The position numbers were made by a program, and so were the translations under genes. Below the pieces are notes generated by a model. It made no database searches and had not been told where the DNA came from. It saw only the letters and a list, made by a program, of their open reading frames with translations. This document shows, piece by piece, positions 1 to 52,303 of a stretch of 52,303 nucleotides of DNA. The DNA comes from Campylobacterota bacterium. GTDB lineage: Bacteria; Campylobacterota; Campylobacteria; Campylobacterales; Sulfurovaceae. The first letter of the stretch is position 1; the number at the start of each line of letters is the position of its first letter. The DNA lies in NCBI GenBank assembly GCA_003252535.1, contig QKDN01000021.1, forward strand, positions 1 through 52,303. The letters run 5' to 3'.

Positions 1-1
1 A

Positions 2-526
2 AGATTTGGTGAAGGAGTTTTATATAAAGAGATACTTATGGATGTGTGTGACAAACTAAAAGTCAATTATAACAAAAATTCCAGTGTGGAAAGAATTGAG
101 ACAAACTTGTTAATGAAGATTCTTGAGGATGCTTTAGAAAAAATGTCAGATGAAGAGAGAAAAGAATTAGCACAAAGTATAGGTTTAAAAAATACACAAG
201 ATTTTTCAGCTCAAGCTATGACAGGTATATTTCAAGCTATATTTAGGGCAGGAGGATTTAAATCTTACCAATTGACATTAATAATTGTAAATGCTATATT
301 GAAAGCATTGATTGGTAGAGGATTGAGTTTGGGCGCAAATGCAGCACTTACAAGAACTATGGCAATTTTAACAGGGCCTATTGGCTGGGTGATTACCGGA
401 TTATGGACAGCAATCGATATAGCTGGCCCTGCCTATAGAGTAACAATACCAGCAGTAATCGAAATTGCAGCGTTAAGACAAAAGTATTTATATGCTGATA
501 AAATAGATGATATTAATTTTAGCTAA
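2..526 (+). CDS. YaaW-family (UPF0174) protein, C-terminal part
   Basis: The frame is open from the left edge, so this is the 3' part of a longer gene; the ATG at 38 is internal. The residues before it ([12 protein letters not shown]) and the run ending [18 protein letters not shown] match, from memory, the C-terminal half of E. coli YaaW, a family of about 230 residues with no firmly assigned biochemistry. A hydrophobic, Ala/Gly-rich stretch (about residues 90-140 of the visible part) could associate with membrane. The DNA is visibly AT-rich compared with the genes that follow, which suggests recent acquisition or an island boundary at the window edge. Family call is fairly firm; function is unknown. 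Confidence 0.8.
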
Positions 527-661
527 GTATTGCCTCGCTCCCACACTCTCGTAGGAGTGCATACAAGATTGACATCTGAAAGTCAAATATGGATTTCCAC
601 ATCCTTGTGGGAACCAAAGAATATTTGGCATATTGGCAGGAATTGAGCCGGAGATAGTGGC

Positions 662-752
662 GTAGGGTGCGCTTGCCAGCGCACCATTCGTTCCGAATTA
701 TCGTGATATATCTGTCTGTGTGATATTCGGTGCACTGGCAAGCGCACCCTAC
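662..752. repeat. REP pair (BIME), GCGC-stem type
   Basis: Two hairpins face each other: 662-685 begins GTAGGGTGCGCT and closes AGCGCACC (8-bp stem, 4-nt loop); 729-752 is the inverted partner ending CACCCTAC with one stem mismatch. The GTAGGGTG foot is the one seen at every other REP in the window, but the stem sequence differs from those near the transposases. Confidence 0.85.
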
Positions 753-822
753 GATAATACGGAATATATGGTACAAGCTCACGCGGAACCGGGGTTTCAA
801 CCCCGCCAAATGAGATTCTGCC

Positions 823-828
823 TATAAT
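823..828 (+). promoter_or_regulatory. -10 box TATAAT
   Basis: TATAAT lies 31 bases upstream of the ATG at 860, followed by the ribosome binding site AAGGAG. No good -35 is seen, as is common in Campylobacterota sigma-70 promoters. Confidence 0.55.
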
Positions 829-859
829 TGAACTATCCAAACCACCCAAGGAGAAAACC

Positions 860-1108
860 ATGAAAAAGATTCTGTTGCTGTCCACACTCACGGCGTTCGT
901 ATCGCTGCACGCGATGACCCTCAAAGAGCTCAATAACGCCACCAAAGAGCAGCTCATGAGCGTCAGTGGCATCGGCGAGACCAAAGCGGATGAGATCATC
1001 AAGTACCGCAAGAAGACCCCCTTCAAGACCTTCAAAGAGGTAGAAGAGGTCAAGGGGATCGGACCTGCGCTCGCTGAGAAGCTCAAAACGGCGAAGATCA
1101 AGAAATAA
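860..1108 (+). CDS. ComEA-like helix-hairpin-helix protein
   Basis: A secreted 82-residue protein: a signal peptide (about residues 1-18, ending near LHA) followed by two helix-hairpin-helix motifs, VSGIGETKADEI (about 35-46) and VKGIGPALAEKL (about 64-75). This is the ComEA DNA-binding module, which in competent bacteria binds incoming double-stranded DNA in the periplasm. It lacks the N-terminal membrane anchor and linker of Gram-positive ComEA, as is usual for short Gram-negative forms. The gene has its own -10 box and AAGGAG. It is followed after 30 bp by an unrelated secreted protein. A role in DNA uptake is inferred from the family only; no other competence gene is nearby. Confidence 0.85.
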   Translation: MKKILLLSTLTAFVSLHAMTLKELNNATKEQLMSVSGIGETKADEIIKYRKKTPFKTFKEVEEVKGIGPALAEKLKTAKIKK

Positions 1109-1138
1109 CCTCCCGCCACCCGTCTGAGAGGAGATACG

Positions 1139-2197
1139 ATGCGATACATTTTCACCCTTTTGATCATGTCATTGCCGCTCTTTGGGGCGGAGGTGCTTTA
1201 CGGTGATATCGACGGCGACGGCAGAGAGGAGTCTATGGAGCTGCGCAGGAGCGGGGAGGGGGAGCTGGGCGGCTTCTACCAGCTCGCCGTGATCGACGAT
1301 GACGGATCGCTCCTCTGGCAGGGCCCCAAGAGCACCGATATCGAGAACCGCTTCGTCTTTTATGAGACCCATGTGGGGATATCGATGCCCGAGCTCCTCT
1401 ACGACATCGACGGCGACGGCCACTACGAACTCATCGCCCCCGAGCCGCAGAGCGATGTCTCGCCCACCTATTTCCGTGTCCTCAAGTGGCTGGGCAAACG
1501 CTTCCGCATCGTCCCCTCCAAGGCGCTTATGCTCACCTCGCAGAACCGCTTCGAGTGGCAGCTCACCAACGCCTACGAGGGTGTGTGGGTCTCGGGATTC
1601 GTCTCTGCCGGGGCTGACGGTGTACGCGCCAAAGTGACCCGCTACATCGACGGCGAGTACCAGGGCGGCGAAGCGCTGCTGCGCTTCGATCCCAAAGGGG
1701 CTGCCATCGTCAAGTGGATCAAACCGTTGGGCAAAGGGGAGGAGACCCGGGGCACAGAGACCCCCGCCGAGCCTCTCCCGCCGACCGCATCTCACAAAGC
1801 TGCCGAGAGCGCCGGGGTGAAGCTCGACCTGGAGATACTCATCTCCTACAGCCCCGCTGCCAAAGCCAAGCTCGAAAACAGCCATGAATCGATCACCGTC
1901 GATCTCACCATCGACAAGTACGGTTCCCAGTACATCGAGGAGGAGGCGATCGCGCAAAAAGCTATCGTGACCCGGCCGACCGGCAGGGTGAGCGTCGGCG
2001 AGATACCCTTCCGGGAGCGCGGCTACAGCCTCGACGAGCGGAAGCGGTACAAGCTCAGCGTCATGATCATCTCCGCACGCAAACGCTTCGAGAACAATAT
2101 CCTCTGGTGCAATTCCACCGACGGCGCCGCCGACTACGACATCGAGACGATCAGGAACGCCACCCTCCGCTACCATTGTAATCTCATCGGCGAGTAG
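1139..2197 (+). CDS. secreted VCBS/FG-GAP-like protein, function unknown
   Basis: A 352-residue protein with an N-terminal signal peptide (about 1-17). Two DxDGDG motifs (YGDIDGDGREE near 21-31; YDIDGDGHYE near 88-97) are typical calcium-binding loops of VCBS/FG-GAP repeats, suggesting a partial beta-propeller. A Pro/Thr-rich linker (about 200-220) leads to a second, beta-rich C-terminal region (about 228-352) that I do not recognise. Ribosome binding site GAGAGGAG precedes the ATG. Its stop codon TAG is supplied by the foot of a REP element, so the REP has either replaced the natural gene end or settled at it. Likely periplasmic or surface located; substrate unknown. Confidence 0.7.
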   Translation: MRYIFTLLIMSLPLFGAEVLYGDIDGDGREESMELRRSGEGELGGFYQLAVIDDDGSLLWQGPKSTDIENRFVFYETHVGISMPELLYDIDGDGHYELIAPEPQSDVSPTYFRVLKWLGKRFRIVPSKALMLTSQNRFEWQLTNAYEGVWVSGFVSAGADGVRAKVTRYIDGEYQGGEALLRFDPKGAAIVKWIKPLGKGEETRGTETPAEPLPPTASHKAAESAGVKLDLEILISYSPAAKAKLENSHESITVDLTIDKYGSQYIEEEAIAQKAIVTRPTGRVSVGEIPFRERGYSLDERKRYKLSVMIISARKRFENNILWCNSTDGAADYDIETIRNATLRYHCNLIGE

Positions 2198-2298
2198 GGT
2201 GGGTTTCCCAACCCACCATTTATTCCGGGTGTCAATGGCATCCAAATTGGTATATTGTATTATGCGTTGTTTTTGGTGGGCTGGGAAGCCCACCCTAC
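2194..2298. repeat. REP pair between convergent genes, GGGTT/GGGCT stems
   Basis: 2194-2217 begins GTAGGGTGGGTT and closes AACCCACC (8-bp stem, loop TCCC); 2275-2298 is the inverted partner GGTGGGCT-GGGA-AGCCCACC plus CTAC. It separates two convergent genes and could act as a bidirectional terminator. The left foot contains the stop codon of the upstream gene. Confidence 0.85.
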
Positions 2299-2305
2299 GA
2301 TCTCG

Positions 2306-2707
2306 TCATTTCTGGAATCTTCCGAGCCGATAGAAGAGATACGGTGCGACCGTCGTCCAGAGGAGGAGCAGAGCCCAGAGTCGCCCGGCGAAGAGACCGT
2401 AATCGTGCAGGAGTTTCTCCCAGCTGTGCCCCATCGCATAGTGTCCGAAGAGGAATTCGAACGACACTGTCATCACGAGCCACATCACCCCTATGGCAAG
2501 CGCTTCGGCAGCGGAGGAGAGCTTCCACATCCTGCTCATAGCGAAGATATAGAGTCCGAAGAGAGCTATCGCGATCAGCGTCGAGAGCTGGTGGGCTGCC
2601 AGTTCGCTCATATACCCGCCGTAGAGTTTCTCTCGAAGCGTACCGTTGACGATCGCGAGGATCACCATCCCCAGCCACCCCGCTGCATAGACCAGGATCG
2701 TTTTCAT
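2306..2707 (-). CDS. small four-helix membrane protein, unknown
   Basis: A 133-residue protein with about four predicted membrane helices (near 3-19, 42-58, 67-85 and 105-125), short loops and no recognisable catalytic motif. It has a GGAG ribosome binding site and lies 21 bp downstream of the RCC1 lipoprotein gene, so the two probably share a transcript. The overall layout (short hydrophobic protein with a conserved-looking NGTLREKLYG loop after helix 1) resembles DUF1761-type small membrane proteins, but I would not assign that family firmly. Confidence 0.65.
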   Translation of the reverse strand: MKTILVYAAGWLGMVILAIVNGTLREKLYGGYMSELAAHQLSTLIAIALFGLYIFAMSRMWKLSSAAEALAIGVMWLVMTVSFEFLFGHYAMGHSWEKLLHDYGLFAGRLWALLLLWTTVAPYLFYRLGRFQK

Positions 2708-2728
2708 AGATGCTCCATCTTTCCCATG

Positions 2729-5248
2729 TTACTCCTCGACCCTGATGATGCTCTGGTGGGGCAGGAGGTCGTCGAGTCCGAGCTGTCCGCTGGTATTGTA
2801 TCCCCACGACCAGAGCGAGCCGTCGAGCTTGCTGCCGAGCGTATGGAAGCCCCCGGCATAGACTCCGTTCCAGTCATCCCCGCTCACCGCTATCGGAGTA
2901 TGGGCATCGTCGAATGTGCCGTTGCCGAGTTCGCCCCTTTCGTTCCATCCCCATGCCCAGAGGGTGCCGTCGCTTTTGTGCCCCGTGGAGTGGTATATCC
3001 CCGCCGACACGAGGCTCCAGTCGTTGGCGCTGCCGACCTGTGCGGGGGCGTTGGTGTCGGTGGTCGTACCGTTGCCGAGCTCGCCGTGGAGGTTGTAGCC
3101 CCACGACCAGAGGGTACCGCTGCTCTTGAGCGCGAGGGTGTGGTATTCCCCGGCGCTCATGCTCTCCCAGTCGGTCGCCGGGGTGATCTGGGTGGGGGTG
3201 TTCTTGTCGATATTGGTACCGTCGCCGAGCTGTCCGTCCATGTTGTCACCCCATGTCCAGAGGGTGCCGCCCGTCTTGACCGCTGCCGTGAAGGCATCGC
3301 CGCCGTCGACGCTCTTCCAGTCGGTATCGATCCCCACCTGGATCGGGACGCTTTTGGCGATCAGCGTGCCGTCGCCGAGCTGTCCGTCACCGTTGAGTCC
3401 CCAAGCCCAGAGGGTGCCGTCGGTCTTGATCGCCAGGGAGTGGTTGCCGCCTGAAGCGACGATCTTCCAGTCATTGGTGCCGCCGCCCGAGAGGGTCAGC
3501 GAAGTGCGCAGGGTATTGGTGCCGTCGCCGAGCTGTCCGCTGCTGTTGTCACCGCAGGCGTAGAGGGTGCCGCCGTCTTTGAGGAAGAGGGAGTGCTCGT
3601 ACCCTGCCGCTACTCCTTTCCAGTCGTTCGCGGCGCCGATCTGGGTGGGGAGGGTGTATTGCGGGTAGGTGGCGCTGCAGAGCTGTCCTTTGCTGTTGTC
3701 GCCCCAGCCCCAGAGGGTGCCGTCGACTTTGATCGCGAGGGTATGGTATCCTCCGGCGACGACGCTCTCCCAGAGCTCATCCGATGCGATCTGTTCGGGG
3801 AGGTTGCGGTTGGTCGTCTTGCCGTTGCCGAGCTGTCCGAAGGTATTGAGCCCCCAGCCCCAGAGGGTGCCGTCGGTTTTGATCGCCATGGTGAAGTATT
3901 CGCCACCGTCGATCATACCCCAGTCATCCGCTGTGCCGATCTGGACGGGCGAAGTACGGTGGGTGATCGTGCCGTCACCAAGCTGGCCGTCGCCGTTGTG
4001 ACCCCATGCCCAGAGGGTGCCGTCCTCCTTGATCGCCATCGAGTGGCTGTTGCCCGAGCCGATACCATGCCAGTCGTCGTCGGTGCCGAGCTGGACGGGG
4101 TGGTTCTTGCTGACGAGCGTACCGTCGCCGAGCTCGCCGTAGAGGTTTGAGCCCCATCCCCAGAGAGTGCCGTCACTCCGTAGTCCGACGGTATGGTATC
4201 CTCCGGCGGCTACGGCTGCCCATCCGCTCCCTATCTGCGTCGGAGTGTTTTTGGAGATATTGGTACTGTCGCCGAGCTGCCCGTCGGTATTTTTGCCCCA
4301 GGCGTAGAGTATGCCGCCCGATCTCAAGCCCATGGAGTGGGAGTACCCGGTGCTGAGGCTCTCCCAGTCGTTCGCAGTCCCGATCTGTATGGGGGAGGTT
4401 TTGCCGACATTGGTGCCGTCGCCGAGCTCGCCGTTGTTGTTGTACCCCCATGCCCAGAGGGTGCCGTCTGTGCGGAGCGCCAGCGTATAGCTCCCCCCGG
4501 CGGCTATCACGCCCCAGCCGCTGCCGATCTCGACGGGTGTATTTTTCGAGACGGTGGTGCCGTCGCCGAGCTGTCCGCTGCTGTTGTTGCCCCAGCTCCA
4601 GAGTGTGCCGCCGCTCTTGAGTGCGATGGAGAACTTATACCCGGCAGCGACCTTGCTCCAGTCCTTGTCGCTGCCGATCTGTACGGGCGAGGTATGATCG
4701 GTATTGGTCCCGTCGCCGAGCTGGCCGCTGCTGTTGCTCCCCCATCCCCAGAGGGTGCCGTCGCTCTTGACCGCCAGCACATGGCCGTCGTCGCCTGCTG
4801 TGAGCGTCTTCCAGTAGAGTGCCCTGACGGTGACGGTGATGTCGATATCGGCCTTGCCGTCGGAGATCGTGAGGGTAGCGGTGTCGGTGGCATTGGTCTC
4901 ATGGGTCTTGAGATAGGTGAGGGTGTCGCCGCTCACGGTGAAAGTCCCGTAGTGTCCCTGGACGCTCACGCTCGCGCTGATGGTGTCGTTGTCCTCATCC
5001 TGCGCGCCTGATGTGACCTTCCAGTCCGTGCCTGCGGTCGATTCGTTGACATCGAGCATCAGGGAGAAGCCCGCCGCGGTGGGGGCGTGGTTGGTGTCGT
5101 TGGTATCGGTCGTGTTGGTGTCAGTGGTATTTGTATCGGTGGTGTTGGTATCTATCGTGCTGCTACCGCCGCTTTTGCCGCCGCAGCTGACGAAAAGAAG
5201 CAAAAGGATGGAGAGGAGTGTGTGTTTGAACAGGGGGAAAGTAGACAT
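2729..5248 (-). CDS. RCC1-repeat lipoprotein (14 repeats)
   Basis: An 839-residue lipoprotein. The start chosen is the second of two close ATGs because AAAGG is well spaced from it. A hydrophobic signal ends in the lipobox LFVSC (Cys 22). An Asp/Thr/Asn micro-repeat linker (about 31-52) is followed by a cadherin/VCBS-like beta domain (about 53-145, with DEDNDT and SDGKADIDITV). The rest is RCC1/BNR-type repeats built on GTLWxWGxNxxGQLGDG. I count 14 copies, which equals two seven-bladed propellers. Copy 8 (GQLCSA) and copy 9 (LYACGDN) are the most divergent and sit at the expected boundary. RCC1 folds are binding platforms; for a bacterial surface lipoprotein the partner is unknown. The long near-repeated DNA may be prone to copy-number change. 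Confidence 0.88.
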   Translation of the reverse strand: MSTFPLFKHTLLSILLLLFVSCGGKSGGSSTIDTNTTDTNTTDTNTTDTNDTNHAPTAAGFSLMLDVNESTAGTDWKVTSGAQDEDNDTISASVSVQGHYGTFTVSGDTLTYLKTHETNATDTATLTISDGKADIDITVTVRALYWKTLTAGDDGHVLAVKSDGTLWGWGSNSSGQLGDGTNTDHTSPVQIGSDKDWSKVAAGYKFSIALKSGGTLWSWGNNSSGQLGDGTTVSKNTPVEIGSGWGVIAAGGSYTLALRTDGTLWAWGYNNNGELGDGTNVGKTSPIQIGTANDWESLSTGYSHSMGLRSGGILYAWGKNTDGQLGDSTNISKNTPTQIGSGWAAVAAGGYHTVGLRSDGTLWGWGSNLYGELGDGTLVSKNHPVQLGTDDDWHGIGSGNSHSMAIKEDGTLWAWGHNGDGQLGDGTITHRTSPVQIGTADDWGMIDGGEYFTMAIKTDGTLWGWGLNTFGQLGNGKTTNRNLPEQIASDELWESVVAGGYHTLAIKVDGTLWGWGDNSKGQLCSATYPQYTLPTQIGAANDWKGVAAGYEHSLFLKDGGTLYACGDNSSGQLGDGTNTLRTSLTLSGGGTNDWKIVASGGNHSLAIKTDGTLWAWGLNGDGQLGDGTLIAKSVPIQVGIDTDWKSVDGGDAFTAAVKTGGTLWTWGDNMDGQLGDGTNIDKNTPTQITPATDWESMSAGEYHTLALKSSGTLWSWGYNLHGELGNGTTTDTNAPAQVGSANDWSLVSAGIYHSTGHKSDGTLWAWGWNERGELGNGTFDDAHTPIAVSGDDWNGVYAGGFHTLGSKLDGSLWSWGYNTSGQLGLDDLLPHQSIIRVEE
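5090..5153 (-). repeat. DTNTT micro-repeat in the RCC1 lipoprotein linker
   Basis: A run of about 12-base units encodes (D-T-N-T-T) copies just after the lipid-anchored N-terminus. The unit structure is visible as repeated ttggtatcg/ttggtgtcg on the plus strand. Such linkers usually hold a domain away from the membrane, and can vary in copy number by slippage. Confidence 0.7.
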
Positions 5249-5383
5249 CAGCATACCTTTATAGTCTGTGAAGAGTTGTGAAAAATAAGGCAGGATTCAT
5301 ACTGCACCCATCTAACCTCAAAGATACTGGTGAGAGTATATTGTACATCGAAGATATATAAAAAATTCTTTCATCTCCACGGG

Positions 5384-6568
5384 CTACCCGCCTACGACCC
5401 CCTGTCTCGATGCCCACTCCCCTACATCGCCCTTGGAGATCGCAGTCGCCATCATATCGGGGAAGATATCGGGGGTGCAGGCGAAGACGGGGACACCGAG
5501 CTGTTTGACCGATTTGGCGTTGGCGTGGCTGTAGTAGGGCTTGCCGTCGTCGCTGAGGGCGAGGAGGACGATCACCTGCACACCGCTGCTTTTCATCGCC
5601 CTGATCTTTTCGAGCATCCCTGCGGGTGAGCCCCACTCTTCAAGGTCGGTGATGAGGACGAGGATGGTGTCATTGGGCTTGGTGACGAGCCCCTGGCAGT
5701 AGCCCAGCGCTTTGTTGATATCGGTGCCGCCGCCGAGCTGCACGCCGAAGAGGAGGTCGACCGGGTCGTCGAGGTCTTCGGTGAGGTCGGCTACCTCGGT
5801 GTCGAAGACCACCATGCGGGTGCGGACGGTGGGGAGCGACGCCATCACTGAGCCGAATATCCCCGAATAGACGATCGAAGTCCCCATCGAACCCGACTGG
5901 TCGAGGCAGAGGATGATATCCTTGAGACTCTTGCGGCTCTTGCGCCCGTAGCCGTAGAGCTTTTGCGGGATGATGGTTCCGTACTCGTGCTGGTAGTGGC
6001 GGAGGTTCTTTTGGATCGTTTTGTGCCAGTTGATCTCGTTGTACTTGGGGCGGTGGTTGGTGACGCTCCTGCTGATCGCCCCGTTGATCGCCTCGATCAT
6101 GCGGTTCTCGAGCTTCTCCATCAGCTCCTTGACCACCTTGGCGATGACGAGGCGGGCGGTCTCCTTGGTCTTGGAGGGGATGAGCTTGCCCAGCTCCATC
6201 AGGGTGGCGACGAGGTGGACATTTGGGGTCGCCTTTTCAAGTATCTCTGGTTCGAGCATCATCTTGTCACGGAGCTTGGGGTGTTTGAGGGCGTCGTCCT
6301 GTATGATGTCGACCACCTGTGAGGGGAAGTAGCGGCGGATATCCCCCAGCCACCTCGCTATCGAGGGATTGGATGCGCCGCTTCCTGCTCCGAGCGTCCC
6401 GTCTTCACCGTGATAGTGGAACTTCTCTTCGCGTATCTCGTAGTCGTAGAGCGCCGAGAGTGCGATATCTTTTGCCAGCTCCTCAGGGCTGAGCTCGCAC
6501 CCTGTCCCGTCGCTCTCCTCACCTCCGAGGATCAGCCGCCATCGTTTGAGATTGGTATCGTTATGCAT
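5384..6568 (-). CDS. VWA-domain protein of the MoxR cluster (YehP-like)
   Basis: A 394-residue soluble protein whose C-terminal half is a von Willebrand A domain. The metal-binding MIDAS motif is complete: DQSGS (D223, S225, S227), GGGTD (T282) and ITDLEE (D308). The N-terminal half (about 1-210) is helical and of the CoxE type found next to MoxR ATPases. MoxR proteins are thought to act as chaperone-like motors on, or with, VWA proteins that bind metal and a target. The gene overlaps the DUF5682 gene upstream by 8 bp, so the two are translationally coupled. From memory, E. coli yehP is the counterpart next to yehL and yehM. What the cluster acts on is not known. Confidence 0.87.
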   Translation of the reverse strand: MHNDTNLKRWRLILGGEESDGTGCELSPEELAKDIALSALYDYEIREEKFHYHGEDGTLGAGSGASNPSIARWLGDIRRYFPSQVVDIIQDDALKHPKLRDKMMLEPEILEKATPNVHLVATLMELGKLIPSKTKETARLVIAKVVKELMEKLENRMIEAINGAISRSVTNHRPKYNEINWHKTIQKNLRHYQHEYGTIIPQKLYGYGRKSRKSLKDIILCLDQSGSMGTSIVYSGIFGSVMASLPTVRTRMVVFDTEVADLTEDLDDPVDLLFGVQLGGGTDINKALGYCQGLVTKPNDTILVLITDLEEWGSPAGMLEKIRAMKSSGVQVIVLLALSDDGKPYYSHANAKSVKQLGVPVFACTPDIFPDMMATAISKGDVGEWASRQGVVGG

Positions 6569-8750
6569 AGTAGAGCCATCCTTTTATCTTCTCCAGTGAG
6601 TGTTCGGCGCGTGCGGTATCGAACTCGACCTGCTGCTGTTCATCCGTTTCACCCTGTCCCAGTCCCGCCTTGGCTTTGGCGCCGAGGTCGCGGCGTATCT
6701 TGGGGTCGTACCCGCTGAATGTCCGCCGCAGGATCGGGAGGATATGGTCGAACTCCTCATCGCTCAGCCCCTCGAGCCATCCGTAGAGGATGTTCCAGAG
6801 GTTGTCATCGATCAGCAGGATCACCGCGCTCCCTTCGAGCAGTCCCTCGATCCAGTAGACAGAGTCGAGAGTGTCCGCGCCCGTGGAGAGTGCCTGCGAG
6901 AGGAGGAGTTTGAGCTCGTCCAGCTCCAGATGCTTGGCATTGAAGAGGAGGCTTGTGATCCGTCCTCGGATCAATGTCGGCATCGTCATATCCCTCGCGA
7001 TGCTCTCCAGAGTCCTGATCCATGCATCGTAGCGCTCCTGCTCCTCTATGAGCCGCATCTCTTCGTGGAGCGAGGCGATGAGGGTGAGGAGCTCTTTGGC
7101 GCTGGTATACTCGAGTCCGTAGCAGGCGTTGGGGAGGTTGACCGTGATCTTGACGATGAGCGCTTCGATGAGGGTTTCGAGGATCGATTTGTCGAGCTTG
7201 CGGATATCGTCGTAGCGGGAGATCACCATCAGCGGCAGGAGGGTGGCGATGAGCTGGGAGACATCGTGGCTGAGGGAGATGAGGGCATCGATCCGCTCGA
7301 TCAGGAAGGAGACGCTCTCGAAGAGTCTGGCGGTGAGCGAGAGGTCGATCAGTCTGCCGAGCTCCACGCTGTCCTGCGAGCGGGCTGCCATATCTCTGAT
7401 GTAGTTCTGGGTGGCGGATTCGACGCTGTTGCCCCAGATCGCCTTGTCGATCAGCTCGAGTTCGTAGCCGGGCTGCCACTTGAGCACCCACACCTCCTTG
7501 AATGTTCCTTTGGTGTGGCTCGCTGCCAGTCTCCCCCACGGGAGCCCGAGTATGGCGAGGCGGTGGAGGAAGATCGACTTTGCTAGGTGTGTTTCGTTGC
7601 GCAGGTCGAGGGTGTAGCTCTTCTCCTCGTCGAGCTTCTTGAGGCGGTAGCTTTTGATCGACGCTTCGAAGTCCCCCAGCAGCGGGAGGGTGGAGCTGTT
7701 CTCGGGGACTTTGCCGATCGCTTTGCCGACGATGAGCTCGTCGCGGATGAGGTCGAGGAGTATCTCGTCCCCTTCGCACATCACGGTGAGGATGGCGTCG
7801 CTCAGCTCTCTCAAACCTGCACGGCTGAGTCCCCGCAGTGCCGCCAGCGAATGGGCGGTGCGGAGGGTCTCGATGGTGTGGGCGGTGGAGATATCCATCT
7901 TGCGCTTGCGGAAGAGTTTGGAGGCTTTGTAGAGCCAGATCGTACCGTCATCCTCGGGGTAGCGGTGGAGGTAGTCGTACCACCCCGCCGAGTCGATCCC
8001 CGCGCCGTATCCCGAGCGCCACGAGAGGCGGGAGTTGAGCCACGGTATCCATGTGGTCTCGACCTTGGCGGAGGGGAGACCCTTGATCAGCTCTTTGTCG
8101 GCTTTGGCGGGGATATCGGCGTAGGCTTCGAGGGCGGGGGCGTGCCACGCGCCGCAGACGAATACCACCCGCTCCCTCTTCGCCCCTTTCGCGCTGCGGA
8201 TCGCCTCGCGCATGAAGGCTTCGCGGATATCGTTGTACCCGTCCTCCCTCCCGTAGTGCTCCCGCAGTGTCCGCATCAGCACCATCACCGCCTCGAAGTG
8301 TTCGGCGGGGTCGCTGCGCCGCTGCTCGAAGCGATGCTCCCACCACAGCTCGCCGCTCTCGTACCCTTCGAGTCTGGCGATCTCGTCGATAGGGTGGGTC
8401 TGCTCCCCGACCCCTTCGCCCTCCTCGCGGGTGTAGCCGAACTGGAATTTCAGCGGCATATCCGCCATCGTATACTCCACGCCGTGCTCCTGCGCATAGA
8501 GCAGAGCCTGCCACTCGGGCGAATAGGCGGCATAGGGGTAGAAGAGCGACTGCGAGAGATCGGCGGGGTTGTAGCCGAGTATCGCCACGGGCGGCTTGAA
8601 CTCTGTGAGGTCGACACCTGCCACCGTATCGGTCAGCTCGACAGGCCCCTCGATGATGATATGATCGGGTTTGATCTCATACAAACGACGCAATAGATGC
8701 GCACCCGAGCCGACACCGTGATGGCGGATACCGAGGATATGGAGGTTCAT
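6561..8750 (-). CDS. DUF5682 family protein of the MoxR cluster (YehM-like)
   Basis: A 729-residue cytoplasmic protein with no signal peptide. The opening MNLHILGIRHHGVGSGAHL, followed by IIIEGP and later VFVCGAWHAPAL, is the signature I associate with DUF5682; these motifs resemble the EreA/ChaN/TraB-type fold with His and Glu residues that may bind a ligand or metal, but no enzymatic role is established. The remaining two thirds is helical. It is followed by the VWA gene with an 8-bp overlap. Upstream, where a gene of the same cluster would be expected, lie REP repeats and a transposase, so this gene has probably been separated from its original operon by insertion. The Shine-Dalgarno is AAGG. 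Confidence 0.85.
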   Translation of the reverse strand: MNLHILGIRHHGVGSGAHLLRRLYEIKPDHIIIEGPVELTDTVAGVDLTEFKPPVAILGYNPADLSQSLFYPYAAYSPEWQALLYAQEHGVEYTMADMPLKFQFGYTREEGEGVGEQTHPIDEIARLEGYESGELWWEHRFEQRRSDPAEHFEAVMVLMRTLREHYGREDGYNDIREAFMREAIRSAKGAKRERVVFVCGAWHAPALEAYADIPAKADKELIKGLPSAKVETTWIPWLNSRLSWRSGYGAGIDSAGWYDYLHRYPEDDGTIWLYKASKLFRKRKMDISTAHTIETLRTAHSLAALRGLSRAGLRELSDAILTVMCEGDEILLDLIRDELIVGKAIGKVPENSSTLPLLGDFEASIKSYRLKKLDEEKSYTLDLRNETHLAKSIFLHRLAILGLPWGRLAASHTKGTFKEVWVLKWQPGYELELIDKAIWGNSVESATQNYIRDMAARSQDSVELGRLIDLSLTARLFESVSFLIERIDALISLSHDVSQLIATLLPLMVISRYDDIRKLDKSILETLIEALIVKITVNLPNACYGLEYTSAKELLTLIASLHEEMRLIEEQERYDAWIRTLESIARDMTMPTLIRGRITSLLFNAKHLELDELKLLLSQALSTGADTLDSVYWIEGLLEGSAVILLIDDNLWNILYGWLEGLSDEEFDHILPILRRTFSGYDPKIRRDLGAKAKAGLGQGETDEQQQVEFDTARAEHSLEKIKGWLYYA

Positions 8751-8794
8751 AGGCAGCCTTTTTTGATGGGATATTTATTGTTGTTGGAGCAATT

Positions 8795-8860
8795 GGTGGA
8801 ATTTTTCCACCCTACGGTGATCGTGGTATTGCCGCCATTCGTAGGGTGGATGCAATCCAC
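8795..8860. repeat. REP pair, GGTGGA-stem type
   Basis: 8795-8815 is GGTGGAATTTTTCCACC plus CTAC and 8841-8860 begins GTAGGGTGGATGCAATCCAC; stems are 7 bp with 3-nt loops. This is the form that flanks the nearby transposase. Confidence 0.85.
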
Positions 8861-8920
8861 TGTTTGTTGCGTGTGTCGGGTCAATTCCAAATTACAATCT
8901 GACTTTGAACTGTAGCGGTT

Positions 8921-8988
8921 GGTGGAATTCTTCCACCCTACGGGATCTGTGACATTTTTTACCATTTGTAGGGTGGATGCAATCCACC
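8921..8988. repeat. REP pair, GGTGGA-stem type
   Basis: 8921-8941 (GGTGGAATTCTTCCACC plus CTAC) and 8968-8988 (GTAGGG plus TGGATGCAATCCACC) form an inverted pair directly downstream of the transposase gene. Confidence 0.87.
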
Positions 8989-8996
8989 GTCTGCTC

Positions 8997-9524
8997 CTAC
9001 TCAAAGTCAATATTTGCATCGAAGTCTCCCCAGTTTGGATCGTAAAACCCTTTATCGACAAACTTTGAAAATGATGAAAATTCCCAATCGCTGACTTTCG
9101 TCACATGGTCATGTTTGACAGGGTTGTAATGGATATAGTCAAGCCGCACTCGATAGTCCTTCTCATCACGGATCGTGTGCTCAAAAAATCGTTTTTGCCA
9201 GACAGGTTTGTAGCCTTTTTGATGACGGCTATCTGACTGATAGAGATGCTCGTAGTAGCGCTCTTCACAATGCTCTGAAAAGTACTGCTTTATCGATCGG
9301 ATGATATAGGGATAGTCATCCGCATTTTGAGGTGTGATGATCGTGTGAAAATGCTCCGGCAGTATGACGATGGCATCGATATTGTATTGAAACTTCTGTT
9401 TGCTATGGTCGAAACTTTTACGAAGGAGTTCAATATTGTCGATGAGAATAGGATTTCTTTGATGGGTGACTACGGTGATGAAATAACTGTAACCATCCAA
9501 AAATATCCTTCTGTAGTTTGCCAT
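8997..9524 (-). CDS. REP-associated tyrosine transposase (RAYT)
   Basis: A 175-residue HUH-type single-strand transposase of the IS200-related RAYT family. The metal-binding pair is H58 and H60 (ILPEHFHTII), followed by WQKRFFEHTIRD and the catalytic-tyrosine motif LDYIHYNPVKH, with Y130 aligned from memory to Y115 of the E. coli enzyme. These proteins cut REP hairpins and are thought to spread them. Consistent with this, REP pairs lie on both sides (8795-8988 and 9557-9623). Start supported by AAAGG upstream. The gene appears intact. It belongs to the block that separates DUF5682 from the DUF4132 gene. Confidence 0.93.
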   Translation of the reverse strand: MANYRRIFLDGYSYFITVVTHQRNPILIDNIELLRKSFDHSKQKFQYNIDAIVILPEHFHTIITPQNADDYPYIIRSIKQYFSEHCEERYYEHLYQSDSRHQKGYKPVWQKRFFEHTIRDEKDYRVRLDYIHYNPVKHDHVTKVSDWEFSSFSKFVDKGFYDPNWGDFDANIDFE

Positions 9525-9556
9525 TTTTCAACCTTTTTCTATTCGCTGCAACGATT

Positions 9557-9623
9557 GGTGGAATGCTTCCACCCTACGGTGATCGTGGTATTGCCGCCAT
9601 TCGTAGGGTGGATGCAATCCACC
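9557..9623. repeat. REP pair upstream of the transposase
   Basis: 9557-9577 is GGTGGAATGCTTCCACC plus CTAC and 9603-9623 is GTAGGGTGGATGCAATCCACC in two arms. A compensated stem change (central GC) compared with the other copies indicates the hairpin is what is conserved. Confidence 0.85.
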
Positions 9624-9684
9624 GTTTTGCTCCATATGTCATTCCGATTACAAATTGTAAACTGTTCTTGAAACCGCAGCGGTT

Positions 9685-9705
9685 GATGGAATTCTTCCAC
9701 CCTAC
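9685..9705. repeat. single REP unit (unpaired)
   Basis: GATGGAATTCTTCCACC plus CTAC, a lone copy with one stem mismatch and no inverted partner nearby. It is preceded by the same flanking words (gcggttgatgg) that precede other pairs, so it looks like half of a decayed pair. Confidence 0.7.
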
Positions 9706-9735
9706 ACATCACTTTCACTTTGATCTCCCACGGTT

Positions 9736-10677
9736 TCATTGGTGTTTGGTAGTGCCAAACCTACCAGATTTTCGAATAATAAACTGAATTATCCACCAAG
9801 ATACAATGAACACAAGTGGAGAAATAAGCATCTTTTCCCAAAGTGAAAAATTGTTGAGACTCAACCAATGCTCCAACAGTGTCACCAGAGAGACACTTAT
9901 GACGAGCAGTATCACGGTCATGATTCTTCTCAGATTATCGGCTTTCTTATACACTTCGTGCCACTCTTTGTTATTTGTTTCTTTCCATGCTCGATATTCT
10001 TCATTTTGTATGGTTTCGATCTTGGTATCTCCCCTATATATACTTACGATGGCTTGTGGATAACGGCGAATGAAAGCATTGGTATAGCTTTTTGCTCTTT
10101 TGAGATCAAGGAACTCTTTTTTGACAAATGCATCATCCGCACCGATCTTTTGTGTCAACCCATAGTTGGTAAGTGCATGTCCATGATGATCTGTAAAATG
10201 GAGAGTATAGATTTGTTTTGATCTTAGATACTCTGCTTCTTCTAACTCATCCTGTTTATCTGAAATATCCCATCCGTGAAAGAATGGACAGACAACTGTT
10301 TTGTAATTTTTGATTCTCTCTGCGAGTATCAATGAATCTGGAATATCTTTGACGATGATATTATGTTTTTGTAACTGTGTCAGAAGTGTACGAGTAAAAT
10401 GAGGATAACATTCATACTCTATATTTTGATTATGAGTGATATTATAAAACTTGAGTTCAGTATCACTTCCTTTGTTCGTACTACTATCTTTTGACATGAG
10501 TATCAATAAAATATTTTTATCATCACGGAACCGATATGCAATACGACTAATATCTTCAAAGGTAAATACATGATCGCATACAAGTCCCACATGAAGAATC
10601 AATCTATTATCATCAATGCTGATCTGTTTGCTATTACCGCCACACTTTGTCATCCATTCATGTCTTGAAGTTTTCAT
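9736..10677 (-). CDS. hypothetical protein with two C-terminal membrane helices
   Basis: A 313-residue protein not recognised. The first 240 residues are soluble-looking (beta-rich start, then charged helices including IRRYPQAIVSIYRG); two membrane helices follow (about 250-268 and 285-303), so it is probably a tail-anchored cytoplasmic domain. AT-rich codon use sets it apart from the core genes, pointing to transfer. The last residues (GRFGTTK) are encoded by a REP-like hairpin at 9744-9765, so the original C-terminus may have been lost. It has a clear AAAGGG before the ATG and its own flanking REPs. Function unknown; its place among transposase, toxin-antitoxin and RhuM remnants suggests accessory or defence-type cargo. 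Confidence 0.7.
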   Translation of the reverse strand: MKTSRHEWMTKCGGNSKQISIDDNRLILHVGLVCDHVFTFEDISRIAYRFRDDKNILLILMSKDSSTNKGSDTELKFYNITHNQNIEYECYPHFTRTLLTQLQKHNIIVKDIPDSLILAERIKNYKTVVCPFFHGWDISDKQDELEEAEYLRSKQIYTLHFTDHHGHALTNYGLTQKIGADDAFVKKEFLDLKRAKSYTNAFIRRYPQAIVSIYRGDTKIETIQNEEYRAWKETNNKEWHEVYKKADNLRRIMTVILLVISVSLVTLLEHWLSLNNFSLWEKMLISPLVFIVSWWIIQFIIRKSGRFGTTKHQ

Positions 10678-10742
10678 TTAATCCCTTTAGTTACTGTGAC
10701 TTGAAACACCATTCTGCACGCTCTTCATCGACCGAAACAGAT

Positions 10743-10889
10743 GGTGGAATTCTTCCACCCTACAGTAATCGTGGTATTTTTGTCATTCGTAGGGTGGATG
10801 CAATCCACCGTTTGCTGTATATGTCGTGTCAATTCCAAATTGTAATTTGTCTTTGCACTGTAATGGTTGGTGGAATTCTTCCACCCTAC
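10743..10889. repeat. REP pair plus third REP unit
   Basis: Units at 10743-10763 (GGTGGAATTCTTCCACC plus CTAC), 10789-10809 (GTAGGG plus TGGATGCAATCCACC) and 10869-10889 (as the first). The spacing between the first two matches the other pairs. Confidence 0.85.
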
Positions 10890-10920
10890 GGCAACCTTTT
10901 CCTTTATCATCAATCAAATC

Positions 10921-10998
10921 GTTTGGCAGTGCCAAACCTACGGATCTCGCAGATATCCCCGAACCCGGGGCATTCGTGAACTCTCATGACTTCAAGCT
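10921..10998 (-). repeat. 78-bp repeat, copy A (ends in REP-like hairpin)
   Basis: Nearly identical to 11418-11495. On the minus strand it runs AGCTTGAAGTC..., contains a CCCCG-GGTT-CGGGG hairpin and ends in the hairpin GTAGGTTTGGCACTGCC plus AAAC. It forms the C-terminal codons of the truncated RhuM. Confidence 0.85.
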
Positions 10999-11051
10999 CA
11001 TGCTCCATCATTCTCTCCTTCTGAGTACGCGATGGCATAGCGCCATGTGGA

Positions 11052-11080
11052 GTGGTATGTTCCAAAATGGAACATACCAC
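11052..11080. repeat. 29-base perfect palindrome
   Basis: GTGGTATGTTCCA and TGGAACATACCAC are exact 13-base arms around AAA. It is coding for VVCSILEHTT of RhuM, and the family frame breaks immediately after it. Confidence 0.8.
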
Positions 11081-11248
11081 TTTCTCACTCAATTCATCAC
11101 TCTTGAAAATATTATTAAGGTGTTTGGTAATGGCAGGTCTTTGCACATCAAACAGGTCGGCGATCTGTTGCTGACTCAACCAAAGCGTATCTTTTTCGAC
11201 TGTGGCTTCTATAGAAACGACACCATCCTCATAGATCACAATCTCACT

Positions 11249-11312
11249 CATCCCTCACCCTCTCACGATCGCTTCGAGGTCGCTGATGACCTCAGAGTAG
11301 ATGATATCGGGG
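11249..11312 (-). repeat. duplicate of the DUF4132 gene 3' end
   Basis: These 64 bases match 12140-12203 except at three positions. All three fall at third codon positions and leave the encoded tail (DIIYSEVISDLEAIVRG) unchanged. The two copies are direct repeats bracketing the toxin-antitoxin block. Confidence 0.9.
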
Positions 11313-11401
11313 TTATAGTCGCATTTAAACCTCGGTGAAAAATTAAACCCCTGCCGATGAATATTCTTATACTCCTCAACCCACAAATAGACCAGTTCCA
11401 T
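11255..11401 (-). pseudogene. fused remnant: ATPase start joined to DUF4132 tail
   Basis: A 48-residue frame. It begins MELVYLWVEEYKNI, then GFNFSPRF, which looks like the first 30 residues of a RecF/SMC-like AAA ATPase of the kind often found in defence islands. After about residue 31 it continues as IIYSEVISDLEAIVRG, identical to the last residues of the DUF4132 protein at 12146. The ATG has a proper AAAGGA 6-7 bases upstream. I read it as a deletion joint: an ATPase gene lost all but its start, and what follows is the tail of a second DUF4132 allele. It probably has no function of its own. The ATPase assignment rests on a short stretch and is tentative; the DUF4132 part is certain. Confidence 0.72.
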
Positions 11402-11417
11402 ACTTTTCCTTTAAACT

Positions 11418-11495
11418 GTTTGACAGTGCCAAACCTACGGATTTCGCAGATATCCCCGAACCCGGGGCATTCGTGAACTCTCACGACTTCAAGCT
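11418..11495 (-). repeat. 78-bp repeat, copy B (ends in REP-like hairpin)
   Basis: Second copy of the 10921-10998 repeat, with hairpin GTAGGTTTGGCACTGTC plus AAAC. On the minus strand it begins inside the last codons of the antitoxin gene, supplying SLKS and the stop. Confidence 0.85.
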
Positions 11496-11780
11496 AGTAA
11501 ATTCCACTTTGAGCTCATGTCCCGTAGCGTGGGCGTAGTCCATCAGCGTCGTGATCTTCGGCGCGGCCTCGTAGGTGAAGCTCTCGAGCCTGGAGATATT
11601 GCTCCGCTTGGTATGCATGATCTGCGCGACCTGCTCCTGTGTGAGGTTCGCGCTTTTCCTCATCGCGATAAGCTGCCTCTTGATCTCGTAGAGAGGCTTG
11701 AGCGCATCGTAGCGCTCTCTCACCTCATCATCAATCAGCGCCTTTTTCTTGAAATCTTCATACGCCGGTCTCTCATCCAT
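11481..11780 (-). CDS. HigA-type antitoxin (XRE helix-turn-helix)
   Basis: A 99-residue antitoxin-like regulator. The helix-turn-helix sits at about 43-75 (LTQEQVAQIMHTKRSNISRLE), preceded by a helical N-terminal part that usually wraps the toxin. The start at MDERPAYEDF is preferred over an upstream in-frame ATG because AAAGGAG lies 7 bases before it and because it overlaps the toxin stop by 8 bp. Toxin-first order is characteristic of HigBA. Such antitoxins bind the toxin and repress the pair's promoter. Its last four codons come from a repeat, so the natural C-terminus may be altered. Confidence 0.88.
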   Translation of the reverse strand: MDERPAYEDFKKKALIDDEVRERYDALKPLYEIKRQLIAMRKSANLTQEQVAQIMHTKRSNISRLESFTYEAAPKITTLMDYAHATGHELKVEFTSLKS

Positions 11781-12105
11781 TTTCCAACTCCTTTTTCCTT
11801 TTTTTCGCCAGTTCGAGGTCTTTTTTGGGGATCGCATTGCTTTTTTTGATGAAGCTGTGCAGGATCACCACTTCCTTGTCAATAACGGTGCAAAAGATAC
11901 TTCTGGCGATCCCTTCGCGCCCTTTGGCACGGAACTCGAAAAGCCCGTCTCCCAGCGGAGCCGAATGAGGTCTGCCGAGGTTCGGCCCGAACTCCTCGAC
12001 GAGATCGAAGATGCTCAACAGATCGGCCAAAATACCTTTGGGAAGTGCCAGGGTTTCGCTCTCAACCTTATGGTTGAAGAATGATATTTTCCACTTTTGC
12101 TCCAT
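11773..12105 (-). CDS. HigB/RelE-superfamily toxin (Gp49-like)
   Basis: A 110-residue RelE-fold toxin of the phage-derived Gp49-like/HigB type: motifs LLSIFDLVEEFGPNLGRPHSAPLGDGLFEFRAKG, then IARSIFCTVIDKEVVILHSFIKKSNAIPKKDLELAKKRKKE in the expected order (beta-hairpin, basic core, C-terminal helix). Family members cleave mRNA on the ribosome. It is the first gene of the pair, 40 bp downstream of the DUF4132 stop, with AGGA before the ATG. The pair looks intact and is flanked by direct repeats of the DUF4132 3' end, so it could stabilise or mark this locus. Confidence 0.88.
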   Translation of the reverse strand: MEQKWKISFFNHKVESETLALPKGILADLLSIFDLVEEFGPNLGRPHSAPLGDGLFEFRAKGREGIARSIFCTVIDKEVVILHSFIKKSNAIPKKDLELAKKRKKELENG

Positions 12106-12139
12106 CTGTATGTTATCCTAAAAGATACTTTTTGTCAAT

Positions 12140-12203
12140 CATCCCTCACCCTCTCACGATCGCCTCAAGGTCGCTGATGACCTCGGAGTAGATGATATCG
12201 GGG
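12140..12203 (-). repeat. DUF4132 gene 3' end, intact-copy side of the direct repeat
   Basis: Partner of 11249-11312; includes the last 19 codons and stop of the intact gene plus TCAATC-side bases. Confidence 0.9.
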
Positions 12204-14692
12204 ATGTCTTTGAGCGGGACTTTGGCGAGATAGTTGCCGATCTTCCTGAATGCCGTATCGTATATCTCTGCCTCTTCGTCCTCCCAGTAGTAGACGAAAA
12301 GCCCGCCGACACCCAGTTCGATATAGAGATCGTACTCCGGGTACTCTCTGTAGTAGACCGCCATCCCTGCGTCCATCGCTTCCTTTTGCCATCCTTGTTT
12401 TTCGAGGTAGCTTTTGATAGTCGATGGGGTGCGTTTGGGCTGCATCCCCGTGTAGGCGGTGATCTCTGTCTGTTCCCGCTGCTCTGCGGGGACTCTGTAG
12501 ATCGTGCGGTGGAGCTGGGGGAAGGGTTGGTTGAGCTCGAGCTCGTAGAACTTGTCGATCCACTCTGAGAGCTGTTCGGCAGAGAGTCTCAGGGGGTGGA
12601 CGATACCGATCCGCTCCCCCTCCGCGAACTCGATCTCCTCGTCCCCGATATCGAGCACCGAGCTGTCCTGATCGACATAGAAGAGCCTGCCGAGGTTCCC
12701 CTCGCTGTCGTATGTCCCCCACAGCAGCGTCGAGGTGTAGACGAAGATCAGCGGATTGGTGAGGTAGAACGCTCTCCAGCTCTCCTCGTCCCACCGCCGC
12801 TCGATCATCATGTAGTATTCGAGCCTGTCGCCCTGTGATCTGTTGGCTTCGCGGATGAGCTTCTGTATCTCCTTGACCTGCTCCTTCTGCTCTTTGGAGG
12901 CGGCTTTGGGGAGGGATTTGAGTATCTTGTCGTCCTCGTCGATGTAGCGGAGCTTGAAGTCGTCGGCGATATAGACGCGGTACTCGTGCCCGCCGATATC
13001 GAGGATCAGCGTGAGCCCGTCGAAACCGAAGTCGGGGATGAGCTGGTCGAGGAGCTCGAAGTAGCTGAGCCCCTGCTCCCTGGCGTAGAGGGTGAGGGCT
13101 TCCCTGGCGGTGTCGGCGATGGAGGCTTTGGACTTGTATTTCTTGGTGAGGTAGTCGAGGTAGCGCAGCGAGCCCATCGAGTCGATGAGGGCGACGGCAT
13201 GGACGAGATACTGGAGCATCTTGATCCGCTTCTCCTCGAAGAGGGCGTTGAAGAGCTTTTTGAAGTGGTCGAGCAGCGCCTCGTCACCCAGCAGCGCAGC
13301 GAGAGCGAGGTAGTGCTTCTGCGCCGCTTTCGCCCCGCCGTCGAGGAAGGTCTGGAGCAGATATCTGGCGAACGCACCCGAGCGGCTCTTGTCTATATGA
13401 GCAATGAGGAGCCTGGCCTCGGGATCGGACTCGATCGCCTTGATAAACCCCATGCGGTAGAAGAGGAATCGCACCATATCGCCGTCCAGCTCTTCGCCGT
13501 TCATCAGGTAGAGCGGCGGCAGGGAGGACTCATCGAGCTCCTTCTCGCTCCACTTCTCAAGCTTCTTTCGCGCTTTGGCATGGGCGATGATCTCTCTGAC
13601 TTCTTCGAGGGAGTAGGGTCTGCCGTAGAGCTTCGCCGCGATCTGGGGCATGATCACCTCCCTGACCTTCTTGTCATCCTTCTCATGGTGGAAATTGGCA
13701 AGGACGAGATCGAGGGCTTCGGGGGTTTTGAGTTCTAGGAGGGTGAGGTAGCCGACGATGCGCTCGTCCGCTTTTTTGCTCAGGATGGATGACTGGGCTT
13801 TGGGGAAGGCTTCGTTGGGGTGTTTGGCTAGAACCTTGACTAAAAGTAGTTTATTGTCATGGTTTATTTTTATTCCAAAACTAAAAATCTTATCTATATG
13901 TGTTAGCCAATTAATCTTACGAATAAATTGAATTACATTACTATAATATCCAACATCATGGTGTTTTACTGATAAGATGGTATCAAGTAATTCAATAGCT
14001 TTTTCATCTAAAAGCTCCCATGTCTTTAAAGGAAGTTCACTGCGAATAAAAGTTGATGTTTTAATATGTTCAACTAATCTGTTAGCTAATTCTTCTTTTG
14101 AATAAATTGTGCTTAAAATACTAAAAAGATATAGGCTAAAAGGTATTGCAGGTGTGTTGGTGCGAACATACTGTTCATATTTAGGTGTATCATTCAGATA
14201 ATGATTTGCTAACCGGATAAATTCATCCTTGTAAGTGATATCAAAAGAAGAGAGCTTGTGTAGTAGTTGCATAAAATTCACTAGTCGATTATCTAAATAA
14301 TAAATATCATGTGGATTGTAAGTTAAAAATTCAATTCTAAGTTTTTCTAAATAAATATTTAATACTTTCTTATGCATAGAAACAGTATGTTCAATGAATT
14401 GATTGTAATCATTAATGTTTTCTAATAAAAAATCTAAATTTCTTGTAGTGTCTGAGTTTGGTTCAAAAAATACTAAGTTAACTACTTTAAGAGGCACTAT
14501 ATTCTTTAAATCATTGAGCACTTTCGTATAAAAATAAAAATCATTTGCTTTTCTGTATGTGATTTTATATACTTTTGCATCGTTCAAAAAATAACTTTTT
14601 ATATCAGTCAATGTGACTTCAGAAAAATGCTTGGCATAGGTAGCTTGATAATGCTTTTCTATAATTCTTTCAATCTCTTCTCTCTTACCCAT
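12146..14692 (-). CDS. DUF4132-type protein of the MoxR cluster, mosaic gene
   Basis: An 848-residue protein. The start at MGKREEIE is chosen because AAAGGAG is 6 bases upstream. The C-terminal two thirds is helical-repeat followed by the DUF4132 core, with LILDIGGHEYRVYIADDF and a basic EQKEQVKEIQKLIREAN segment near 590-640 and a terminal domain ending SDLEAIVRG. DUF4132 proteins (E. coli YehI/MolR type) occur with MoxR, VWA and SWIM genes. The gene is a mosaic: codons 1 to about 283 (13843-14692) are strikingly AT-rich and encode an unrecognised Asn/Tyr/Leu-rich helical region, while the rest is as GC-rich as its neighbours. It follows the MoxR gene after a degenerate REP pair. Likely role: sensor or adaptor of the cluster, by inference only. 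Confidence 0.78.
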   Translation of the reverse strand: MGKREEIERIIEKHYQATYAKHFSEVTLTDIKSYFLNDAKVYKITYRKANDFYFYTKVLNDLKNIVPLKVVNLVFFEPNSDTTRNLDFLLENINDYNQFIEHTVSMHKKVLNIYLEKLRIEFLTYNPHDIYYLDNRLVNFMQLLHKLSSFDITYKDEFIRLANHYLNDTPKYEQYVRTNTPAIPFSLYLFSILSTIYSKEELANRLVEHIKTSTFIRSELPLKTWELLDEKAIELLDTILSVKHHDVGYYSNVIQFIRKINWLTHIDKIFSFGIKINHDNKLLLVKVLAKHPNEAFPKAQSSILSKKADERIVGYLTLLELKTPEALDLVLANFHHEKDDKKVREVIMPQIAAKLYGRPYSLEEVREIIAHAKARKKLEKWSEKELDESSLPPLYLMNGEELDGDMVRFLFYRMGFIKAIESDPEARLLIAHIDKSRSGAFARYLLQTFLDGGAKAAQKHYLALAALLGDEALLDHFKKLFNALFEEKRIKMLQYLVHAVALIDSMGSLRYLDYLTKKYKSKASIADTAREALTLYAREQGLSYFELLDQLIPDFGFDGLTLILDIGGHEYRVYIADDFKLRYIDEDDKILKSLPKAASKEQKEQVKEIQKLIREANRSQGDRLEYYMMIERRWDEESWRAFYLTNPLIFVYTSTLLWGTYDSEGNLGRLFYVDQDSSVLDIGDEEIEFAEGERIGIVHPLRLSAEQLSEWIDKFYELELNQPFPQLHRTIYRVPAEQREQTEITAYTGMQPKRTPSTIKSYLEKQGWQKEAMDAGMAVYYREYPEYDLYIELGVGGLFVYYWEDEEAEIYDTAFRKIGNYLAKVPLKDIPDIIYSEVISDLEAIVRG

Positions 14693-14714
14693 GCTTCTCT
14701 CCTTTGTCATTTTT

Positions 14715-14780
14715 GGTGGAATTCTTCCACACTACACCAATGTGACATTTTCGTTATTCGCAGGGCGGATGCAATCCACC
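14715..14780. repeat. degenerate REP pair between MoxR and DUF4132 genes
   Basis: 14715-14735 (GGTGGAATTCTTCCAC, foot changed to ACTAC) and 14760-14780 (GCAGGGCGGATGCAATCCACC split in two arms) keep the pair spacing but both feet are mutated, so this is an older insertion than those at 8.8-10.9 kb. Confidence 0.75.
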
Positions 14781-14790
14781 GTTTTATCCA

Positions 14791-15867
14791 TCACACCAAC
14801 TCTTTACACGCCAGATAGATATCTCTGAACTCGGGGCGTTTTTTCATGACGCTCTCCATGTATTCGGTGAAGACGGTCTTGTCCTCGACGGGGTCTTTTA
14901 CGATGGCTCCGATGAGGCTGGCGGAGATATCGTCAGAGCTGAGGACGCCGTCGCCGAAGTGTGCGGAGAGGGAGAGTCCCTGGTTGACCACCGAGATCGC
15001 TTCGGCGGTGCTGAGCGTGCCGGAGGGGGATTTGAGCTTGGCTTTGCCGTCCGTGGTCAGGCCGTGGCGGAGTTCGCGGAAGATAGTGACGATCTTCTCG
15101 ATCTGGGCGAGGGACGACTCCTCGAGCGGGAGGTCGAGAGCCCGGGAGGTGGAGGCGACGCGGCGGCGGATGATATCGAGCTCCTCTCTCTGCGTGGCAG
15201 GGGTCGGGAGGACGACGGTGTTGAAACGGCGTTTGAGCGCGGATGAGAGCTCGTTGACCCCTTTGTCGCGGTTGTTGGCGGTGGCGATGAGGTTGAACCC
15301 TTCGACCGCCTCGATCTGGGCGCTGAGCTCGGGGATCGGCATCGACTTCTCGGAGAGGATCGTGATGAGGGTGTCCTGCACCTCGGCAGGGACGCGGGTG
15401 AGCTCCTCGAACCGCACGATGCGCCCTTCTCTCATCCCCTTCATGATCGGCGTCTCGACCAGAGCCTCTTCGCTGGGGCCTTTGGCGAGGAGCTGGGCGT
15501 AGTTCCACCCGTAGCGGATGGCATCTTCGCTCGTACCCGCCGTCCCCTGGATCAGGAGCTTGGAGTCGCCCGAGATGGCGGCGGTGAGGTGCTCGCTCAC
15601 CCATGATTTGCCCGTACCCGGCACGCCGTAGAGTAGCAGCGCGCGGTCGGTGGTGAGGGTGGCGATGGCGATCTCCATGAGCCGTTTGTTGCCGATGTAC
15701 TTGGGGGTGATCTCGAAGCCGTTCTTCAGCCTTCCCCCTATGAGATAGGTGAGCACGGCGTGGGGGCTGAGCTGCCAGTTGGCAGGGCGGTGGCGGGTGT
15801 CGTCTATTCTGAGCTCGTCGAGCTCCTCGCGGTACATCTCTTCAGAATGCAGTCTGAGTCTGTTCAT
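14791..15867 (-). CDS. MoxR-family AAA+ ATPase (YehL-like)
   Basis: A 358-residue AAA+ ATPase. Walker A GVPGTGKS (81-88), Walker B region IVRFEEL (150-156), sensor-1 IATANNRD (N198-N199) and the arginine-finger stretch ALKRRFN (R213/R214) are all present. The Walker B has FEE where most AAA+ proteins have (D)E. MoxR proteins form hexamers and work with VWA-domain partners, here the gene at 5384. The gene overlaps the DUF5691 gene by 4 bp (ATGA) and has GAGGAG before its ATG, so it is in the SWIM-DUF5691-MoxR operon. From memory it is closest in context to E. coli yehL. Substrate unknown. Confidence 0.92.
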   Translation of the reverse strand: MNRLRLHSEEMYREELDELRIDDTRHRPANWQLSPHAVLTYLIGGRLKNGFEITPKYIGNKRLMEIAIATLTTDRALLLYGVPGTGKSWVSEHLTAAISGDSKLLIQGTAGTSEDAIRYGWNYAQLLAKGPSEEALVETPIMKGMREGRIVRFEELTRVPAEVQDTLITILSEKSMPIPELSAQIEAVEGFNLIATANNRDKGVNELSSALKRRFNTVVLPTPATQREELDIIRRRVASTSRALDLPLEESSLAQIEKIVTIFRELRHGLTTDGKAKLKSPSGTLSTAEAISVVNQGLSLSAHFGDGVLSSDDISASLIGAIVKDPVEDKTVFTEYMESVMKKRPEFRDIYLACKELV

Positions 15868-17429
15868 TGTTTCTCCTCTTGTAGTGTAGTAAATGCTTTT
15901 TTGATCCGTTCTATTTCAAATAGAGTTTCGTAGAGATTGGAACTGTAGTAGTTCGTGCCGTTCTTCGCCTCGACGATAGCGATGAAGTCGTTGTCGAGGT
16001 AGGGGGCGCAGCGCCAGAGGTCGCCCTTGATCGAGTTGTCGGCGTAGCGTCCAAGCGAGTGGCGGAGGATCGTCTCGGTGAACTTTCGGCTCCATTTGTG
16101 CGTGAACCCGAGTTCGCGGCTGACGAAACGAAGCAGGTTTTGGTTGGGGTCGAAAGCATCGATATGCTTGATGATGAACTCTTTCGCATTCTCCTCGCTG
16201 AGGAGTTTCAGAAACCCCGGTGTGATCAGATCGAACCGGCCGCGTCTGAAAAGCTCCAGAGCGGCATCCCGCTCCCCGTACTTGATGAGGTTGGTATCAA
16301 GCGCGCCGAGGTAGTTGAGGTGCTCGATGGTGTTGGTCGCTTTCGCCTTTGAGACCTGCGGTTTGACAGCTGCGATCGCATCGAGCGCTTTGGCTAGCGG
16401 CAGGTCGAAGCGCTCCGCCCAGCGGCCTGGGGGCACGACGGTGATGACGAAGTAGAGGAGCCTGTCGATCCCTTCGAGGTCTCGGGGGTAGTCGTAGTAG
16501 CTCTCTGCGGCGAGGGGTTCGAGCGGTGCGAGGAGTGTGGTGAGCTCGTCAGTATCACGCAGTACGAGCTTCCCTCCACTGCCGCCCATCACCGAAGCGA
16601 CCATCGAGCCGAGTTTGCTACTCTCCCTGCGCCAGATCGGTGCGAAATAGTGCTCGAAATACTCCCCGAAGAGGGGGCTGGCGGGGTCGTTCAGCTCCAG
16701 CAGTGTGAGGGTGCGGAGCATCGAGTCGTAGGTCTGGCTCTTGCTCCCCATCGCTGTCACTTTGTCCCTGAAATAGCCGAAGAGCTGTGGATTGGGCTGT
16801 CTGTTCCTGTCGTAGAGGAGCTTGAGGTAGCTGAACCGGGTCGAGATATTCTCCGCATCGATGAACTCATCGAGGAACGCTATCGCGCTCGGGGCATCCT
16901 CCATGATCTGTGTGAAGTGTGTCCTGCGCTGTGCGCTGTTCATATCGAGGGTCTCAGGTGTCAGTTCGCTCTTCTGGCTATAGAGCCATCGACCCCTTTC
17001 ACCGAAGGCTTCGTAGATCGCAAGGTCGCCCGATGTGTACTTGAGCTTCTGGCTGAGGGGGAAGAGGAGCTCGGGGGAGAGTATCTCGTCTCTCTCCCGC
17101 AACAGACCGCAGAGTGCCGGGAGGTAGTATGCGCTTGCTTCAGCCGATGCGGCGAGGAGTAGCGTGAGAAAGTCGTGGTACTCTCCGGGGGCGTATGTGA
17201 GCGTCTCTGCGGAGCAGACGGGCATTTCGCTGACCCCTTCGAGCTTAGGCAGTTTCGATCCGCTCTCGATATAGCGGGTGTAGAGGGTGAGGGCATCGAG
17301 GAGGGTCTCCTCGTCGCTAGGGGAGGGGCGGAGGCGCTCCCGTACAGCTTCGGGGAGGAGTGCGCTATCGAACTTGATGTTTTTTGTCCCCAGCAGCGCG
17401 GGTTTGAGGATGGCGGGGTCGAGTCTCAT
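15864..17429 (-). CDS. DUF5691 family protein of the MoxR cluster
   Basis: A 521-residue, largely helical soluble protein. The GERGRWL motif (about 144-150) within a series of helical repeats is what I associate with DUF5691, a family that is almost always adjacent to a SWIM protein and a MoxR ATPase. No catalytic residues are evident; an ARM/HEAT-like scaffold is likely. It overlaps the SWIM gene upstream and the MoxR gene downstream by 4 bp each, the tightest coupling in the cluster, so the three products are probably made in fixed ratio and form a complex (inference). Confidence 0.82.
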   Translation of the reverse strand: MRLDPAILKPALLGTKNIKFDSALLPEAVRERLRPSPSDEETLLDALTLYTRYIESGSKLPKLEGVSEMPVCSAETLTYAPGEYHDFLTLLLAASAEASAYYLPALCGLLRERDEILSPELLFPLSQKLKYTSGDLAIYEAFGERGRWLYSQKSELTPETLDMNSAQRRTHFTQIMEDAPSAIAFLDEFIDAENISTRFSYLKLLYDRNRQPNPQLFGYFRDKVTAMGSKSQTYDSMLRTLTLLELNDPASPLFGEYFEHYFAPIWRRESSKLGSMVASVMGGSGGKLVLRDTDELTTLLAPLEPLAAESYYDYPRDLEGIDRLLYFVITVVPPGRWAERFDLPLAKALDAIAAVKPQVSKAKATNTIEHLNYLGALDTNLIKYGERDAALELFRRGRFDLITPGFLKLLSEENAKEFIIKHIDAFDPNQNLLRFVSRELGFTHKWSRKFTETILRHSLGRYADNSIKGDLWRCAPYLDNDFIAIVEAKNGTNYYSSNLYETLFEIERIKKAFTTLQEEKQ

Positions 17430-18727
17430 AGCGATAGTGTCCTTTGGTCATAGTGGATGGCGAGGAGGCGGTACCCCTCGGCTGACTTCACCACGAAGCC
17501 GTCGAAGCGCTCGCCGCGTGTGAGGATCAGGAGCTTGAGATATTTCTCATCGCCGAAGCTCTCGATCGGGACATAGCGCCCTGCCGTATCGACGAGGAGA
17601 TAGCTGTGACCGCTCTGCACTACCCTCAATTCTGCAACGAAAGCGAGCTCTTCGTAGAGGAGGGGGAAGGTGTCTCTGGCATTGTTGAACCGCTCCTGTG
17701 CCAGTGTGAGGTCGGGCAGCGGGTTCAGCACATCGTCCGGCGCGCACTTCTCCCCCTTGACCTTGACGATCGCGCGGGGCTGGAGGGAGCCGAAGTAGAG
17801 GAGCTTCGCCTTGAAACACTCCCCCTCCATATAGAGCTTCTCGAAGATACCGTTGTAGGAGAAGTCGAGGATCAGCGCCCAGCTGCCGCTCTCGACCCCG
17901 TAGAGATAGACTCTGCGGGAGGTGAGGTTGTCGAGCTCGTCGTAGCGGATGGAGACGACGTGCCAGCGGTCTTCCGACATCTTCGCCCCGGTGTCGGCGA
18001 GGAGCTCCTGTCTGGTGCGGTTCCATCCGAGGATCTGCTCCAGTTCGCCCCGTACTTCGTCGCTGATCTTGTCATGGCTGCGCGCCGCTCTGACGATGAG
18101 GTGGAGCGAGGTGAGGACTCCGAGTATCTGCTCCCGGTGGGTGGCGGCTCCGTAGTCGATCGAGGCGAGGGCGTTGAAGTAGCGGTTGAGTCCCGCTATC
18201 TTCTTGTCGACCATCGCTTTGGCGTGGTTCTGCCAGTAGGCCGCGTCCTTGTTGGCGAACTCCAGTATCCCACCCTTCATCGCATCGGAGAGGAAGAGCT
18301 CGATGTACTCGATATCGCTCTGGAGACTCTCCCATCTGGAGAGGGATTTCTGCTCGATCTGCTCCTGGGTTTTGGGCGGGGCTTTGGGAGCGGCGGCTTT
18401 GGCAGAGCGTTTGTCGATCCACTCTTTGACCCATTCGGGCTCCTCGGCTGCGGCGATCTGCTCTATGGTGTGGTGGGCGAGGTAGAATCCGAGTGCAAGC
18501 CCGTGCTTGCAGGGGAACTTGCGGCTGGGGCAGGAGCATTTGAAGGCTATGGAGGAGATATCCATCGCGCAGAGGTAGGGCCTGGAGCCGCTCCCCTTGA
18601 TCGCGCTCCAGAGTGCGCGGTCGCTGCGGTAGACCTCCCACGGGGTCTTGTTGAAGATGGTCATGGCGTTCTTGTTGGAGGCCTGGTCGGGGGCGAGGGC
18701 CTCTATCTGGGCATGTGTCACTGTCAA
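17426..18727 (-). CDS. SWIM zinc-finger protein of the MoxR cluster
   Basis: A 433-residue protein with a SWIM zinc finger near the N-terminus: C64-x-C66-x6-C73-x-H75 (CSCPSRKFPCKH). The rest is helical and charged, without other known motifs. SWIM fingers bind DNA or protein. The start is the TTG at 18727, with AAGG 8 bases upstream; an in-frame ATG at 18799 lies upstream of the -10 box at 18758-18763 and so cannot be in the transcript. It is the first gene of the minus-strand operon SWIM-DUF5691-MoxR-DUF4132. From memory E. coli YehQ is the SWIM member of the yeh cluster. Confidence 0.88.
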   Translation of the reverse strand: MTVTHAQIEALAPDQASNKNAMTIFNKTPWEVYRSDRALWSAIKGSGSRPYLCAMDISSIAFKCSCPSRKFPCKHGLALGFYLAHHTIEQIAAAEEPEWVKEWIDKRSAKAAAPKAPPKTQEQIEQKSLSRWESLQSDIEYIELFLSDAMKGGILEFANKDAAYWQNHAKAMVDKKIAGLNRYFNALASIDYGAATHREQILGVLTSLHLIVRAARSHDKISDEVRGELEQILGWNRTRQELLADTGAKMSEDRWHVVSIRYDELDNLTSRRVYLYGVESGSWALILDFSYNGIFEKLYMEGECFKAKLLYFGSLQPRAIVKVKGEKCAPDDVLNPLPDLTLAQERFNNARDTFPLLYEELAFVAELRVVQSGHSYLLVDTAGRYVPIESFGDEKYLKLLILTRGERFDGFVVKSAEGYRLLAIHYDQRTLSL

Positions 18728-18757
18728 TTGGCTAACCTTGTCGGGGTGATGGCGGAT

Positions 18758-18763
18758 ATTATA
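18758..18763 (-). promoter_or_regulatory. -10 box of the SWIM-MoxR operon
   Basis: TATAAT on the minus strand, preceded by a long T-rich stretch as in Campylobacterota promoters. It gives a leader of about 20-25 bases before the TTG start at 18727. Confidence 0.65.
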
Positions 18764-18851
18764 ATAAAAAAAAATCCGAAATCGATAATACGGTATCAAA
18801 ATCGCGAATTTTTTTCAAAAGCGGTAACAGGAGACAAAAGTTCCCTTTTGT

Positions 18852-18857
18852 TATAAT
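18852..18857 (+). promoter_or_regulatory. -10 box TATAAT
   Basis: TATAAT after a T-rich run, 27 bases before the GTG start at 18885, whose ribosome binding site is AAGGAG. It is divergent from the SWIM operon promoter. Confidence 0.65.
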
Positions 18858-18884
18858 CACCAAAACCCAAAAAGGAGTCGTATC

Positions 18885-19469
18885 GTGCTGGATAAGATCA
18901 TGCATAGATTGCTGGTAGTGCTGCAGTTGCCTTTTGTCATACTCTTCATCATCTTCGAGGAGGTGATCTGGGAGGGGATAGCTGAGCCCATCTACGAGCG
19001 GGTCAAGGAGCTCCGGCTCCTCGTGCGGATAGAACGCACGCTTCAGACTACCCCCAGATGGGTGATACTGATCATATTTGTCGTCACTTTCATCGTCGTC
19101 GAAGCGGCTGGCGTTTTTGCAGGGGTGCTGCTGGTGCAGGGGCAGCCGATGATTGGTATGACACTCTATATTGCCAAGATACCTATTGCCGCTTTTACCT
19201 TCTGGATGTTTCGCGTCACCAAAGCGAAACTCCTCTCCTATGGGTGGTTCGAATGGCTTTATTGCAAGATCATCGCCCTCTTCGAGTGGATCAAATCGAT
19301 GGAGCTCTACCAGAGCACGATGGAGAAAGCCAGGAGAGTCAAACTCTATCTCAGGGAGCAGCTGGCTGCACTGAAGCTGCGGTACTTCTCGGGAGAGAGC
19401 AGTTTCACCGCGAGGTTCAAACGGCTCTACTACGCCCTCAAAAAGATTTTCAAGCAGCAAGAAAAGTAG
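18885..19469 (+). CDS. membrane protein, unknown (1 of 2)
   Basis: A 194-residue protein starting at GTG after AAGGAG. Three membrane helices are evident (about 8-28, 61-82, 86-108), followed by an amphipathic basic C-terminal half ending QQEK. The hydrophobic-basic-hydrophobic layout and the FEE motif after the first helix recur in the next gene, so the two may be distant relatives that form a complex. No transport or enzyme motif is seen. Divergent from the MoxR cluster and 85 bp from its promoter; a link to it is possible but unproven. Confidence 0.7.
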   Translation: MLDKIMHRLLVVLQLPFVILFIIFEEVIWEGIAEPIYERVKELRLLVRIERTLQTTPRWVILIIFVVTFIVVEAAGVFAGVLLVQGQPMIGMTLYIAKIPIAAFTFWMFRVTKAKLLSYGWFEWLYCKIIALFEWIKSMELYQSTMEKARRVKLYLREQLAALKLRYFSGESSFTARFKRLYYALKKIFKQQEK

Positions 19470-19491
19470 ATGGGCAGCCTGAAAGAATTGT

Positions 19492-19578
19492 TCACCGGAT
19501 CGGGCACTCCTGCACCATGCGAACGCAAGCGCCCATTGCATGGGTTGGGCGCATGGCTTCTCGTACCCGATCCGGTGA
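19492..19578. repeat. nested inverted repeat between two membrane-protein genes
   Basis: Exact 13-base arms TCACCGGATCGGG (19492-19504) and CCCGATCCGGTGA (19566-19578) enclose a second stem GCGCCCA (19529-19535) with TGGGCGC (19546-19552). It could be a structured leader of the next gene or a repeat element. Confidence 0.7.
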
Positions 19579-19609
19579 CCGATATATTATTACTGGCTGG
19601 GATATCGGG

Positions 19610-20530
19610 ATGAAACTCTCGCGGCGTACGGTGATCTGGGGGAGTGTCGCACTCTTCGCGCTGATCGTGGGGAGTCTCCATATCGACAGTGCCAGGGGGT
19701 ATCTCGTGGCTGTCGTGGTGGGTATCTTCTTTTTTGCCAAACGCAATCTGCTCTCGTTCATCGCGACCTTCGTGCTGGTCAAGGGGAAGTTCATCTGGAC
19801 GATCTTCCTCAAGAAGCTCGCCGTCCTCTCGGCCACGGGGCTGGGGAAACGCTACATCACCGAACGGGTCTTCCTCTACCATCTCCAGACCCACCTGATC
19901 CGCCCGCTGGGGAGGGAGATCGCCTACCTCATGCGCTACACCACCCGCAATTTCAGACGCCTGGGGATCGTCAAGAAGCTCATCGCCCTCTTCACTTTCC
20001 TCGGTTCTCTGAGCGTCGTTGCCAAGACGATGGGGGTGTTCCTCGCGATCAAGGTGGTGCTGGGGAAGATATGGAGCTTCCTGCTCGCATTCTTCATCAA
20101 GATCAGCACGGCAGTGGTCTATTTCTTCACCGATTATATCTGGAGCAGCTGGATCACCCCGATCATGGAGGTGCTTGTGTTCAGCTGGTTCTTCTCACTG
20201 ATGCAAAAGATGCCGTTCCTCGGGAAATGGGTGAAGGGGCTGTACCGTTTCGTGATGCGGTTCTTCCTCTTCTTCGAGGAGATTCTGGAGCGGTTCTTCC
20301 ATATCCCCATAAAGAAGCTTATGCGTGCGCTCGTCGTGAAGCTCCGCAGAGCCATCCGCTCCTTCGCCGCCATGCGCTACGAGTCGCTCCACCACAGGCT
20401 CAAGCTCTCAAGAACCCTCGCCCCCAACGCCCGCCAAAAGGTGCTCATAAAGCGTAAAATGCGAAAAAATGACAAGGAACGGGGCTATGAATCGGCGTAT
20501 TTCCGGCTCTTGAATCGGAAGGTGAAGTGA
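19610..20530 (+). CDS. membrane protein, unknown (2 of 2)
   Basis: A 306-residue protein. The frame is open much further upstream, but the protein-like part starts at MKLSRRTVIWG with GGGA-type ribosome binding site, after the nested hairpin. Helices are likely near 8-23, 30-50, 60-75, 125-150, 155-175 and 180-200, with a long, very basic C-terminal tail (residues 230-306, many Arg/Lys) that should lie in the cytoplasm and could touch nucleic acid or lipid head groups. Not recognised. Same strand and probably same transcript as the preceding membrane protein. Confidence 0.68.
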   Translation: MKLSRRTVIWGSVALFALIVGSLHIDSARGYLVAVVVGIFFFAKRNLLSFIATFVLVKGKFIWTIFLKKLAVLSATGLGKRYITERVFLYHLQTHLIRPLGREIAYLMRYTTRNFRRLGIVKKLIALFTFLGSLSVVAKTMGVFLAIKVVLGKIWSFLLAFFIKISTAVVYFFTDYIWSSWITPIMEVLVFSWFFSLMQKMPFLGKWVKGLYRFVMRFFLFFEEILERFFHIPIKKLMRALVVKLRRAIRSFAAMRYESLHHRLKLSRTLAPNARQKVLIKRKMRKNDKERGYESAYFRLLNRKVK

Positions 20531-20545
20531 AGTAGCTCTCCGGAA

Positions 20546-20605
20546 TTACTTGAACAGTTTTTTGTAGTCCTTTTTGAAGTTACCGGTTCTGAAGATGGAG
20601 TACAT
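20546..20605 (-). pseudogene. 19-residue stub of a RelE/YafQ-type toxin
   Basis: Starts within the antitoxin stop codon (TGATG) and reads MYSIFRTGNFKKDYKKLFK then TAA. This is the expected first strand and helix of a YafQ/RelE toxin (about 90 residues when intact); all catalytic residues are gone. The sequence beyond runs straight into the end of the convergent membrane-protein gene. Confidence 0.75.
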
Positions 20606-20856
20606 CAGTTGTCCAGATCGTCAAAAAGCTCATCGATCGTATCGAAGCTCTTCCCCTCTTTGTTCCGGAGTTGATCCAGCGCTTCCTTCGTCTCCGGGGT
20701 AGGAATCCTGACATCGAATGGGAGGCCGTTATGCATCACGATAAGGCTGTTGAAAAGGCCGATCGCCTGTGAATAGCTGAGCCCGAGCTTTGCGAGGATA
20801 TCTTTGGCATTTTGGTAGTTCGACTCATCTACTCGAATGGTTGTTTGTGTTTTCAT
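20605..20856 (-). CDS. RelB/DinJ-family antitoxin without its toxin
   Basis: An 83-residue ribbon-helix-helix antitoxin: MKTQTTIRVDE opens the DNA-binding strand, and GLPFDVRIPTPET is the RelB/DinJ signature. The start chosen has GGAG 6 bases upstream; earlier ATGs exist but lie in the operator. The toxin gene that should overlap its stop codon is reduced to 19 codons, so this is an orphan antitoxin. Such orphans can persist as anti-addiction factors against related toxins carried elsewhere, or simply be decaying. Autoregulation is suggested by the inverted repeat at 20884-20907. Confidence 0.88.
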   Translation of the reverse strand: MKTQTTIRVDESNYQNAKDILAKLGLSYSQAIGLFNSLIVMHNGLPFDVRIPTPETKEALDQLRNKEGKSFDTIDELFDDLDN

Positions 20857-20883
20857 ATCCATCTCCATTTGAGAATATGGAAT

Positions 20884-20907
20884 ATTGTATCCCATATCAC
20901 ATACAAT
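20884..20907 (-). promoter_or_regulatory. inverted repeat, probable antitoxin operator
   Basis: ATTGTAT and ATACAAT are exact 7-base arms separated by 10 bases, 28 bases upstream of the antitoxin ATG. The right arm read on the minus strand is part of a TTGTAT/TACAAT-like promoter. Ribbon-helix-helix antitoxins bind such sites. Confidence 0.6.
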
Positions 20908-20929
20908 GTCAATAAAAGTAAAACCCATA

Positions 20930-21077
20930 TCACGGTAATTCAACTTTTATCTCAAGTTCAAAAAGGCTAAGAGCATAGAGCTTAGAGCAAATGATAGAAT
21001 TCGTACATTTTTAAAGCTCTTGGCTCTGAGCTCTCAGCTCTTTGCCAATACGAAGACTTAAACTTGAATTACCGTGA
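20930..21077. mobile_element. 148-bp MITE-like element
   Basis: Exact 14-base terminal inverted repeats TCACGGTAATTCAA and TTGAATTACCGTGA, with further near-symmetry inside (CAAGTT and AACTTG; AGAGCT/AGCTCT runs). No coding capacity. Flanks AAACCCATA and AACCCCTAT resemble a decayed 9-base target duplication. It lies immediately upstream of the orphan antitoxin and abuts the stop codon of the phosphoesterase. Confidence 0.7.
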
Positions 21078-21082
21078 AACCC

Positions 21083-22183
21083 CTATATAAAATACGCTAT
21101 CTCCGCCGAGCATCCCAGGCGCATCGGGGGTCCCCAGAATCCTATGCCGCTGTTGACATAGATGTAGGAGTCCTCGCCCAGCTTGTGGAGGTCTTTGACG
21201 AAGGGCTGTACCTGCGCGGTGAGGTAGCCGAAGGGGTATATCTGACCGCCGTGGGTGTGGCCGCTGAGGATGAGGGCGGGTCGGCGGCTGCCGAGGTGCT
21301 CGATCATCTTGGGCTGGTGGGTGAGGAGGATCACGGGGTAGTCGGGGTTGATCCCGGCAAATGCTTTGGGGATATCGGGGACGAACTGGTCGATACGGTA
21401 ACCGAAATAGTCGGTCGTCCCCACGATATTGACCTTCAGCTCCTCTATCGTGATAGATTCGTTGAGGAGCACCGTGATGCCGATGGAGCGGAGGTAGTCG
21501 ATGGTATTCTGGGGCTCGTGGAAATACTCGTGGTTGCCCAGTACGAAGTAGACGCCGTGTTTCGCCCGGAGCGCTTTGAACTCCGCTACGGACTCCTCGA
21601 TGGAGTCGACGGAGGCGTCGACGAGGTCGCCGGTGATGCATACGATATCGGGCTTGAGGGCGTTGATCCTTTCGATGGCGCTGTGGACGAACTCCCTGTC
21701 GATCAGCCCGCCGATATGGAGGTCGCTGATCTGGACGATGGTGAAGTCAAAGCGGCGCAGGGGGATGACATTGACCACCGGTTCCTTGGCTCCCTCGATC
21801 ACTGCCGCCCCGACATAGCCCGAGGAGAGGGCGAAGAGGGTCGAGTCGGCTCCTTTTTTGAGGAACTCCCGCTTGCTCTTGTCCACTTTGTAGAGGGGGA
21901 GGTAGAGGAGGTTGAGCAGCTCGTGGGTGACGAGGTAGAGGAGCAGCACGAAGGTGATCCCGACAGAAAGCGAGGAGACATATTGCAACGCATAGGGGAG
22001 GATATCTGCGTAGCGGGTGAGGAAGTAGACCAGGCTCAGGGCGAGGTTGCCGAAGAGGGCGGCGGTGATGAGCCTTTTGCCCCGGTCGCTCACGAGGAGT
22101 CTGCGTACCACCCGGAGGTAGAAGAGGATATGGAAGCTCGCGAAGAGCCCGGTAGCGAAGAGAAAGAAGAACGCCATCCTCAT
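21083..22183 (-). CDS. membrane-anchored metallophosphoesterase (YkuE/YaeI-like)
   Basis: A 366-residue protein. About four N-terminal membrane helices (near 3-22, 38-58, 65-85, plus a further hydrophobic stretch at 118-130) are followed by a calcineurin-type phosphoesterase domain with all metal-site motifs: ISDLHIGG (about 152-159), GDLVDA (about 185-190), GNHEYF (about 215-220), LLTHQP and GHTHGGQ (near 310-316). YkuE/LpxH-like relatives act on phospholipid or nucleotide pyrophosphates at the membrane. It overlaps the asparaginase gene by 4 bp, so both are co-transcribed, though no common pathway is obvious. Confidence 0.88.
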   Translation of the reverse strand: MRMAFFFLFATGLFASFHILFYLRVVRRLLVSDRGKRLITAALFGNLALSLVYFLTRYADILPYALQYVSSLSVGITFVLLLYLVTHELLNLLYLPLYKVDKSKREFLKKGADSTLFALSSGYVGAAVIEGAKEPVVNVIPLRRFDFTIVQISDLHIGGLIDREFVHSAIERINALKPDIVCITGDLVDASVDSIEESVAEFKALRAKHGVYFVLGNHEYFHEPQNTIDYLRSIGITVLLNESITIEELKVNIVGTTDYFGYRIDQFVPDIPKAFAGINPDYPVILLTHQPKMIEHLGSRRPALILSGHTHGGQIYPFGYLTAQVQPFVKDLHKLGEDSYIYVNSGIGFWGPPMRLGCSAEIAYFI

Positions 22184-22683
22184 CGATCGGAGCCTTTGGG
22201 GAGGAATCTCCCTTCCGTGTAGGATTTGGCGATATGGGTGTGGGGTCTGACCAGACCGTGCATCGAGATATAGACACCGCTTCGTGGCGAGGCTGCGAGG
22301 AAGCCGTAGGCCATCGCGAAGTTTGCGGTCGCTTCGGTCGATTCGATGGAGTAGGGCACCATCGCCCCGGTGAAGACGACCGTTTTGTCGAACCCCTGCG
22401 CGGCGATATGCTCCGCGCTCAGATGCATCGTATCGGTGCCGTGGATGACGATGATGTGCTCATGGTTGCACCCGGCGATCTCCCGGGCGATGTGTTCCCT
22501 GTCCCCATCGTCCATCTCGAGACTGTCCTTGCCGATGACCGAGGTGCATTCGATATCGCAGAGCCACTTGGAGGCGATATCCTGGAGTGCCAGCGAATTG
22601 CCGTCCACATCGAGGTTGCCCGTGAGGGGGTTGTACTGCTTGTTGAAGGTGCCGCCGGTATCGATGATAAGGATAGAGTGCAT
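22180..22683 (-). CDS. single-domain asparaginase-like protein
   Basis: A 167-residue protein corresponding only to the N-terminal catalytic domain of type I/II L-asparaginases (about 330 residues). The first threonine motif DTGGTFNK (about 8-15) and the second, HGTDTMHLSAE (about 81-91), are both present, and TGAMVPYSIESTEATAN follows. The C-terminal domain that completes the tetramer interface is absent, and the gene ends cleanly at the phosphoesterase start, so this looks like a genuine short family rather than a truncation. Activity on asparagine is plausible but unproven. GGGGA precedes the ATG. Confidence 0.8.
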   Translation of the reverse strand: MHSILIIDTGGTFNKQYNPLTGNLDVDGNSLALQDIASKWLCDIECTSVIGKDSLEMDDGDREHIAREIAGCNHEHIIVIHGTDTMHLSAEHIAAQGFDKTVVFTGAMVPYSIESTEATANFAMAYGFLAASPRSGVYISMHGLVRPHTHIAKSYTEGRFLPKGSDR

Positions 22684-22725
22684 GATTTGTCCCCGGATTT
22701 TTTCTGTATCCTATCTCAATAATGC

Positions 22726-22731
22726 TAAAAT
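22726..22731 (+). promoter_or_regulatory. extended -10 box TGCTAAAAT
   Basis: TG-C-TAAAAT lies 29 bases before the GTG start at 22760; the ribosome binding site is AAAGGAG. It is divergent from the asparaginase gene. Confidence 0.55.
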
Positions 22732-22759
22732 ACACTAATCAAACTCCAAAGGAGCCATC

Positions 22760-23485
22760 GTGGATAAGAAAAATTCGGTGATCATCATCCTGCTAGGGGT
22801 GATCATGATCATCGCTCTCTACTGTATGCAGAGTCTCAAGAGAGTGCAGCATGAGCCCAAAGAGGCCAACAAGACTGGAATAGTCGAAGCCGAGGAACAA
22901 ATCGATACGAACCGGACGATCCTCGAGACGGTCACCTTCTATCAGGAGGGGTACCGCAAGGGGTGCGATATCGCCCTCGAGAGGGAGGTGGATGCAGTGA
23001 GCGCGGAGCAGAACGCGAGCACAGCATTCCTGCTGGGGCTCGACCGCGGCGAGCGGATATGCCGCGCCGAGATCAAGCGCAAAAAGTCGCTCAAGGATGA
23101 CGGCTACAAGGACGGGTGTGCCAGTGCCAAAGGGACGGTGACGAAGAACGAGAAATTCTTCAAAGAGTCAAAAACCTACGCCAATGCATGGACAAAGGGC
23201 TACGAGGAGTGCAAATCCAAAAGCGACGAGACACCGAAGGTCGAGCGCAAAGAGGAGAAAAAAGAACAGCCCAAACCGCCCGTCAACACTTACAAAAAAG
23301 GGTACAACGACGGGTGTGCGAGCGCGAGGGGGCGATTCGTCCAGAGTGCAAGGCTCTACGAGCAGGACAGGAACTATCGCAGCGGCTGGAACGACGGGGA
23401 AGAGGAGTGCGGCTACAGCGAGCGGAGATACGACGACTACCCGGAGCCGAGGGACAGGGTTCCGGTAAGATTCTACCGGTACTAG
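22760..23485 (+). CDS. membrane-anchored protein with GC..AxG repeats
   Basis: A 241-residue protein starting at GTG. One N-terminal membrane helix (about 6-24) anchors a periplasmic domain made of three copies of a motif of about 45 residues: YxxGYxxGC...A...(F/Y)xxGxxxGxxxC. Copies begin near 55 (YQEGYRKGCDIA), 116 (DGYKDGCASAKG) and 182 (KGYNDGCASARG), each closing with an EC or IC. The paired cysteines could form disulfides. A Lys/Glu/Pro linker separates copies 2 and 3. The lipoprotein at 33524 carries one copy of the same motif, which I do not recognise from named families. It lies 8 bp before folP and is probably co-transcribed with it. Confidence 0.72.
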   Translation: MDKKNSVIIILLGVIMIIALYCMQSLKRVQHEPKEANKTGIVEAEEQIDTNRTILETVTFYQEGYRKGCDIALEREVDAVSAEQNASTAFLLGLDRGERICRAEIKRKKSLKDDGYKDGCASAKGTVTKNEKFFKESKTYANAWTKGYEECKSKSDETPKVERKEEKKEQPKPPVNTYKKGYNDGCASARGRFVQSARLYEQDRNYRSGWNDGEEECGYSERRYDDYPEPRDRVPVRFYRY

Positions 23486-23493
23486 GAGTGGGG

Positions 23494-24636
23494 ATGAAGA
23501 TATACCGGATCGCCATGCCGAACGACCCGAAAGCCTTTCTGAAGCAGCTCGGAGTAGAGAGCGGCGGTGTTTCGATCATCGCCGACAAGATGGAGCACTA
23601 CTGCTTTTACCTCAAGGATGTCCGTACCCCCGCGCTCAATATCCTCAAGCAGGATGCCCTCAGCATCGGCGCGGAGCTTGCCGTCCCCTCGGGGGTGATC
23701 ACCTGCGAAAAGGAGCACTACGACGCGCTGCTGATCGGGACGCGCAAGCATATCGGGATACTCTCGCGCAAGGAGCTCGCCCAGCCTTTCGGGCTCAAGA
23801 CCCTCGCGGGGGAGCTCAAAGCGTTCCTGAAAGAGCGTCCGTACCCGGTGCAGATCATGGGGGTGATCAATATCAACGAGGACAGTTTCTTCCAGGGGAG
23901 CCGCTTCGCTCCCGATGCCGCGGTGGAGCGGATACGGGGGATGATAGGGGAAGGGGCGCAGATCATCGATATCGGCGCCGTCTCGAGCCGTCCGGGTTCT
24001 GTCGCCGTCCCTGCCGAAGAAGAGCTCGCGAGGCTCCGACCGCTCTTCGATGCGATCAGGGATGAGAGGCTCTGGGAGGAGGCGGTGTTCAGCATCGACA
24101 GCTATGAGCCGCTCGTCCTTGAGTACGCCCTCGAGTGCGGCTTCGGGCTCGTCAACGACATCACCGGGGGGAGCGATCCGCGGGTGATCGGGCTGGCAGC
24201 GCGGTACGGCGCCAAGCTCTGCATCATGCATATGCAGGGGACCCCGCAGACGATGCAGCAGAGTCCACACTACGACGATGTGACGGCGGAGGTGAGCGAG
24301 TTCTTCGAGGAGCGGATAGCGCGGTGCGAAGCGGCAGGGATGCAGCGGGCGGATATCATCCTCGATGTCGGGATAGGGTTCGGCAAGAAGCTCGAGCACA
24401 ATATCGCCCTGATCCGCAACCTCTCCCATTTCAAAAAGTTCGGCTGCCCGCTGCTGGTGGGGGCAAGCCGCAAATCGATGATCGACCAGATCATCCCTAC
24501 CCCCGTCGAGGAGCGCCTCGAAGGGACGCTGGCGATCCACCTCAAAGCCCTTGAGAACGGCGCGCATATCATCCGCTGCCACGATGTGAAAGAGCACTCT
24601 AAAGCGATGAAAGTGTGGGAGGCTCTGAAATTATAA
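23494..24636 (+). CDS. folP: dihydropteroate synthase
   Basis: A 380-residue DHPS, which joins p-aminobenzoate to the pterin pyrophosphate in folate synthesis. The TIM-barrel core begins at about 120: MGVININEDSF is the pterin/substrate loop, DIGAVSSRPGS the second loop, then VNDITGG, CIMHMQGTPQTMQ, DVGIGFGKKLEHN and GASRKSMI. About 115 residues precede the core, a long N-terminal extension I associate with Campylobacterota FolP. The start follows AGGAGTGGGG. In Campylobacter folP sits after the delta-prime gene at the lysC-hobA locus; here that locus (46.5-48.9 kb) lacks it, so folP has moved about 25 kb or more. Confidence 0.93.
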   Translation: MKIYRIAMPNDPKAFLKQLGVESGGVSIIADKMEHYCFYLKDVRTPALNILKQDALSIGAELAVPSGVITCEKEHYDALLIGTRKHIGILSRKELAQPFGLKTLAGELKAFLKERPYPVQIMGVININEDSFFQGSRFAPDAAVERIRGMIGEGAQIIDIGAVSSRPGSVAVPAEEELARLRPLFDAIRDERLWEEAVFSIDSYEPLVLEYALECGFGLVNDITGGSDPRVIGLAARYGAKLCIMHMQGTPQTMQQSPHYDDVTAEVSEFFEERIARCEAAGMQRADIILDVGIGFGKKLEHNIALIRNLSHFKKFGCPLLVGASRKSMIDQIIPTPVEERLEGTLAIHLKALENGAHIIRCHDVKEHSKAMKVWEALKL

Positions 24637-24658
24637 TTTTTTAACGATATTTTCTTGC

Positions 24659-24664
24659 TATAAT
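24659..24664 (+). promoter_or_regulatory. extended -10 box TGCTATAAT
   Basis: TG-C-TATAAT 30 bases before the ATG at 24695, after a T-rich run. It separates the GAF-receiver gene from folP. Confidence 0.65.
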
Positions 24665-24694
24665 ATTAGGGTTAAAAAATCGGAGAGAATTTGT

Positions 24695-25801
24695 ATGAAT
24701 TATGAAAACAGCAAAGAGGTAAGAAATACACTACTGGATGCCATCGAAAGAACCGACCGGAAGATGGTCTATACCACACTCACAAATTATACCCAGTCTG
24801 ATCATATTTCGATATGGATCTATGACGGTCAGAAGAGGGAGCTTCATGAGATGGAGCTCCAGAAGACCATCGCTATCGACGATATCGATCCGCGCTCGCT
24901 CCTGAGCGAAGCGATCTACGACAAGAGCATCAAGCTCTACAAACACATCACAAGCGACAAGAACTACAACCCGGAATTCGACAACCCCTACAGGATCAAG
25001 CTCCGGTCGCAGCTGGTGATCCCTGTGGTGGAGAGTGACAGGCTCATGGGGATCATCCGTCTCTCCCGGACTATCAAGAGCACGGCGAACTATACCCACC
25101 ATATGATCGAGAACATCCGGGAGATATACCCGGTACTCATAGAGCTTTGCTCCTGTCTGCTCGGGGCAGAGGGGAGCCAGAGAGGCCCTTTCAAATGTGT
25201 GTCGGCCCAGGAGTCGGAAGAGGTCTCTATCAGGACAGAGGCCAGAGAGATCAAAAAGCTCCTGAAAGACATCTTCAACAAAAGCTCCAACGGCAGGATC
25301 ATCCAGCTGGTCACTGCCGGTATGCAGAATATCGACCAGATACTCATGGAGTTCGATGCTGAAAGGCAGGCAGAGGAGCCCAGGGTATCGCAGACGCCGA
25401 CCATCAAAAAAGAGAAGCTCAATATCCTCATCGTCGATGATACCAGGCTCAACACATCAATCCTCAAAGCACTTCTGACTGATCAGAGATTCGAGATATC
25501 GATAGCCGACGACGGGGATGTGGCACTTGAGAAGCTAGAGAAGATGCGCGAGAGGGAAAACAGCATCGATATCCTCTTCCTCGATCACCATATGCCGCGG
25601 ATGCTCGGTTCCGAGGTCGCCCAGCATATCGTCAAGGAGCCGAAAAAATATACCGATGGCAAGATATATATCGTTTCGATCACCAACGACCCCGAAGCGA
25701 TCCTCGACAAGAAATATCTCTATGACTTCCATATCAGAAAGCCGTTCATGAAAGCGGAGATCATGAACGTCGTCGAGAAGATCGAAAACATCATAGGGTA
25801 A
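24695..25801 (+). CDS. GAF-receiver regulator (paralog 1)
   Basis: A 368-residue cytoplasmic protein. Residues 1-155 form a GAF-like sensory domain, a helical linker follows (about 180-235), and 241-368 is a CheY-type receiver with the acidic pair D248/D249, phospho-acceptor D297 (FLDHHMP), T/S switch region and K349. There is no DNA-binding, GGDEF or other output, so it must act by protein contact. An extremely similar protein is encoded at 30223 on the other strand; the two agree in the first 150 and last 130 residues and differ in the linker. No histidine kinase is adjacent, but a diguanylate cyclase and its likely sensor lie between the two paralogs. Confidence 0.87.
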   Translation: MNYENSKEVRNTLLDAIERTDRKMVYTTLTNYTQSDHISIWIYDGQKRELHEMELQKTIAIDDIDPRSLLSEAIYDKSIKLYKHITSDKNYNPEFDNPYRIKLRSQLVIPVVESDRLMGIIRLSRTIKSTANYTHHMIENIREIYPVLIELCSCLLGAEGSQRGPFKCVSAQESEEVSIRTEAREIKKLLKDIFNKSSNGRIIQLVTAGMQNIDQILMEFDAERQAEEPRVSQTPTIKKEKLNILIVDDTRLNTSILKALLTDQRFEISIADDGDVALEKLEKMRERENSIDILFLDHHMPRMLGSEVAQHIVKEPKKYTDGKIYIVSITNDPEAILDKKYLYDFHIRKPFMKAEIMNVVEKIENIIG

Positions 25802-25825
25802 CCAGCCGCCGGTATCCAGGTGTAG

Positions 25826-27367
25826 TTATCCGGAGACTATCGTGTTCTTTCCGCTTCGCTTCGCCTCGTAGAGGAGATCGTCGACCCTTTTGTAAAGGGT
25901 GTCGAAAGTATCGTCATACCTGATGGCGGTCACTCCCATGCTCACCGTCACCTGACGTCCTTCGATCATCCGGTGTTCCCGTATGGCACTGAGCACCCTC
26001 GATGCGAGTTTGTCTGCCGCATCGATATCCTGTGTGGTGAGGATCGCGAACTCTTCTCCGCCGAGCCTGAACGCATGGTCATCCTCCCTGATGATGTTCT
26101 TGACAAGTTCGCTCATCTCCCGCAGTACCTTGTCCCCCTCCTGGTGCCCGTACTGATCGTTGATCGCTTTGAAATCGTCGATATCGTACATGATCAGCGT
26201 CGACCTGATCGCTTTTCTGTGATCTGCTTCGATCGCTTCATGGGCCTTGATATTGAACGATTTGCGGTTGAGGAGGCCGGTGAGTTCGTCGATATAGATC
26301 ATCGAAGTGATCTTCTCCTGCGCGAGATGGAGATCGGTGAGGTTCCTGCTGATCCCCAGGATACCGACCGTGCCGTCAGGGTAGCGGAAGGGGATCTTCT
26401 GCGTATGGTAATAGGCCTTGGTCCCGTCGGGGTATTCGACCCATTCGTAGTTGGCGTTGATCTTCCCTTCGGCGAGTATCTTCTGGTCCATCCTTCTGAA
26501 AAACACCGCGTGTTCGTCGTCGAAAAGGTCGAAATCGGTGCGCCCGATCAACTCCTCCCGCGAACAGCCGACAAGCTTCGAGAAAGAGAGGTTCCCGCCG
26601 ACATAGCGGAGTTCCTTGTCCTTGTAAAAGATCAGGTCGTCTGCCGCATTGATGATGGAGTCGAGCAAGATACTGTTCTTGTCCAGCTCCGCGAAACTGT
26701 CGATGATCGTGTGGTCGATCGCATCGAGCTCTTCTATCATGAAATGGGAATGGGTCAGATCCTTGCGGGATATTTTCTTATTGATGGTCTTGATCGGTTC
26801 CATGACGAACCGTTCGATCAGCCAGAAAACGATGAGGAAGATGATCGCTACACCGTAGATGATGTAGTAGATATGCTCGTTCATCGTCTCTTTGATATCT
26901 TTGTAGATGTAGTCCCTGTTGAGTTTGATGAAGATGTCGTATTCGTGGTTGTCCGAATGTCTGGTAAGGGTGAGTTTGATATAGCGGCTGAAGTCCGGTG
27001 ACTGTTGCATCCTGAAATCATCGAAGTTGATAAACGGCAGTTCTTTGCCTGATTCACCGGCGAGTACCCTGTCCGTGGAGACCGTGATGCGCCCCTCTTC
27101 GGTCACAAGGATATGGTCGATAAAGCCGTGCACCAGCGCGTGGGAATCGAAGATGTCAAGGGCACTCTGGATATTGCCCGTACGGTCGACATGGAGGGAG
27201 ATGTCGTACCGGAGCAGTTTGCAGTAGTCTGCGATCCTCTGTTTGTGAATATTGAGGAGCTTGGATTCCTCTTTCTTGTAGCTGAGGATATTGGACAATG
27301 TCAGGCTGATGAAGATCAGGGTCCCGAGGAGAAACCAGAAGAACTTTTGATCGATCCGCTTTTTCAT
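25826..27367 (-). CDS. membrane PAS-diguanylate cyclase
   Basis: A 513-residue enzyme making cyclic di-GMP. Membrane helices at about 9-28 and 166-187 bracket a periplasmic sensor of about 135 residues. A HAMP-like linker, a PAS domain (about 235-345, with NAADDLIFYKD and FYYHTQKIPF-type strands) and a GGDEF domain (about 350-513) follow. The active-site motif is GGEEF and the inhibitory site RxxD (REDD) lies exactly five residues before it, so product inhibition should be intact. The start MKKRIDQK overlaps the stop of the binding-lipoprotein gene by 4 bp, suggesting that the lipoprotein delivers its ligand signal to the periplasmic domain of this cyclase. Confidence 0.9.
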   Translation of the reverse strand: MKKRIDQKFFWFLLGTLIFISLTLSNILSYKKEESKLLNIHKQRIADYCKLLRYDISLHVDRTGNIQSALDIFDSHALVHGFIDHILVTEEGRITVSTDRVLAGESGKELPFINFDDFRMQQSPDFSRYIKLTLTRHSDNHEYDIFIKLNRDYIYKDIKETMNEHIYYIIYGVAIIFLIVFWLIERFVMEPIKTINKKISRKDLTHSHFMIEELDAIDHTIIDSFAELDKNSILLDSIINAADDLIFYKDKELRYVGGNLSFSKLVGCSREELIGRTDFDLFDDEHAVFFRRMDQKILAEGKINANYEWVEYPDGTKAYYHTQKIPFRYPDGTVGILGISRNLTDLHLAQEKITSMIYIDELTGLLNRKSFNIKAHEAIEADHRKAIRSTLIMYDIDDFKAINDQYGHQEGDKVLREMSELVKNIIREDDHAFRLGGEEFAILTTQDIDAADKLASRVLSAIREHRMIEGRQVTVSMGVTAIRYDDTFDTLYKRVDDLLYEAKRSGKNTIVSG

Positions 27368-28224
27368 AGGAGTGTCCCGGTCTCTACGCCCCGTGAGTCG
27401 AGGAGGGTTTTCTGGGATGGCTCCGGGTCCAGCATCCATTTGATATCATTCAACGACCCTATGAACTCTTCGTAGCTCTGCCCTTCGAGATATTTGTAAA
27501 CCGTGCGGTAGTATTCCACCGGGTTGTTCTCGAGGGCGGCTATGGCTCTTTTGATGATTGCTTTGAGCTTTTTGTACCGTACAGGGTCTTCGGGGATATC
27601 CTGCCTGCGTACGAAGAGCATATCGGCGATGAGAAGGTCGCTCTGTTTGGTCGTCGTGATGACATGGAGCCCTTTTTCGATATGTCTCGATGCGTAGGGA
27701 TAATATGTGACGATGATCGACGGCTCTCTGAACTTGAGCTCGGCGATGAACGACTGGGTATTGCTCTTGAGATCGAATGTGATATTGTTCCATTTCCTCG
27801 AATCCTTGAAATATTGCCAGAGCAGGAGATTGATGCTTTCGTATTCGAGATAGACGTCGACCCCGGTGTCATGGAGAGCATAGAGCTCTTCTTTGGTCAT
27901 GTTGGAGAGGATCATATCCCCTCCGTAGGAGCGGTCGAGGGCGATGAGCGGGGCAAAGCTCTCCTTGACCGCTTCGTATTCCATCTGCGTTGCGCAGAAT
28001 CCGTCGACCAGACCTCTTTTGGCGAACTCCAGCGAGGCAGCGAGGGAAGTGGTGGAGACGACCTTGATATCGAGGTCTTCCAGCCACCCTTTCTGATAGG
28101 CATAGAGGAGCGGGGTGTAACCCACCCAGTTGCTGACGGCGATCGTGGTCTGCGGTCTTTCACGGGTATTCCCGCCGCACCCTGTTGACAATAATAATGA
28201 TAAGATTATGATAAGTAGTCGCAT
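27364..28224 (-). CDS. ABC-type solute-binding lipoprotein, signalling type
   Basis: A 286-residue periplasmic lipoprotein: signal peptide ending in the lipobox LLSTGC (Cys 16), then an NMT1/SsuA-like type II binding fold (IAVSNWVGYTPLLYAYQKGWL; GLVDGFCATQMEYEA; LEYESINLLLW). Relatives bind thiamine precursors, sulfonates, taurine or nitrate. No permease or ATPase gene is nearby; instead the gene overlaps a membrane diguanylate cyclase by 4 bp. This is the arrangement known from NspS-MbaA, where a binding protein reports a ligand to a c-di-GMP enzyme. The ligand is unknown. The -10 box sits 7 bases before the ATG, so the mRNA may be leaderless. Confidence 0.85.
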   Translation of the reverse strand: MRLLIIILSLLLSTGCGGNTRERPQTTIAVSNWVGYTPLLYAYQKGWLEDLDIKVVSTTSLAASLEFAKRGLVDGFCATQMEYEAVKESFAPLIALDRSYGGDMILSNMTKEELYALHDTGVDVYLEYESINLLLWQYFKDSRKWNNITFDLKSNTQSFIAELKFREPSIIVTYYPYASRHIEKGLHVITTTKQSDLLIADMLFVRRQDIPEDPVRYKKLKAIIKRAIAALENNPVEYYRTVYKYLEGQSYEEFIGSLNDIKWMLDPEPSQKTLLDSRGVETGTLL

Positions 28225-28230
28225 ACCTAT

Positions 28231-28236
28231 ATTGTA
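28231..28236 (-). promoter_or_regulatory. -10 box TACAAT, possibly leaderless transcript
   Basis: TACAAT on the minus strand ends 6 bases before the ATG at 28224. There is no Shine-Dalgarno between them other than AGG touching the start. Confidence 0.5.
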
Positions 28237-28293
28237 ACAGATATGTTGACAGAAAGTGTAAAAATATTCTGGCAGAGTGGAGAAAGAGGGTGA

Positions 28294-28680
28294 TTATTTC
28301 TCCAGGTAACGCTCCAGGATGATCTTGGCGGCGACAGAGTCGAGTCTGCCGTCCCTCCGGTCGCGGAACTGCCCCCTGATATATTCGGCGGCTTCCTGTG
28401 AGGAGCCCTGTTCGTCCTGGTAATCGACCGGGATGGAGAGATCGAGCAGCGAGACGAAATGCCTGATCCGTCTTTGCATCTCTTCCGAGGATGAGCCGTC
28501 GAAGGGGAGTCCGACGATGAGTCGTTCCGCCCCCCATTCGATGATGCGGTCAGCCACGTCGCGGGCTGCCTGGTTACGGTTCTTTCGCAGGATGGCATCG
28601 AGAGGAAGGACCACTTTGCCATCGGGGCTGAAAGCGAATCCTATCCTCTTGAGTCCTACATCTATACATGCATATTTCAT
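28294..28680 (-). CDS. ruvX: putative Holliday junction resolvase / pre-16S rRNA nuclease
   Basis: A 128-residue YqgF/RuvX protein with an RNase H-like fold: ACIDVGLKRIGFAFS (first catalytic Asp, D7), LIVGLPFDGSSSE, YQDEQGSS and the final RLDSVAAKIILERYL with the last catalytic Asp. In E. coli the family matures the 5' end of 16S rRNA. The start MKYACIDVG is clear from the family, though the frame stays open far upstream. TATAAT lies 6 bases before the ATG with no room for a ribosome binding site, so translation from a leaderless mRNA is predicted. Confidence 0.9.
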   Translation of the reverse strand: MKYACIDVGLKRIGFAFSPDGKVVLPLDAILRKNRNQAARDVADRIIEWGAERLIVGLPFDGSSSEEMQRRIRHFVSLLDLSIPVDYQDEQGSSQEAAEYIRGQFRDRRDGRLDSVAAKIILERYLEK

Positions 28681-28686
28681 AAAAAG

Positions 28687-28692
28687 ATTATA
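28687..28692 (-). promoter_or_regulatory. ruvX: -10 box TATAAT of ruvX
   Basis: GGCTATAAT on the minus strand ends 6 bases before the ruvX ATG at 28680; transcription should start at or next to the A of the start codon. Confidence 0.65.
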
Positions 28693-28727
28693 GCCAAAGA
28701 TAAATTTGAATATAACTCTTGCTTTGA

Positions 28728-28733
28728 TACAAT
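28728..28733 (+). promoter_or_regulatory. -10 box TACAAT
   Basis: GATACAAT, 38 bases before the ATG at 28772, divergent from ruvX. Confidence 0.5.
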
Positions 28734-28771
28734 TGCGAAAATTGTTAAAAATACAACAACAAAGGATAGCC

Positions 28772-29005
28772 ATGCCTATAGTCAAAAAAATATTCCTCCT
28801 CGTAACATTTTCGATCTTTTCGGTCTCTTCGATCATCTCCGGGGAGCTTTCCGAAGCAGAACAGTTCAAAGCCATAGACAAAGCGGAAGAGGATACGCTC
28901 GATGCATACAACAAAGAAGTGAACAAAAATGTGAACGATGACCAGCAGCCGCAGGTTGACAGTGGAGAAAGAGAGAAAGAAAAAGCCGGAGAACCGCAAA
29001 AATAG
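28772..29005 (+). CDS. small secreted acidic protein
   Basis: A 77-residue protein with a signal peptide (about 1-24, ending SIISG) and a highly charged, probably unstructured remainder rich in Glu, Lys, Asp and Gln. The ATG follows AAAGGA. No family is recognised. It stands alone between ruvX (divergent) and the peroxidase, which has its own promoter. Likely periplasmic; possibly a peptide linked to redox or stress response by position only. Confidence 0.6.
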   Translation: MPIVKKIFLLVTFSIFSVSSIISGELSEAEQFKAIDKAEEDTLDAYNKEVNKNVNDDQQPQVDSGEREKEKAGEPQK

Positions 29006-29067
29006 GTATGCCGTATACTCCTCCATGAGGGCTGAAAGTATCAATATATTTTATATATTCGATAATC

Positions 29068-29096
29068 TTGACACATTGACTCTTTTTGAGTACAAT
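29068..29096 (+). promoter_or_regulatory. sigma-70 promoter of the peroxidase gene
   Basis: TTGACA (29068-29073) and TACAAT (29091-29096) are separated by exactly 17 bases, the best -35/-10 match in the window; the ATG is 35 bases further on after AAAAAGGA. Confidence 0.75.
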
Positions 29097-29131
29097 GACA
29101 GGACAATAATTATTATTAAAAAGGAATTATT

Positions 29132-30157
29132 ATGAGAAAAATAGCGCTGGCTTCTATTACGGCTTTAGCATTTATCAGCAGCTCGGCAGTGGCCAATGAC
29201 CTGGTCAAAAAAGCTACCGATGCCAACCTCAAACCGATCCCTTCAAAGATAGAAGAGCTCAACAAGCTCATCGATCCGAAGGGGGAGATCACTCCTGCCA
29301 AGCTCGAACTGGGCAAAAAGCTCTATTTTGATCCAAGACTTTCAAAAAGTAACCTGATCAGCTGTAACACCTGCCACAACCTCGCACTCGGTGGCGCCGA
29401 CACGGTATCTGCGGCTATCGGGCACAAGTGGACTGCCAACCCGCACCACCTCAACTCACCGACGGTATACAACGCGGTATTCAACAAAGCGCAGTTCTGG
29501 GACGGCAGAAGCCCGCACCTTGCCGATCAGGCACAGGGTCCTATCCAGGCAGGTCCGGAGATGGCTGCTCCCAAAGAGCTCGTAGAGAAGAGGGTCAACT
29601 CTATCCCTGCGTATGTCGAGGAGTTCCAGGCAGCATACGGCAAGGATGTCAAGGTGACATTCGAGAAGATCGCCGATACTATCGCACTCTTCGAACACAC
29701 GCTCGTCACTCCTTCAAGATATGACGAGTTCCTCGAAGGGAAAGCCGACGCACTCACCAAAGAGGAGCAGGACGGTCTCTCGCTCTTCATCGACAAAGGG
29801 TGTGTAAGCTGTCACAATGACATCGCTGTGGGCGGTAGCATGCAGCCGTTCCAGGTGGTCAACAAATACAAGTTCGCCGACGTCGGTGACTTCAAAGGTG
29901 ACGCGAACGGTATGGTGAGAACACCGACACTCAGAAACATCGCAGAGACAGCTCCGTACTTCCACAACGGCCAGGTATGGACGCTCGAAGAAGCGGTCAA
30001 GACCATGGGAAGCGTACAGCTCGGTATCGATATCAATGACAAGGAAGCGGCATCTATCGCAACATTCCTCAAAGCGCTTACAGGCAAGAAACCGGAAGTG
30101 GTCTACCCGGTACTTCCTGCAAGTACCTATGACACTCCGAAACCTGACGCAATGTAA
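29132..30157 (+). CDS. di-haem cytochrome c peroxidase
   Basis: A 341-residue periplasmic enzyme of the bacterial CCP/MauG family that reduces hydrogen peroxide with electrons from cytochrome c. A signal peptide (1 to about 21, SSAVA) is followed by two c-type haem sites: CNTCH (C78, C81, H82) and CVSCH (C224, C227, H228). WDGR and the TPTLRNIAETAPYFHNG motif complete the family signature. It has a consensus promoter, strong ribosome binding site and a terminator, so it is a single-gene unit. Codon use is typical of highly expressed core genes here. It likely protects against peroxide during microaerobic respiration. Confidence 0.95.
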   Translation: MRKIALASITALAFISSSAVANDLVKKATDANLKPIPSKIEELNKLIDPKGEITPAKLELGKKLYFDPRLSKSNLISCNTCHNLALGGADTVSAAIGHKWTANPHHLNSPTVYNAVFNKAQFWDGRSPHLADQAQGPIQAGPEMAAPKELVEKRVNSIPAYVEEFQAAYGKDVKVTFEKIADTIALFEHTLVTPSRYDEFLEGKADALTKEEQDGLSLFIDKGCVSCHNDIAVGGSMQPFQVVNKYKFADVGDFKGDANGMVRTPTLRNIAETAPYFHNGQVWTLEEAVKTMGSVQLGIDINDKEAASIATFLKALTGKKPEVVYPVLPASTYDTPKPDAM

Positions 30158-30161
30158 TCAC

Positions 30162-30179
30162 AGGAGAGCTTCGGCTCTC
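30162..30179. terminator. hairpin with UUCG loop between convergent genes
   Basis: GGAGAGC-TTCG-GCTCTCC, a 7-bp perfect stem closed by a UUCG tetraloop, 4 bases after the peroxidase stop. It lies between convergent genes and can serve both; a weak T-rich run follows. Confidence 0.8.
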
Positions 30180-30222
30180 CGCTTATCTTCATATAGATAA
30201 TTTCTGTTCTTATTTCCAATTC

Positions 30223-31338
30223 CTAACTGCAAACAAAACCGATGTTACTTTTGATCTTTTCGATCACATTCATGATCTCAAGTTTCATAAATGGCTTTCG
30301 GATATGAAAATCATAGAGATGTTTTTTGTCAAGTATTGCTTCGGGATCATTGGTGATAGAGACGATATAGAGCTTGGTAGCTGTGAATTTTTGCGGCTTT
30401 TTGAAAATATATTCAGCTACTTCGGAGCCAAGCATATTGGGCATATGGTGATCGAGAAAAACGATGTCGGCACTGTTTTGTTTTTTGTGCATCTTGGCAA
30501 GGGTTTCGAGAGCCACATCACCGTCATGGGCAATATTGATATCGAATTTGGTATCATGCAGGAGCGCTTTGAGGATTGAAGTATTGAGCTTGGTATCGTC
30601 TACTATGAGTATATTGAGCCGTTCTTTGTTGCTATGGGCAAGAGTATCTGTTTGTGATAGAGTGATTCTTTGTATTCTGTATACTTCGGAAAGCTGCTCA
30701 ATATTAGACCGGCTAAGTTCTATGAGTTCCAGAACCTTGCTGTCGGAGCTTTTTTGCCGCATAATTTCAAGCAGTTTCCTGATGCTCTCGATATCACCTT
30801 TGATACACTGATCTGTAGACGGAAAAGTTGTATGGCATTTGAACGGCCCCCTGGATTCATTTTCTTTATCGGCAATACATGAGAAAAGTTCTATGAGGAT
30901 AGGATATATCTCCTTGACATTATCAATGACACGGTTGCTGTAGATTTTTGTACTCTTGATCGTTTTGGAAAGTCTGATCACCCCAAGAAGGTATCTGTCT
31001 GCTGTGACCGGTATTACGATTTGGGATTTGAGTTTGATCTTATAGAGATTATCAATCTTTGGATTGTAGTTCTTGTCACTGTTTACATGCCGATAGAGTT
31101 TGATTTTTAGGCTTCTTATTGCTTCTGCTAGGAATGAATCGGGTTCTGCTTCTTCAACAGTGATGGTTTTTTGGAGTTCCATTTCATGGAATTCCTTGTT
31201 TTGCGCATCATATACCAGTACAGAAATATGATCGGATTGCGTATAGTTCATAAGAGTTGTATAAATTGTTTTTCTATCGGCTCTTTCTATAGCATCCAAA
31301 AGGATATTTCTTACCTCTTTGGAATTTTCAAAATCCAT
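30223..31338 (-). CDS. GAF-receiver regulator (paralog 2)
   Basis: A 371-residue paralog of the protein at 24695 with the same layout: GAF-like domain (1-155), variable linker, receiver with D247/D248, phospho-acceptor D296 (FLDHHMP) and the K in IRKPFM. The segments NYTQSDHIS, RGPFKC, LNILIVDDT and SITNDPEAILDKK are shared. Its DNA is more AT-rich than that of paralog 1, so one copy may have come by transfer rather than recent duplication. It has no output domain either. It lies downstream of and convergent to the peroxidase. Confidence 0.87.
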   Translation of the reverse strand: MDFENSKEVRNILLDAIERADRKTIYTTLMNYTQSDHISVLVYDAQNKEFHEMELQKTITVEEAEPDSFLAEAIRSLKIKLYRHVNSDKNYNPKIDNLYKIKLKSQIVIPVTADRYLLGVIRLSKTIKSTKIYSNRVIDNVKEIYPILIELFSCIADKENESRGPFKCHTTFPSTDQCIKGDIESIRKLLEIMRQKSSDSKVLELIELSRSNIEQLSEVYRIQRITLSQTDTLAHSNKERLNILIVDDTKLNTSILKALLHDTKFDINIAHDGDVALETLAKMHKKQNSADIVFLDHHMPNMLGSEVAEYIFKKPQKFTATKLYIVSITNDPEAILDKKHLYDFHIRKPFMKLEIMNVIEKIKSNIGFVCS

Positions 31339-31368
31339 ATTGTAGTCCCCACCATATTAGTGGTGGAT

Positions 31369-31374
31369 ATTATA
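31369..31374 (-). promoter_or_regulatory. -10 box TATAAT of GAF-receiver paralog 2
   Basis: GCTTATAAT on the minus strand, 30 bases before the ATG. A 6-bp hairpin (CCACCA/TGGTGG, 31350-31367) sits between it and the GGGG ribosome binding site. Confidence 0.6.
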
Positions 31375-31419
31375 AGCTATAAAAATAACAAAATTATTTC
31401 AAGACTATAATACTGACCT

Positions 31420-32202
31420 TTAACTCCTGAACAGTGTCCCACCCTGGTGGACACCGTCTATCAGGTAGCTTCTCACATCGCTGAGGTCGAATCCGCTGGC
31501 GAGGAACATCTCCCTGTTTCGCTGGAGGAGGAAGTCTGCCGACTGGAGCTTCGTGACGATGCCGCCGGTGGCATATTCGTTGTTGGGGGAGTGCGCTGCT
31601 TCGAGCTCTTCGGGTTCGATGGCGGTGACCACTTTCCTCGGTTTCGCGTCGGCGTGTTTGTTGGGATCTTTGTCGTAGTATGCCCTGATATCGGAGAGGA
31701 TGATCAGCAGCTGCGCGTCGAAGTAGTAGGCGACATGAGCCGAGAGCCTGTCGTTGTCGCCGAATACCAGCTCCTCTACGGCTGTAGCGTCGTTCTCATT
31801 GATGATGGGGATGACACCGTGTTCGAGGAGCTTGTCGATGGCCGCCTTGGCATGGGCGGTCGCCTTGCGCGAGTCGAAATCGTCCGCGCTGAGGAGTATC
31901 TGCGAGCAGAGCATGTCGTAGTCGTTGAACTTGCTCTGGTACATCCCCAGCAGCAATGGCTGGCCGATGGCGGCGAGCGCCTGCTTGTTGGCGATGACCT
32001 TTTTGTCGAGGCCGAGTTTGGTCGAGCCTGCGGCGACGGCACCGGAACTCACCAGCAGCACCTCATAGCCGCTCTTCTGGAGGTCACTGATGAGGTTCAC
32101 GAGGGCTCTCATGCGATCTCTGGCGATGATCCTCTGTCCCGTGGCACTGTCGGTCTCGGTGAGGACATGGGAGCCTACCTTGATGACGATCCTTTGGTTC
32201 AT
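31420..32202 (-). CDS. proB: glutamate 5-kinase
   Basis: A 260-residue amino-acid kinase performing the first step of proline synthesis. Family motifs: [11 protein letters not shown] at the start, [33 protein letters not shown] and [10 protein letters not shown]. It stops after the kinase domain and lacks the C-terminal PUA domain of the E. coli enzyme, as in many Campylobacterota. The start MNQRIVIK overlaps the obg stop by 4 bp, so the two are coupled; the obg-proB order is common in this phylum. Confidence 0.93.
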
Positions 32203-33329
32203 TCTTCGCTCTCCGTGACAGATACCGATTCTTTTTTGGACTCCTGGATGAAGTCGAAGAGGGCGTAGCGGAGCGCCTGTGTATTGATCTGTGCAGCCGA
32301 TGAGATAGGGAGGACAAAGCCTACTTTTTCCGCACTGTGCTCCTCCCACTCCTCTTTGGCGAGGCCGTAGCTGATGTAGCTTTCGTTCGGTTTGTATTTG
32401 TTCAGTACCTTGTTGGCTTCGAGACCGATATCGCTGAGGAACTGCGCCGTGAGCTCGTTGACCTCTTCAGCAGTAAGCGAATCGATCTTGGTGATCGCTA
32501 TGGCATGCTTGCGGGTCGAGAGCTCTTCGGAGTAGCGTTTGATCTCGACAAGGAGGTTCTCGTACTGGTACTTCATCTCCCTGTAGTTGGTCGCGTCGAT
32601 CATGTAGAGGAGGGTCTTTGTCCGTTCGATATGCTTGAGGAACTCCAGACCGAGCCCCCTGCCGTCGCTCGCCCCCTCGATGATACCGGGGATATCCGCC
32701 ATCATGAACGAATCGTACTCCCCTACCATCACCACGCCGAGCTTGGGGATGAGGGTGGTGAACTCGTAGTTGGCTATCTCCGGGCGGGCGTTGGAGAGGG
32801 TCGAGATGAGGGTCGATTTGCCCACGTTCGGGAAGCCCACGAGCCCCACATCGGCGATCGACTTGAGCTCCAGCCTCACCTCTTTGGTGATACCGGGAAG
32901 CCCCGGCTGCGCGTAGGTAGGACGCTGGTTGGTCGAGCTCTTGAAGTGGGTGTTGCCCAGCCCTCCCTTGCCCCCTTCGATAAAGAGCACTTTTTCACAC
33001 TCTTCGACGAGGTCGAGAAGCACTTCGCCCGTCTCTGCATCGATCACCTGCGTTCCGGGAGGTACTGTGATGACGGAATCTTTTCCTTTGCGCCCGGAGC
33101 ATCTCTTCCCTTCGCCGGGTCTGCCGTTCTCCGCCTTGATGGCATGGCGTCCCCTGAGGGCACCGAGGGTGTCGGTGTTGTTGTCCACTCTGAAGAACAC
33201 TGAGCCGCCTTTTCCGCCGTCACCGCCGTCGGGACCGCCGTTGACTACGAACTTTTCGACTCTGAAGGATACACATCCCGCACCCCCTTTCCCGGAAGAT
33301 ATCGTCAGCTCTACACTATCTACAAACAT
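32199..33329 (-). CDS. obg: GTPase Obg
   Basis: A 376-residue ribosome-associated GTPase acting in 50S assembly and stress control. The glycine-rich Obg fold (about 1-158, with [16 protein letters not shown] and GGKGGLGN) precedes the G domain: G1 GFPNVGKS (165-172), switch FTT, G3 DIPG, G4 ITKID and G5 ISSA (near 340). AAAAAGG precedes the ATG. Next to proB in a two-gene operon. Confidence 0.95.
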
Positions 33330-33481
33330 TACTAAACCTTTTTAAGTATTTCTAATTCTAACTATAATAACAACAAAACCAAAATAGTGGGTTTTCTATT
33401 AAATTATGCAATTATATCTTAATTATTACACTACTAACTTTTTTGAGAGATGAATACAAAGCAAATAAAATGATTTTTGGC

Positions 33482-33487
33482 TATAAT
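33482..33487 (+). promoter_or_regulatory. -10 box TATAAT
   Basis: GGCTATAAT, 37 bases before the ATG of the small lipoprotein; upstream TTTTTGG run as in other Campylobacterota promoters. Confidence 0.6.
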
Positions 33488-33523
33488 TTTCGCCAAAACA
33501 CATTTGCAATCGGAGTAAGAGAG

Positions 33524-33784
33524 ATGTTGATAACGAAAAAAGCTATCGGTGCGGCGATTCTGGGTGCAGTCCTTTTTTCAGGATGCGTAGGGCCAAACGA
33601 TTTCGTCTACGAAGGTGAGAACTATGGCTCCAAGAGGACCGATTCATACAAGGATGGAGTGATCGCAGGCTGCAAGACCGCCAAGGGAAGTTACCGCAAA
33701 AACCACGAAAAATTCAACACGATCGCAGATTACCAGGAGGGATGGTTCGCCGGCCGCAGACGCTGTCAGGGGCCTATCTGGTAG
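33524..33784 (+). CDS. small lipoprotein with one GC..AxG motif
   Basis: An 86-residue lipoprotein: signal peptide ending in LFSGC (Cys 21), then one copy of the motif seen three times in the protein at 22760: SYKDGVIAGCKTAKGSYRK ... YQEGWFAGRRRC. The agreement includes the Tyr-x-x-Gly, Gly-Cys, Ala-(Lys)-Gly, Gly-Trp and final Cys positions. The family is not one I can name. It lies upstream of pyrH but the latter has its own promoter. Probably outer-membrane lipid-anchored, periplasm-facing. Confidence 0.75.
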   Translation: MLITKKAIGAAILGAVLFSGCVGPNDFVYEGENYGSKRTDSYKDGVIAGCKTAKGSYRKNHEKFNTIADYQEGWFAGRRRCQGPIW

Positions 33785-33825
33785 AGGTTCGGAAGGGTCA
33801 TTATCTCATTCTAACGTTTTTTGGA

Positions 33826-33831
33826 TATAAT
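33826..33831 (+). promoter_or_regulatory. -10 box of the pyrH operon
   Basis: GGATATAAT, 27 bases before the pyrH ATG; heads the run pyrH-rpoZ-spoT-tyrS-NMO-amidase. Confidence 0.65.
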
Positions 33832-33840
33832 CGCATTTAA

Positions 33841-34566
<726 letters not shown>

Positions 34567-34584
34567 CTAAACAAGGAAGACTCA

Positions 34585-34791
34585 ATGAGAATAGAACAAG
34601 TAACTGCAAAAGCATTGGAGAATGCAAAATTCGACAGATACCTGCTCGCTACAGCAGTAGGCAAGAGAGCGCACGAGCTCTCAAATGGCGCTATGCCGCT
34701 CGTCAACATGGACCCGAAGAAATCAAAATATACCGATATCGCGCTTCACGAGATAGCTGAAGGTAAAATTTTCGTCACTATCGAGGAGTAG
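34585..34791 (+). CDS. rpoZ: RNA polymerase omega subunit
   Basis: A 68-residue omega subunit: [12 protein letters not shown], then [20 protein letters not shown] (the conserved omega core) and a short acidic tail. Omega helps fold beta-prime and forms part of the ppGpp site, which fits its position directly before spoT. Ribosome binding site AAGGAAG. Confidence 0.93.
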
Positions 34792-34796
34792 TCTCG

Positions 34797-36944
34797 TTGG
34801 ATGCTTTTCTTCTCAGAGCAAAGAACATTCATACCGCTGAAGAAGCGCGTGAGATGCTCTTTGAGTATATCTCTCCGGAGAATACCCGCGTCAACCGTGC
34901 CCTTGAGATAGCGACCGCTGCCCACGAAGGGCAGAAGCGCAAGAGCGGTGAACCCTATATCGTCCATCCCATCCTCGTGGCAGCCATCACAGCTTCCATC
35001 AGCGGTGACGAGACGATGGTGATCGCTGCCCTTCTCCACGATGTCGTCGAAGATACCGACTACCCTTCCGATGAGATCGAGAAGGAGTTCGGGGTCGATG
35101 TCCTCCACCTTGTTGAAGGGCTCACCAAGATCGTCGAGATCAGGGATGAAAAAAGGATATCATCGATATCCAACGAAAGACTGATCAACAGCGCTCTGAG
35201 CTTCCGCAAGATGCTCATCGCGTCGATCAAGGATGTGCGTGTCCTCGTCACGAAGCTCTGTGACAGGCTGCACAACATGCTCACACTCGATGCCCTCACA
35301 CCGCACAAACAGCGCCGTATCGCAGAAGAAACTCTGGTGGTCTATGCTCCGATCGCGCACCGCCTGGGTATCTCAAGGCTCAAGAACTCGCTCGAGGACC
35401 TGAGCTTCAAGTATATCTATCCAGAAGACTACAACAGGATCGAGGAGTACGTCAACGCCAACAACCAGTCGCTTCAGATCAAGCTCAATGCTTTTATCCA
35501 GAAAGTGACCAACCTGCTCGTGAGCAACGGTTTTGAGCGCGACAGCTTCGATATCCTTGGAAGGGTCAAGCACAGCTACTCGACCTATCTCAAGATGCAC
35601 CGCAAGGGGGTCAGTATCGAAGAGGTGCTCGATCTTCTCGCCATCCGTATCCTCCTTAAAGAACCGATCGACTGCTATACGACCCTGGGGCTGCTGCACC
35701 TGAAGTTTAACCCGCTTATCTCGAGGTTCAAGGACTATGTGGCGCTTCCCAAGGAGAACGGCTACCAGACGATCCACACCACGCTCTTCGACGACGACGG
35801 TATCGTCGAGGCGCAGATACGCACCTATGAGATGCACAGGCTCGCCGAATATGGTATCGCTTCGCACTGGAAGTACAAAGGGGGTGCCGGGAAGATCAAC
35901 CTGGAGTGGCTCGAGGCGCTCAACTACCAGAAAGAGTCTATCGAAGAGTTCTACGAACTTGCCAAGACCGATCTCTTCAGCGAAGATATCGCCGTCTTCT
36001 CACCGAGGGGAGACTACTATACACTCCCCAAAGGATCGGTCGCGCTGGATTTTGCCTATGCGATCCATTCCGAGATCGGTGAAGGTGCGATAGGTGTACT
36101 GATCAACAAGCAGAAAGCTTCCCTCCTGACCACCCTCAAGAACGGCGATATCGTTCACATAGATACAGATGGCGAGTGCCATCTTCATTGCTCATGGATC
36201 GACACGGTCAAGACATCAAAGGCCAAAGAGGGGATGCGCTCGCGCTGCAAGGCAAGGCTGAAGGAGTGTGACGAGAAGAGCGCACACAATATCCTTACGA
36301 CGCTGCTCGACTACGATATCGATGCGTCGATCACTACGAATCTCGGACTTGTCAACAGCATCAACAGACTCACCGTGCAGCTCGACTACTACAAGGACAC
36401 CATCCACAAGGTGGCCAATTACCTCGGCAAGGCTCAGGTGCGTTTCTGGGAACTGATGAAGCGGGGGTACAAAATGCCCCATGTCAAAGAGGTCGACCAT
36501 TTCCGTTTCTACGGTAACAAACCGATCGAAGGGGTGGAGTTCGACTATTGCTGTCACCCCAAGGTAGGAGACCAGATAGTAGCGTTTTATAAGGATAACA
36601 AAGCTATCATACACCACAAGCTCTGCCGTAAGGCATATACAAAGATATGCGATAAAGAGCCTATGATCTATGTCGAATGGAAAGATAAGAAACTTTCGAG
36701 ATACCGGCTGATCGTAAGTCTGCAGAACCAGAAAGGGGCCCTGGCGCTCCTTCTGACGACTCTTTCGGAAATGGATCTCAACGTCACCAATATAGAGCTG
36801 GGTATACGCAACTCTGAGAGCGCGGAATACTGCCAGATCGAGGTGGAGAGCATGGAATCCAAGAAGAGTCATCTCAAAGAAAAAATAATGAAAAAGATAA
36901 AACTGGTAGAGATCATCAGTCTCGATGATGCCTACAATCAATAA
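34797..36944 (+). CDS. spoT: bifunctional (p)ppGpp synthetase/hydrolase
   Basis: A 715-residue Rel/SpoT protein controlling the stringent response. The HD hydrolase has HPILVAA and HDVVEDT (about 60-85); the synthetase domain includes [16 protein letters not shown] and [10 protein letters not shown]; a TGS domain (about 390-450, with [11 protein letters not shown]) and a C-terminal ACT domain (about 640-710) follow. The start is TTG with GAGGAG 9 bases upstream; no good ATG exists nearby. Only one long RelA/SpoT homolog is expected in this phylum. It follows rpoZ by 5 bp. Confidence 0.95.
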
Positions 36945-36958
36945 GAGGGGTTTATATA

Positions 36959-38164
36959 GTGATAACAGTTCAGGAAGCAATGGATGAGATCAGCAGAGGG
37001 AGTGCCGAGATCATCGACAGTGAGAGGATCGAAAATCTGGTACGCGGCTATTTGGAAGGTGGGAAGACCTACAAGGTCAAAGTAGGTTTCGACCCTACTG
37101 CCGCCGATCTGCACCTGGGGCATACAGTATTGCTTCAGAAGCTGGCGACGTTCCAGAAGTACGGCGGTGAAGTGCAGCTGCTTATCGGCGACTTCACTGC
37201 TACCATAGGCGACCCTACGGGCAAGAGCGAGACGCGAAAGACCCTCGACCGCGCGACGGTACTCGAAAATGCCAAGAGCTACCAGGAACAGGTATTCAAG
37301 ATACTCGATCCGGAGAAGACCGAAGTGGTCTTCAACGGAACATGGCTCGATAAGCTCGGTGCAGCCGGGCTGGTAGGACTCACGACACTCTTTTCGGTAG
37401 CTAGGATGCTTGAGCGTGACGATTTCCACAAGCGATATAAATCGGGGCAGAACATCGCTATCTCCGAGTTCCTCTATCCCTTGCTCCAGGGCTATGACAG
37501 CGTAGAACTGCAGAGCGATATCGAGCTGGGCGGTACCGACCAGAAGTTCAACCTGCTGATGGGAAGACACCTCCAGCGTTCATACAATGTGGGCAAAGAG
37601 CAGGCGATCGTGATGATGCCGATCCTCGAAGGGCTCGACGGGGTGCAGAAGATGAGCAAATCGCTCGGCAACTTTATCGGTATCACCGAAGCCCCCAACG
37701 ATATCTATGCCAAGACGCTCTCCGTCTCGGATGAACTGATGTGGAGATACTACGAGCTTCTGAGTTCAAAGTCGCTTGATGCGATCGCCAGGATCAAGGA
37801 TGATGTCGCAGCAGGGACGCTCCATCCGAAGGTAGCCAAAGAGAACCTGGCGCTCGAGATCGTAGCGAGATTCTATGACGAAGAGGCGGCGACCGCTGCC
37901 AAATCGGAGTTTGACAATGTGTTCAAATCCAACCAGCTTCCAGCCGATATCGAAGAGTTCTCCCTTGAGAATGGCTGCTGGATATGCAAGGCTCTTGTCG
38001 ATTGCGGACTTGAGTCTTCTACTTCACAGGCCAGAAGGGATATCAAGCAGGGTGCAGTCAAGCTCGACCAGGCCAAAGTGGACGACGAGAACATGAAGTT
38101 CGAGGCAGGTGAGTATATCCTGCAGGTAGGAAAACGAAAATTTGCAAAAGTAAAGGTCGGCTGA
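36959..38164 (+). CDS. tyrS: tyrosyl-tRNA synthetase
   Basis: A 401-residue class I synthetase of the TyrRS-beta (TyrZ-like) type: HLGHT (about 45-49) is the HIGH motif, KMSKS (about 226-230) the second ATP site, and an S4 RNA-binding domain closes the protein (about 340-401). GTG start after AGAGGGG. Its stop overlaps the next start (TGATG). Confidence 0.95.
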
Positions 38165-39258
38165 TGGAGATGAAAGCATTGAAAATAGGAAAATACACGA
38201 TCGAAAAGCCGATCGTCCAGGGTGGAATGGGTGTAGGTATCTCCTGGGACAGACTCGCAGGCAGTGTGAGCAGAGAAGGCGGCCTCGGAGTCATCAGCGG
38301 CGTGGGTACGGGTGTCTACCACAACAGGGAGTTCTCCCACAGGGTAGTGGCGACACGTCCTTACGAAGCGGAGAACTTCTACTCGAGGGACGCGCTTTTC
38401 GAGATATTCAGGAATGCCCGTGCGATCTGCGGCGACAAACCGCTTGCGTGCAACATCCTCTATGCTTCGAGCGAGTATGACCGTATCGTCAAAGATGCCT
38501 GTGAGGCGGGTGCCAATATCATCATCACCGGTGCAGGTCTCCCCCTGACGATGCCCGAAGCTGCGAAGGATTACCCGGATGTAGCCCTCGTCCCGATCGT
38601 CTCGACGGCCAAAGCGCTCAAGATCCTATGCAAAAGATGGCAGAAGACCCACAACCGTCTCCCCGATGCCGTCATCGTAGAGGGACCGCTCAGCGGCGGA
38701 CACCAGGGGTTCAAATATGACGAGTGTTTCCTCCCGGAGAACCAGCTCGAAGCGATCCTCCCGCCTGTAGTGGAAGAGGCGAAGAACTGGGGCAATATGC
38801 CTGTGATTGCGGCAGGCGGTATATGGGATCACAACGATATCATGAAGATGCTCGAACTAGGTGCGGACGGTGTGCAGATGGGGACGAGATTTATCGGTAC
38901 GTTCGAGTGTGACGCACACGACAACTTCAAGAAGGTGATCCTTGCAGCTGGCGAAGACGATATCAAACTGCTCAAATCGCCGGTAGGGTACCCTGCGAGG
39001 GGTGTCATCACGAATCTTCAGAAGCTTATCGAGAAGGGTGAAGCACCCAAGGTCGCATGTATCTCCAACTGTGTCACACCGTGCAACAGGGGTGAAGAGG
39101 CCAAAGCGGTCGGCTATTGTATCGCCGACCGTCTGACCGATGCCTATGACGGCAATGAAGAACTCGGACTTTTCTTCACAGGTTCGAACGGCTACAGGCT
39201 CAAGGAACTGATCAGTGTCGAAGAGCTGATGAACAAACTTATGAACGGTGAAGAGTAA
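38164..39258 (+). CDS. nitronate monooxygenase / NPD-family FMN enzyme
   Basis: A 364-residue flavin TIM-barrel protein of the 2-nitropropane dioxygenase family: IVQGGMGVGISWDRLAG at the start, ITGAGLPLTMPE, VEGPLSGGHQG (catalytic/FMN His region), AAGGIWD and DGVQMGTRF in order, and a Cys-rich CISNCVTPCNRG near the C-terminus. Family members oxidise nitronates; some reduce enoyl-ACP. The role in this conserved tyrS-amidase neighbourhood is not known. Coupled to tyrS by overlap. Confidence 0.88.
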   Translation: MEMKALKIGKYTIEKPIVQGGMGVGISWDRLAGSVSREGGLGVISGVGTGVYHNREFSHRVVATRPYEAENFYSRDALFEIFRNARAICGDKPLACNILYASSEYDRIVKDACEAGANIIITGAGLPLTMPEAAKDYPDVALVPIVSTAKALKILCKRWQKTHNRLPDAVIVEGPLSGGHQGFKYDECFLPENQLEAILPPVVEEAKNWGNMPVIAAGGIWDHNDIMKMLELGADGVQMGTRFIGTFECDAHDNFKKVILAAGEDDIKLLKSPVGYPARGVITNLQKLIEKGEAPKVACISNCVTPCNRGEEAKAVGYCIADRLTDAYDGNEELGLFFTGSNGYRLKELISVEELMNKLMNGEE

Positions 39259-39263
39259 GAGTT

Positions 39264-40529
39264 TTGAGATATTTCTATTTTGTACTTCTATGGCTTTTTG
39301 CAGGCAGCAGCTTGTACGGGGGTATGAACGTACTCAAAAAAGCTGATGTGCAAAATAGGGAACTGAGACTTGTCTTCGAGTCGTGGCTCGATACCGGCAA
39401 CGTCAAGATCATGGAGCTGAACAACCCTCCGCGAACGGTCATCGACATCAGGAATGCCAGGCTCTCAAGCCCGAACATAGCCTCGGGCCTGACAGCCGGC
39501 GGCGTTACCGACTTCCGTATCTCACAATTCCAGGCAAATGTCATCAGGGTCGTCATCGAGACGGGGCAGTCGTACAGATGCAGGCATTACCAGCCGATGG
39601 CTTCACGTTCGTTCTACCATATCTCCCTGCCAAAAGATACAGGCAATGCGGTCGTGAAAGCACCGAAGAAGAGTCGCTATGCACCTCCGTCCATCATCAA
39701 ACAGACGACCGACTACAGTGAGAGCCCGATCGAAGAAGATGAAGAAAAACCTGCCGTGATAGAAGAAGAACCCGATGAGAAGCCGGGCTTCTTCGCGTCA
39801 TTGTTCGGGTCAAGGACACGGGGTCCAAAAGGTGACTATACCATCGTCGTCGACGCCGGGCACGGTGGGCATGACAGCGGTGCCGTAGGGGACGGGCGCT
39901 ACCAGGAAAAGATCGCCGTACTCCAGATAGCGAAAAAGGTGCAGAAAGAGCTCAAAGACAAAGGGTTCACCGTGAGGATGACCCGTTCGAACGACCGTTT
40001 CGTCCAGCTGAAGAACAGGACCAGGTTCGCCAACAGCAACCATGCCGACATCTTCGTCTCCATCCATGCCAACGCCGTCGCCAACCAGAGCAGAAAAGAT
40101 ATCGTCTACGGTATCGAGACCTATTTCCTCCAGAAGACACGGAGCGAACGTGCCAAACGTCTGGCAGCGATGGAAAACATGGATGTGCTCAGCGAGAACG
40201 ACCATGTCACCAACGAGGTGCTCCTTGACTCCATCATCTCCGGACCGAAGCTCGTACAGTCCAACAAACTGGCGATCGATATCCAGAGAAACATGCTCAA
40301 ACAGACCAGAAACAGGTTCAACAACGTTCGGGATGGCGGTGTACGCCCGGCACCTTTCTATGTACTTGTAGGGGCACAGATGCCGGCGGTACTGGTCGAG
40401 GTGGGATACATCACCAACTCATGGGAGAGAGCGAGGATCTTCACACCCAGCTACCAGCAGAAACTGGCAGAAGGGATAGCGGACGGTATCAGCAGCTACA
40501 TCGTCAACCATGAAAAAGAGATCGAATAG
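39264..40529 (+). CDS. N-acetylmuramoyl-L-alanine amidase with AMIN domain
   Basis: A 421-residue periplasmic cell-wall amidase that cuts the stem peptide from MurNAc during septum splitting. The start is TTG, supported by the signal peptide that follows it (about 1-19). An AMIN domain (about 22-120) targets the septal wall, an acidic linker follows (about 150-180), and the Amidase_3 catalytic domain holds the zinc ligands in VVDAGHGGHDSGAVG, the E of the YQEKIAVL segment and SIHANAV. VEVGYITN completes the motif set. Last gene of the pyrH operon. Confidence 0.94.
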   Translation: MRYFYFVLLWLFAGSSLYGGMNVLKKADVQNRELRLVFESWLDTGNVKIMELNNPPRTVIDIRNARLSSPNIASGLTAGGVTDFRISQFQANVIRVVIETGQSYRCRHYQPMASRSFYHISLPKDTGNAVVKAPKKSRYAPPSIIKQTTDYSESPIEEDEEKPAVIEEEPDEKPGFFASLFGSRTRGPKGDYTIVVDAGHGGHDSGAVGDGRYQEKIAVLQIAKKVQKELKDKGFTVRMTRSNDRFVQLKNRTRFANSNHADIFVSIHANAVANQSRKDIVYGIETYFLQKTRSERAKRLAAMENMDVLSENDHVTNEVLLDSIISGPKLVQSNKLAIDIQRNMLKQTRNRFNNVRDGGVRPAPFYVLVGAQMPAVLVEVGYITNSWERARIFTPSYQQKLAEGIADGISSYIVNHEKEIE

Positions 40530-40559
40530 CACCCATTGACCTTCCCTATATCCATACCA

Positions 40560-40580
40560 AATAGGGCTTAAGCCCCTATT
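40560..40580. promoter_or_regulatory. near-perfect palindrome upstream of the ffh promoter
   Basis: AATAGGGCTT and AAGCC(C)CTATT form a loop-free inverted repeat with one extra base. It ends 3 bases before the TACAAT box of ffh and 30 bases after the amidase stop, so it could be an operator or a terminator without a T-run. Confidence 0.55.
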
Positions 40581-40583
40581 GGG

Positions 40584-40589
40584 TACAAT
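40584..40589 (+). promoter_or_regulatory. -10 box TACAAT of ffh
   Basis: GGGTACAAT gives a predicted start near 40596 and an unusually long leader of about 140 bases before the ffh ATG. Confidence 0.55.
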
Positions 40590-40618
40590 CGCAGCAATTA
40601 TATTTTCATTTTCATAAG

Positions 40619-40702
40619 GGTATCTCTGGTCCCGCTCCACTGTTTGGCGTATTGATCGGCGCATTCACTGGTGGAGTTGGGATAATGATTGACAGAGGTG
40701 CC
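40619..40702 (+). ncRNA. structured leader of ffh (candidate)
   Basis: GGTATCTCTG (40619-40628) pairs over 10 bp, two of them G-U, with CAGAGGTGCC (40693-40702). Inside, CCC pairs with GGG and CTCCAC (40635-40640) with GTGGAG (40671-40676). The same bases read as an open frame without start codon, GISGPAPLFGVLIGAF then TGGVGIMIDRGAS and stop, which looks like a glycine-zipper tail. It is therefore either a folded leader or the decayed end of a small gene; I cannot decide between them. Confidence 0.4.
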
Positions 40703-40736
40703 TCATAAGAATATGCCAGCCACGTAAGGAGTATAA

Positions 40737-42092
40737 ATGTTCGATAGTCTCACCGATAGTTTCAGGAACGCCATAGGGAAGATCCGCTTCCACGATGATG
40801 AGAAGGCGCTCAAGAAAGCTACAGCAGAGCTCAAGAAATCGCTGCTCAAGGCAGATGTCTACCACAAGATCGTCAAGGACCTGATAACTTCCGTAGAGAA
40901 CGAGACCAAGAAGAACGGGATAGGCAAGGATAATTTCCTCCGTGCCCTTCACGGCGAGCTCACTTCGGTACTGACGGTCAAAGGGAACCAGGGATTCGTC
41001 TTCGCACCCAAGCCCCCTACGGTCGTCCTGATGATCGGTCTTCAGGGTTCTGGTAAGACGACGACCACCGGGAAGCTCGCCTACTTCCTCAAAGAACAGA
41101 AAAAAAAGAAAGTACTGATCGCCGCAGCCGACCTCCAGAGGCTGGCAGCGGTCGAGCAGCTTCGCCAGATATGTTCACAGATAGGGGTGGAGCTCGTAGC
41201 CGATGAGAACGCAACGCCTGTAGAGATCACCAAAAGAGCCCTTGAAAAAGCGGAAAAAGAGCTCTACGATGTCGTCCTGATCGACAGCGCAGGACGTCTT
41301 GCGATCGACGATGAGCTGATGGAGGAGCTGGCTACGGTCAAGAAAGCGGCCGACCCTGACGAGCTCTTCTATGTAGCCGATGCGATGACAGGGCAGGATG
41401 CCATCCGTACTGCTGAGACCTTCAAAGAGAAGATCGGCATCACCGGCGTCGTCCTCTCCAAGTTCGACGGCGACAGCAAGGGTGGGGTCGCCCTCGGTCT
41501 CTCGCAGCAGGTAGGTGTACCGCTGAGATTTATCGGTGCGGGTGAGAAGATGCCCGACCTCGAGCAGTTCATCCCAGAACGTATCGTCAGCAGACTCATG
41601 GGTGCGGGGGATATCGAAGGTCTCGCCGAGAAGACCGCAGCGGTGATCGATGAGAAAGAGGCTAAAAGGATCGGTCAGAAGATCAAGAAAGGGGAGTTCA
41701 ACTTCAACGACTTCCTCGAGCAGATGGAGCAGATGAAAAAGCTCGGTTCGATGAAATCGCTCCTTGGAATGATCCCGGGGATGAGTGGACTGACCAAGCA
41801 GCTCGGCGATCTTGACTTCGACAACTCTGACGAGATCAAGAAGATCAAGGCGCTGATCTCTTCGATGACGAAGAAGGAGAGGGAAAATCCCGATCTCCTC
41901 AACAACAGCCGCAAGCACCGTATCGCCACAGGTGCCGGTCTCGACCAGGTACAGGTCAACCGTATCCTCAAGCAGTTCAAGAACGCTGCCAAGATGGCCA
42001 AGAAATTCTCCGGCAAGAAGGGGATGAAGCAGATGCAGGATATGATGGCGCAGATGCAGGGCGGGGGCGGCTTCCCCGGAATGATGAGATGA
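40737..42092 (+). CDS. ffh: signal recognition particle GTPase
   Basis: A 451-residue SRP54 protein guiding nascent membrane proteins to the translocon. N domain (1-90), G domain with G1 GLQGSGKTTTTGK (about 101-113), DSAGR (G3), TGQDA and SKFDGDSKGG (G4 region), then a methionine-rich M domain (about 300-451, ending with MKQMQDMMAQMQ). AAGGAG precedes the ATG. Confidence 0.96.
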   Translation: MFDSLTDSFRNAIGKIRFHDDEKALKKATAELKKSLLKADVYHKIVKDLITSVENETKKNGIGKDNFLRALHGELTSVLTVKGNQGFVFAPKPPTVVLMIGLQGSGKTTTTGKLAYFLKEQKKKKVLIAAADLQRLAAVEQLRQICSQIGVELVADENATPVEITKRALEKAEKELYDVVLIDSAGRLAIDDELMEELATVKKAADPDELFYVADAMTGQDAIRTAETFKEKIGITGVVLSKFDGDSKGGVALGLSQQVGVPLRFIGAGEKMPDLEQFIPERIVSRLMGAGDIEGLAEKTAAVIDEKEAKRIGQKIKKGEFNFNDFLEQMEQMKKLGSMKSLLGMIPGMSGLTKQLGDLDFDNSDEIKKIKALISSMTKKERENPDLLNNSRKHRIATGAGLDQVQVNRILKQFKNAAKMAKKFSGKKGMKQMQDMMAQMQGGGGFPGMMR

Positions 42093-42096
42093 TCCC

Positions 42097-42507
42097 GTGG
42101 AAAGAGGGCGCGAACAGATAGTCCTCTTCGACGGCGTCTGCAACTTCTGCAATGCCTCGGTCAATTTCATCATAGCCCGCGATTCGCAGGGCTCTTTCTC
42201 CTTCGCCTCGCTCCAGAGCGACTTCACCAGAGAGCTCCTCGCTTCCCATGGGATCACCCTGGAAGAACCCTACGATACTTTCATACTGTACGACAATGGG
42301 ACGATCTACGACAAAAGCGATGCAGCGCTCAGGATCGCCGCCAGGCTCGACGGCCTCTGGAAACTTCTCACGATCTTCCGCATCGTCCCCACACCGATTC
42401 GTAACTTTTTCTACTCCCTCATCGCCCGCAACCGCTACAGACTCTTCGGCAAAAAAGAGAGCTGTATGATCCCCCCGGCAGAAGTGAGGGGGAGATTCCT
42501 CGGCTGA
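42097..42507 (+). CDS. DCC-family (DUF393) thiol-disulfide oxidoreductase-like
   Basis: A 136-residue protein of the DCC family: DGVCNFCNASVNFI (about 12-25) carries the D-x-x-C-x-x-C motif at the end of the first strand, followed by FASLQS and RNRYRLFGKKESC. The fold is thioredoxin-like; cellular function is unsettled. It starts at GTG 4 bp after the ffh stop with no strong ribosome binding site, so translation is probably coupled to ffh. Confidence 0.88.
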   Translation: MERGREQIVLFDGVCNFCNASVNFIIARDSQGSFSFASLQSDFTRELLASHGITLEEPYDTFILYDNGTIYDKSDAALRIAARLDGLWKLLTIFRIVPTPIRNFFYSLIARNRYRLFGKKESCMIPPAEVRGRFLG

Positions 42508-42520
42508 TGAAGGAAATGCA

Positions 42521-43093
42521 ATGAACCTCGATACGATCCTGAAGAACAAATTTCTTTTCCTCTCGCTTGCCGGGATCATTTTCACTCTCTATACGGTACT
42601 TTCCCACAGGGACACTATCCATGCCGAAGCTTCCAGGGCGGAGTATGCCGGAGAGTGGAAAGCGAGGAACAACAGGTCGGGTGCATCGGTCACCCTCAGC
42701 GGCAGTGAAGAGTACACGATACGCTACAGCAGCATGGCATGCAAAATACTCTTCACCGGGACGATCTACACGATCGATATCGAAGAACAGCACTACAGGA
42801 TACTCAGGCTCGATATCGACAGGGAGCGGAGCGAATGCTACTACCTCAACAACTTCTTTGCCCCGAGCAGGTTCGTCCTCAAGCTCGAAAAGCTCGACAG
42901 CGCCTACGCGAAGCTCAGGCTCCCTTCGATCAGCGATATCGAACTGTTCATGGAAAATGCCAGGGGGAGCGACGCCGTCAAGGAGAACCTCGAATCGATG
43001 ATCCGCCTTTTGAAAATGAAAAGCGATATGCTCGCCAGGATGGAACAAGTGGTGCTGGAGTACGACAAGAGGGAAGAATCGGTCAAAAAATAA
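42521..43093 (+). CDS. anchored periplasmic protein, unknown
   Basis: A 190-residue protein with an N-terminal membrane helix (about 11-29), a beta-rich middle containing two or three cysteines (C74, C105-type positions) and a helical, charged C-terminal third (about 140-190) likely to form a coiled coil. No family recognised. Good AAGGAAA upstream. It follows the DCC gene by 13 bp. Confidence 0.65.
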   Translation: MNLDTILKNKFLFLSLAGIIFTLYTVLSHRDTIHAEASRAEYAGEWKARNNRSGASVTLSGSEEYTIRYSSMACKILFTGTIYTIDIEEQHYRILRLDIDRERSECYYLNNFFAPSRFVLKLEKLDSAYAKLRLPSISDIELFMENARGSDAVKENLESMIRLLKMKSDMLARMEQVVLEYDKREESVKK

Positions 43094-43108
43094 AGATTGT
43101 ACAATCTT
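43093..43108. promoter_or_regulatory. 16-base perfect palindrome
   Basis: AAGATTGTACAATCTT begins at the last base of the preceding stop codon and lies about 52 bases before the diguanylate cyclase ATG. A TATGAT box follows at about 43119. It fits a dimeric repressor site or a short terminator stem. Confidence 0.55.
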
Positions 43109-43160
43109 GGTATATGATTATGATATGCATCAGGCAGCACATTGGAGATAAGGGATCAAC

Positions 43161-44888
43161 ATGAGATTAGTCGTTTTGTATCTGTTGGCGGTATTGTGGC
43201 TTTATGGTGTCGATGTCGATGTACCTGCACAGCCAAAGCGGGATTTCACTATCGGGTACTTCTATGACGAGAACGGGACGCTCGGGATCGATGATGTTCG
43301 GAAACTCCCCTTTGACAGGACTCTCGGGAGCCGCTTTACCCTTGGGTATTTTACCGGCGGTGTTCACTGGTTCAGGATCGATATCACTAACCGTACGGAA
43401 AATCCCCGGCTCCTCCTCTACTTCACCAACCTCTATGCCCGTACATTCACCTGCTACTGCCCGCATGACGGCCGTTACCTGAGCGATGAAGAGGGGTCGC
43501 GGAGCAAATTCGGCGACCATTCATACGGAGACAAGAATCCCCTCCTTGAACTTAGTATAGCCACCGGGGAGAGCCAAAGTGTCTTTGTGAGGGTCGACAG
43601 CTACTTTGCGATCGTGGGTGAATTCATCATCTATCCAGACTATCTCACCTATGTTGCCCACAAGAAGGAATATCACCTTGGGTTTGCGTACTATTACGGC
43701 GCGATGAGCTTCGTCATCCTGGTCAATATGTTCCTCTTTCTCACCCTGCGCCTGAGGGTATACGGGTACTATGTCGGGTACCTGATATTTTTCGGACTTT
43801 TCATCTCGACGGTGAACGGTCTCAATAACAACATGGGGCTCGTCTCCCGGACGCAGTTTTTCCATGCGCTCGTGCCGCTGAGTTCGGTGTTTTTCATCTA
43901 TTTCACCATCTCGTTACTGGAGCTGAAGGAACACACCCCAAGACTCTGCAAAGCGCTCAAAGGACTCAGCGTACTCCTTGTGGTCACGGCTCTCCTGATC
44001 AATATCGATATCAGGCCGTGGTATATGGTGTTGAACAACCTCTCGACGCTGGTCTTCCTCATACTGCTGGCAGCCTCTGTCAAAGTGGCATACCGTGGGA
44101 TCAAAAAAGCACGCATCTACCTGGCTATCCTGATCGCCCACCTCATATCGCTCGCCATGATGTCCAATATGTACCTCGGGGAGCTGCCCAACAATGATAT
44201 CAACCAATACAGCTTCATGGTCGTTTCACTCCTGGAATTCGCTTTTTTCACACTGATCCTCGCCAACAAGATCAACGAAGAGACCTCCGAGAAGCTCAGG
44301 ATCGAAGAGATGCTCTACCGGGAGAAAGCGAGCTACGCCCGAAAGCTCGAAAAAGAGGTCTCCGATCGTACCGAGGAGCTCAAAGTGCTCAACCATAAAC
44401 TCCTGAAACTCTCGAAGACCGACAAGCTTACACAGGTATACAACAGGGTAGGGCTCGATGAGATGCTGACGGTACAGTGGGATAGGTACCGGGCCACCGG
44501 AGATCGGTTCGGCGTTATCCTTGTCGATATAGATTTCTTCAAGAAGATCAACGATACTTTCGGGCACCAGACAGGGGATTATGCGCTCCAGGAGGTCGCG
44601 AGGATACTTTCGGCGGCTCTCCAGCCATCCGACACGATAGGGCGCTGGGGTGGCGAAGAGTTCCTGATCGTTTCAGCCTTCGGCGATACCGACAGGCTGC
44701 GTGAGGCTGCCGAGTCTATGAGAATGAAGCTGGAGCAACACGGGTTTGAAAAGATCGGCAGAGTCACCGGCAGTTTCGGTATCGCTGTCAGCGGCGGCGA
44801 TACCCGTGACGTAGATGATCTCCTCAAAAGAGCCGACGAAAATCTCTACAGGGCAAAAGAGACAGGGAGGAACAGGGTGGTGGGATGA
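43161..44888 (+). CDS. 7TMR-DISM diguanylate cyclase
   Basis: A 575-residue membrane enzyme. A signal peptide (1 to about 15), a 7TMR-DISM extracellular domain (about 25-165, with VHWFRIDITN), seven membrane helices (about 172-375), a coiled-coil (about 378-415) and a GGDEF domain (about 420-575) follow in order. The active site is GGEEF. At the inhibitory site the position five residues before it reads QPSD instead of RxxD, so product inhibition is probably weakened, unlike in the cyclase at 25826. GGAG precedes the ATG. The ligand sensed by the DISM domain, often a carbohydrate, is unknown. Confidence 0.92.
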   Translation: MRLVVLYLLAVLWLYGVDVDVPAQPKRDFTIGYFYDENGTLGIDDVRKLPFDRTLGSRFTLGYFTGGVHWFRIDITNRTENPRLLLYFTNLYARTFTCYCPHDGRYLSDEEGSRSKFGDHSYGDKNPLLELSIATGESQSVFVRVDSYFAIVGEFIIYPDYLTYVAHKKEYHLGFAYYYGAMSFVILVNMFLFLTLRLRVYGYYVGYLIFFGLFISTVNGLNNNMGLVSRTQFFHALVPLSSVFFIYFTISLLELKEHTPRLCKALKGLSVLLVVTALLINIDIRPWYMVLNNLSTLVFLILLAASVKVAYRGIKKARIYLAILIAHLISLAMMSNMYLGELPNNDINQYSFMVVSLLEFAFFTLILANKINEETSEKLRIEEMLYREKASYARKLEKEVSDRTEELKVLNHKLLKLSKTDKLTQVYNRVGLDEMLTVQWDRYRATGDRFGVILVDIDFFKKINDTFGHQTGDYALQEVARILSAALQPSDTIGRWGGEEFLIVSAFGDTDRLREAAESMRMKLEQHGFEKIGRVTGSFGIAVSGGDTRDVDDLLKRADENLYRAKETGRNRVVG

Positions 44889-44894
44889 TTTCCC

Positions 44895-45950
44895 TCACCC
44901 CATCAGGTAGAGCGCGATCTCGTCGGCGAGGAAGTAGTCGGTGTTGTAGTATCGCTCGTCCTCGAAGCGGAGCATCCCCTCGGAGAGGAGGTGTTCGAGC
45001 TTTGTCCTTTCATCTTCTTCGAATAACGACCCATCTATCCCAACACAGCTTCGGAGCCCCAGGAATATCCGTTCGGTTCGGAGCTCTTCGGGGGTGATGG
45101 GCTCCTCGGCGATACGGAGCGGGTCTACGATATACTGTTCTATGTCGGTGAGCGGGTAGAAGCGGCGGTCGGTGAGGAATCCTACTGCCCCGGCTCCCGC
45201 GCCGATATAGTTCTCGAGCTTCCAGTACCCTTGGTTGTGCCTGCTCTGGTAGCGGCCGAAGTTGGATATCTCGTAGTGGGCGAACCCTGCGGCGGTGATG
45301 GTATCGGCTACGAACCTGGCGATCTCGTCGTTCTCCTGCCGCATCTGCGGCGCGGCGGCGAAGGGGGTGCGCTCCTCGATGGTGAGCTCGTAGGCGGAGA
45401 TATGGTCGATGGGGAGACTCAGCGCGGTCGCGATGTCGTCGGCGAGGAGCTCCCTGGTATCGCCGGCGCAGTTGTAGATGAGGTCGAGCGAGATGTGCTC
45501 GATCCCTGCCTTGCGGGCGCTCTCTACCGCTGCTATCGCCTGCGCGGGGGAGTGGGCGCGGTTTAGCATCTTCAGTTTCGCCTCATCGAAGCTCTGCACA
45601 CCGAAGCTGACGCGGTTGACCCCCAGCGCCTGCATCCCATCGAGCCAGGCTGATGTAGCCGAATTGGGGTTTGCCTCCACCGTGATCTCGGCATCTGGAG
45701 CAAGGTAGGGGGAGAGGAGGGCGAAGATATCCGCGTAGAGCTGCGGCGGGATCGTCGATGGTGTACCGCCGCCGATGAAGAGGGTCTCTATCGACCCTTC
45801 GGCAGCATCGAAGCGTTCGAGCTCATGGCGCAGCTGCCTGTGGAGTGCCTCCATATACCGCTCTCGCCTGTCGAAGAGCCCGACATAGGAGTTGAAGCTG
45901 CAATAGTGGCATTTGGAGTCGCAAAAAGGGATATGGATATAGCAAAGCAT
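44895..45950 (-). CDS. hemW: HemW, radical-SAM haem chaperone
   Basis: A 351-residue radical-SAM protein: IHIPFCDSKCHYC holds the cluster cysteines C10, C14 and C17; FIGGGTPSTI, EANPNSAT and RVSFGVQSFDE follow in HemW order. HemW-type proteins (formerly HemN-like) carry haem rather than oxidise coproporphyrinogen; true HemN has an extra cysteine (CxxxCxxCxC), and here the position after the third Cys is Phe, supporting HemW. Convergent with the cyclase, divergent from rppH. Confidence 0.9.
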   Translation of the reverse strand: MLCYIHIPFCDSKCHYCSFNSYVGLFDRRERYMEALHRQLRHELERFDAAEGSIETLFIGGGTPSTIPPQLYADIFALLSPYLAPDAEITVEANPNSATSAWLDGMQALGVNRVSFGVQSFDEAKLKMLNRAHSPAQAIAAVESARKAGIEHISLDLIYNCAGDTRELLADDIATALSLPIDHISAYELTIEERTPFAAAPQMRQENDEIARFVADTITAAGFAHYEISNFGRYQSRHNQGYWKLENYIGAGAGAVGFLTDRRFYPLTDIEQYIVDPLRIAEEPITPEELRTERIFLGLRSCVGIDGSLFEEDERTKLEHLLSEGMLRFEDERYYNTDYFLADEIALYLMG

Positions 45951-45988
45951 TTTTGTTCCATTTCAAATGGTTGTAACCGCATTTTTGA

Positions 45989-45994
45989 TAAAAT
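45989..45994 (+). promoter_or_regulatory. -10 box TAAAAT
   Basis: TGATAAAAT after a T-rich run, upstream of rppH and divergent from hemW; weak by sequence. Confidence 0.45.
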
Positions 45995-46060
45995 TATACA
46001 AATAATAATACCATAGTGTTACCCAATCAAGGGGTAGACTATCGGGAAGAAGAGTGGATT

Positions 46061-46534
46061 ATGAGCGAAGATTTGGGATACCGTCCCAATGTCTCGGCTG
46101 TAATACTTTCTTCAAAATATCCAGAGAAATGTGAATTTTTTATTGCCCACCGCAGCGATATCAAAGATGCGTGGCAGTTTCCGCAAGGGGGGATTGACGA
46201 GGGGGAGAGTCCGCACGAGGCTCTTATCAGGGAGCTCTATGAGGAGATCGGCTATAACGATATAGAAGTGATAGCCGAGTTTCCCAGTTGGATCACTTAT
46301 GATTTTCCCAAGATAGTATCCAAAAAAATGTACCCCTTCAAGGGGCAGAAGCAGAAGTATTTTCTCGTCCGCCTCAAGGAGGATACGCGAATCAATCTCT
46401 CTGCACACAAATCGCCGGAATTTGAAGAGTATGCATTCGTGACATACGAGGAGCTGTTCAAAAGAGTTACTTATTTCAAAAGAAGAATTTACAAACGAGT
46501 AATCGATTATTTTATTAAAGAAGGGTTTGTTTAA
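46061..46534 (+). CDS. rppH: RNA pyrophosphohydrolase
   Basis: A 157-residue Nudix enzyme that removes pyrophosphate from mRNA 5' ends. The Nudix box is complete (GGIDEGESPHEALIRELYEEIGY), preceded by WQFPQGG, and GYRPNVSAVI opens the fold. The start MSEDLGYRPN is preferred over an earlier in-frame ATG at 46016 because it fits the family. Its stop overlaps the lysC start (TAATG). Confidence 0.93.
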   Translation: MSEDLGYRPNVSAVILSSKYPEKCEFFIAHRSDIKDAWQFPQGGIDEGESPHEALIRELYEEIGYNDIEVIAEFPSWITYDFPKIVSKKMYPFKGQKQKYFLVRLKEDTRINLSAHKSPEFEEYAFVTYEELFKRVTYFKRRIYKRVIDYFIKEGFV

Positions 46535-47739
46535 TGTTGATCGTTCATAAATACGGAGGCACCAGCGTAGGGAGCCTTGAACGAATAGAGAATGTCGCCA
46601 ATAGGGTAAAAAAAGCAAGAGATGCGGGCAACGATCTCGTGGTCGTCGTTTCGGCGATGAGCGGTGAGACCAACAAGCTCGTCGACTATGCCCACCACTT
46701 CAGCAAGACACCCGCGAGAGCGGAGATGGATATGCTGCTCAGCTCCGGCGAGAGGGTCACGGCAGCGCTCCTCTCGATCGCGCTCCAGGAGATGGGGATC
46801 GATGCCGTAGCGATGACAGGCCGCCAGGCGGGGATCAGGACCGATGAGAACCACACCTATGCCCGTATCGAGTCGATCGATCCTACGGCGATGAGAGAGG
46901 CGATAGCCTCCGGCAAGGTGGTTATCGTGGCAGGCTTCCAGGGCTTCACCGAGAGCGGCAAGGTCAGTACGCTCGGACGCGGCGGCTCCGACCTCTCGGC
47001 GGTGGCTATCGCGGGTGCGCTCGAGGCAGATGCCTGCGAGATATACAGTGATGTCGACGGTATCTACACCACCGACCCGCGCATAGAGCCCAAGGCGAAG
47101 AAGATGGAGCATATCTCGTACGACGAGATGCTCGAGCTCGCAAGCCTCGGGGCGAAGGTTCTCCAGAACCGTTCGGTAGAACTGGCAAAAAAACTCGGTG
47201 TAACGATCATAGCAAAGAGCAGCTTCTCTGACGCAGAGGGGACGACAATAGGAAAGGAATCAGAAGAGATGGAAGCGGTATTGGTAAGCGGTATAGCGCT
47301 GGACAGGAATCAGGCAAGAGTAACGATCAGAGGTGTTTCGGACAGACCGGGGATCGCGGCGGAGATATTCACGAAGCTCGCGGATGAGCAGATCAATGTC
47401 GATATGATCATCCAGAACGCAAGCTCGGACGGCACGACCAACCTCGGCTTCACCGTACCTGCAAGCGAGATCGAGAGAGCCAAGAAGGTGATCGGCGGTT
47501 TCGACCACGACATCGGCGGTATGGATTTCGACGAAAATGTCTGCAAGGTATCGGTCGTAGGCGTAGGGATGAAGTCCCACTCAGGCGTCGCTGCCAAGGC
47601 GTTCTCCACACTCGCGGCGAACAATATCAATATCGAGATGATCAGCACCAGCGAGATCAAGGTCTCCATGATCATCAAAGAGAAGTACGGCGAACTGGCG
47701 GTCAGAAGTCTCCACGAAGCATATGAGCTAGACAAGTAA
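46534..47739 (+). CDS. lysC: aspartokinase
   Basis: A 401-residue aspartate kinase opening the lysine/threonine/methionine/diaminopimelate pathway. KYGGTSVGS at the start, SSGERVTAALL and RGGSDLSAVA mark the kinase; two ACT domains (about 265-401) give feedback control by lysine or threonine. Coupled to rppH by a one-base overlap and followed by hobA. Confidence 0.95.
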   Translation: MLIVHKYGGTSVGSLERIENVANRVKKARDAGNDLVVVVSAMSGETNKLVDYAHHFSKTPARAEMDMLLSSGERVTAALLSIALQEMGIDAVAMTGRQAGIRTDENHTYARIESIDPTAMREAIASGKVVIVAGFQGFTESGKVSTLGRGGSDLSAVAIAGALEADACEIYSDVDGIYTTDPRIEPKAKKMEHISYDEMLELASLGAKVLQNRSVELAKKLGVTIIAKSSFSDAEGTTIGKESEEMEAVLVSGIALDRNQARVTIRGVSDRPGIAAEIFTKLADEQINVDMIIQNASSDGTTNLGFTVPASEIERAKKVIGGFDHDIGGMDFDENVCKVSVVGVGMKSHSGVAAKAFSTLAANNINIEMISTSEIKVSMIIKEKYGELAVRSLHEAYELDK

Positions 47740-47748
47740 GCAGCCTGA

Positions 47749-48297
47749 ATGCAGCAACTTCTCAACTGGACACTGGAGACGATCCGTCATGAAGAGTCGT
47801 GCTTTAGCTGGATGGAGGAGTACCGCTATGACTGGACCCCGCTGGTCAAGAGTGCGGTATCCAAGCTCCTCTCGGGGCAGACGATGCTCATCGTCACCGA
47901 TGAGGAGAGCCGGTGGTTCAGCCGCTATATCTCGACGAGGATCAATGCGCTCGACAGCGGCAGGCCGCTCCTCTCGTGCTACTCGCTCCTCTCGGTCTTC
48001 CCCAACCTCGTTTCGATGGTGACGACCCAGGAGATCGAGATACTCGAGGATATGCTCGATATCTCGTATCCCAACGGCTACTTCATCTGGTATATCGGCA
48101 AGGGGGATCACCCCTTCACCAAGCTGATCTTCCGTAACGATGAGAACTTCATGTGGGTGCTCGACGAGCAGATGCCCAACAGCTTCGCGCTCCGCAGCTC
48201 CGACCCGCTGCTCGACATCAAGCTCCTGCAGCTCTACAAGCTCTTCAATCTCACTATCGACGCCGCCCTTTTCGGTGATCTCGACCTCGACGAATGA
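47749..48297 (+). CDS. hobA: HobA, DnaA-binding replication initiator partner
   Basis: A 182-residue protein. LIVTDEESRWFSRYI and RPLLSCYSL, together with its position between lysC and the delta-prime gene, match the HobA family, a Campylobacterota-specific tetramer that gathers DnaA at the origin. It overlaps the next gene by 4 bp. Its ribosome binding site is weak, so coupling to lysC is likely. The family assignment is from motif memory and synteny and is a strong marker for the phylum. Confidence 0.83.
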   Translation: MQQLLNWTLETIRHEESCFSWMEEYRYDWTPLVKSAVSKLLSGQTMLIVTDEESRWFSRYISTRINALDSGRPLLSCYSLLSVFPNLVSMVTTQEIEILEDMLDISYPNGYFIWYIGKGDHPFTKLIFRNDENFMWVLDEQMPNSFALRSSDPLLDIKLLQLYKLFNLTIDAALFGDLDLDE

Positions 48298-48911
48298 GAC
48301 TCGTCAGCCAGGTCATCGTCAGCACCGACAGGGACAAGACCATAGCGGCGCTCGAAGCTCTGCGCACTGACGAGTTCATCACAAAGGTGATCAAGGATGA
48401 CGCCCTCCTCGTAGATGATGCCAAGCTCATCATCGAGAAGGCCTACCTCGCTACCAGCGTCAAGAACATCATCATCGTCGCTGCCAAAGCGTTCCCTCCA
48501 CTGATCCAGAACAAGCTCCTCAAGATCATCGAAGAACCACCCAAAAATGTCGAGTTCATCATCATCGTCCCCACCAAGGCGATCATCCTCCCCACCATCC
48601 GCTCGCGCCTCCCCATCATCACCCTGCGGGAGGAGAGGACAGAGGAGGAGCTGGGGCTCGACCTCGTGCGTATGAACCTCGCAACGGTCTACGAGTTCAT
48701 CCAGGCCAACAAGCGGATCGACAACTCCGCCGCCAAAGAGCTCGTCCAGCGTATCGGCAAAGCGGCGATCCTCACAGGTGCGTACGACCTTGACGAGAAG
48801 AGTCTCGAACTCCTCAGCGACTCCTACAAAGCCCTCGATGTCGGCTCCTCGCCGCAGTTCGTCCTCACGACACTCCTTTTCAAACTTTTGGCGCGCAAAC
48901 GAAAAGGGTGA
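48294..48911 (+). CDS. holB: DNA polymerase III delta-prime-like subunit
   Basis: A 205-residue short clamp-loader delta-prime: NKLLKIIEEPPKNVEFIIIVPTKAIILPTIRSR is the classic segment, including the SRC-like region (here TIRSR). The N-terminal Walker-like and C-terminal collar parts are reduced, as in other members of the phylum. Overlaps hobA by 4 bp. In Campylobacter the next gene is folP; here it is an HAD phosphatase with its own ribosome binding site. Confidence 0.88.
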   Translation: MRLVSQVIVSTDRDKTIAALEALRTDEFITKVIKDDALLVDDAKLIIEKAYLATSVKNIIIVAAKAFPPLIQNKLLKIIEEPPKNVEFIIIVPTKAIILPTIRSRLPIITLREERTEEELGLDLVRMNLATVYEFIQANKRIDNSAAKELVQRIGKAAILTGAYDLDEKSLELLSDSYKALDVGSSPQFVLTTLLFKLLARKRKG

Positions 48912-48966
48912 CAGCGTTTCACTCAAAGATATGCTATCATTTGGGATAAATTCCCGGGAGGATATC

Positions 48967-49719
48967 ATGGACGGTTCATCTATCAAAGCGATACTTTGCG
49001 ATATCGGCGGGGTGCTCTACGAGGGGGATGCCCCCTATTCCGGGGCTGTCGAAGCGGTCAGACGACTGCGGGAGAAATATCCCATCCGTTTCATCACCAA
49101 TACCACCCAGCGCACCGGGGTGCAGATCGTCGAAAAGCTCCGCAATATGGGCTTCGACATCGATCCCTCCGAGGTGATCACGACACTCGACCTGACCAAA
49201 AGCTACCTGCTCGAACACAAAGCGACCGCCAAACTCCTCCTCACCGACAACGCCGCGCGCTTCTTCGACGATCTCCCCGAGGCTCCCTGCCGCTTCGTCG
49301 TGGTGGGGGATGCGCAGCACAACTTCACCTACGAGAGTCTCAACGATGCATTCCGTACCCTGATGGAGGGTGGCGAGATGATCGCCGCGGCGTCCAACCG
49401 CTACTTCATGGACGATGACGGGGAGCTGAGCATGGACGCCGGGGGATTCGTCGCCGCGCTCGAGTACGCTTCGGGCAAACAAGCGCACCTGATCGGCAAA
49501 CCCAGCAGCGACTTCTACACCCTCGCCTGTAACTCTATGGGGGTAGAACCGGGTGAAACGGTGATGATCGGCGACGATATCATCGGGGACATCGCAGGGG
49601 CGCAGGACGCCGGGCTGCTGGCGGTACTGGTGAGGACAGGGAAGTTCAGACCTGACGATCTGGAGGGGAGCGTCACGCCCGACAGTGTGGCGGATTCGAT
49701 AGCAGCTATCAACCTGTGA
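48967..49719 (+). CDS. LHPP-like HAD-IIA phosphatase
   Basis: A 250-residue HAD hydrolase. Motif I reads DIGGVLYEG; the usual second Asp is Gly, as in LHPP, where it is Ser (DISG). Motif II is FITNTTQ, the cap includes DAQHNFTYESLNDAF, and KPSSDFY, MIGDDIIGDIAGAQ and VRTGKFRP complete the family. The long agreement with animal LHPP (phospholysine/phosphohistidine pyrophosphatase) from memory makes that subfamily (TIGR01458-like) the best call. Substrates could be phosphohistidine or pyrophosphate. GGGAGGA precedes the ATG. Confidence 0.87.
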   Translation: MDGSSIKAILCDIGGVLYEGDAPYSGAVEAVRRLREKYPIRFITNTTQRTGVQIVEKLRNMGFDIDPSEVITTLDLTKSYLLEHKATAKLLLTDNAARFFDDLPEAPCRFVVVGDAQHNFTYESLNDAFRTLMEGGEMIAAASNRYFMDDDGELSMDAGGFVAALEYASGKQAHLIGKPSSDFYTLACNSMGVEPGETVMIGDDIIGDIAGAQDAGLLAVLVRTGKFRPDDLEGSVTPDSVADSIAAINL

Positions 49720-49884
49720 TAGTGTACTCCGCAGAGTATAAATATTGTATTACAATATGACATATTTTTTGAACTTCTGTAATTTCTTTGTCTACACTAT
49801 ATTTAGCTGGTTGGCGATCGTGTGAATGGAATGCATTGTAAGGAGAAGGTGGGACAGGGTCAGCCTTTTTGAAAGGATATAACA

Positions 49885-49992
49885 ATGCTTCGATACATAG
49901 TGATTGTTATAGTTTTGCTGTTATTGCTAACAGTAAGACTTTGGGGCACTTCTAATAACCCTATACACTCACAATGGGTTTTGCAAATGTGA
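49885..49992 (+). CDS. short hydrophobic peptide, possibly truncated by an element
   Basis: A 35-residue frame, MLRYIVIVIVLLLLLTVRLWG and then TSNNPIHSQWVLQM. AAAGGA lies 7 bases upstream of the ATG. The first 18 residues form one membrane helix. The frame runs into the inverted-repeat element at 49943 and stops within it, so the last 16 residues are element sequence. It may be the start of a membrane protein cut by insertion, or a small membrane peptide. Confidence 0.4.
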   Translation: MLRYIVIVIVLLLLLTVRLWGTSNNPIHSQWVLQM

Positions 49993-50209
49993 GATTTTGT
50001 AAGAGAGGCTCAAGTCCTAGCCAAAGCTAAGATGAAGAGACTATCTTATGAAAGATCGCGTTTGCAAAGCCCACCCTTCGGGCATCAACAGCTTTTGTTT
50101 ATGCTTCGTTGCTCTTTCTCACCTTAGCTACGGCTAGGGTTTCAAAAGAGCGCCTCGCCTAAACAAAAGCTGCTGATGTTGTAGTGCATAGGGTTATTAG
50201 AGGCGCCCC
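49943..50209. mobile_element. 267-bp two-hairpin element with terminal inverted repeats
   Basis: Ends GGGGCACTTCTAATAACCC and GGGTTATTAGAGGCGCCCC pair with few mismatches, flanked on both sides by TTT. Inside are two long hairpins in a row: TGGGTTTTGCAAA with TTTGCAAAGCCCA (about 49976-50088), and CATCAACAGCTTTTGTTTA with TAAACAAAAGCTGCTGATG (about 50084-50178). Each hairpin apex contains CCTAGCC/GGCTAGG and AGCTAAG/CTTAGCT words, so the element is two inverted, diverged copies of one unit. No coding capacity; a MITE or structured RNA element. Confidence 0.75.
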
Positions 50210-50220
50210 TTTAAAAGCTT

Positions 50221-50243
50221 GCAGAGAGTTCGCAGCTCTCTGC
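50221..50243. repeat. GC hairpin before radC
   Basis: GCAGAGAG and CTCTCTGC are exact arms around 7 bases. No T-run follows, so a terminator is uncertain. Confidence 0.5.
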
Positions 50244-50323
50244 CTGCCCCAACTAGCGGTATTATAACAAAAATATTTCATGATAGCAATAAATGTATAC
50301 AAAATGACACTCAGGTAAGCGCC

Positions 50324-50983
50324 ATGAAAACGATCAAAGAATTACACAAAGACGACAAACCGAGAGAGAAGCTCCTCCACAAAGGGGCGGCTGCGCTCAG
50401 AAACGATGAACTGCTCTCGATCATGCTGGGCTCGGGGATACAGGGGAAGGATGTACGCAAGCTCTCCCGGGAGATCGTCGCGCTGCTCGATGAGGGCTTC
50501 GAGTCGCTGACACTCGAAAGACTCTGCGATGTCCACGGTCTCGGCACTGCCAAGGCCTCGCAGATACTCGCCTCGATAGAGCTCAGCCGCCGTTATCTCA
50601 TCCGCACCCATCGCCGTATCACTTCGGCTCGGGATGTCTACGATGAGCTGAGGGCATTTGCTGACAAGAAGCAGGAGCACTTCCTCACCATCACCCTCGA
50701 TGGTGCATCGCACATCATCAATACCCGCACCGTATTCATCGGGACGCTCAATCAAAGCATCGTCCACCCGCGCGAGGTCTTCGCCGATGCGATAGCTGAC
50801 CGCGCCGCTGGGATCATCATCGCCCATAACCACCCATCCGGCACGCTCGAAGCGAGCAGAGCCGACAGGGAGATCACCAGAAGATTGCAGGAGGTATCGA
50901 AGCTCGTCGGGATAGAGCTGCTGGATCATGTGATCCTGTCCAAAGAGGGGTATTACAGCTTTTCGGATGAGGGGTTGTTGTGA
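50324..50983 (+). CDS. radC: RadC-family JAB-domain protein
   Basis: A 219-residue UPF0758/RadC protein. An N-terminal helix-hairpin-helix part (VHGLGTAKASQIL, about 67-79) precedes the JAB/MPN metal-binding domain with HNHPSG (about 168-173) and the trailing D. Despite the name, a DNA-repair role is doubtful; the family is often linked to mobile DNA. The start MKTIKELHKDDKPREK fits the family; an earlier in-frame start is rejected. It sits between the structured element and the second transposase array. Confidence 0.92.
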   Translation: MKTIKELHKDDKPREKLLHKGAAALRNDELLSIMLGSGIQGKDVRKLSREIVALLDEGFESLTLERLCDVHGLGTAKASQILASIELSRRYLIRTHRRITSARDVYDELRAFADKKQEHFLTITLDGASHIINTRTVFIGTLNQSIVHPREVFADAIADRAAGIIIAHNHPSGTLEASRADREITRRLQEVSKLVGIELLDHVILSKEGYYSFSDEGLL

Positions 50984-51002
50984 TCGTTGCAACGGATCAT
51001 CC

Positions 51003-51117
51003 GTAGGGTGTTGTGTCCTCACAACACCACAATATTACGGATACAGAAATGTTCCTGTAAGAATGAATGTTTTTCTGCGTTTGTATATCAAGGTGTTGTG
51101 AGGGCACAACACCCTAC
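51003..51117. repeat. REP pair, GTTGTG-stem type
   Basis: 51003-51028 begins GTAGGGTGTTGTG and closes CACAACACC (9-bp stem, loop TCCT); 51092-51117 is the inverted partner ending CACCCTAC. The right unit contains the stop codon of the transposase gene. Confidence 0.87.
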
Positions 51118-51581
51118 GCGAAAGATGAAAACTTCCAATCATTCCATGCTTCTACAAGACCATGTTTTACGGCATTATGTCTGATATATTCTGCCTTTTC
51201 ATCCCAGTCTTTTTGATCTCTGATCGTGTGTTCATAGTATCTTTTCTGCCAGATACCTGCAAGCTTTCGCTGATATGACGAACGGCTCAATCCCATTCGG
51301 GCATGATCCCTGGATGTTTTATCCAGTCCATATACAAAGCTTCTTTTGATATGGGAGATTATTTTGGGATATTCATCTGGATTTTCCGGTGTGATGATCA
51401 TATGGAGATGATCCGGCAGGATGATGATGGCATCGATACCAAAGGCATATCTTTGTTTGGATCGTTTGAAGCTCTCTCGCAACAGATCGATATTTTCGAT
51501 CAACAGAGGTGCCCTGCGATAGGTGACCATCGTGATATAGTAGCTATGACCATCAAGAAAAATTCGTTTGTAATTTGACAT
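51114..51581 (-). CDS. REP-associated tyrosine transposase (RAYT), second copy
   Basis: A 155-residue RAYT. H58 and H60 (ILPDHLHMII), WQKRYYEHTIRD and the tyrosine motif AEYIRHNAVKHG (Y132) are intact. The start MSNYKRIFLDG matches the other RAYT; an upstream in-frame ATG is rejected. It is clearly related to the transposase at 8997 but shorter at the C-terminus, because the TAG stop is provided by the foot (GTAGGG) of the adjoining REP. It is enclosed by REP pairs of a different stem type from those around the first copy, consistent with each transposase recognising its own hairpins. Confidence 0.93.
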   Translation of the reverse strand: MSNYKRIFLDGHSYYITMVTYRRAPLLIENIDLLRESFKRSKQRYAFGIDAIIILPDHLHMIITPENPDEYPKIISHIKRSFVYGLDKTSRDHARMGLSRSSYQRKLAGIWQKRYYEHTIRDQKDWDEKAEYIRHNAVKHGLVEAWNDWKFSSFA

Positions 51582-51643
51582 ACGATAATGGTATGGTAAA
51601 AAAATCACAAAACAAAATTTCATGTCATATTGTCATATCACCC

Positions 51644-52093
51644 GTAGGGTGCTGTGCCCTCACAGCACCACAATATTGCGGATAGAGCAATGTTTTTGTA
51701 AGATTGTGTAGTTTGCTGCGGTTGTGTGTAAAGGTGTTGTCGGGGGACAACACCCTACGCGAAATTATTGTAAAAAATCACATAACGATTTTCATCTCAA
51801 ATTGTCATATCGCCCGTAGGGTGCTGTGCCCTCACAGCACCGCAATATCGAGGATAGAGCAATATTTCTGTAAATTTGTGTAATTTGCTGCGGCTGTGTA
51901 TAAAGGTGTTGTCGGGGGACAACACCCTACGCGAAATTATTGTAAAAAAATATTTCATATCAAATTGTCATATCGCCCGTAGGGTGCTGTGCCCTCACAG
52001 CACCGCAATATTGCGGATAGAGCAATGTCTCTGTAAGATTGTGTAGTTCGCTGCGGCGGTGTATAAAGGTGTTGTCGGGAGACAACACCCTAC
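51644..52093. repeat. array of three near-identical REP pairs
   Basis: Pairs at 51644-51758, 51816-51930 and 51979-52093, each 115 bases from foot to foot, with 57 and 48 bases between them. Left units have stem GGTGCTGTG/CACAGCACC (loop CCCT); right units have GGTGTTGTC/GACAACACC. The internal 60 bases are nearly the same in all three (…gagcaat…tgtgta…gctgcgg…gtgta), so whole pairs, not single hairpins, were copied. The 51582-52122 region holds nothing else. Confidence 0.9.
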
Positions 52094-52122
52094 GCGAAAC
52101 TATTATTTTTAAAGTAAACCTT

Positions 52123-52302
52123 TCAATTCTTAATATTTTTTTGACACTTTATTACATCAAAAGTAATTTTTTCTTTATCTGAAGATGTTTTTACGGAAAC
52201 CAAATCAGAGTCAAGAAACTTAATCGATGTACCATCAGCTACATTATTGCATGTATGATTCGGTAAATAAGAAAAGAACAATAAAATATTTGAAATATAG
52301 TT
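52123..52302 (-). CDS. 3' end of an unknown gene at the right edge
   Basis: An open frame enters from the right edge and ends after 59 codons (visible part NYISNILLFFSYLPNH ... VKTSSDKEKITFDVIKCQKNIKN). AT-rich, with two cysteines and a C-terminal part with alternating polar/hydrophobic residues. It is not recognised and could also be chance, but the codon pattern (Lys/Asn/Asp-rich, no rare breaks) looks coding. Confidence 0.4.
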   Translation of the reverse strand, partial: NYISNILLFFSYLPNHTCNNVADGTSIKFLDSDLVSVKTSSDKEKITFDVIKCQKNIKN

Positions 52303-52303
52303 T

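Follow-up and report, generated by a model that had tools for sequence, protein, structure and literature searches.

An AT-rich head joined in frame to a GC-rich core in a Campylobacterota DUF4132 gene suggests exchange of the head by recombination

The DUF4132 gene on contig QKDN01000021.1 of a Campylobacterota bacterium exhibits an abrupt change of composition inside one intact reading frame, and an exchange of its N-terminal head by recombination is well supported by sequence comparison. The contig was taken whole as the window (52,303 bases), and it belongs to a 2.92 Mb draft genome of 77 contigs with an estimated completeness of 99.95% and contamination of 0.14%. The account favoured here, with a probability of roughly two in three, is that the gene would be a recombinant of two DUF4132-family sources and that its protein would serve as an adaptor with a target-meeting head.

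The gene is part of a cluster on the minus strand with the order SWIM, DUF5691, MoxR, DUF4132, a 3.4 kb insert, DUF5682 and VWA-CoxE, as shown in Table 1, the order being interrupted at 8750-12146, between DUF4132 and DUF5682. The DUF4132 protein is a member of the PF13569 family (131.9 bits, cut-off 27), and with MoxR, VWA-CoxE, DUF5682, SWIM and DUF4132 co-located, the locus belongs to the YehI-YehM or Saprospiraceae type of cluster, where SWIM was counted as a member by synteny, its model score standing 0.1 bit below the cut-off. The frame could open at 14710, and the protein is probably 848 aa long with its start at 14692, because a ribosome-binding-like AAAGGAG stands immediately before the ATG at that position, which upholds the start given in the earlier note. 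At the cluster end, the VWA gene is adjoined by a gene (2732-5254) whose product of 841 aa has a weak cadherin-like domain besides its RCC1 repeats, about 14 in number.

Table 1. Coordinates and properties of the features of the DUF4132 locus in the window.
Feature	Position	Strand	Properties
VWA CoxE-like protein	5384..6568	-	PF05762 153 bits
DUF5682 protein	6561..8750	-	PF18934 677 bits
RAYT (REP-associated tyrosine transposase)	8997..9524	-	In the insert splitting the cluster; NF047646 155.9 bits, cut-off 80
Duplicated 3' end of DUF4132 gene	11244..11312	-	94% identical to 12135-12203
DUF4132 gene	12146..14710	-	One open frame, 854 codons, without frameshift
GC-rich constant core	12146..13837	-	GC3 0.81; 45-47% identity to nearest Saprospiraceae cores
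DUF4132 domain PF13569	12389..12928	-	132-136 bits, cut-off 27
Composition junction	13820..13844	-	Codons 289-297 of the 854-codon frame; change-point 13836
AT-rich head	13838..14692 (from likely start)	-	GC 0.27, GC3 0.21
REP-like element	14696..14784	-	Two palindromes; between MoxR and DUF4132 start
MoxR-type AAA ATPase	14791..15867	-	AAA_5 120 bits; 73% identity to L140 ortholog
DUF5691 protein	15864..17429	-	PF18944 54.7 bits
SWIM zinc-finger protein	17426..18799	-	SWIM 19.5 bits, cut-off 19.6; synteny with Saprospiraceae SWIM genes

The GC content along the gene, taken per 300 nt, reads 0.28, 0.28, 0.28, then 0.57, 0.59, 0.60, 0.59, 0.56 and 0.54, and GC3 rises from 0.21 to 0.81 across a few codons. 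The change-point was placed by maximum likelihood on third positions at 13836, with a 2-log-unit support interval of 13820-13844, confirming the shift without frameshift in a single 854-codon frame that had been put at about 13843. Both the 300-nt series and codon usage bear the step out; the head lies at a codon-usage distance of 0.45 from its own core versus 0.12 from AT-rich Saprospiraceae DUF4132 genes. The junction falls immediately before and inside the motif LAKHPNEAF, whose E. coli counterpart is LLKYPEHAI. The step (2lnLR 305) is by far the sharpest in a host-genome sample of 119 open frames that could be tested; next come a step of 102, in an ORF sharing bases with a second one and probably given a wrong start, and one of 48. 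Background composition was obtained from sampled stretches of the host genome, which exhibit a GC of 0.524 and a gene GC3 with a median of 0.73 and a 5th percentile of 0.42; the head is regarded as the foreign side because of that median. The neighbouring MoxR, DUF5691, SWIM and DUF5682 genes have GC3 values of 0.75-0.85, like the core and unlike the head, so that the description of the head as unlike any other part of the cluster holds for these neighbours and fails for the adjoining insert, where an ORF at 9736-10677 displays a GC3 of 0.33 and a codon usage resembling that of the head. This ORF encodes an AT-rich protein of 313 aa with a C-terminal hydrophobic stretch and has no match in Pfam, NCBIfam or PADLOC. 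Steep steps in the Actinobacteria genes L064, L068 and L087 were discounted, since these open frames are over-long and lie in very GC-rich DNA.

The head was found to be related to the heads of other family members over part of its length. Residues ~147-283 match an HMM of Saprospiraceae DUF4132 heads with 31 bits, a score reached by 0 of 2000 shuffles. For residues 1-190 taken by themselves the similarity to ortholog heads is marginal, 36 of 2000 shuffles doing as well. Alignments with Saprospiraceae proteins begin before the step, at query residues ~161-255, with ortholog homology collinear across the join. The predicted structure is poor for residues 1-200, and from residue 210 on (pLDDT 71-93) its predicted helical repeats, forming an alpha-solenoid, continue through the join; structure comparison returned generic HEAT/ARM-like solenoids alone, none with E below 1e-3. 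Since the last ~140 residues match ortholog heads and the predicted solenoid crosses the join, the head is best read as a divergent homologue of family heads over that stretch, and a homologous region would have been exchanged, with no unrelated domain attached. The replacement of the head by recombination, as proposed in the earlier note, is strongly supported by the step at synonymous sites and by the lack of a donor within the genome, and is amended in that the incoming piece appears to be a homologue rather than an unrelated domain.

The cluster as a whole is, judged by its distribution, a horizontal import foreign to the order. Outside this genome no DUF4132 was detected in 399 genomes sampled from the order and no DUF5682 in 200 other genomes of the order, and the closest relatives of the cluster are Saprospiraceae clusters with equal gene content and order. 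A genome scan with a single protein query yielded no relative, whereas an alignment-based scan did find relatives. No second head copy, donor or silent head cassette was found in the host genome by protein and DNA searches, and no donor copy of the head in the sampled relatives; an allele predating the exchange did not turn up either. Searched on its own, the head had no useful match among plasmids, phages and viral contigs; a partial match to a phage tail gene (27%, E 6e-3) was taken as chance.

Differential conservation was observed along the Saprospiraceae orthologs. The pair L141 and L142 shares 46.7% identity in the head, 82% in the core and 93% in MoxR, three other pairs have cores of 70-71% and heads of 28-34%, and over the pairs with cores 70-83% identical the heads range from 19 to 48%, varying with the alignment and the stretch taken. 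In conservation the head stands at or near the bottom of the system parts, DUF5691 being likewise very divergent (20-30% in distant pairs). Synonymous sites are saturated equally in head and core, and fast evolution is therefore inseparable from exchange in these genomes; identity climbs gradually from head to core without a single step. The orthologs do not share one head and one composition step: the heads differ in every ortholog, and a strong step occurs in one of eight, L135, which belongs to another Saprospiraceae genome and has another head; its GC3 rises from 0.23 to 0.43 at contig-protein residue 317 (292-336; 0 of 200 permutations as strong). Headless DUF4132 proteins of ~500 aa also occur naturally, such as L143 4663-6159 and L144 128-1639, the L143 gene lying directly between MoxR and DUF5682. 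In the Saprospiraceae ortholog L088/L010 (G504:C50:85405-87744), one in-frame TAG is read through in the head region.

A comparison of 5,426 E. coli genomes covered the DUF4132 gene that lies between metG and yehI. The core was covered to at least 80% in 5293 of the 5426, with identities of 93-100% in nearly all matches listed, and in front of it stand two variable blocks, V1 and V2, each existing as discrete alleles; 4010, 682 and 149 genomes carry the respective types of V1, and 624, 3371 and 869 those of V2. The loci L006 and L150 have V1 in common and differ in V2, with 94%, 35% and 96% identity along the gene and sharp edges, while L146 and L147 have V2 in common and differ in V1; the two blocks thus recombine independently and give mosaics. 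Conserved residues keep the same codon in 29-49% of cases in the V1/V2 blocks versus 87-95% in the core, and because synonymous identity collapses inside the blocks, the variation argues for block exchange, beyond mere rapid divergence of the protein. V2 has its end at a position equivalent to contig-protein residue 268-272, ~20 residues from the contig step (289-297), and the three borders, those of E. coli, of L135 and of the contig protein, lie within ~50 residues of one another. The general idea of a variable head on a constant core, put forward from the contig alone, is borne out in kind by the sharp-edged allelic blocks of E. coli and by the L135 step at the corresponding place. The tandem paralog yehI is far less variable, and the neighbouring paralog was rejected as the source of V1 and V2 through conversion, copy A being ~16-37% identical there. 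The metG-yehI region (L145-L152) carries two or three tandem DUF4132 genes according to the strain; in L148 some 250 residues, V2 included, have been lost as one block, and L149, from the O157:H7 strain ECP19-798, contains two broken copies.

The surroundings of the gene are rich in repeats and debris. REP-like double palindromes (GGTGGATTGCATCCACC ... GGTGGAAGAATTCCACC) gather at 8774-10894, around the RAYT, and are found again at 14696-14784; the insert with the RAYT holds five or six REP-like units besides the element at 14696-14784. The 15-mer core of the REP has 10 perfect copies genome-wide, 4 of them on the contig, including one shortly before the DUF4132 start. The AT-rich tract has its upstream edge (14752-14763) within the REP-like element at 14696-14784 and no REP at its downstream edge, so that REP/RAYT elements as the route of head transfer stay a conjecture. 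The 69-base duplication of the DUF4132 tail flanks a toxin-antitoxin-like pair (Gp49/HigB-like and HTH), with the second tail copy attached after the opening part of a different gene, a layout that resembles the insertion of a cassette at the 3' end of the DUF4132 gene. A 105-base direct repeat (86%) lies at 10894-10998 and 11391-11495, within the 3.4 kb insert.

The favoured account would run as follows. A GC-rich DUF4132 gene, native to the horizontally acquired MoxR/VWA/DUF5682/SWIM/DUF5691 cluster, would have received a homologous, very divergent head from an AT-rich relative, joined in frame. The DUF4132 protein would act as the adaptor of a MoxR-AAA/VWA machine, with an N-terminal alpha-solenoid that might meet a changing target, be it a client, a component of an invader or an antagonist, and a constant C-terminal part that would couple to the ATPase. 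Selection for new binding surfaces would then drive the head swaps, while the coupling part would have to remain unchanged. The head may recognise something; that DUF4132 heads form the recognition repertoire of an immune-type MoxR-vWA machine, in which cross-species head exchange and the V1/V2 shuffling of E. coli would be HsdS-like with an alpha-solenoid as the reader, is a tentative extension about which we are more doubtful than confident.

Other explanations were weighed against this account. A single neutral accident, in which the AT-rich head arrived by chance in a mosaic rich in mobile elements and head diversity reflects weak constraint on the N-terminal solenoid, is unlikely; a locus full of REP elements, a RAYT, toxin-antitoxin genes and a duplicated gene tail agrees with it, as do the divergence of DUF5691 and the equal synonymous identity of head and core in Saprospiraceae, but the few discrete alleles of E. 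coli, with sharp edges and saturated synonymous differences in a nearly constant gene, are not expected from weak constraint alone, and the closeness of the three borders speaks against it as well. That the head is instead the target of phage or competitor inhibitors, which allele exchange escapes, seems rather improbable; an exposed module that varies on a constant core, its alleles at intermediate frequency, would be expected under this explanation just as under recognition, and no inhibitor is known. Misassembly of two unrelated sequences is suggested by a draft of 77 contigs and the extreme composition contrast between the two sides, and is very improbable given the frame intact over 854 codons, the collinear ortholog homology and predicted solenoid across the join, the completeness and low contamination of the genome, and the rarity with which a chance join would fall in frame at a homologous residue. 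That no exchange took place, the step resulting from a local constraint such as a preference for AT-rich codons or the head's amino-acid composition, is scarcely credible. Many family members do have a head slightly richer in AT than their core (GC3 difference on average -0.03, sd 0.055, in 117 DUF4132 genes of other organisms), but the -0.60 found here lies more than 10 standard deviations off the family mean, and amino-acid make-up cannot account for a step at synonymous sites.

The exchange of the head is of interest beyond this contig. DUF4132 proteins are widespread in bacteria, nearly all E. coli included, and their function is unassigned; repeated exchange of one part, set against a constant rest and a constant ATPase partner, points to the part that meets something changing, and a domain of unknown function becomes a recognition hypothesis testable in laboratory E. 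coli with several natural alleles. The metG/DUF4132/yeh region of E. coli has been described as an insertion hot spot (PMC9334617), and MolR/WGR proteins have been discussed in passing (PMC8533742). No report of variation of the DUF4132 head was found in the open full-text library searched.

Among the known systems, the Saprospiraceae SWIM-DUF5691-MoxR-DUF4132-DUF5682-VWA clusters (L011, L140 and L141) have the genes and order of the contig and DUF4132 heads far more divergent than their cores; they differ in longer DUF4132 proteins (~960-1005 aa, with a head of 390-430 aa), in being AT-rich throughout save for L135, and in a cluster without the insert. The YehI/MolR-type cluster of E. coli (metG-yehI-yehK-yehL-yehM) has in common with the contig the DUF4132 core, the MoxR-like ATPase (yehL) and DUF5682 (yehM), as well as variable N-terminal blocks on a constant core, whereas its DUF4132 proteins are ~1210-1265 aa long, occur in two or three tandem copies with two variable blocks, and in the variable genes open with a WGR domain; the contig protein, of ~848 aa, has one head only, lacks WGR and is partnered by DUF5691. 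MoxR-vWA pairs are described as switches in ternary conflict systems, whose remaining modules are exchanged and diversified (Kaur et al. 2020, PMC7159879), and MoxR AAA, vWA and a third component are present here as there. In those systems VMAP, iSTAND and others supply the third component, the text of that paper contains neither DUF4132 nor DUF5682, and the contig cluster falls outside the VMAP/iSTAND type, with no VMAP or iSTAND match in the cluster proteins scanned and bpMoxR below threshold (20 of 27 bits). PADLOC did not assign the cluster to known anti-phage defence systems, with no match for DUF4132, DUF5691, DUF5682 and VWA, and weak partial matches for MoxR and SWIM alone. Polymorphic toxin systems carry a variable C-terminal toxin domain and an adjacent immunity gene, whereas the variable part of the contig protein is N-terminal and its head contains no toxin domain by Pfam, which places the protein outside that class. 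The specificity subunits HsdS of Type I restriction systems possess exchangeable target-recognition domains (TRDs). Their two variable blocks between conserved segments assort independently among strains, as in the E. coli DUF4132 gene; the contig cluster is without restriction or methylase genes, and what varies is a predicted alpha-solenoid in place of a TRD. What is shared is a variable block swapped on a constant frame, as seen in the V1/V2 mosaics of E. coli, the synonymous collapse inside them and the step in the contig gene.
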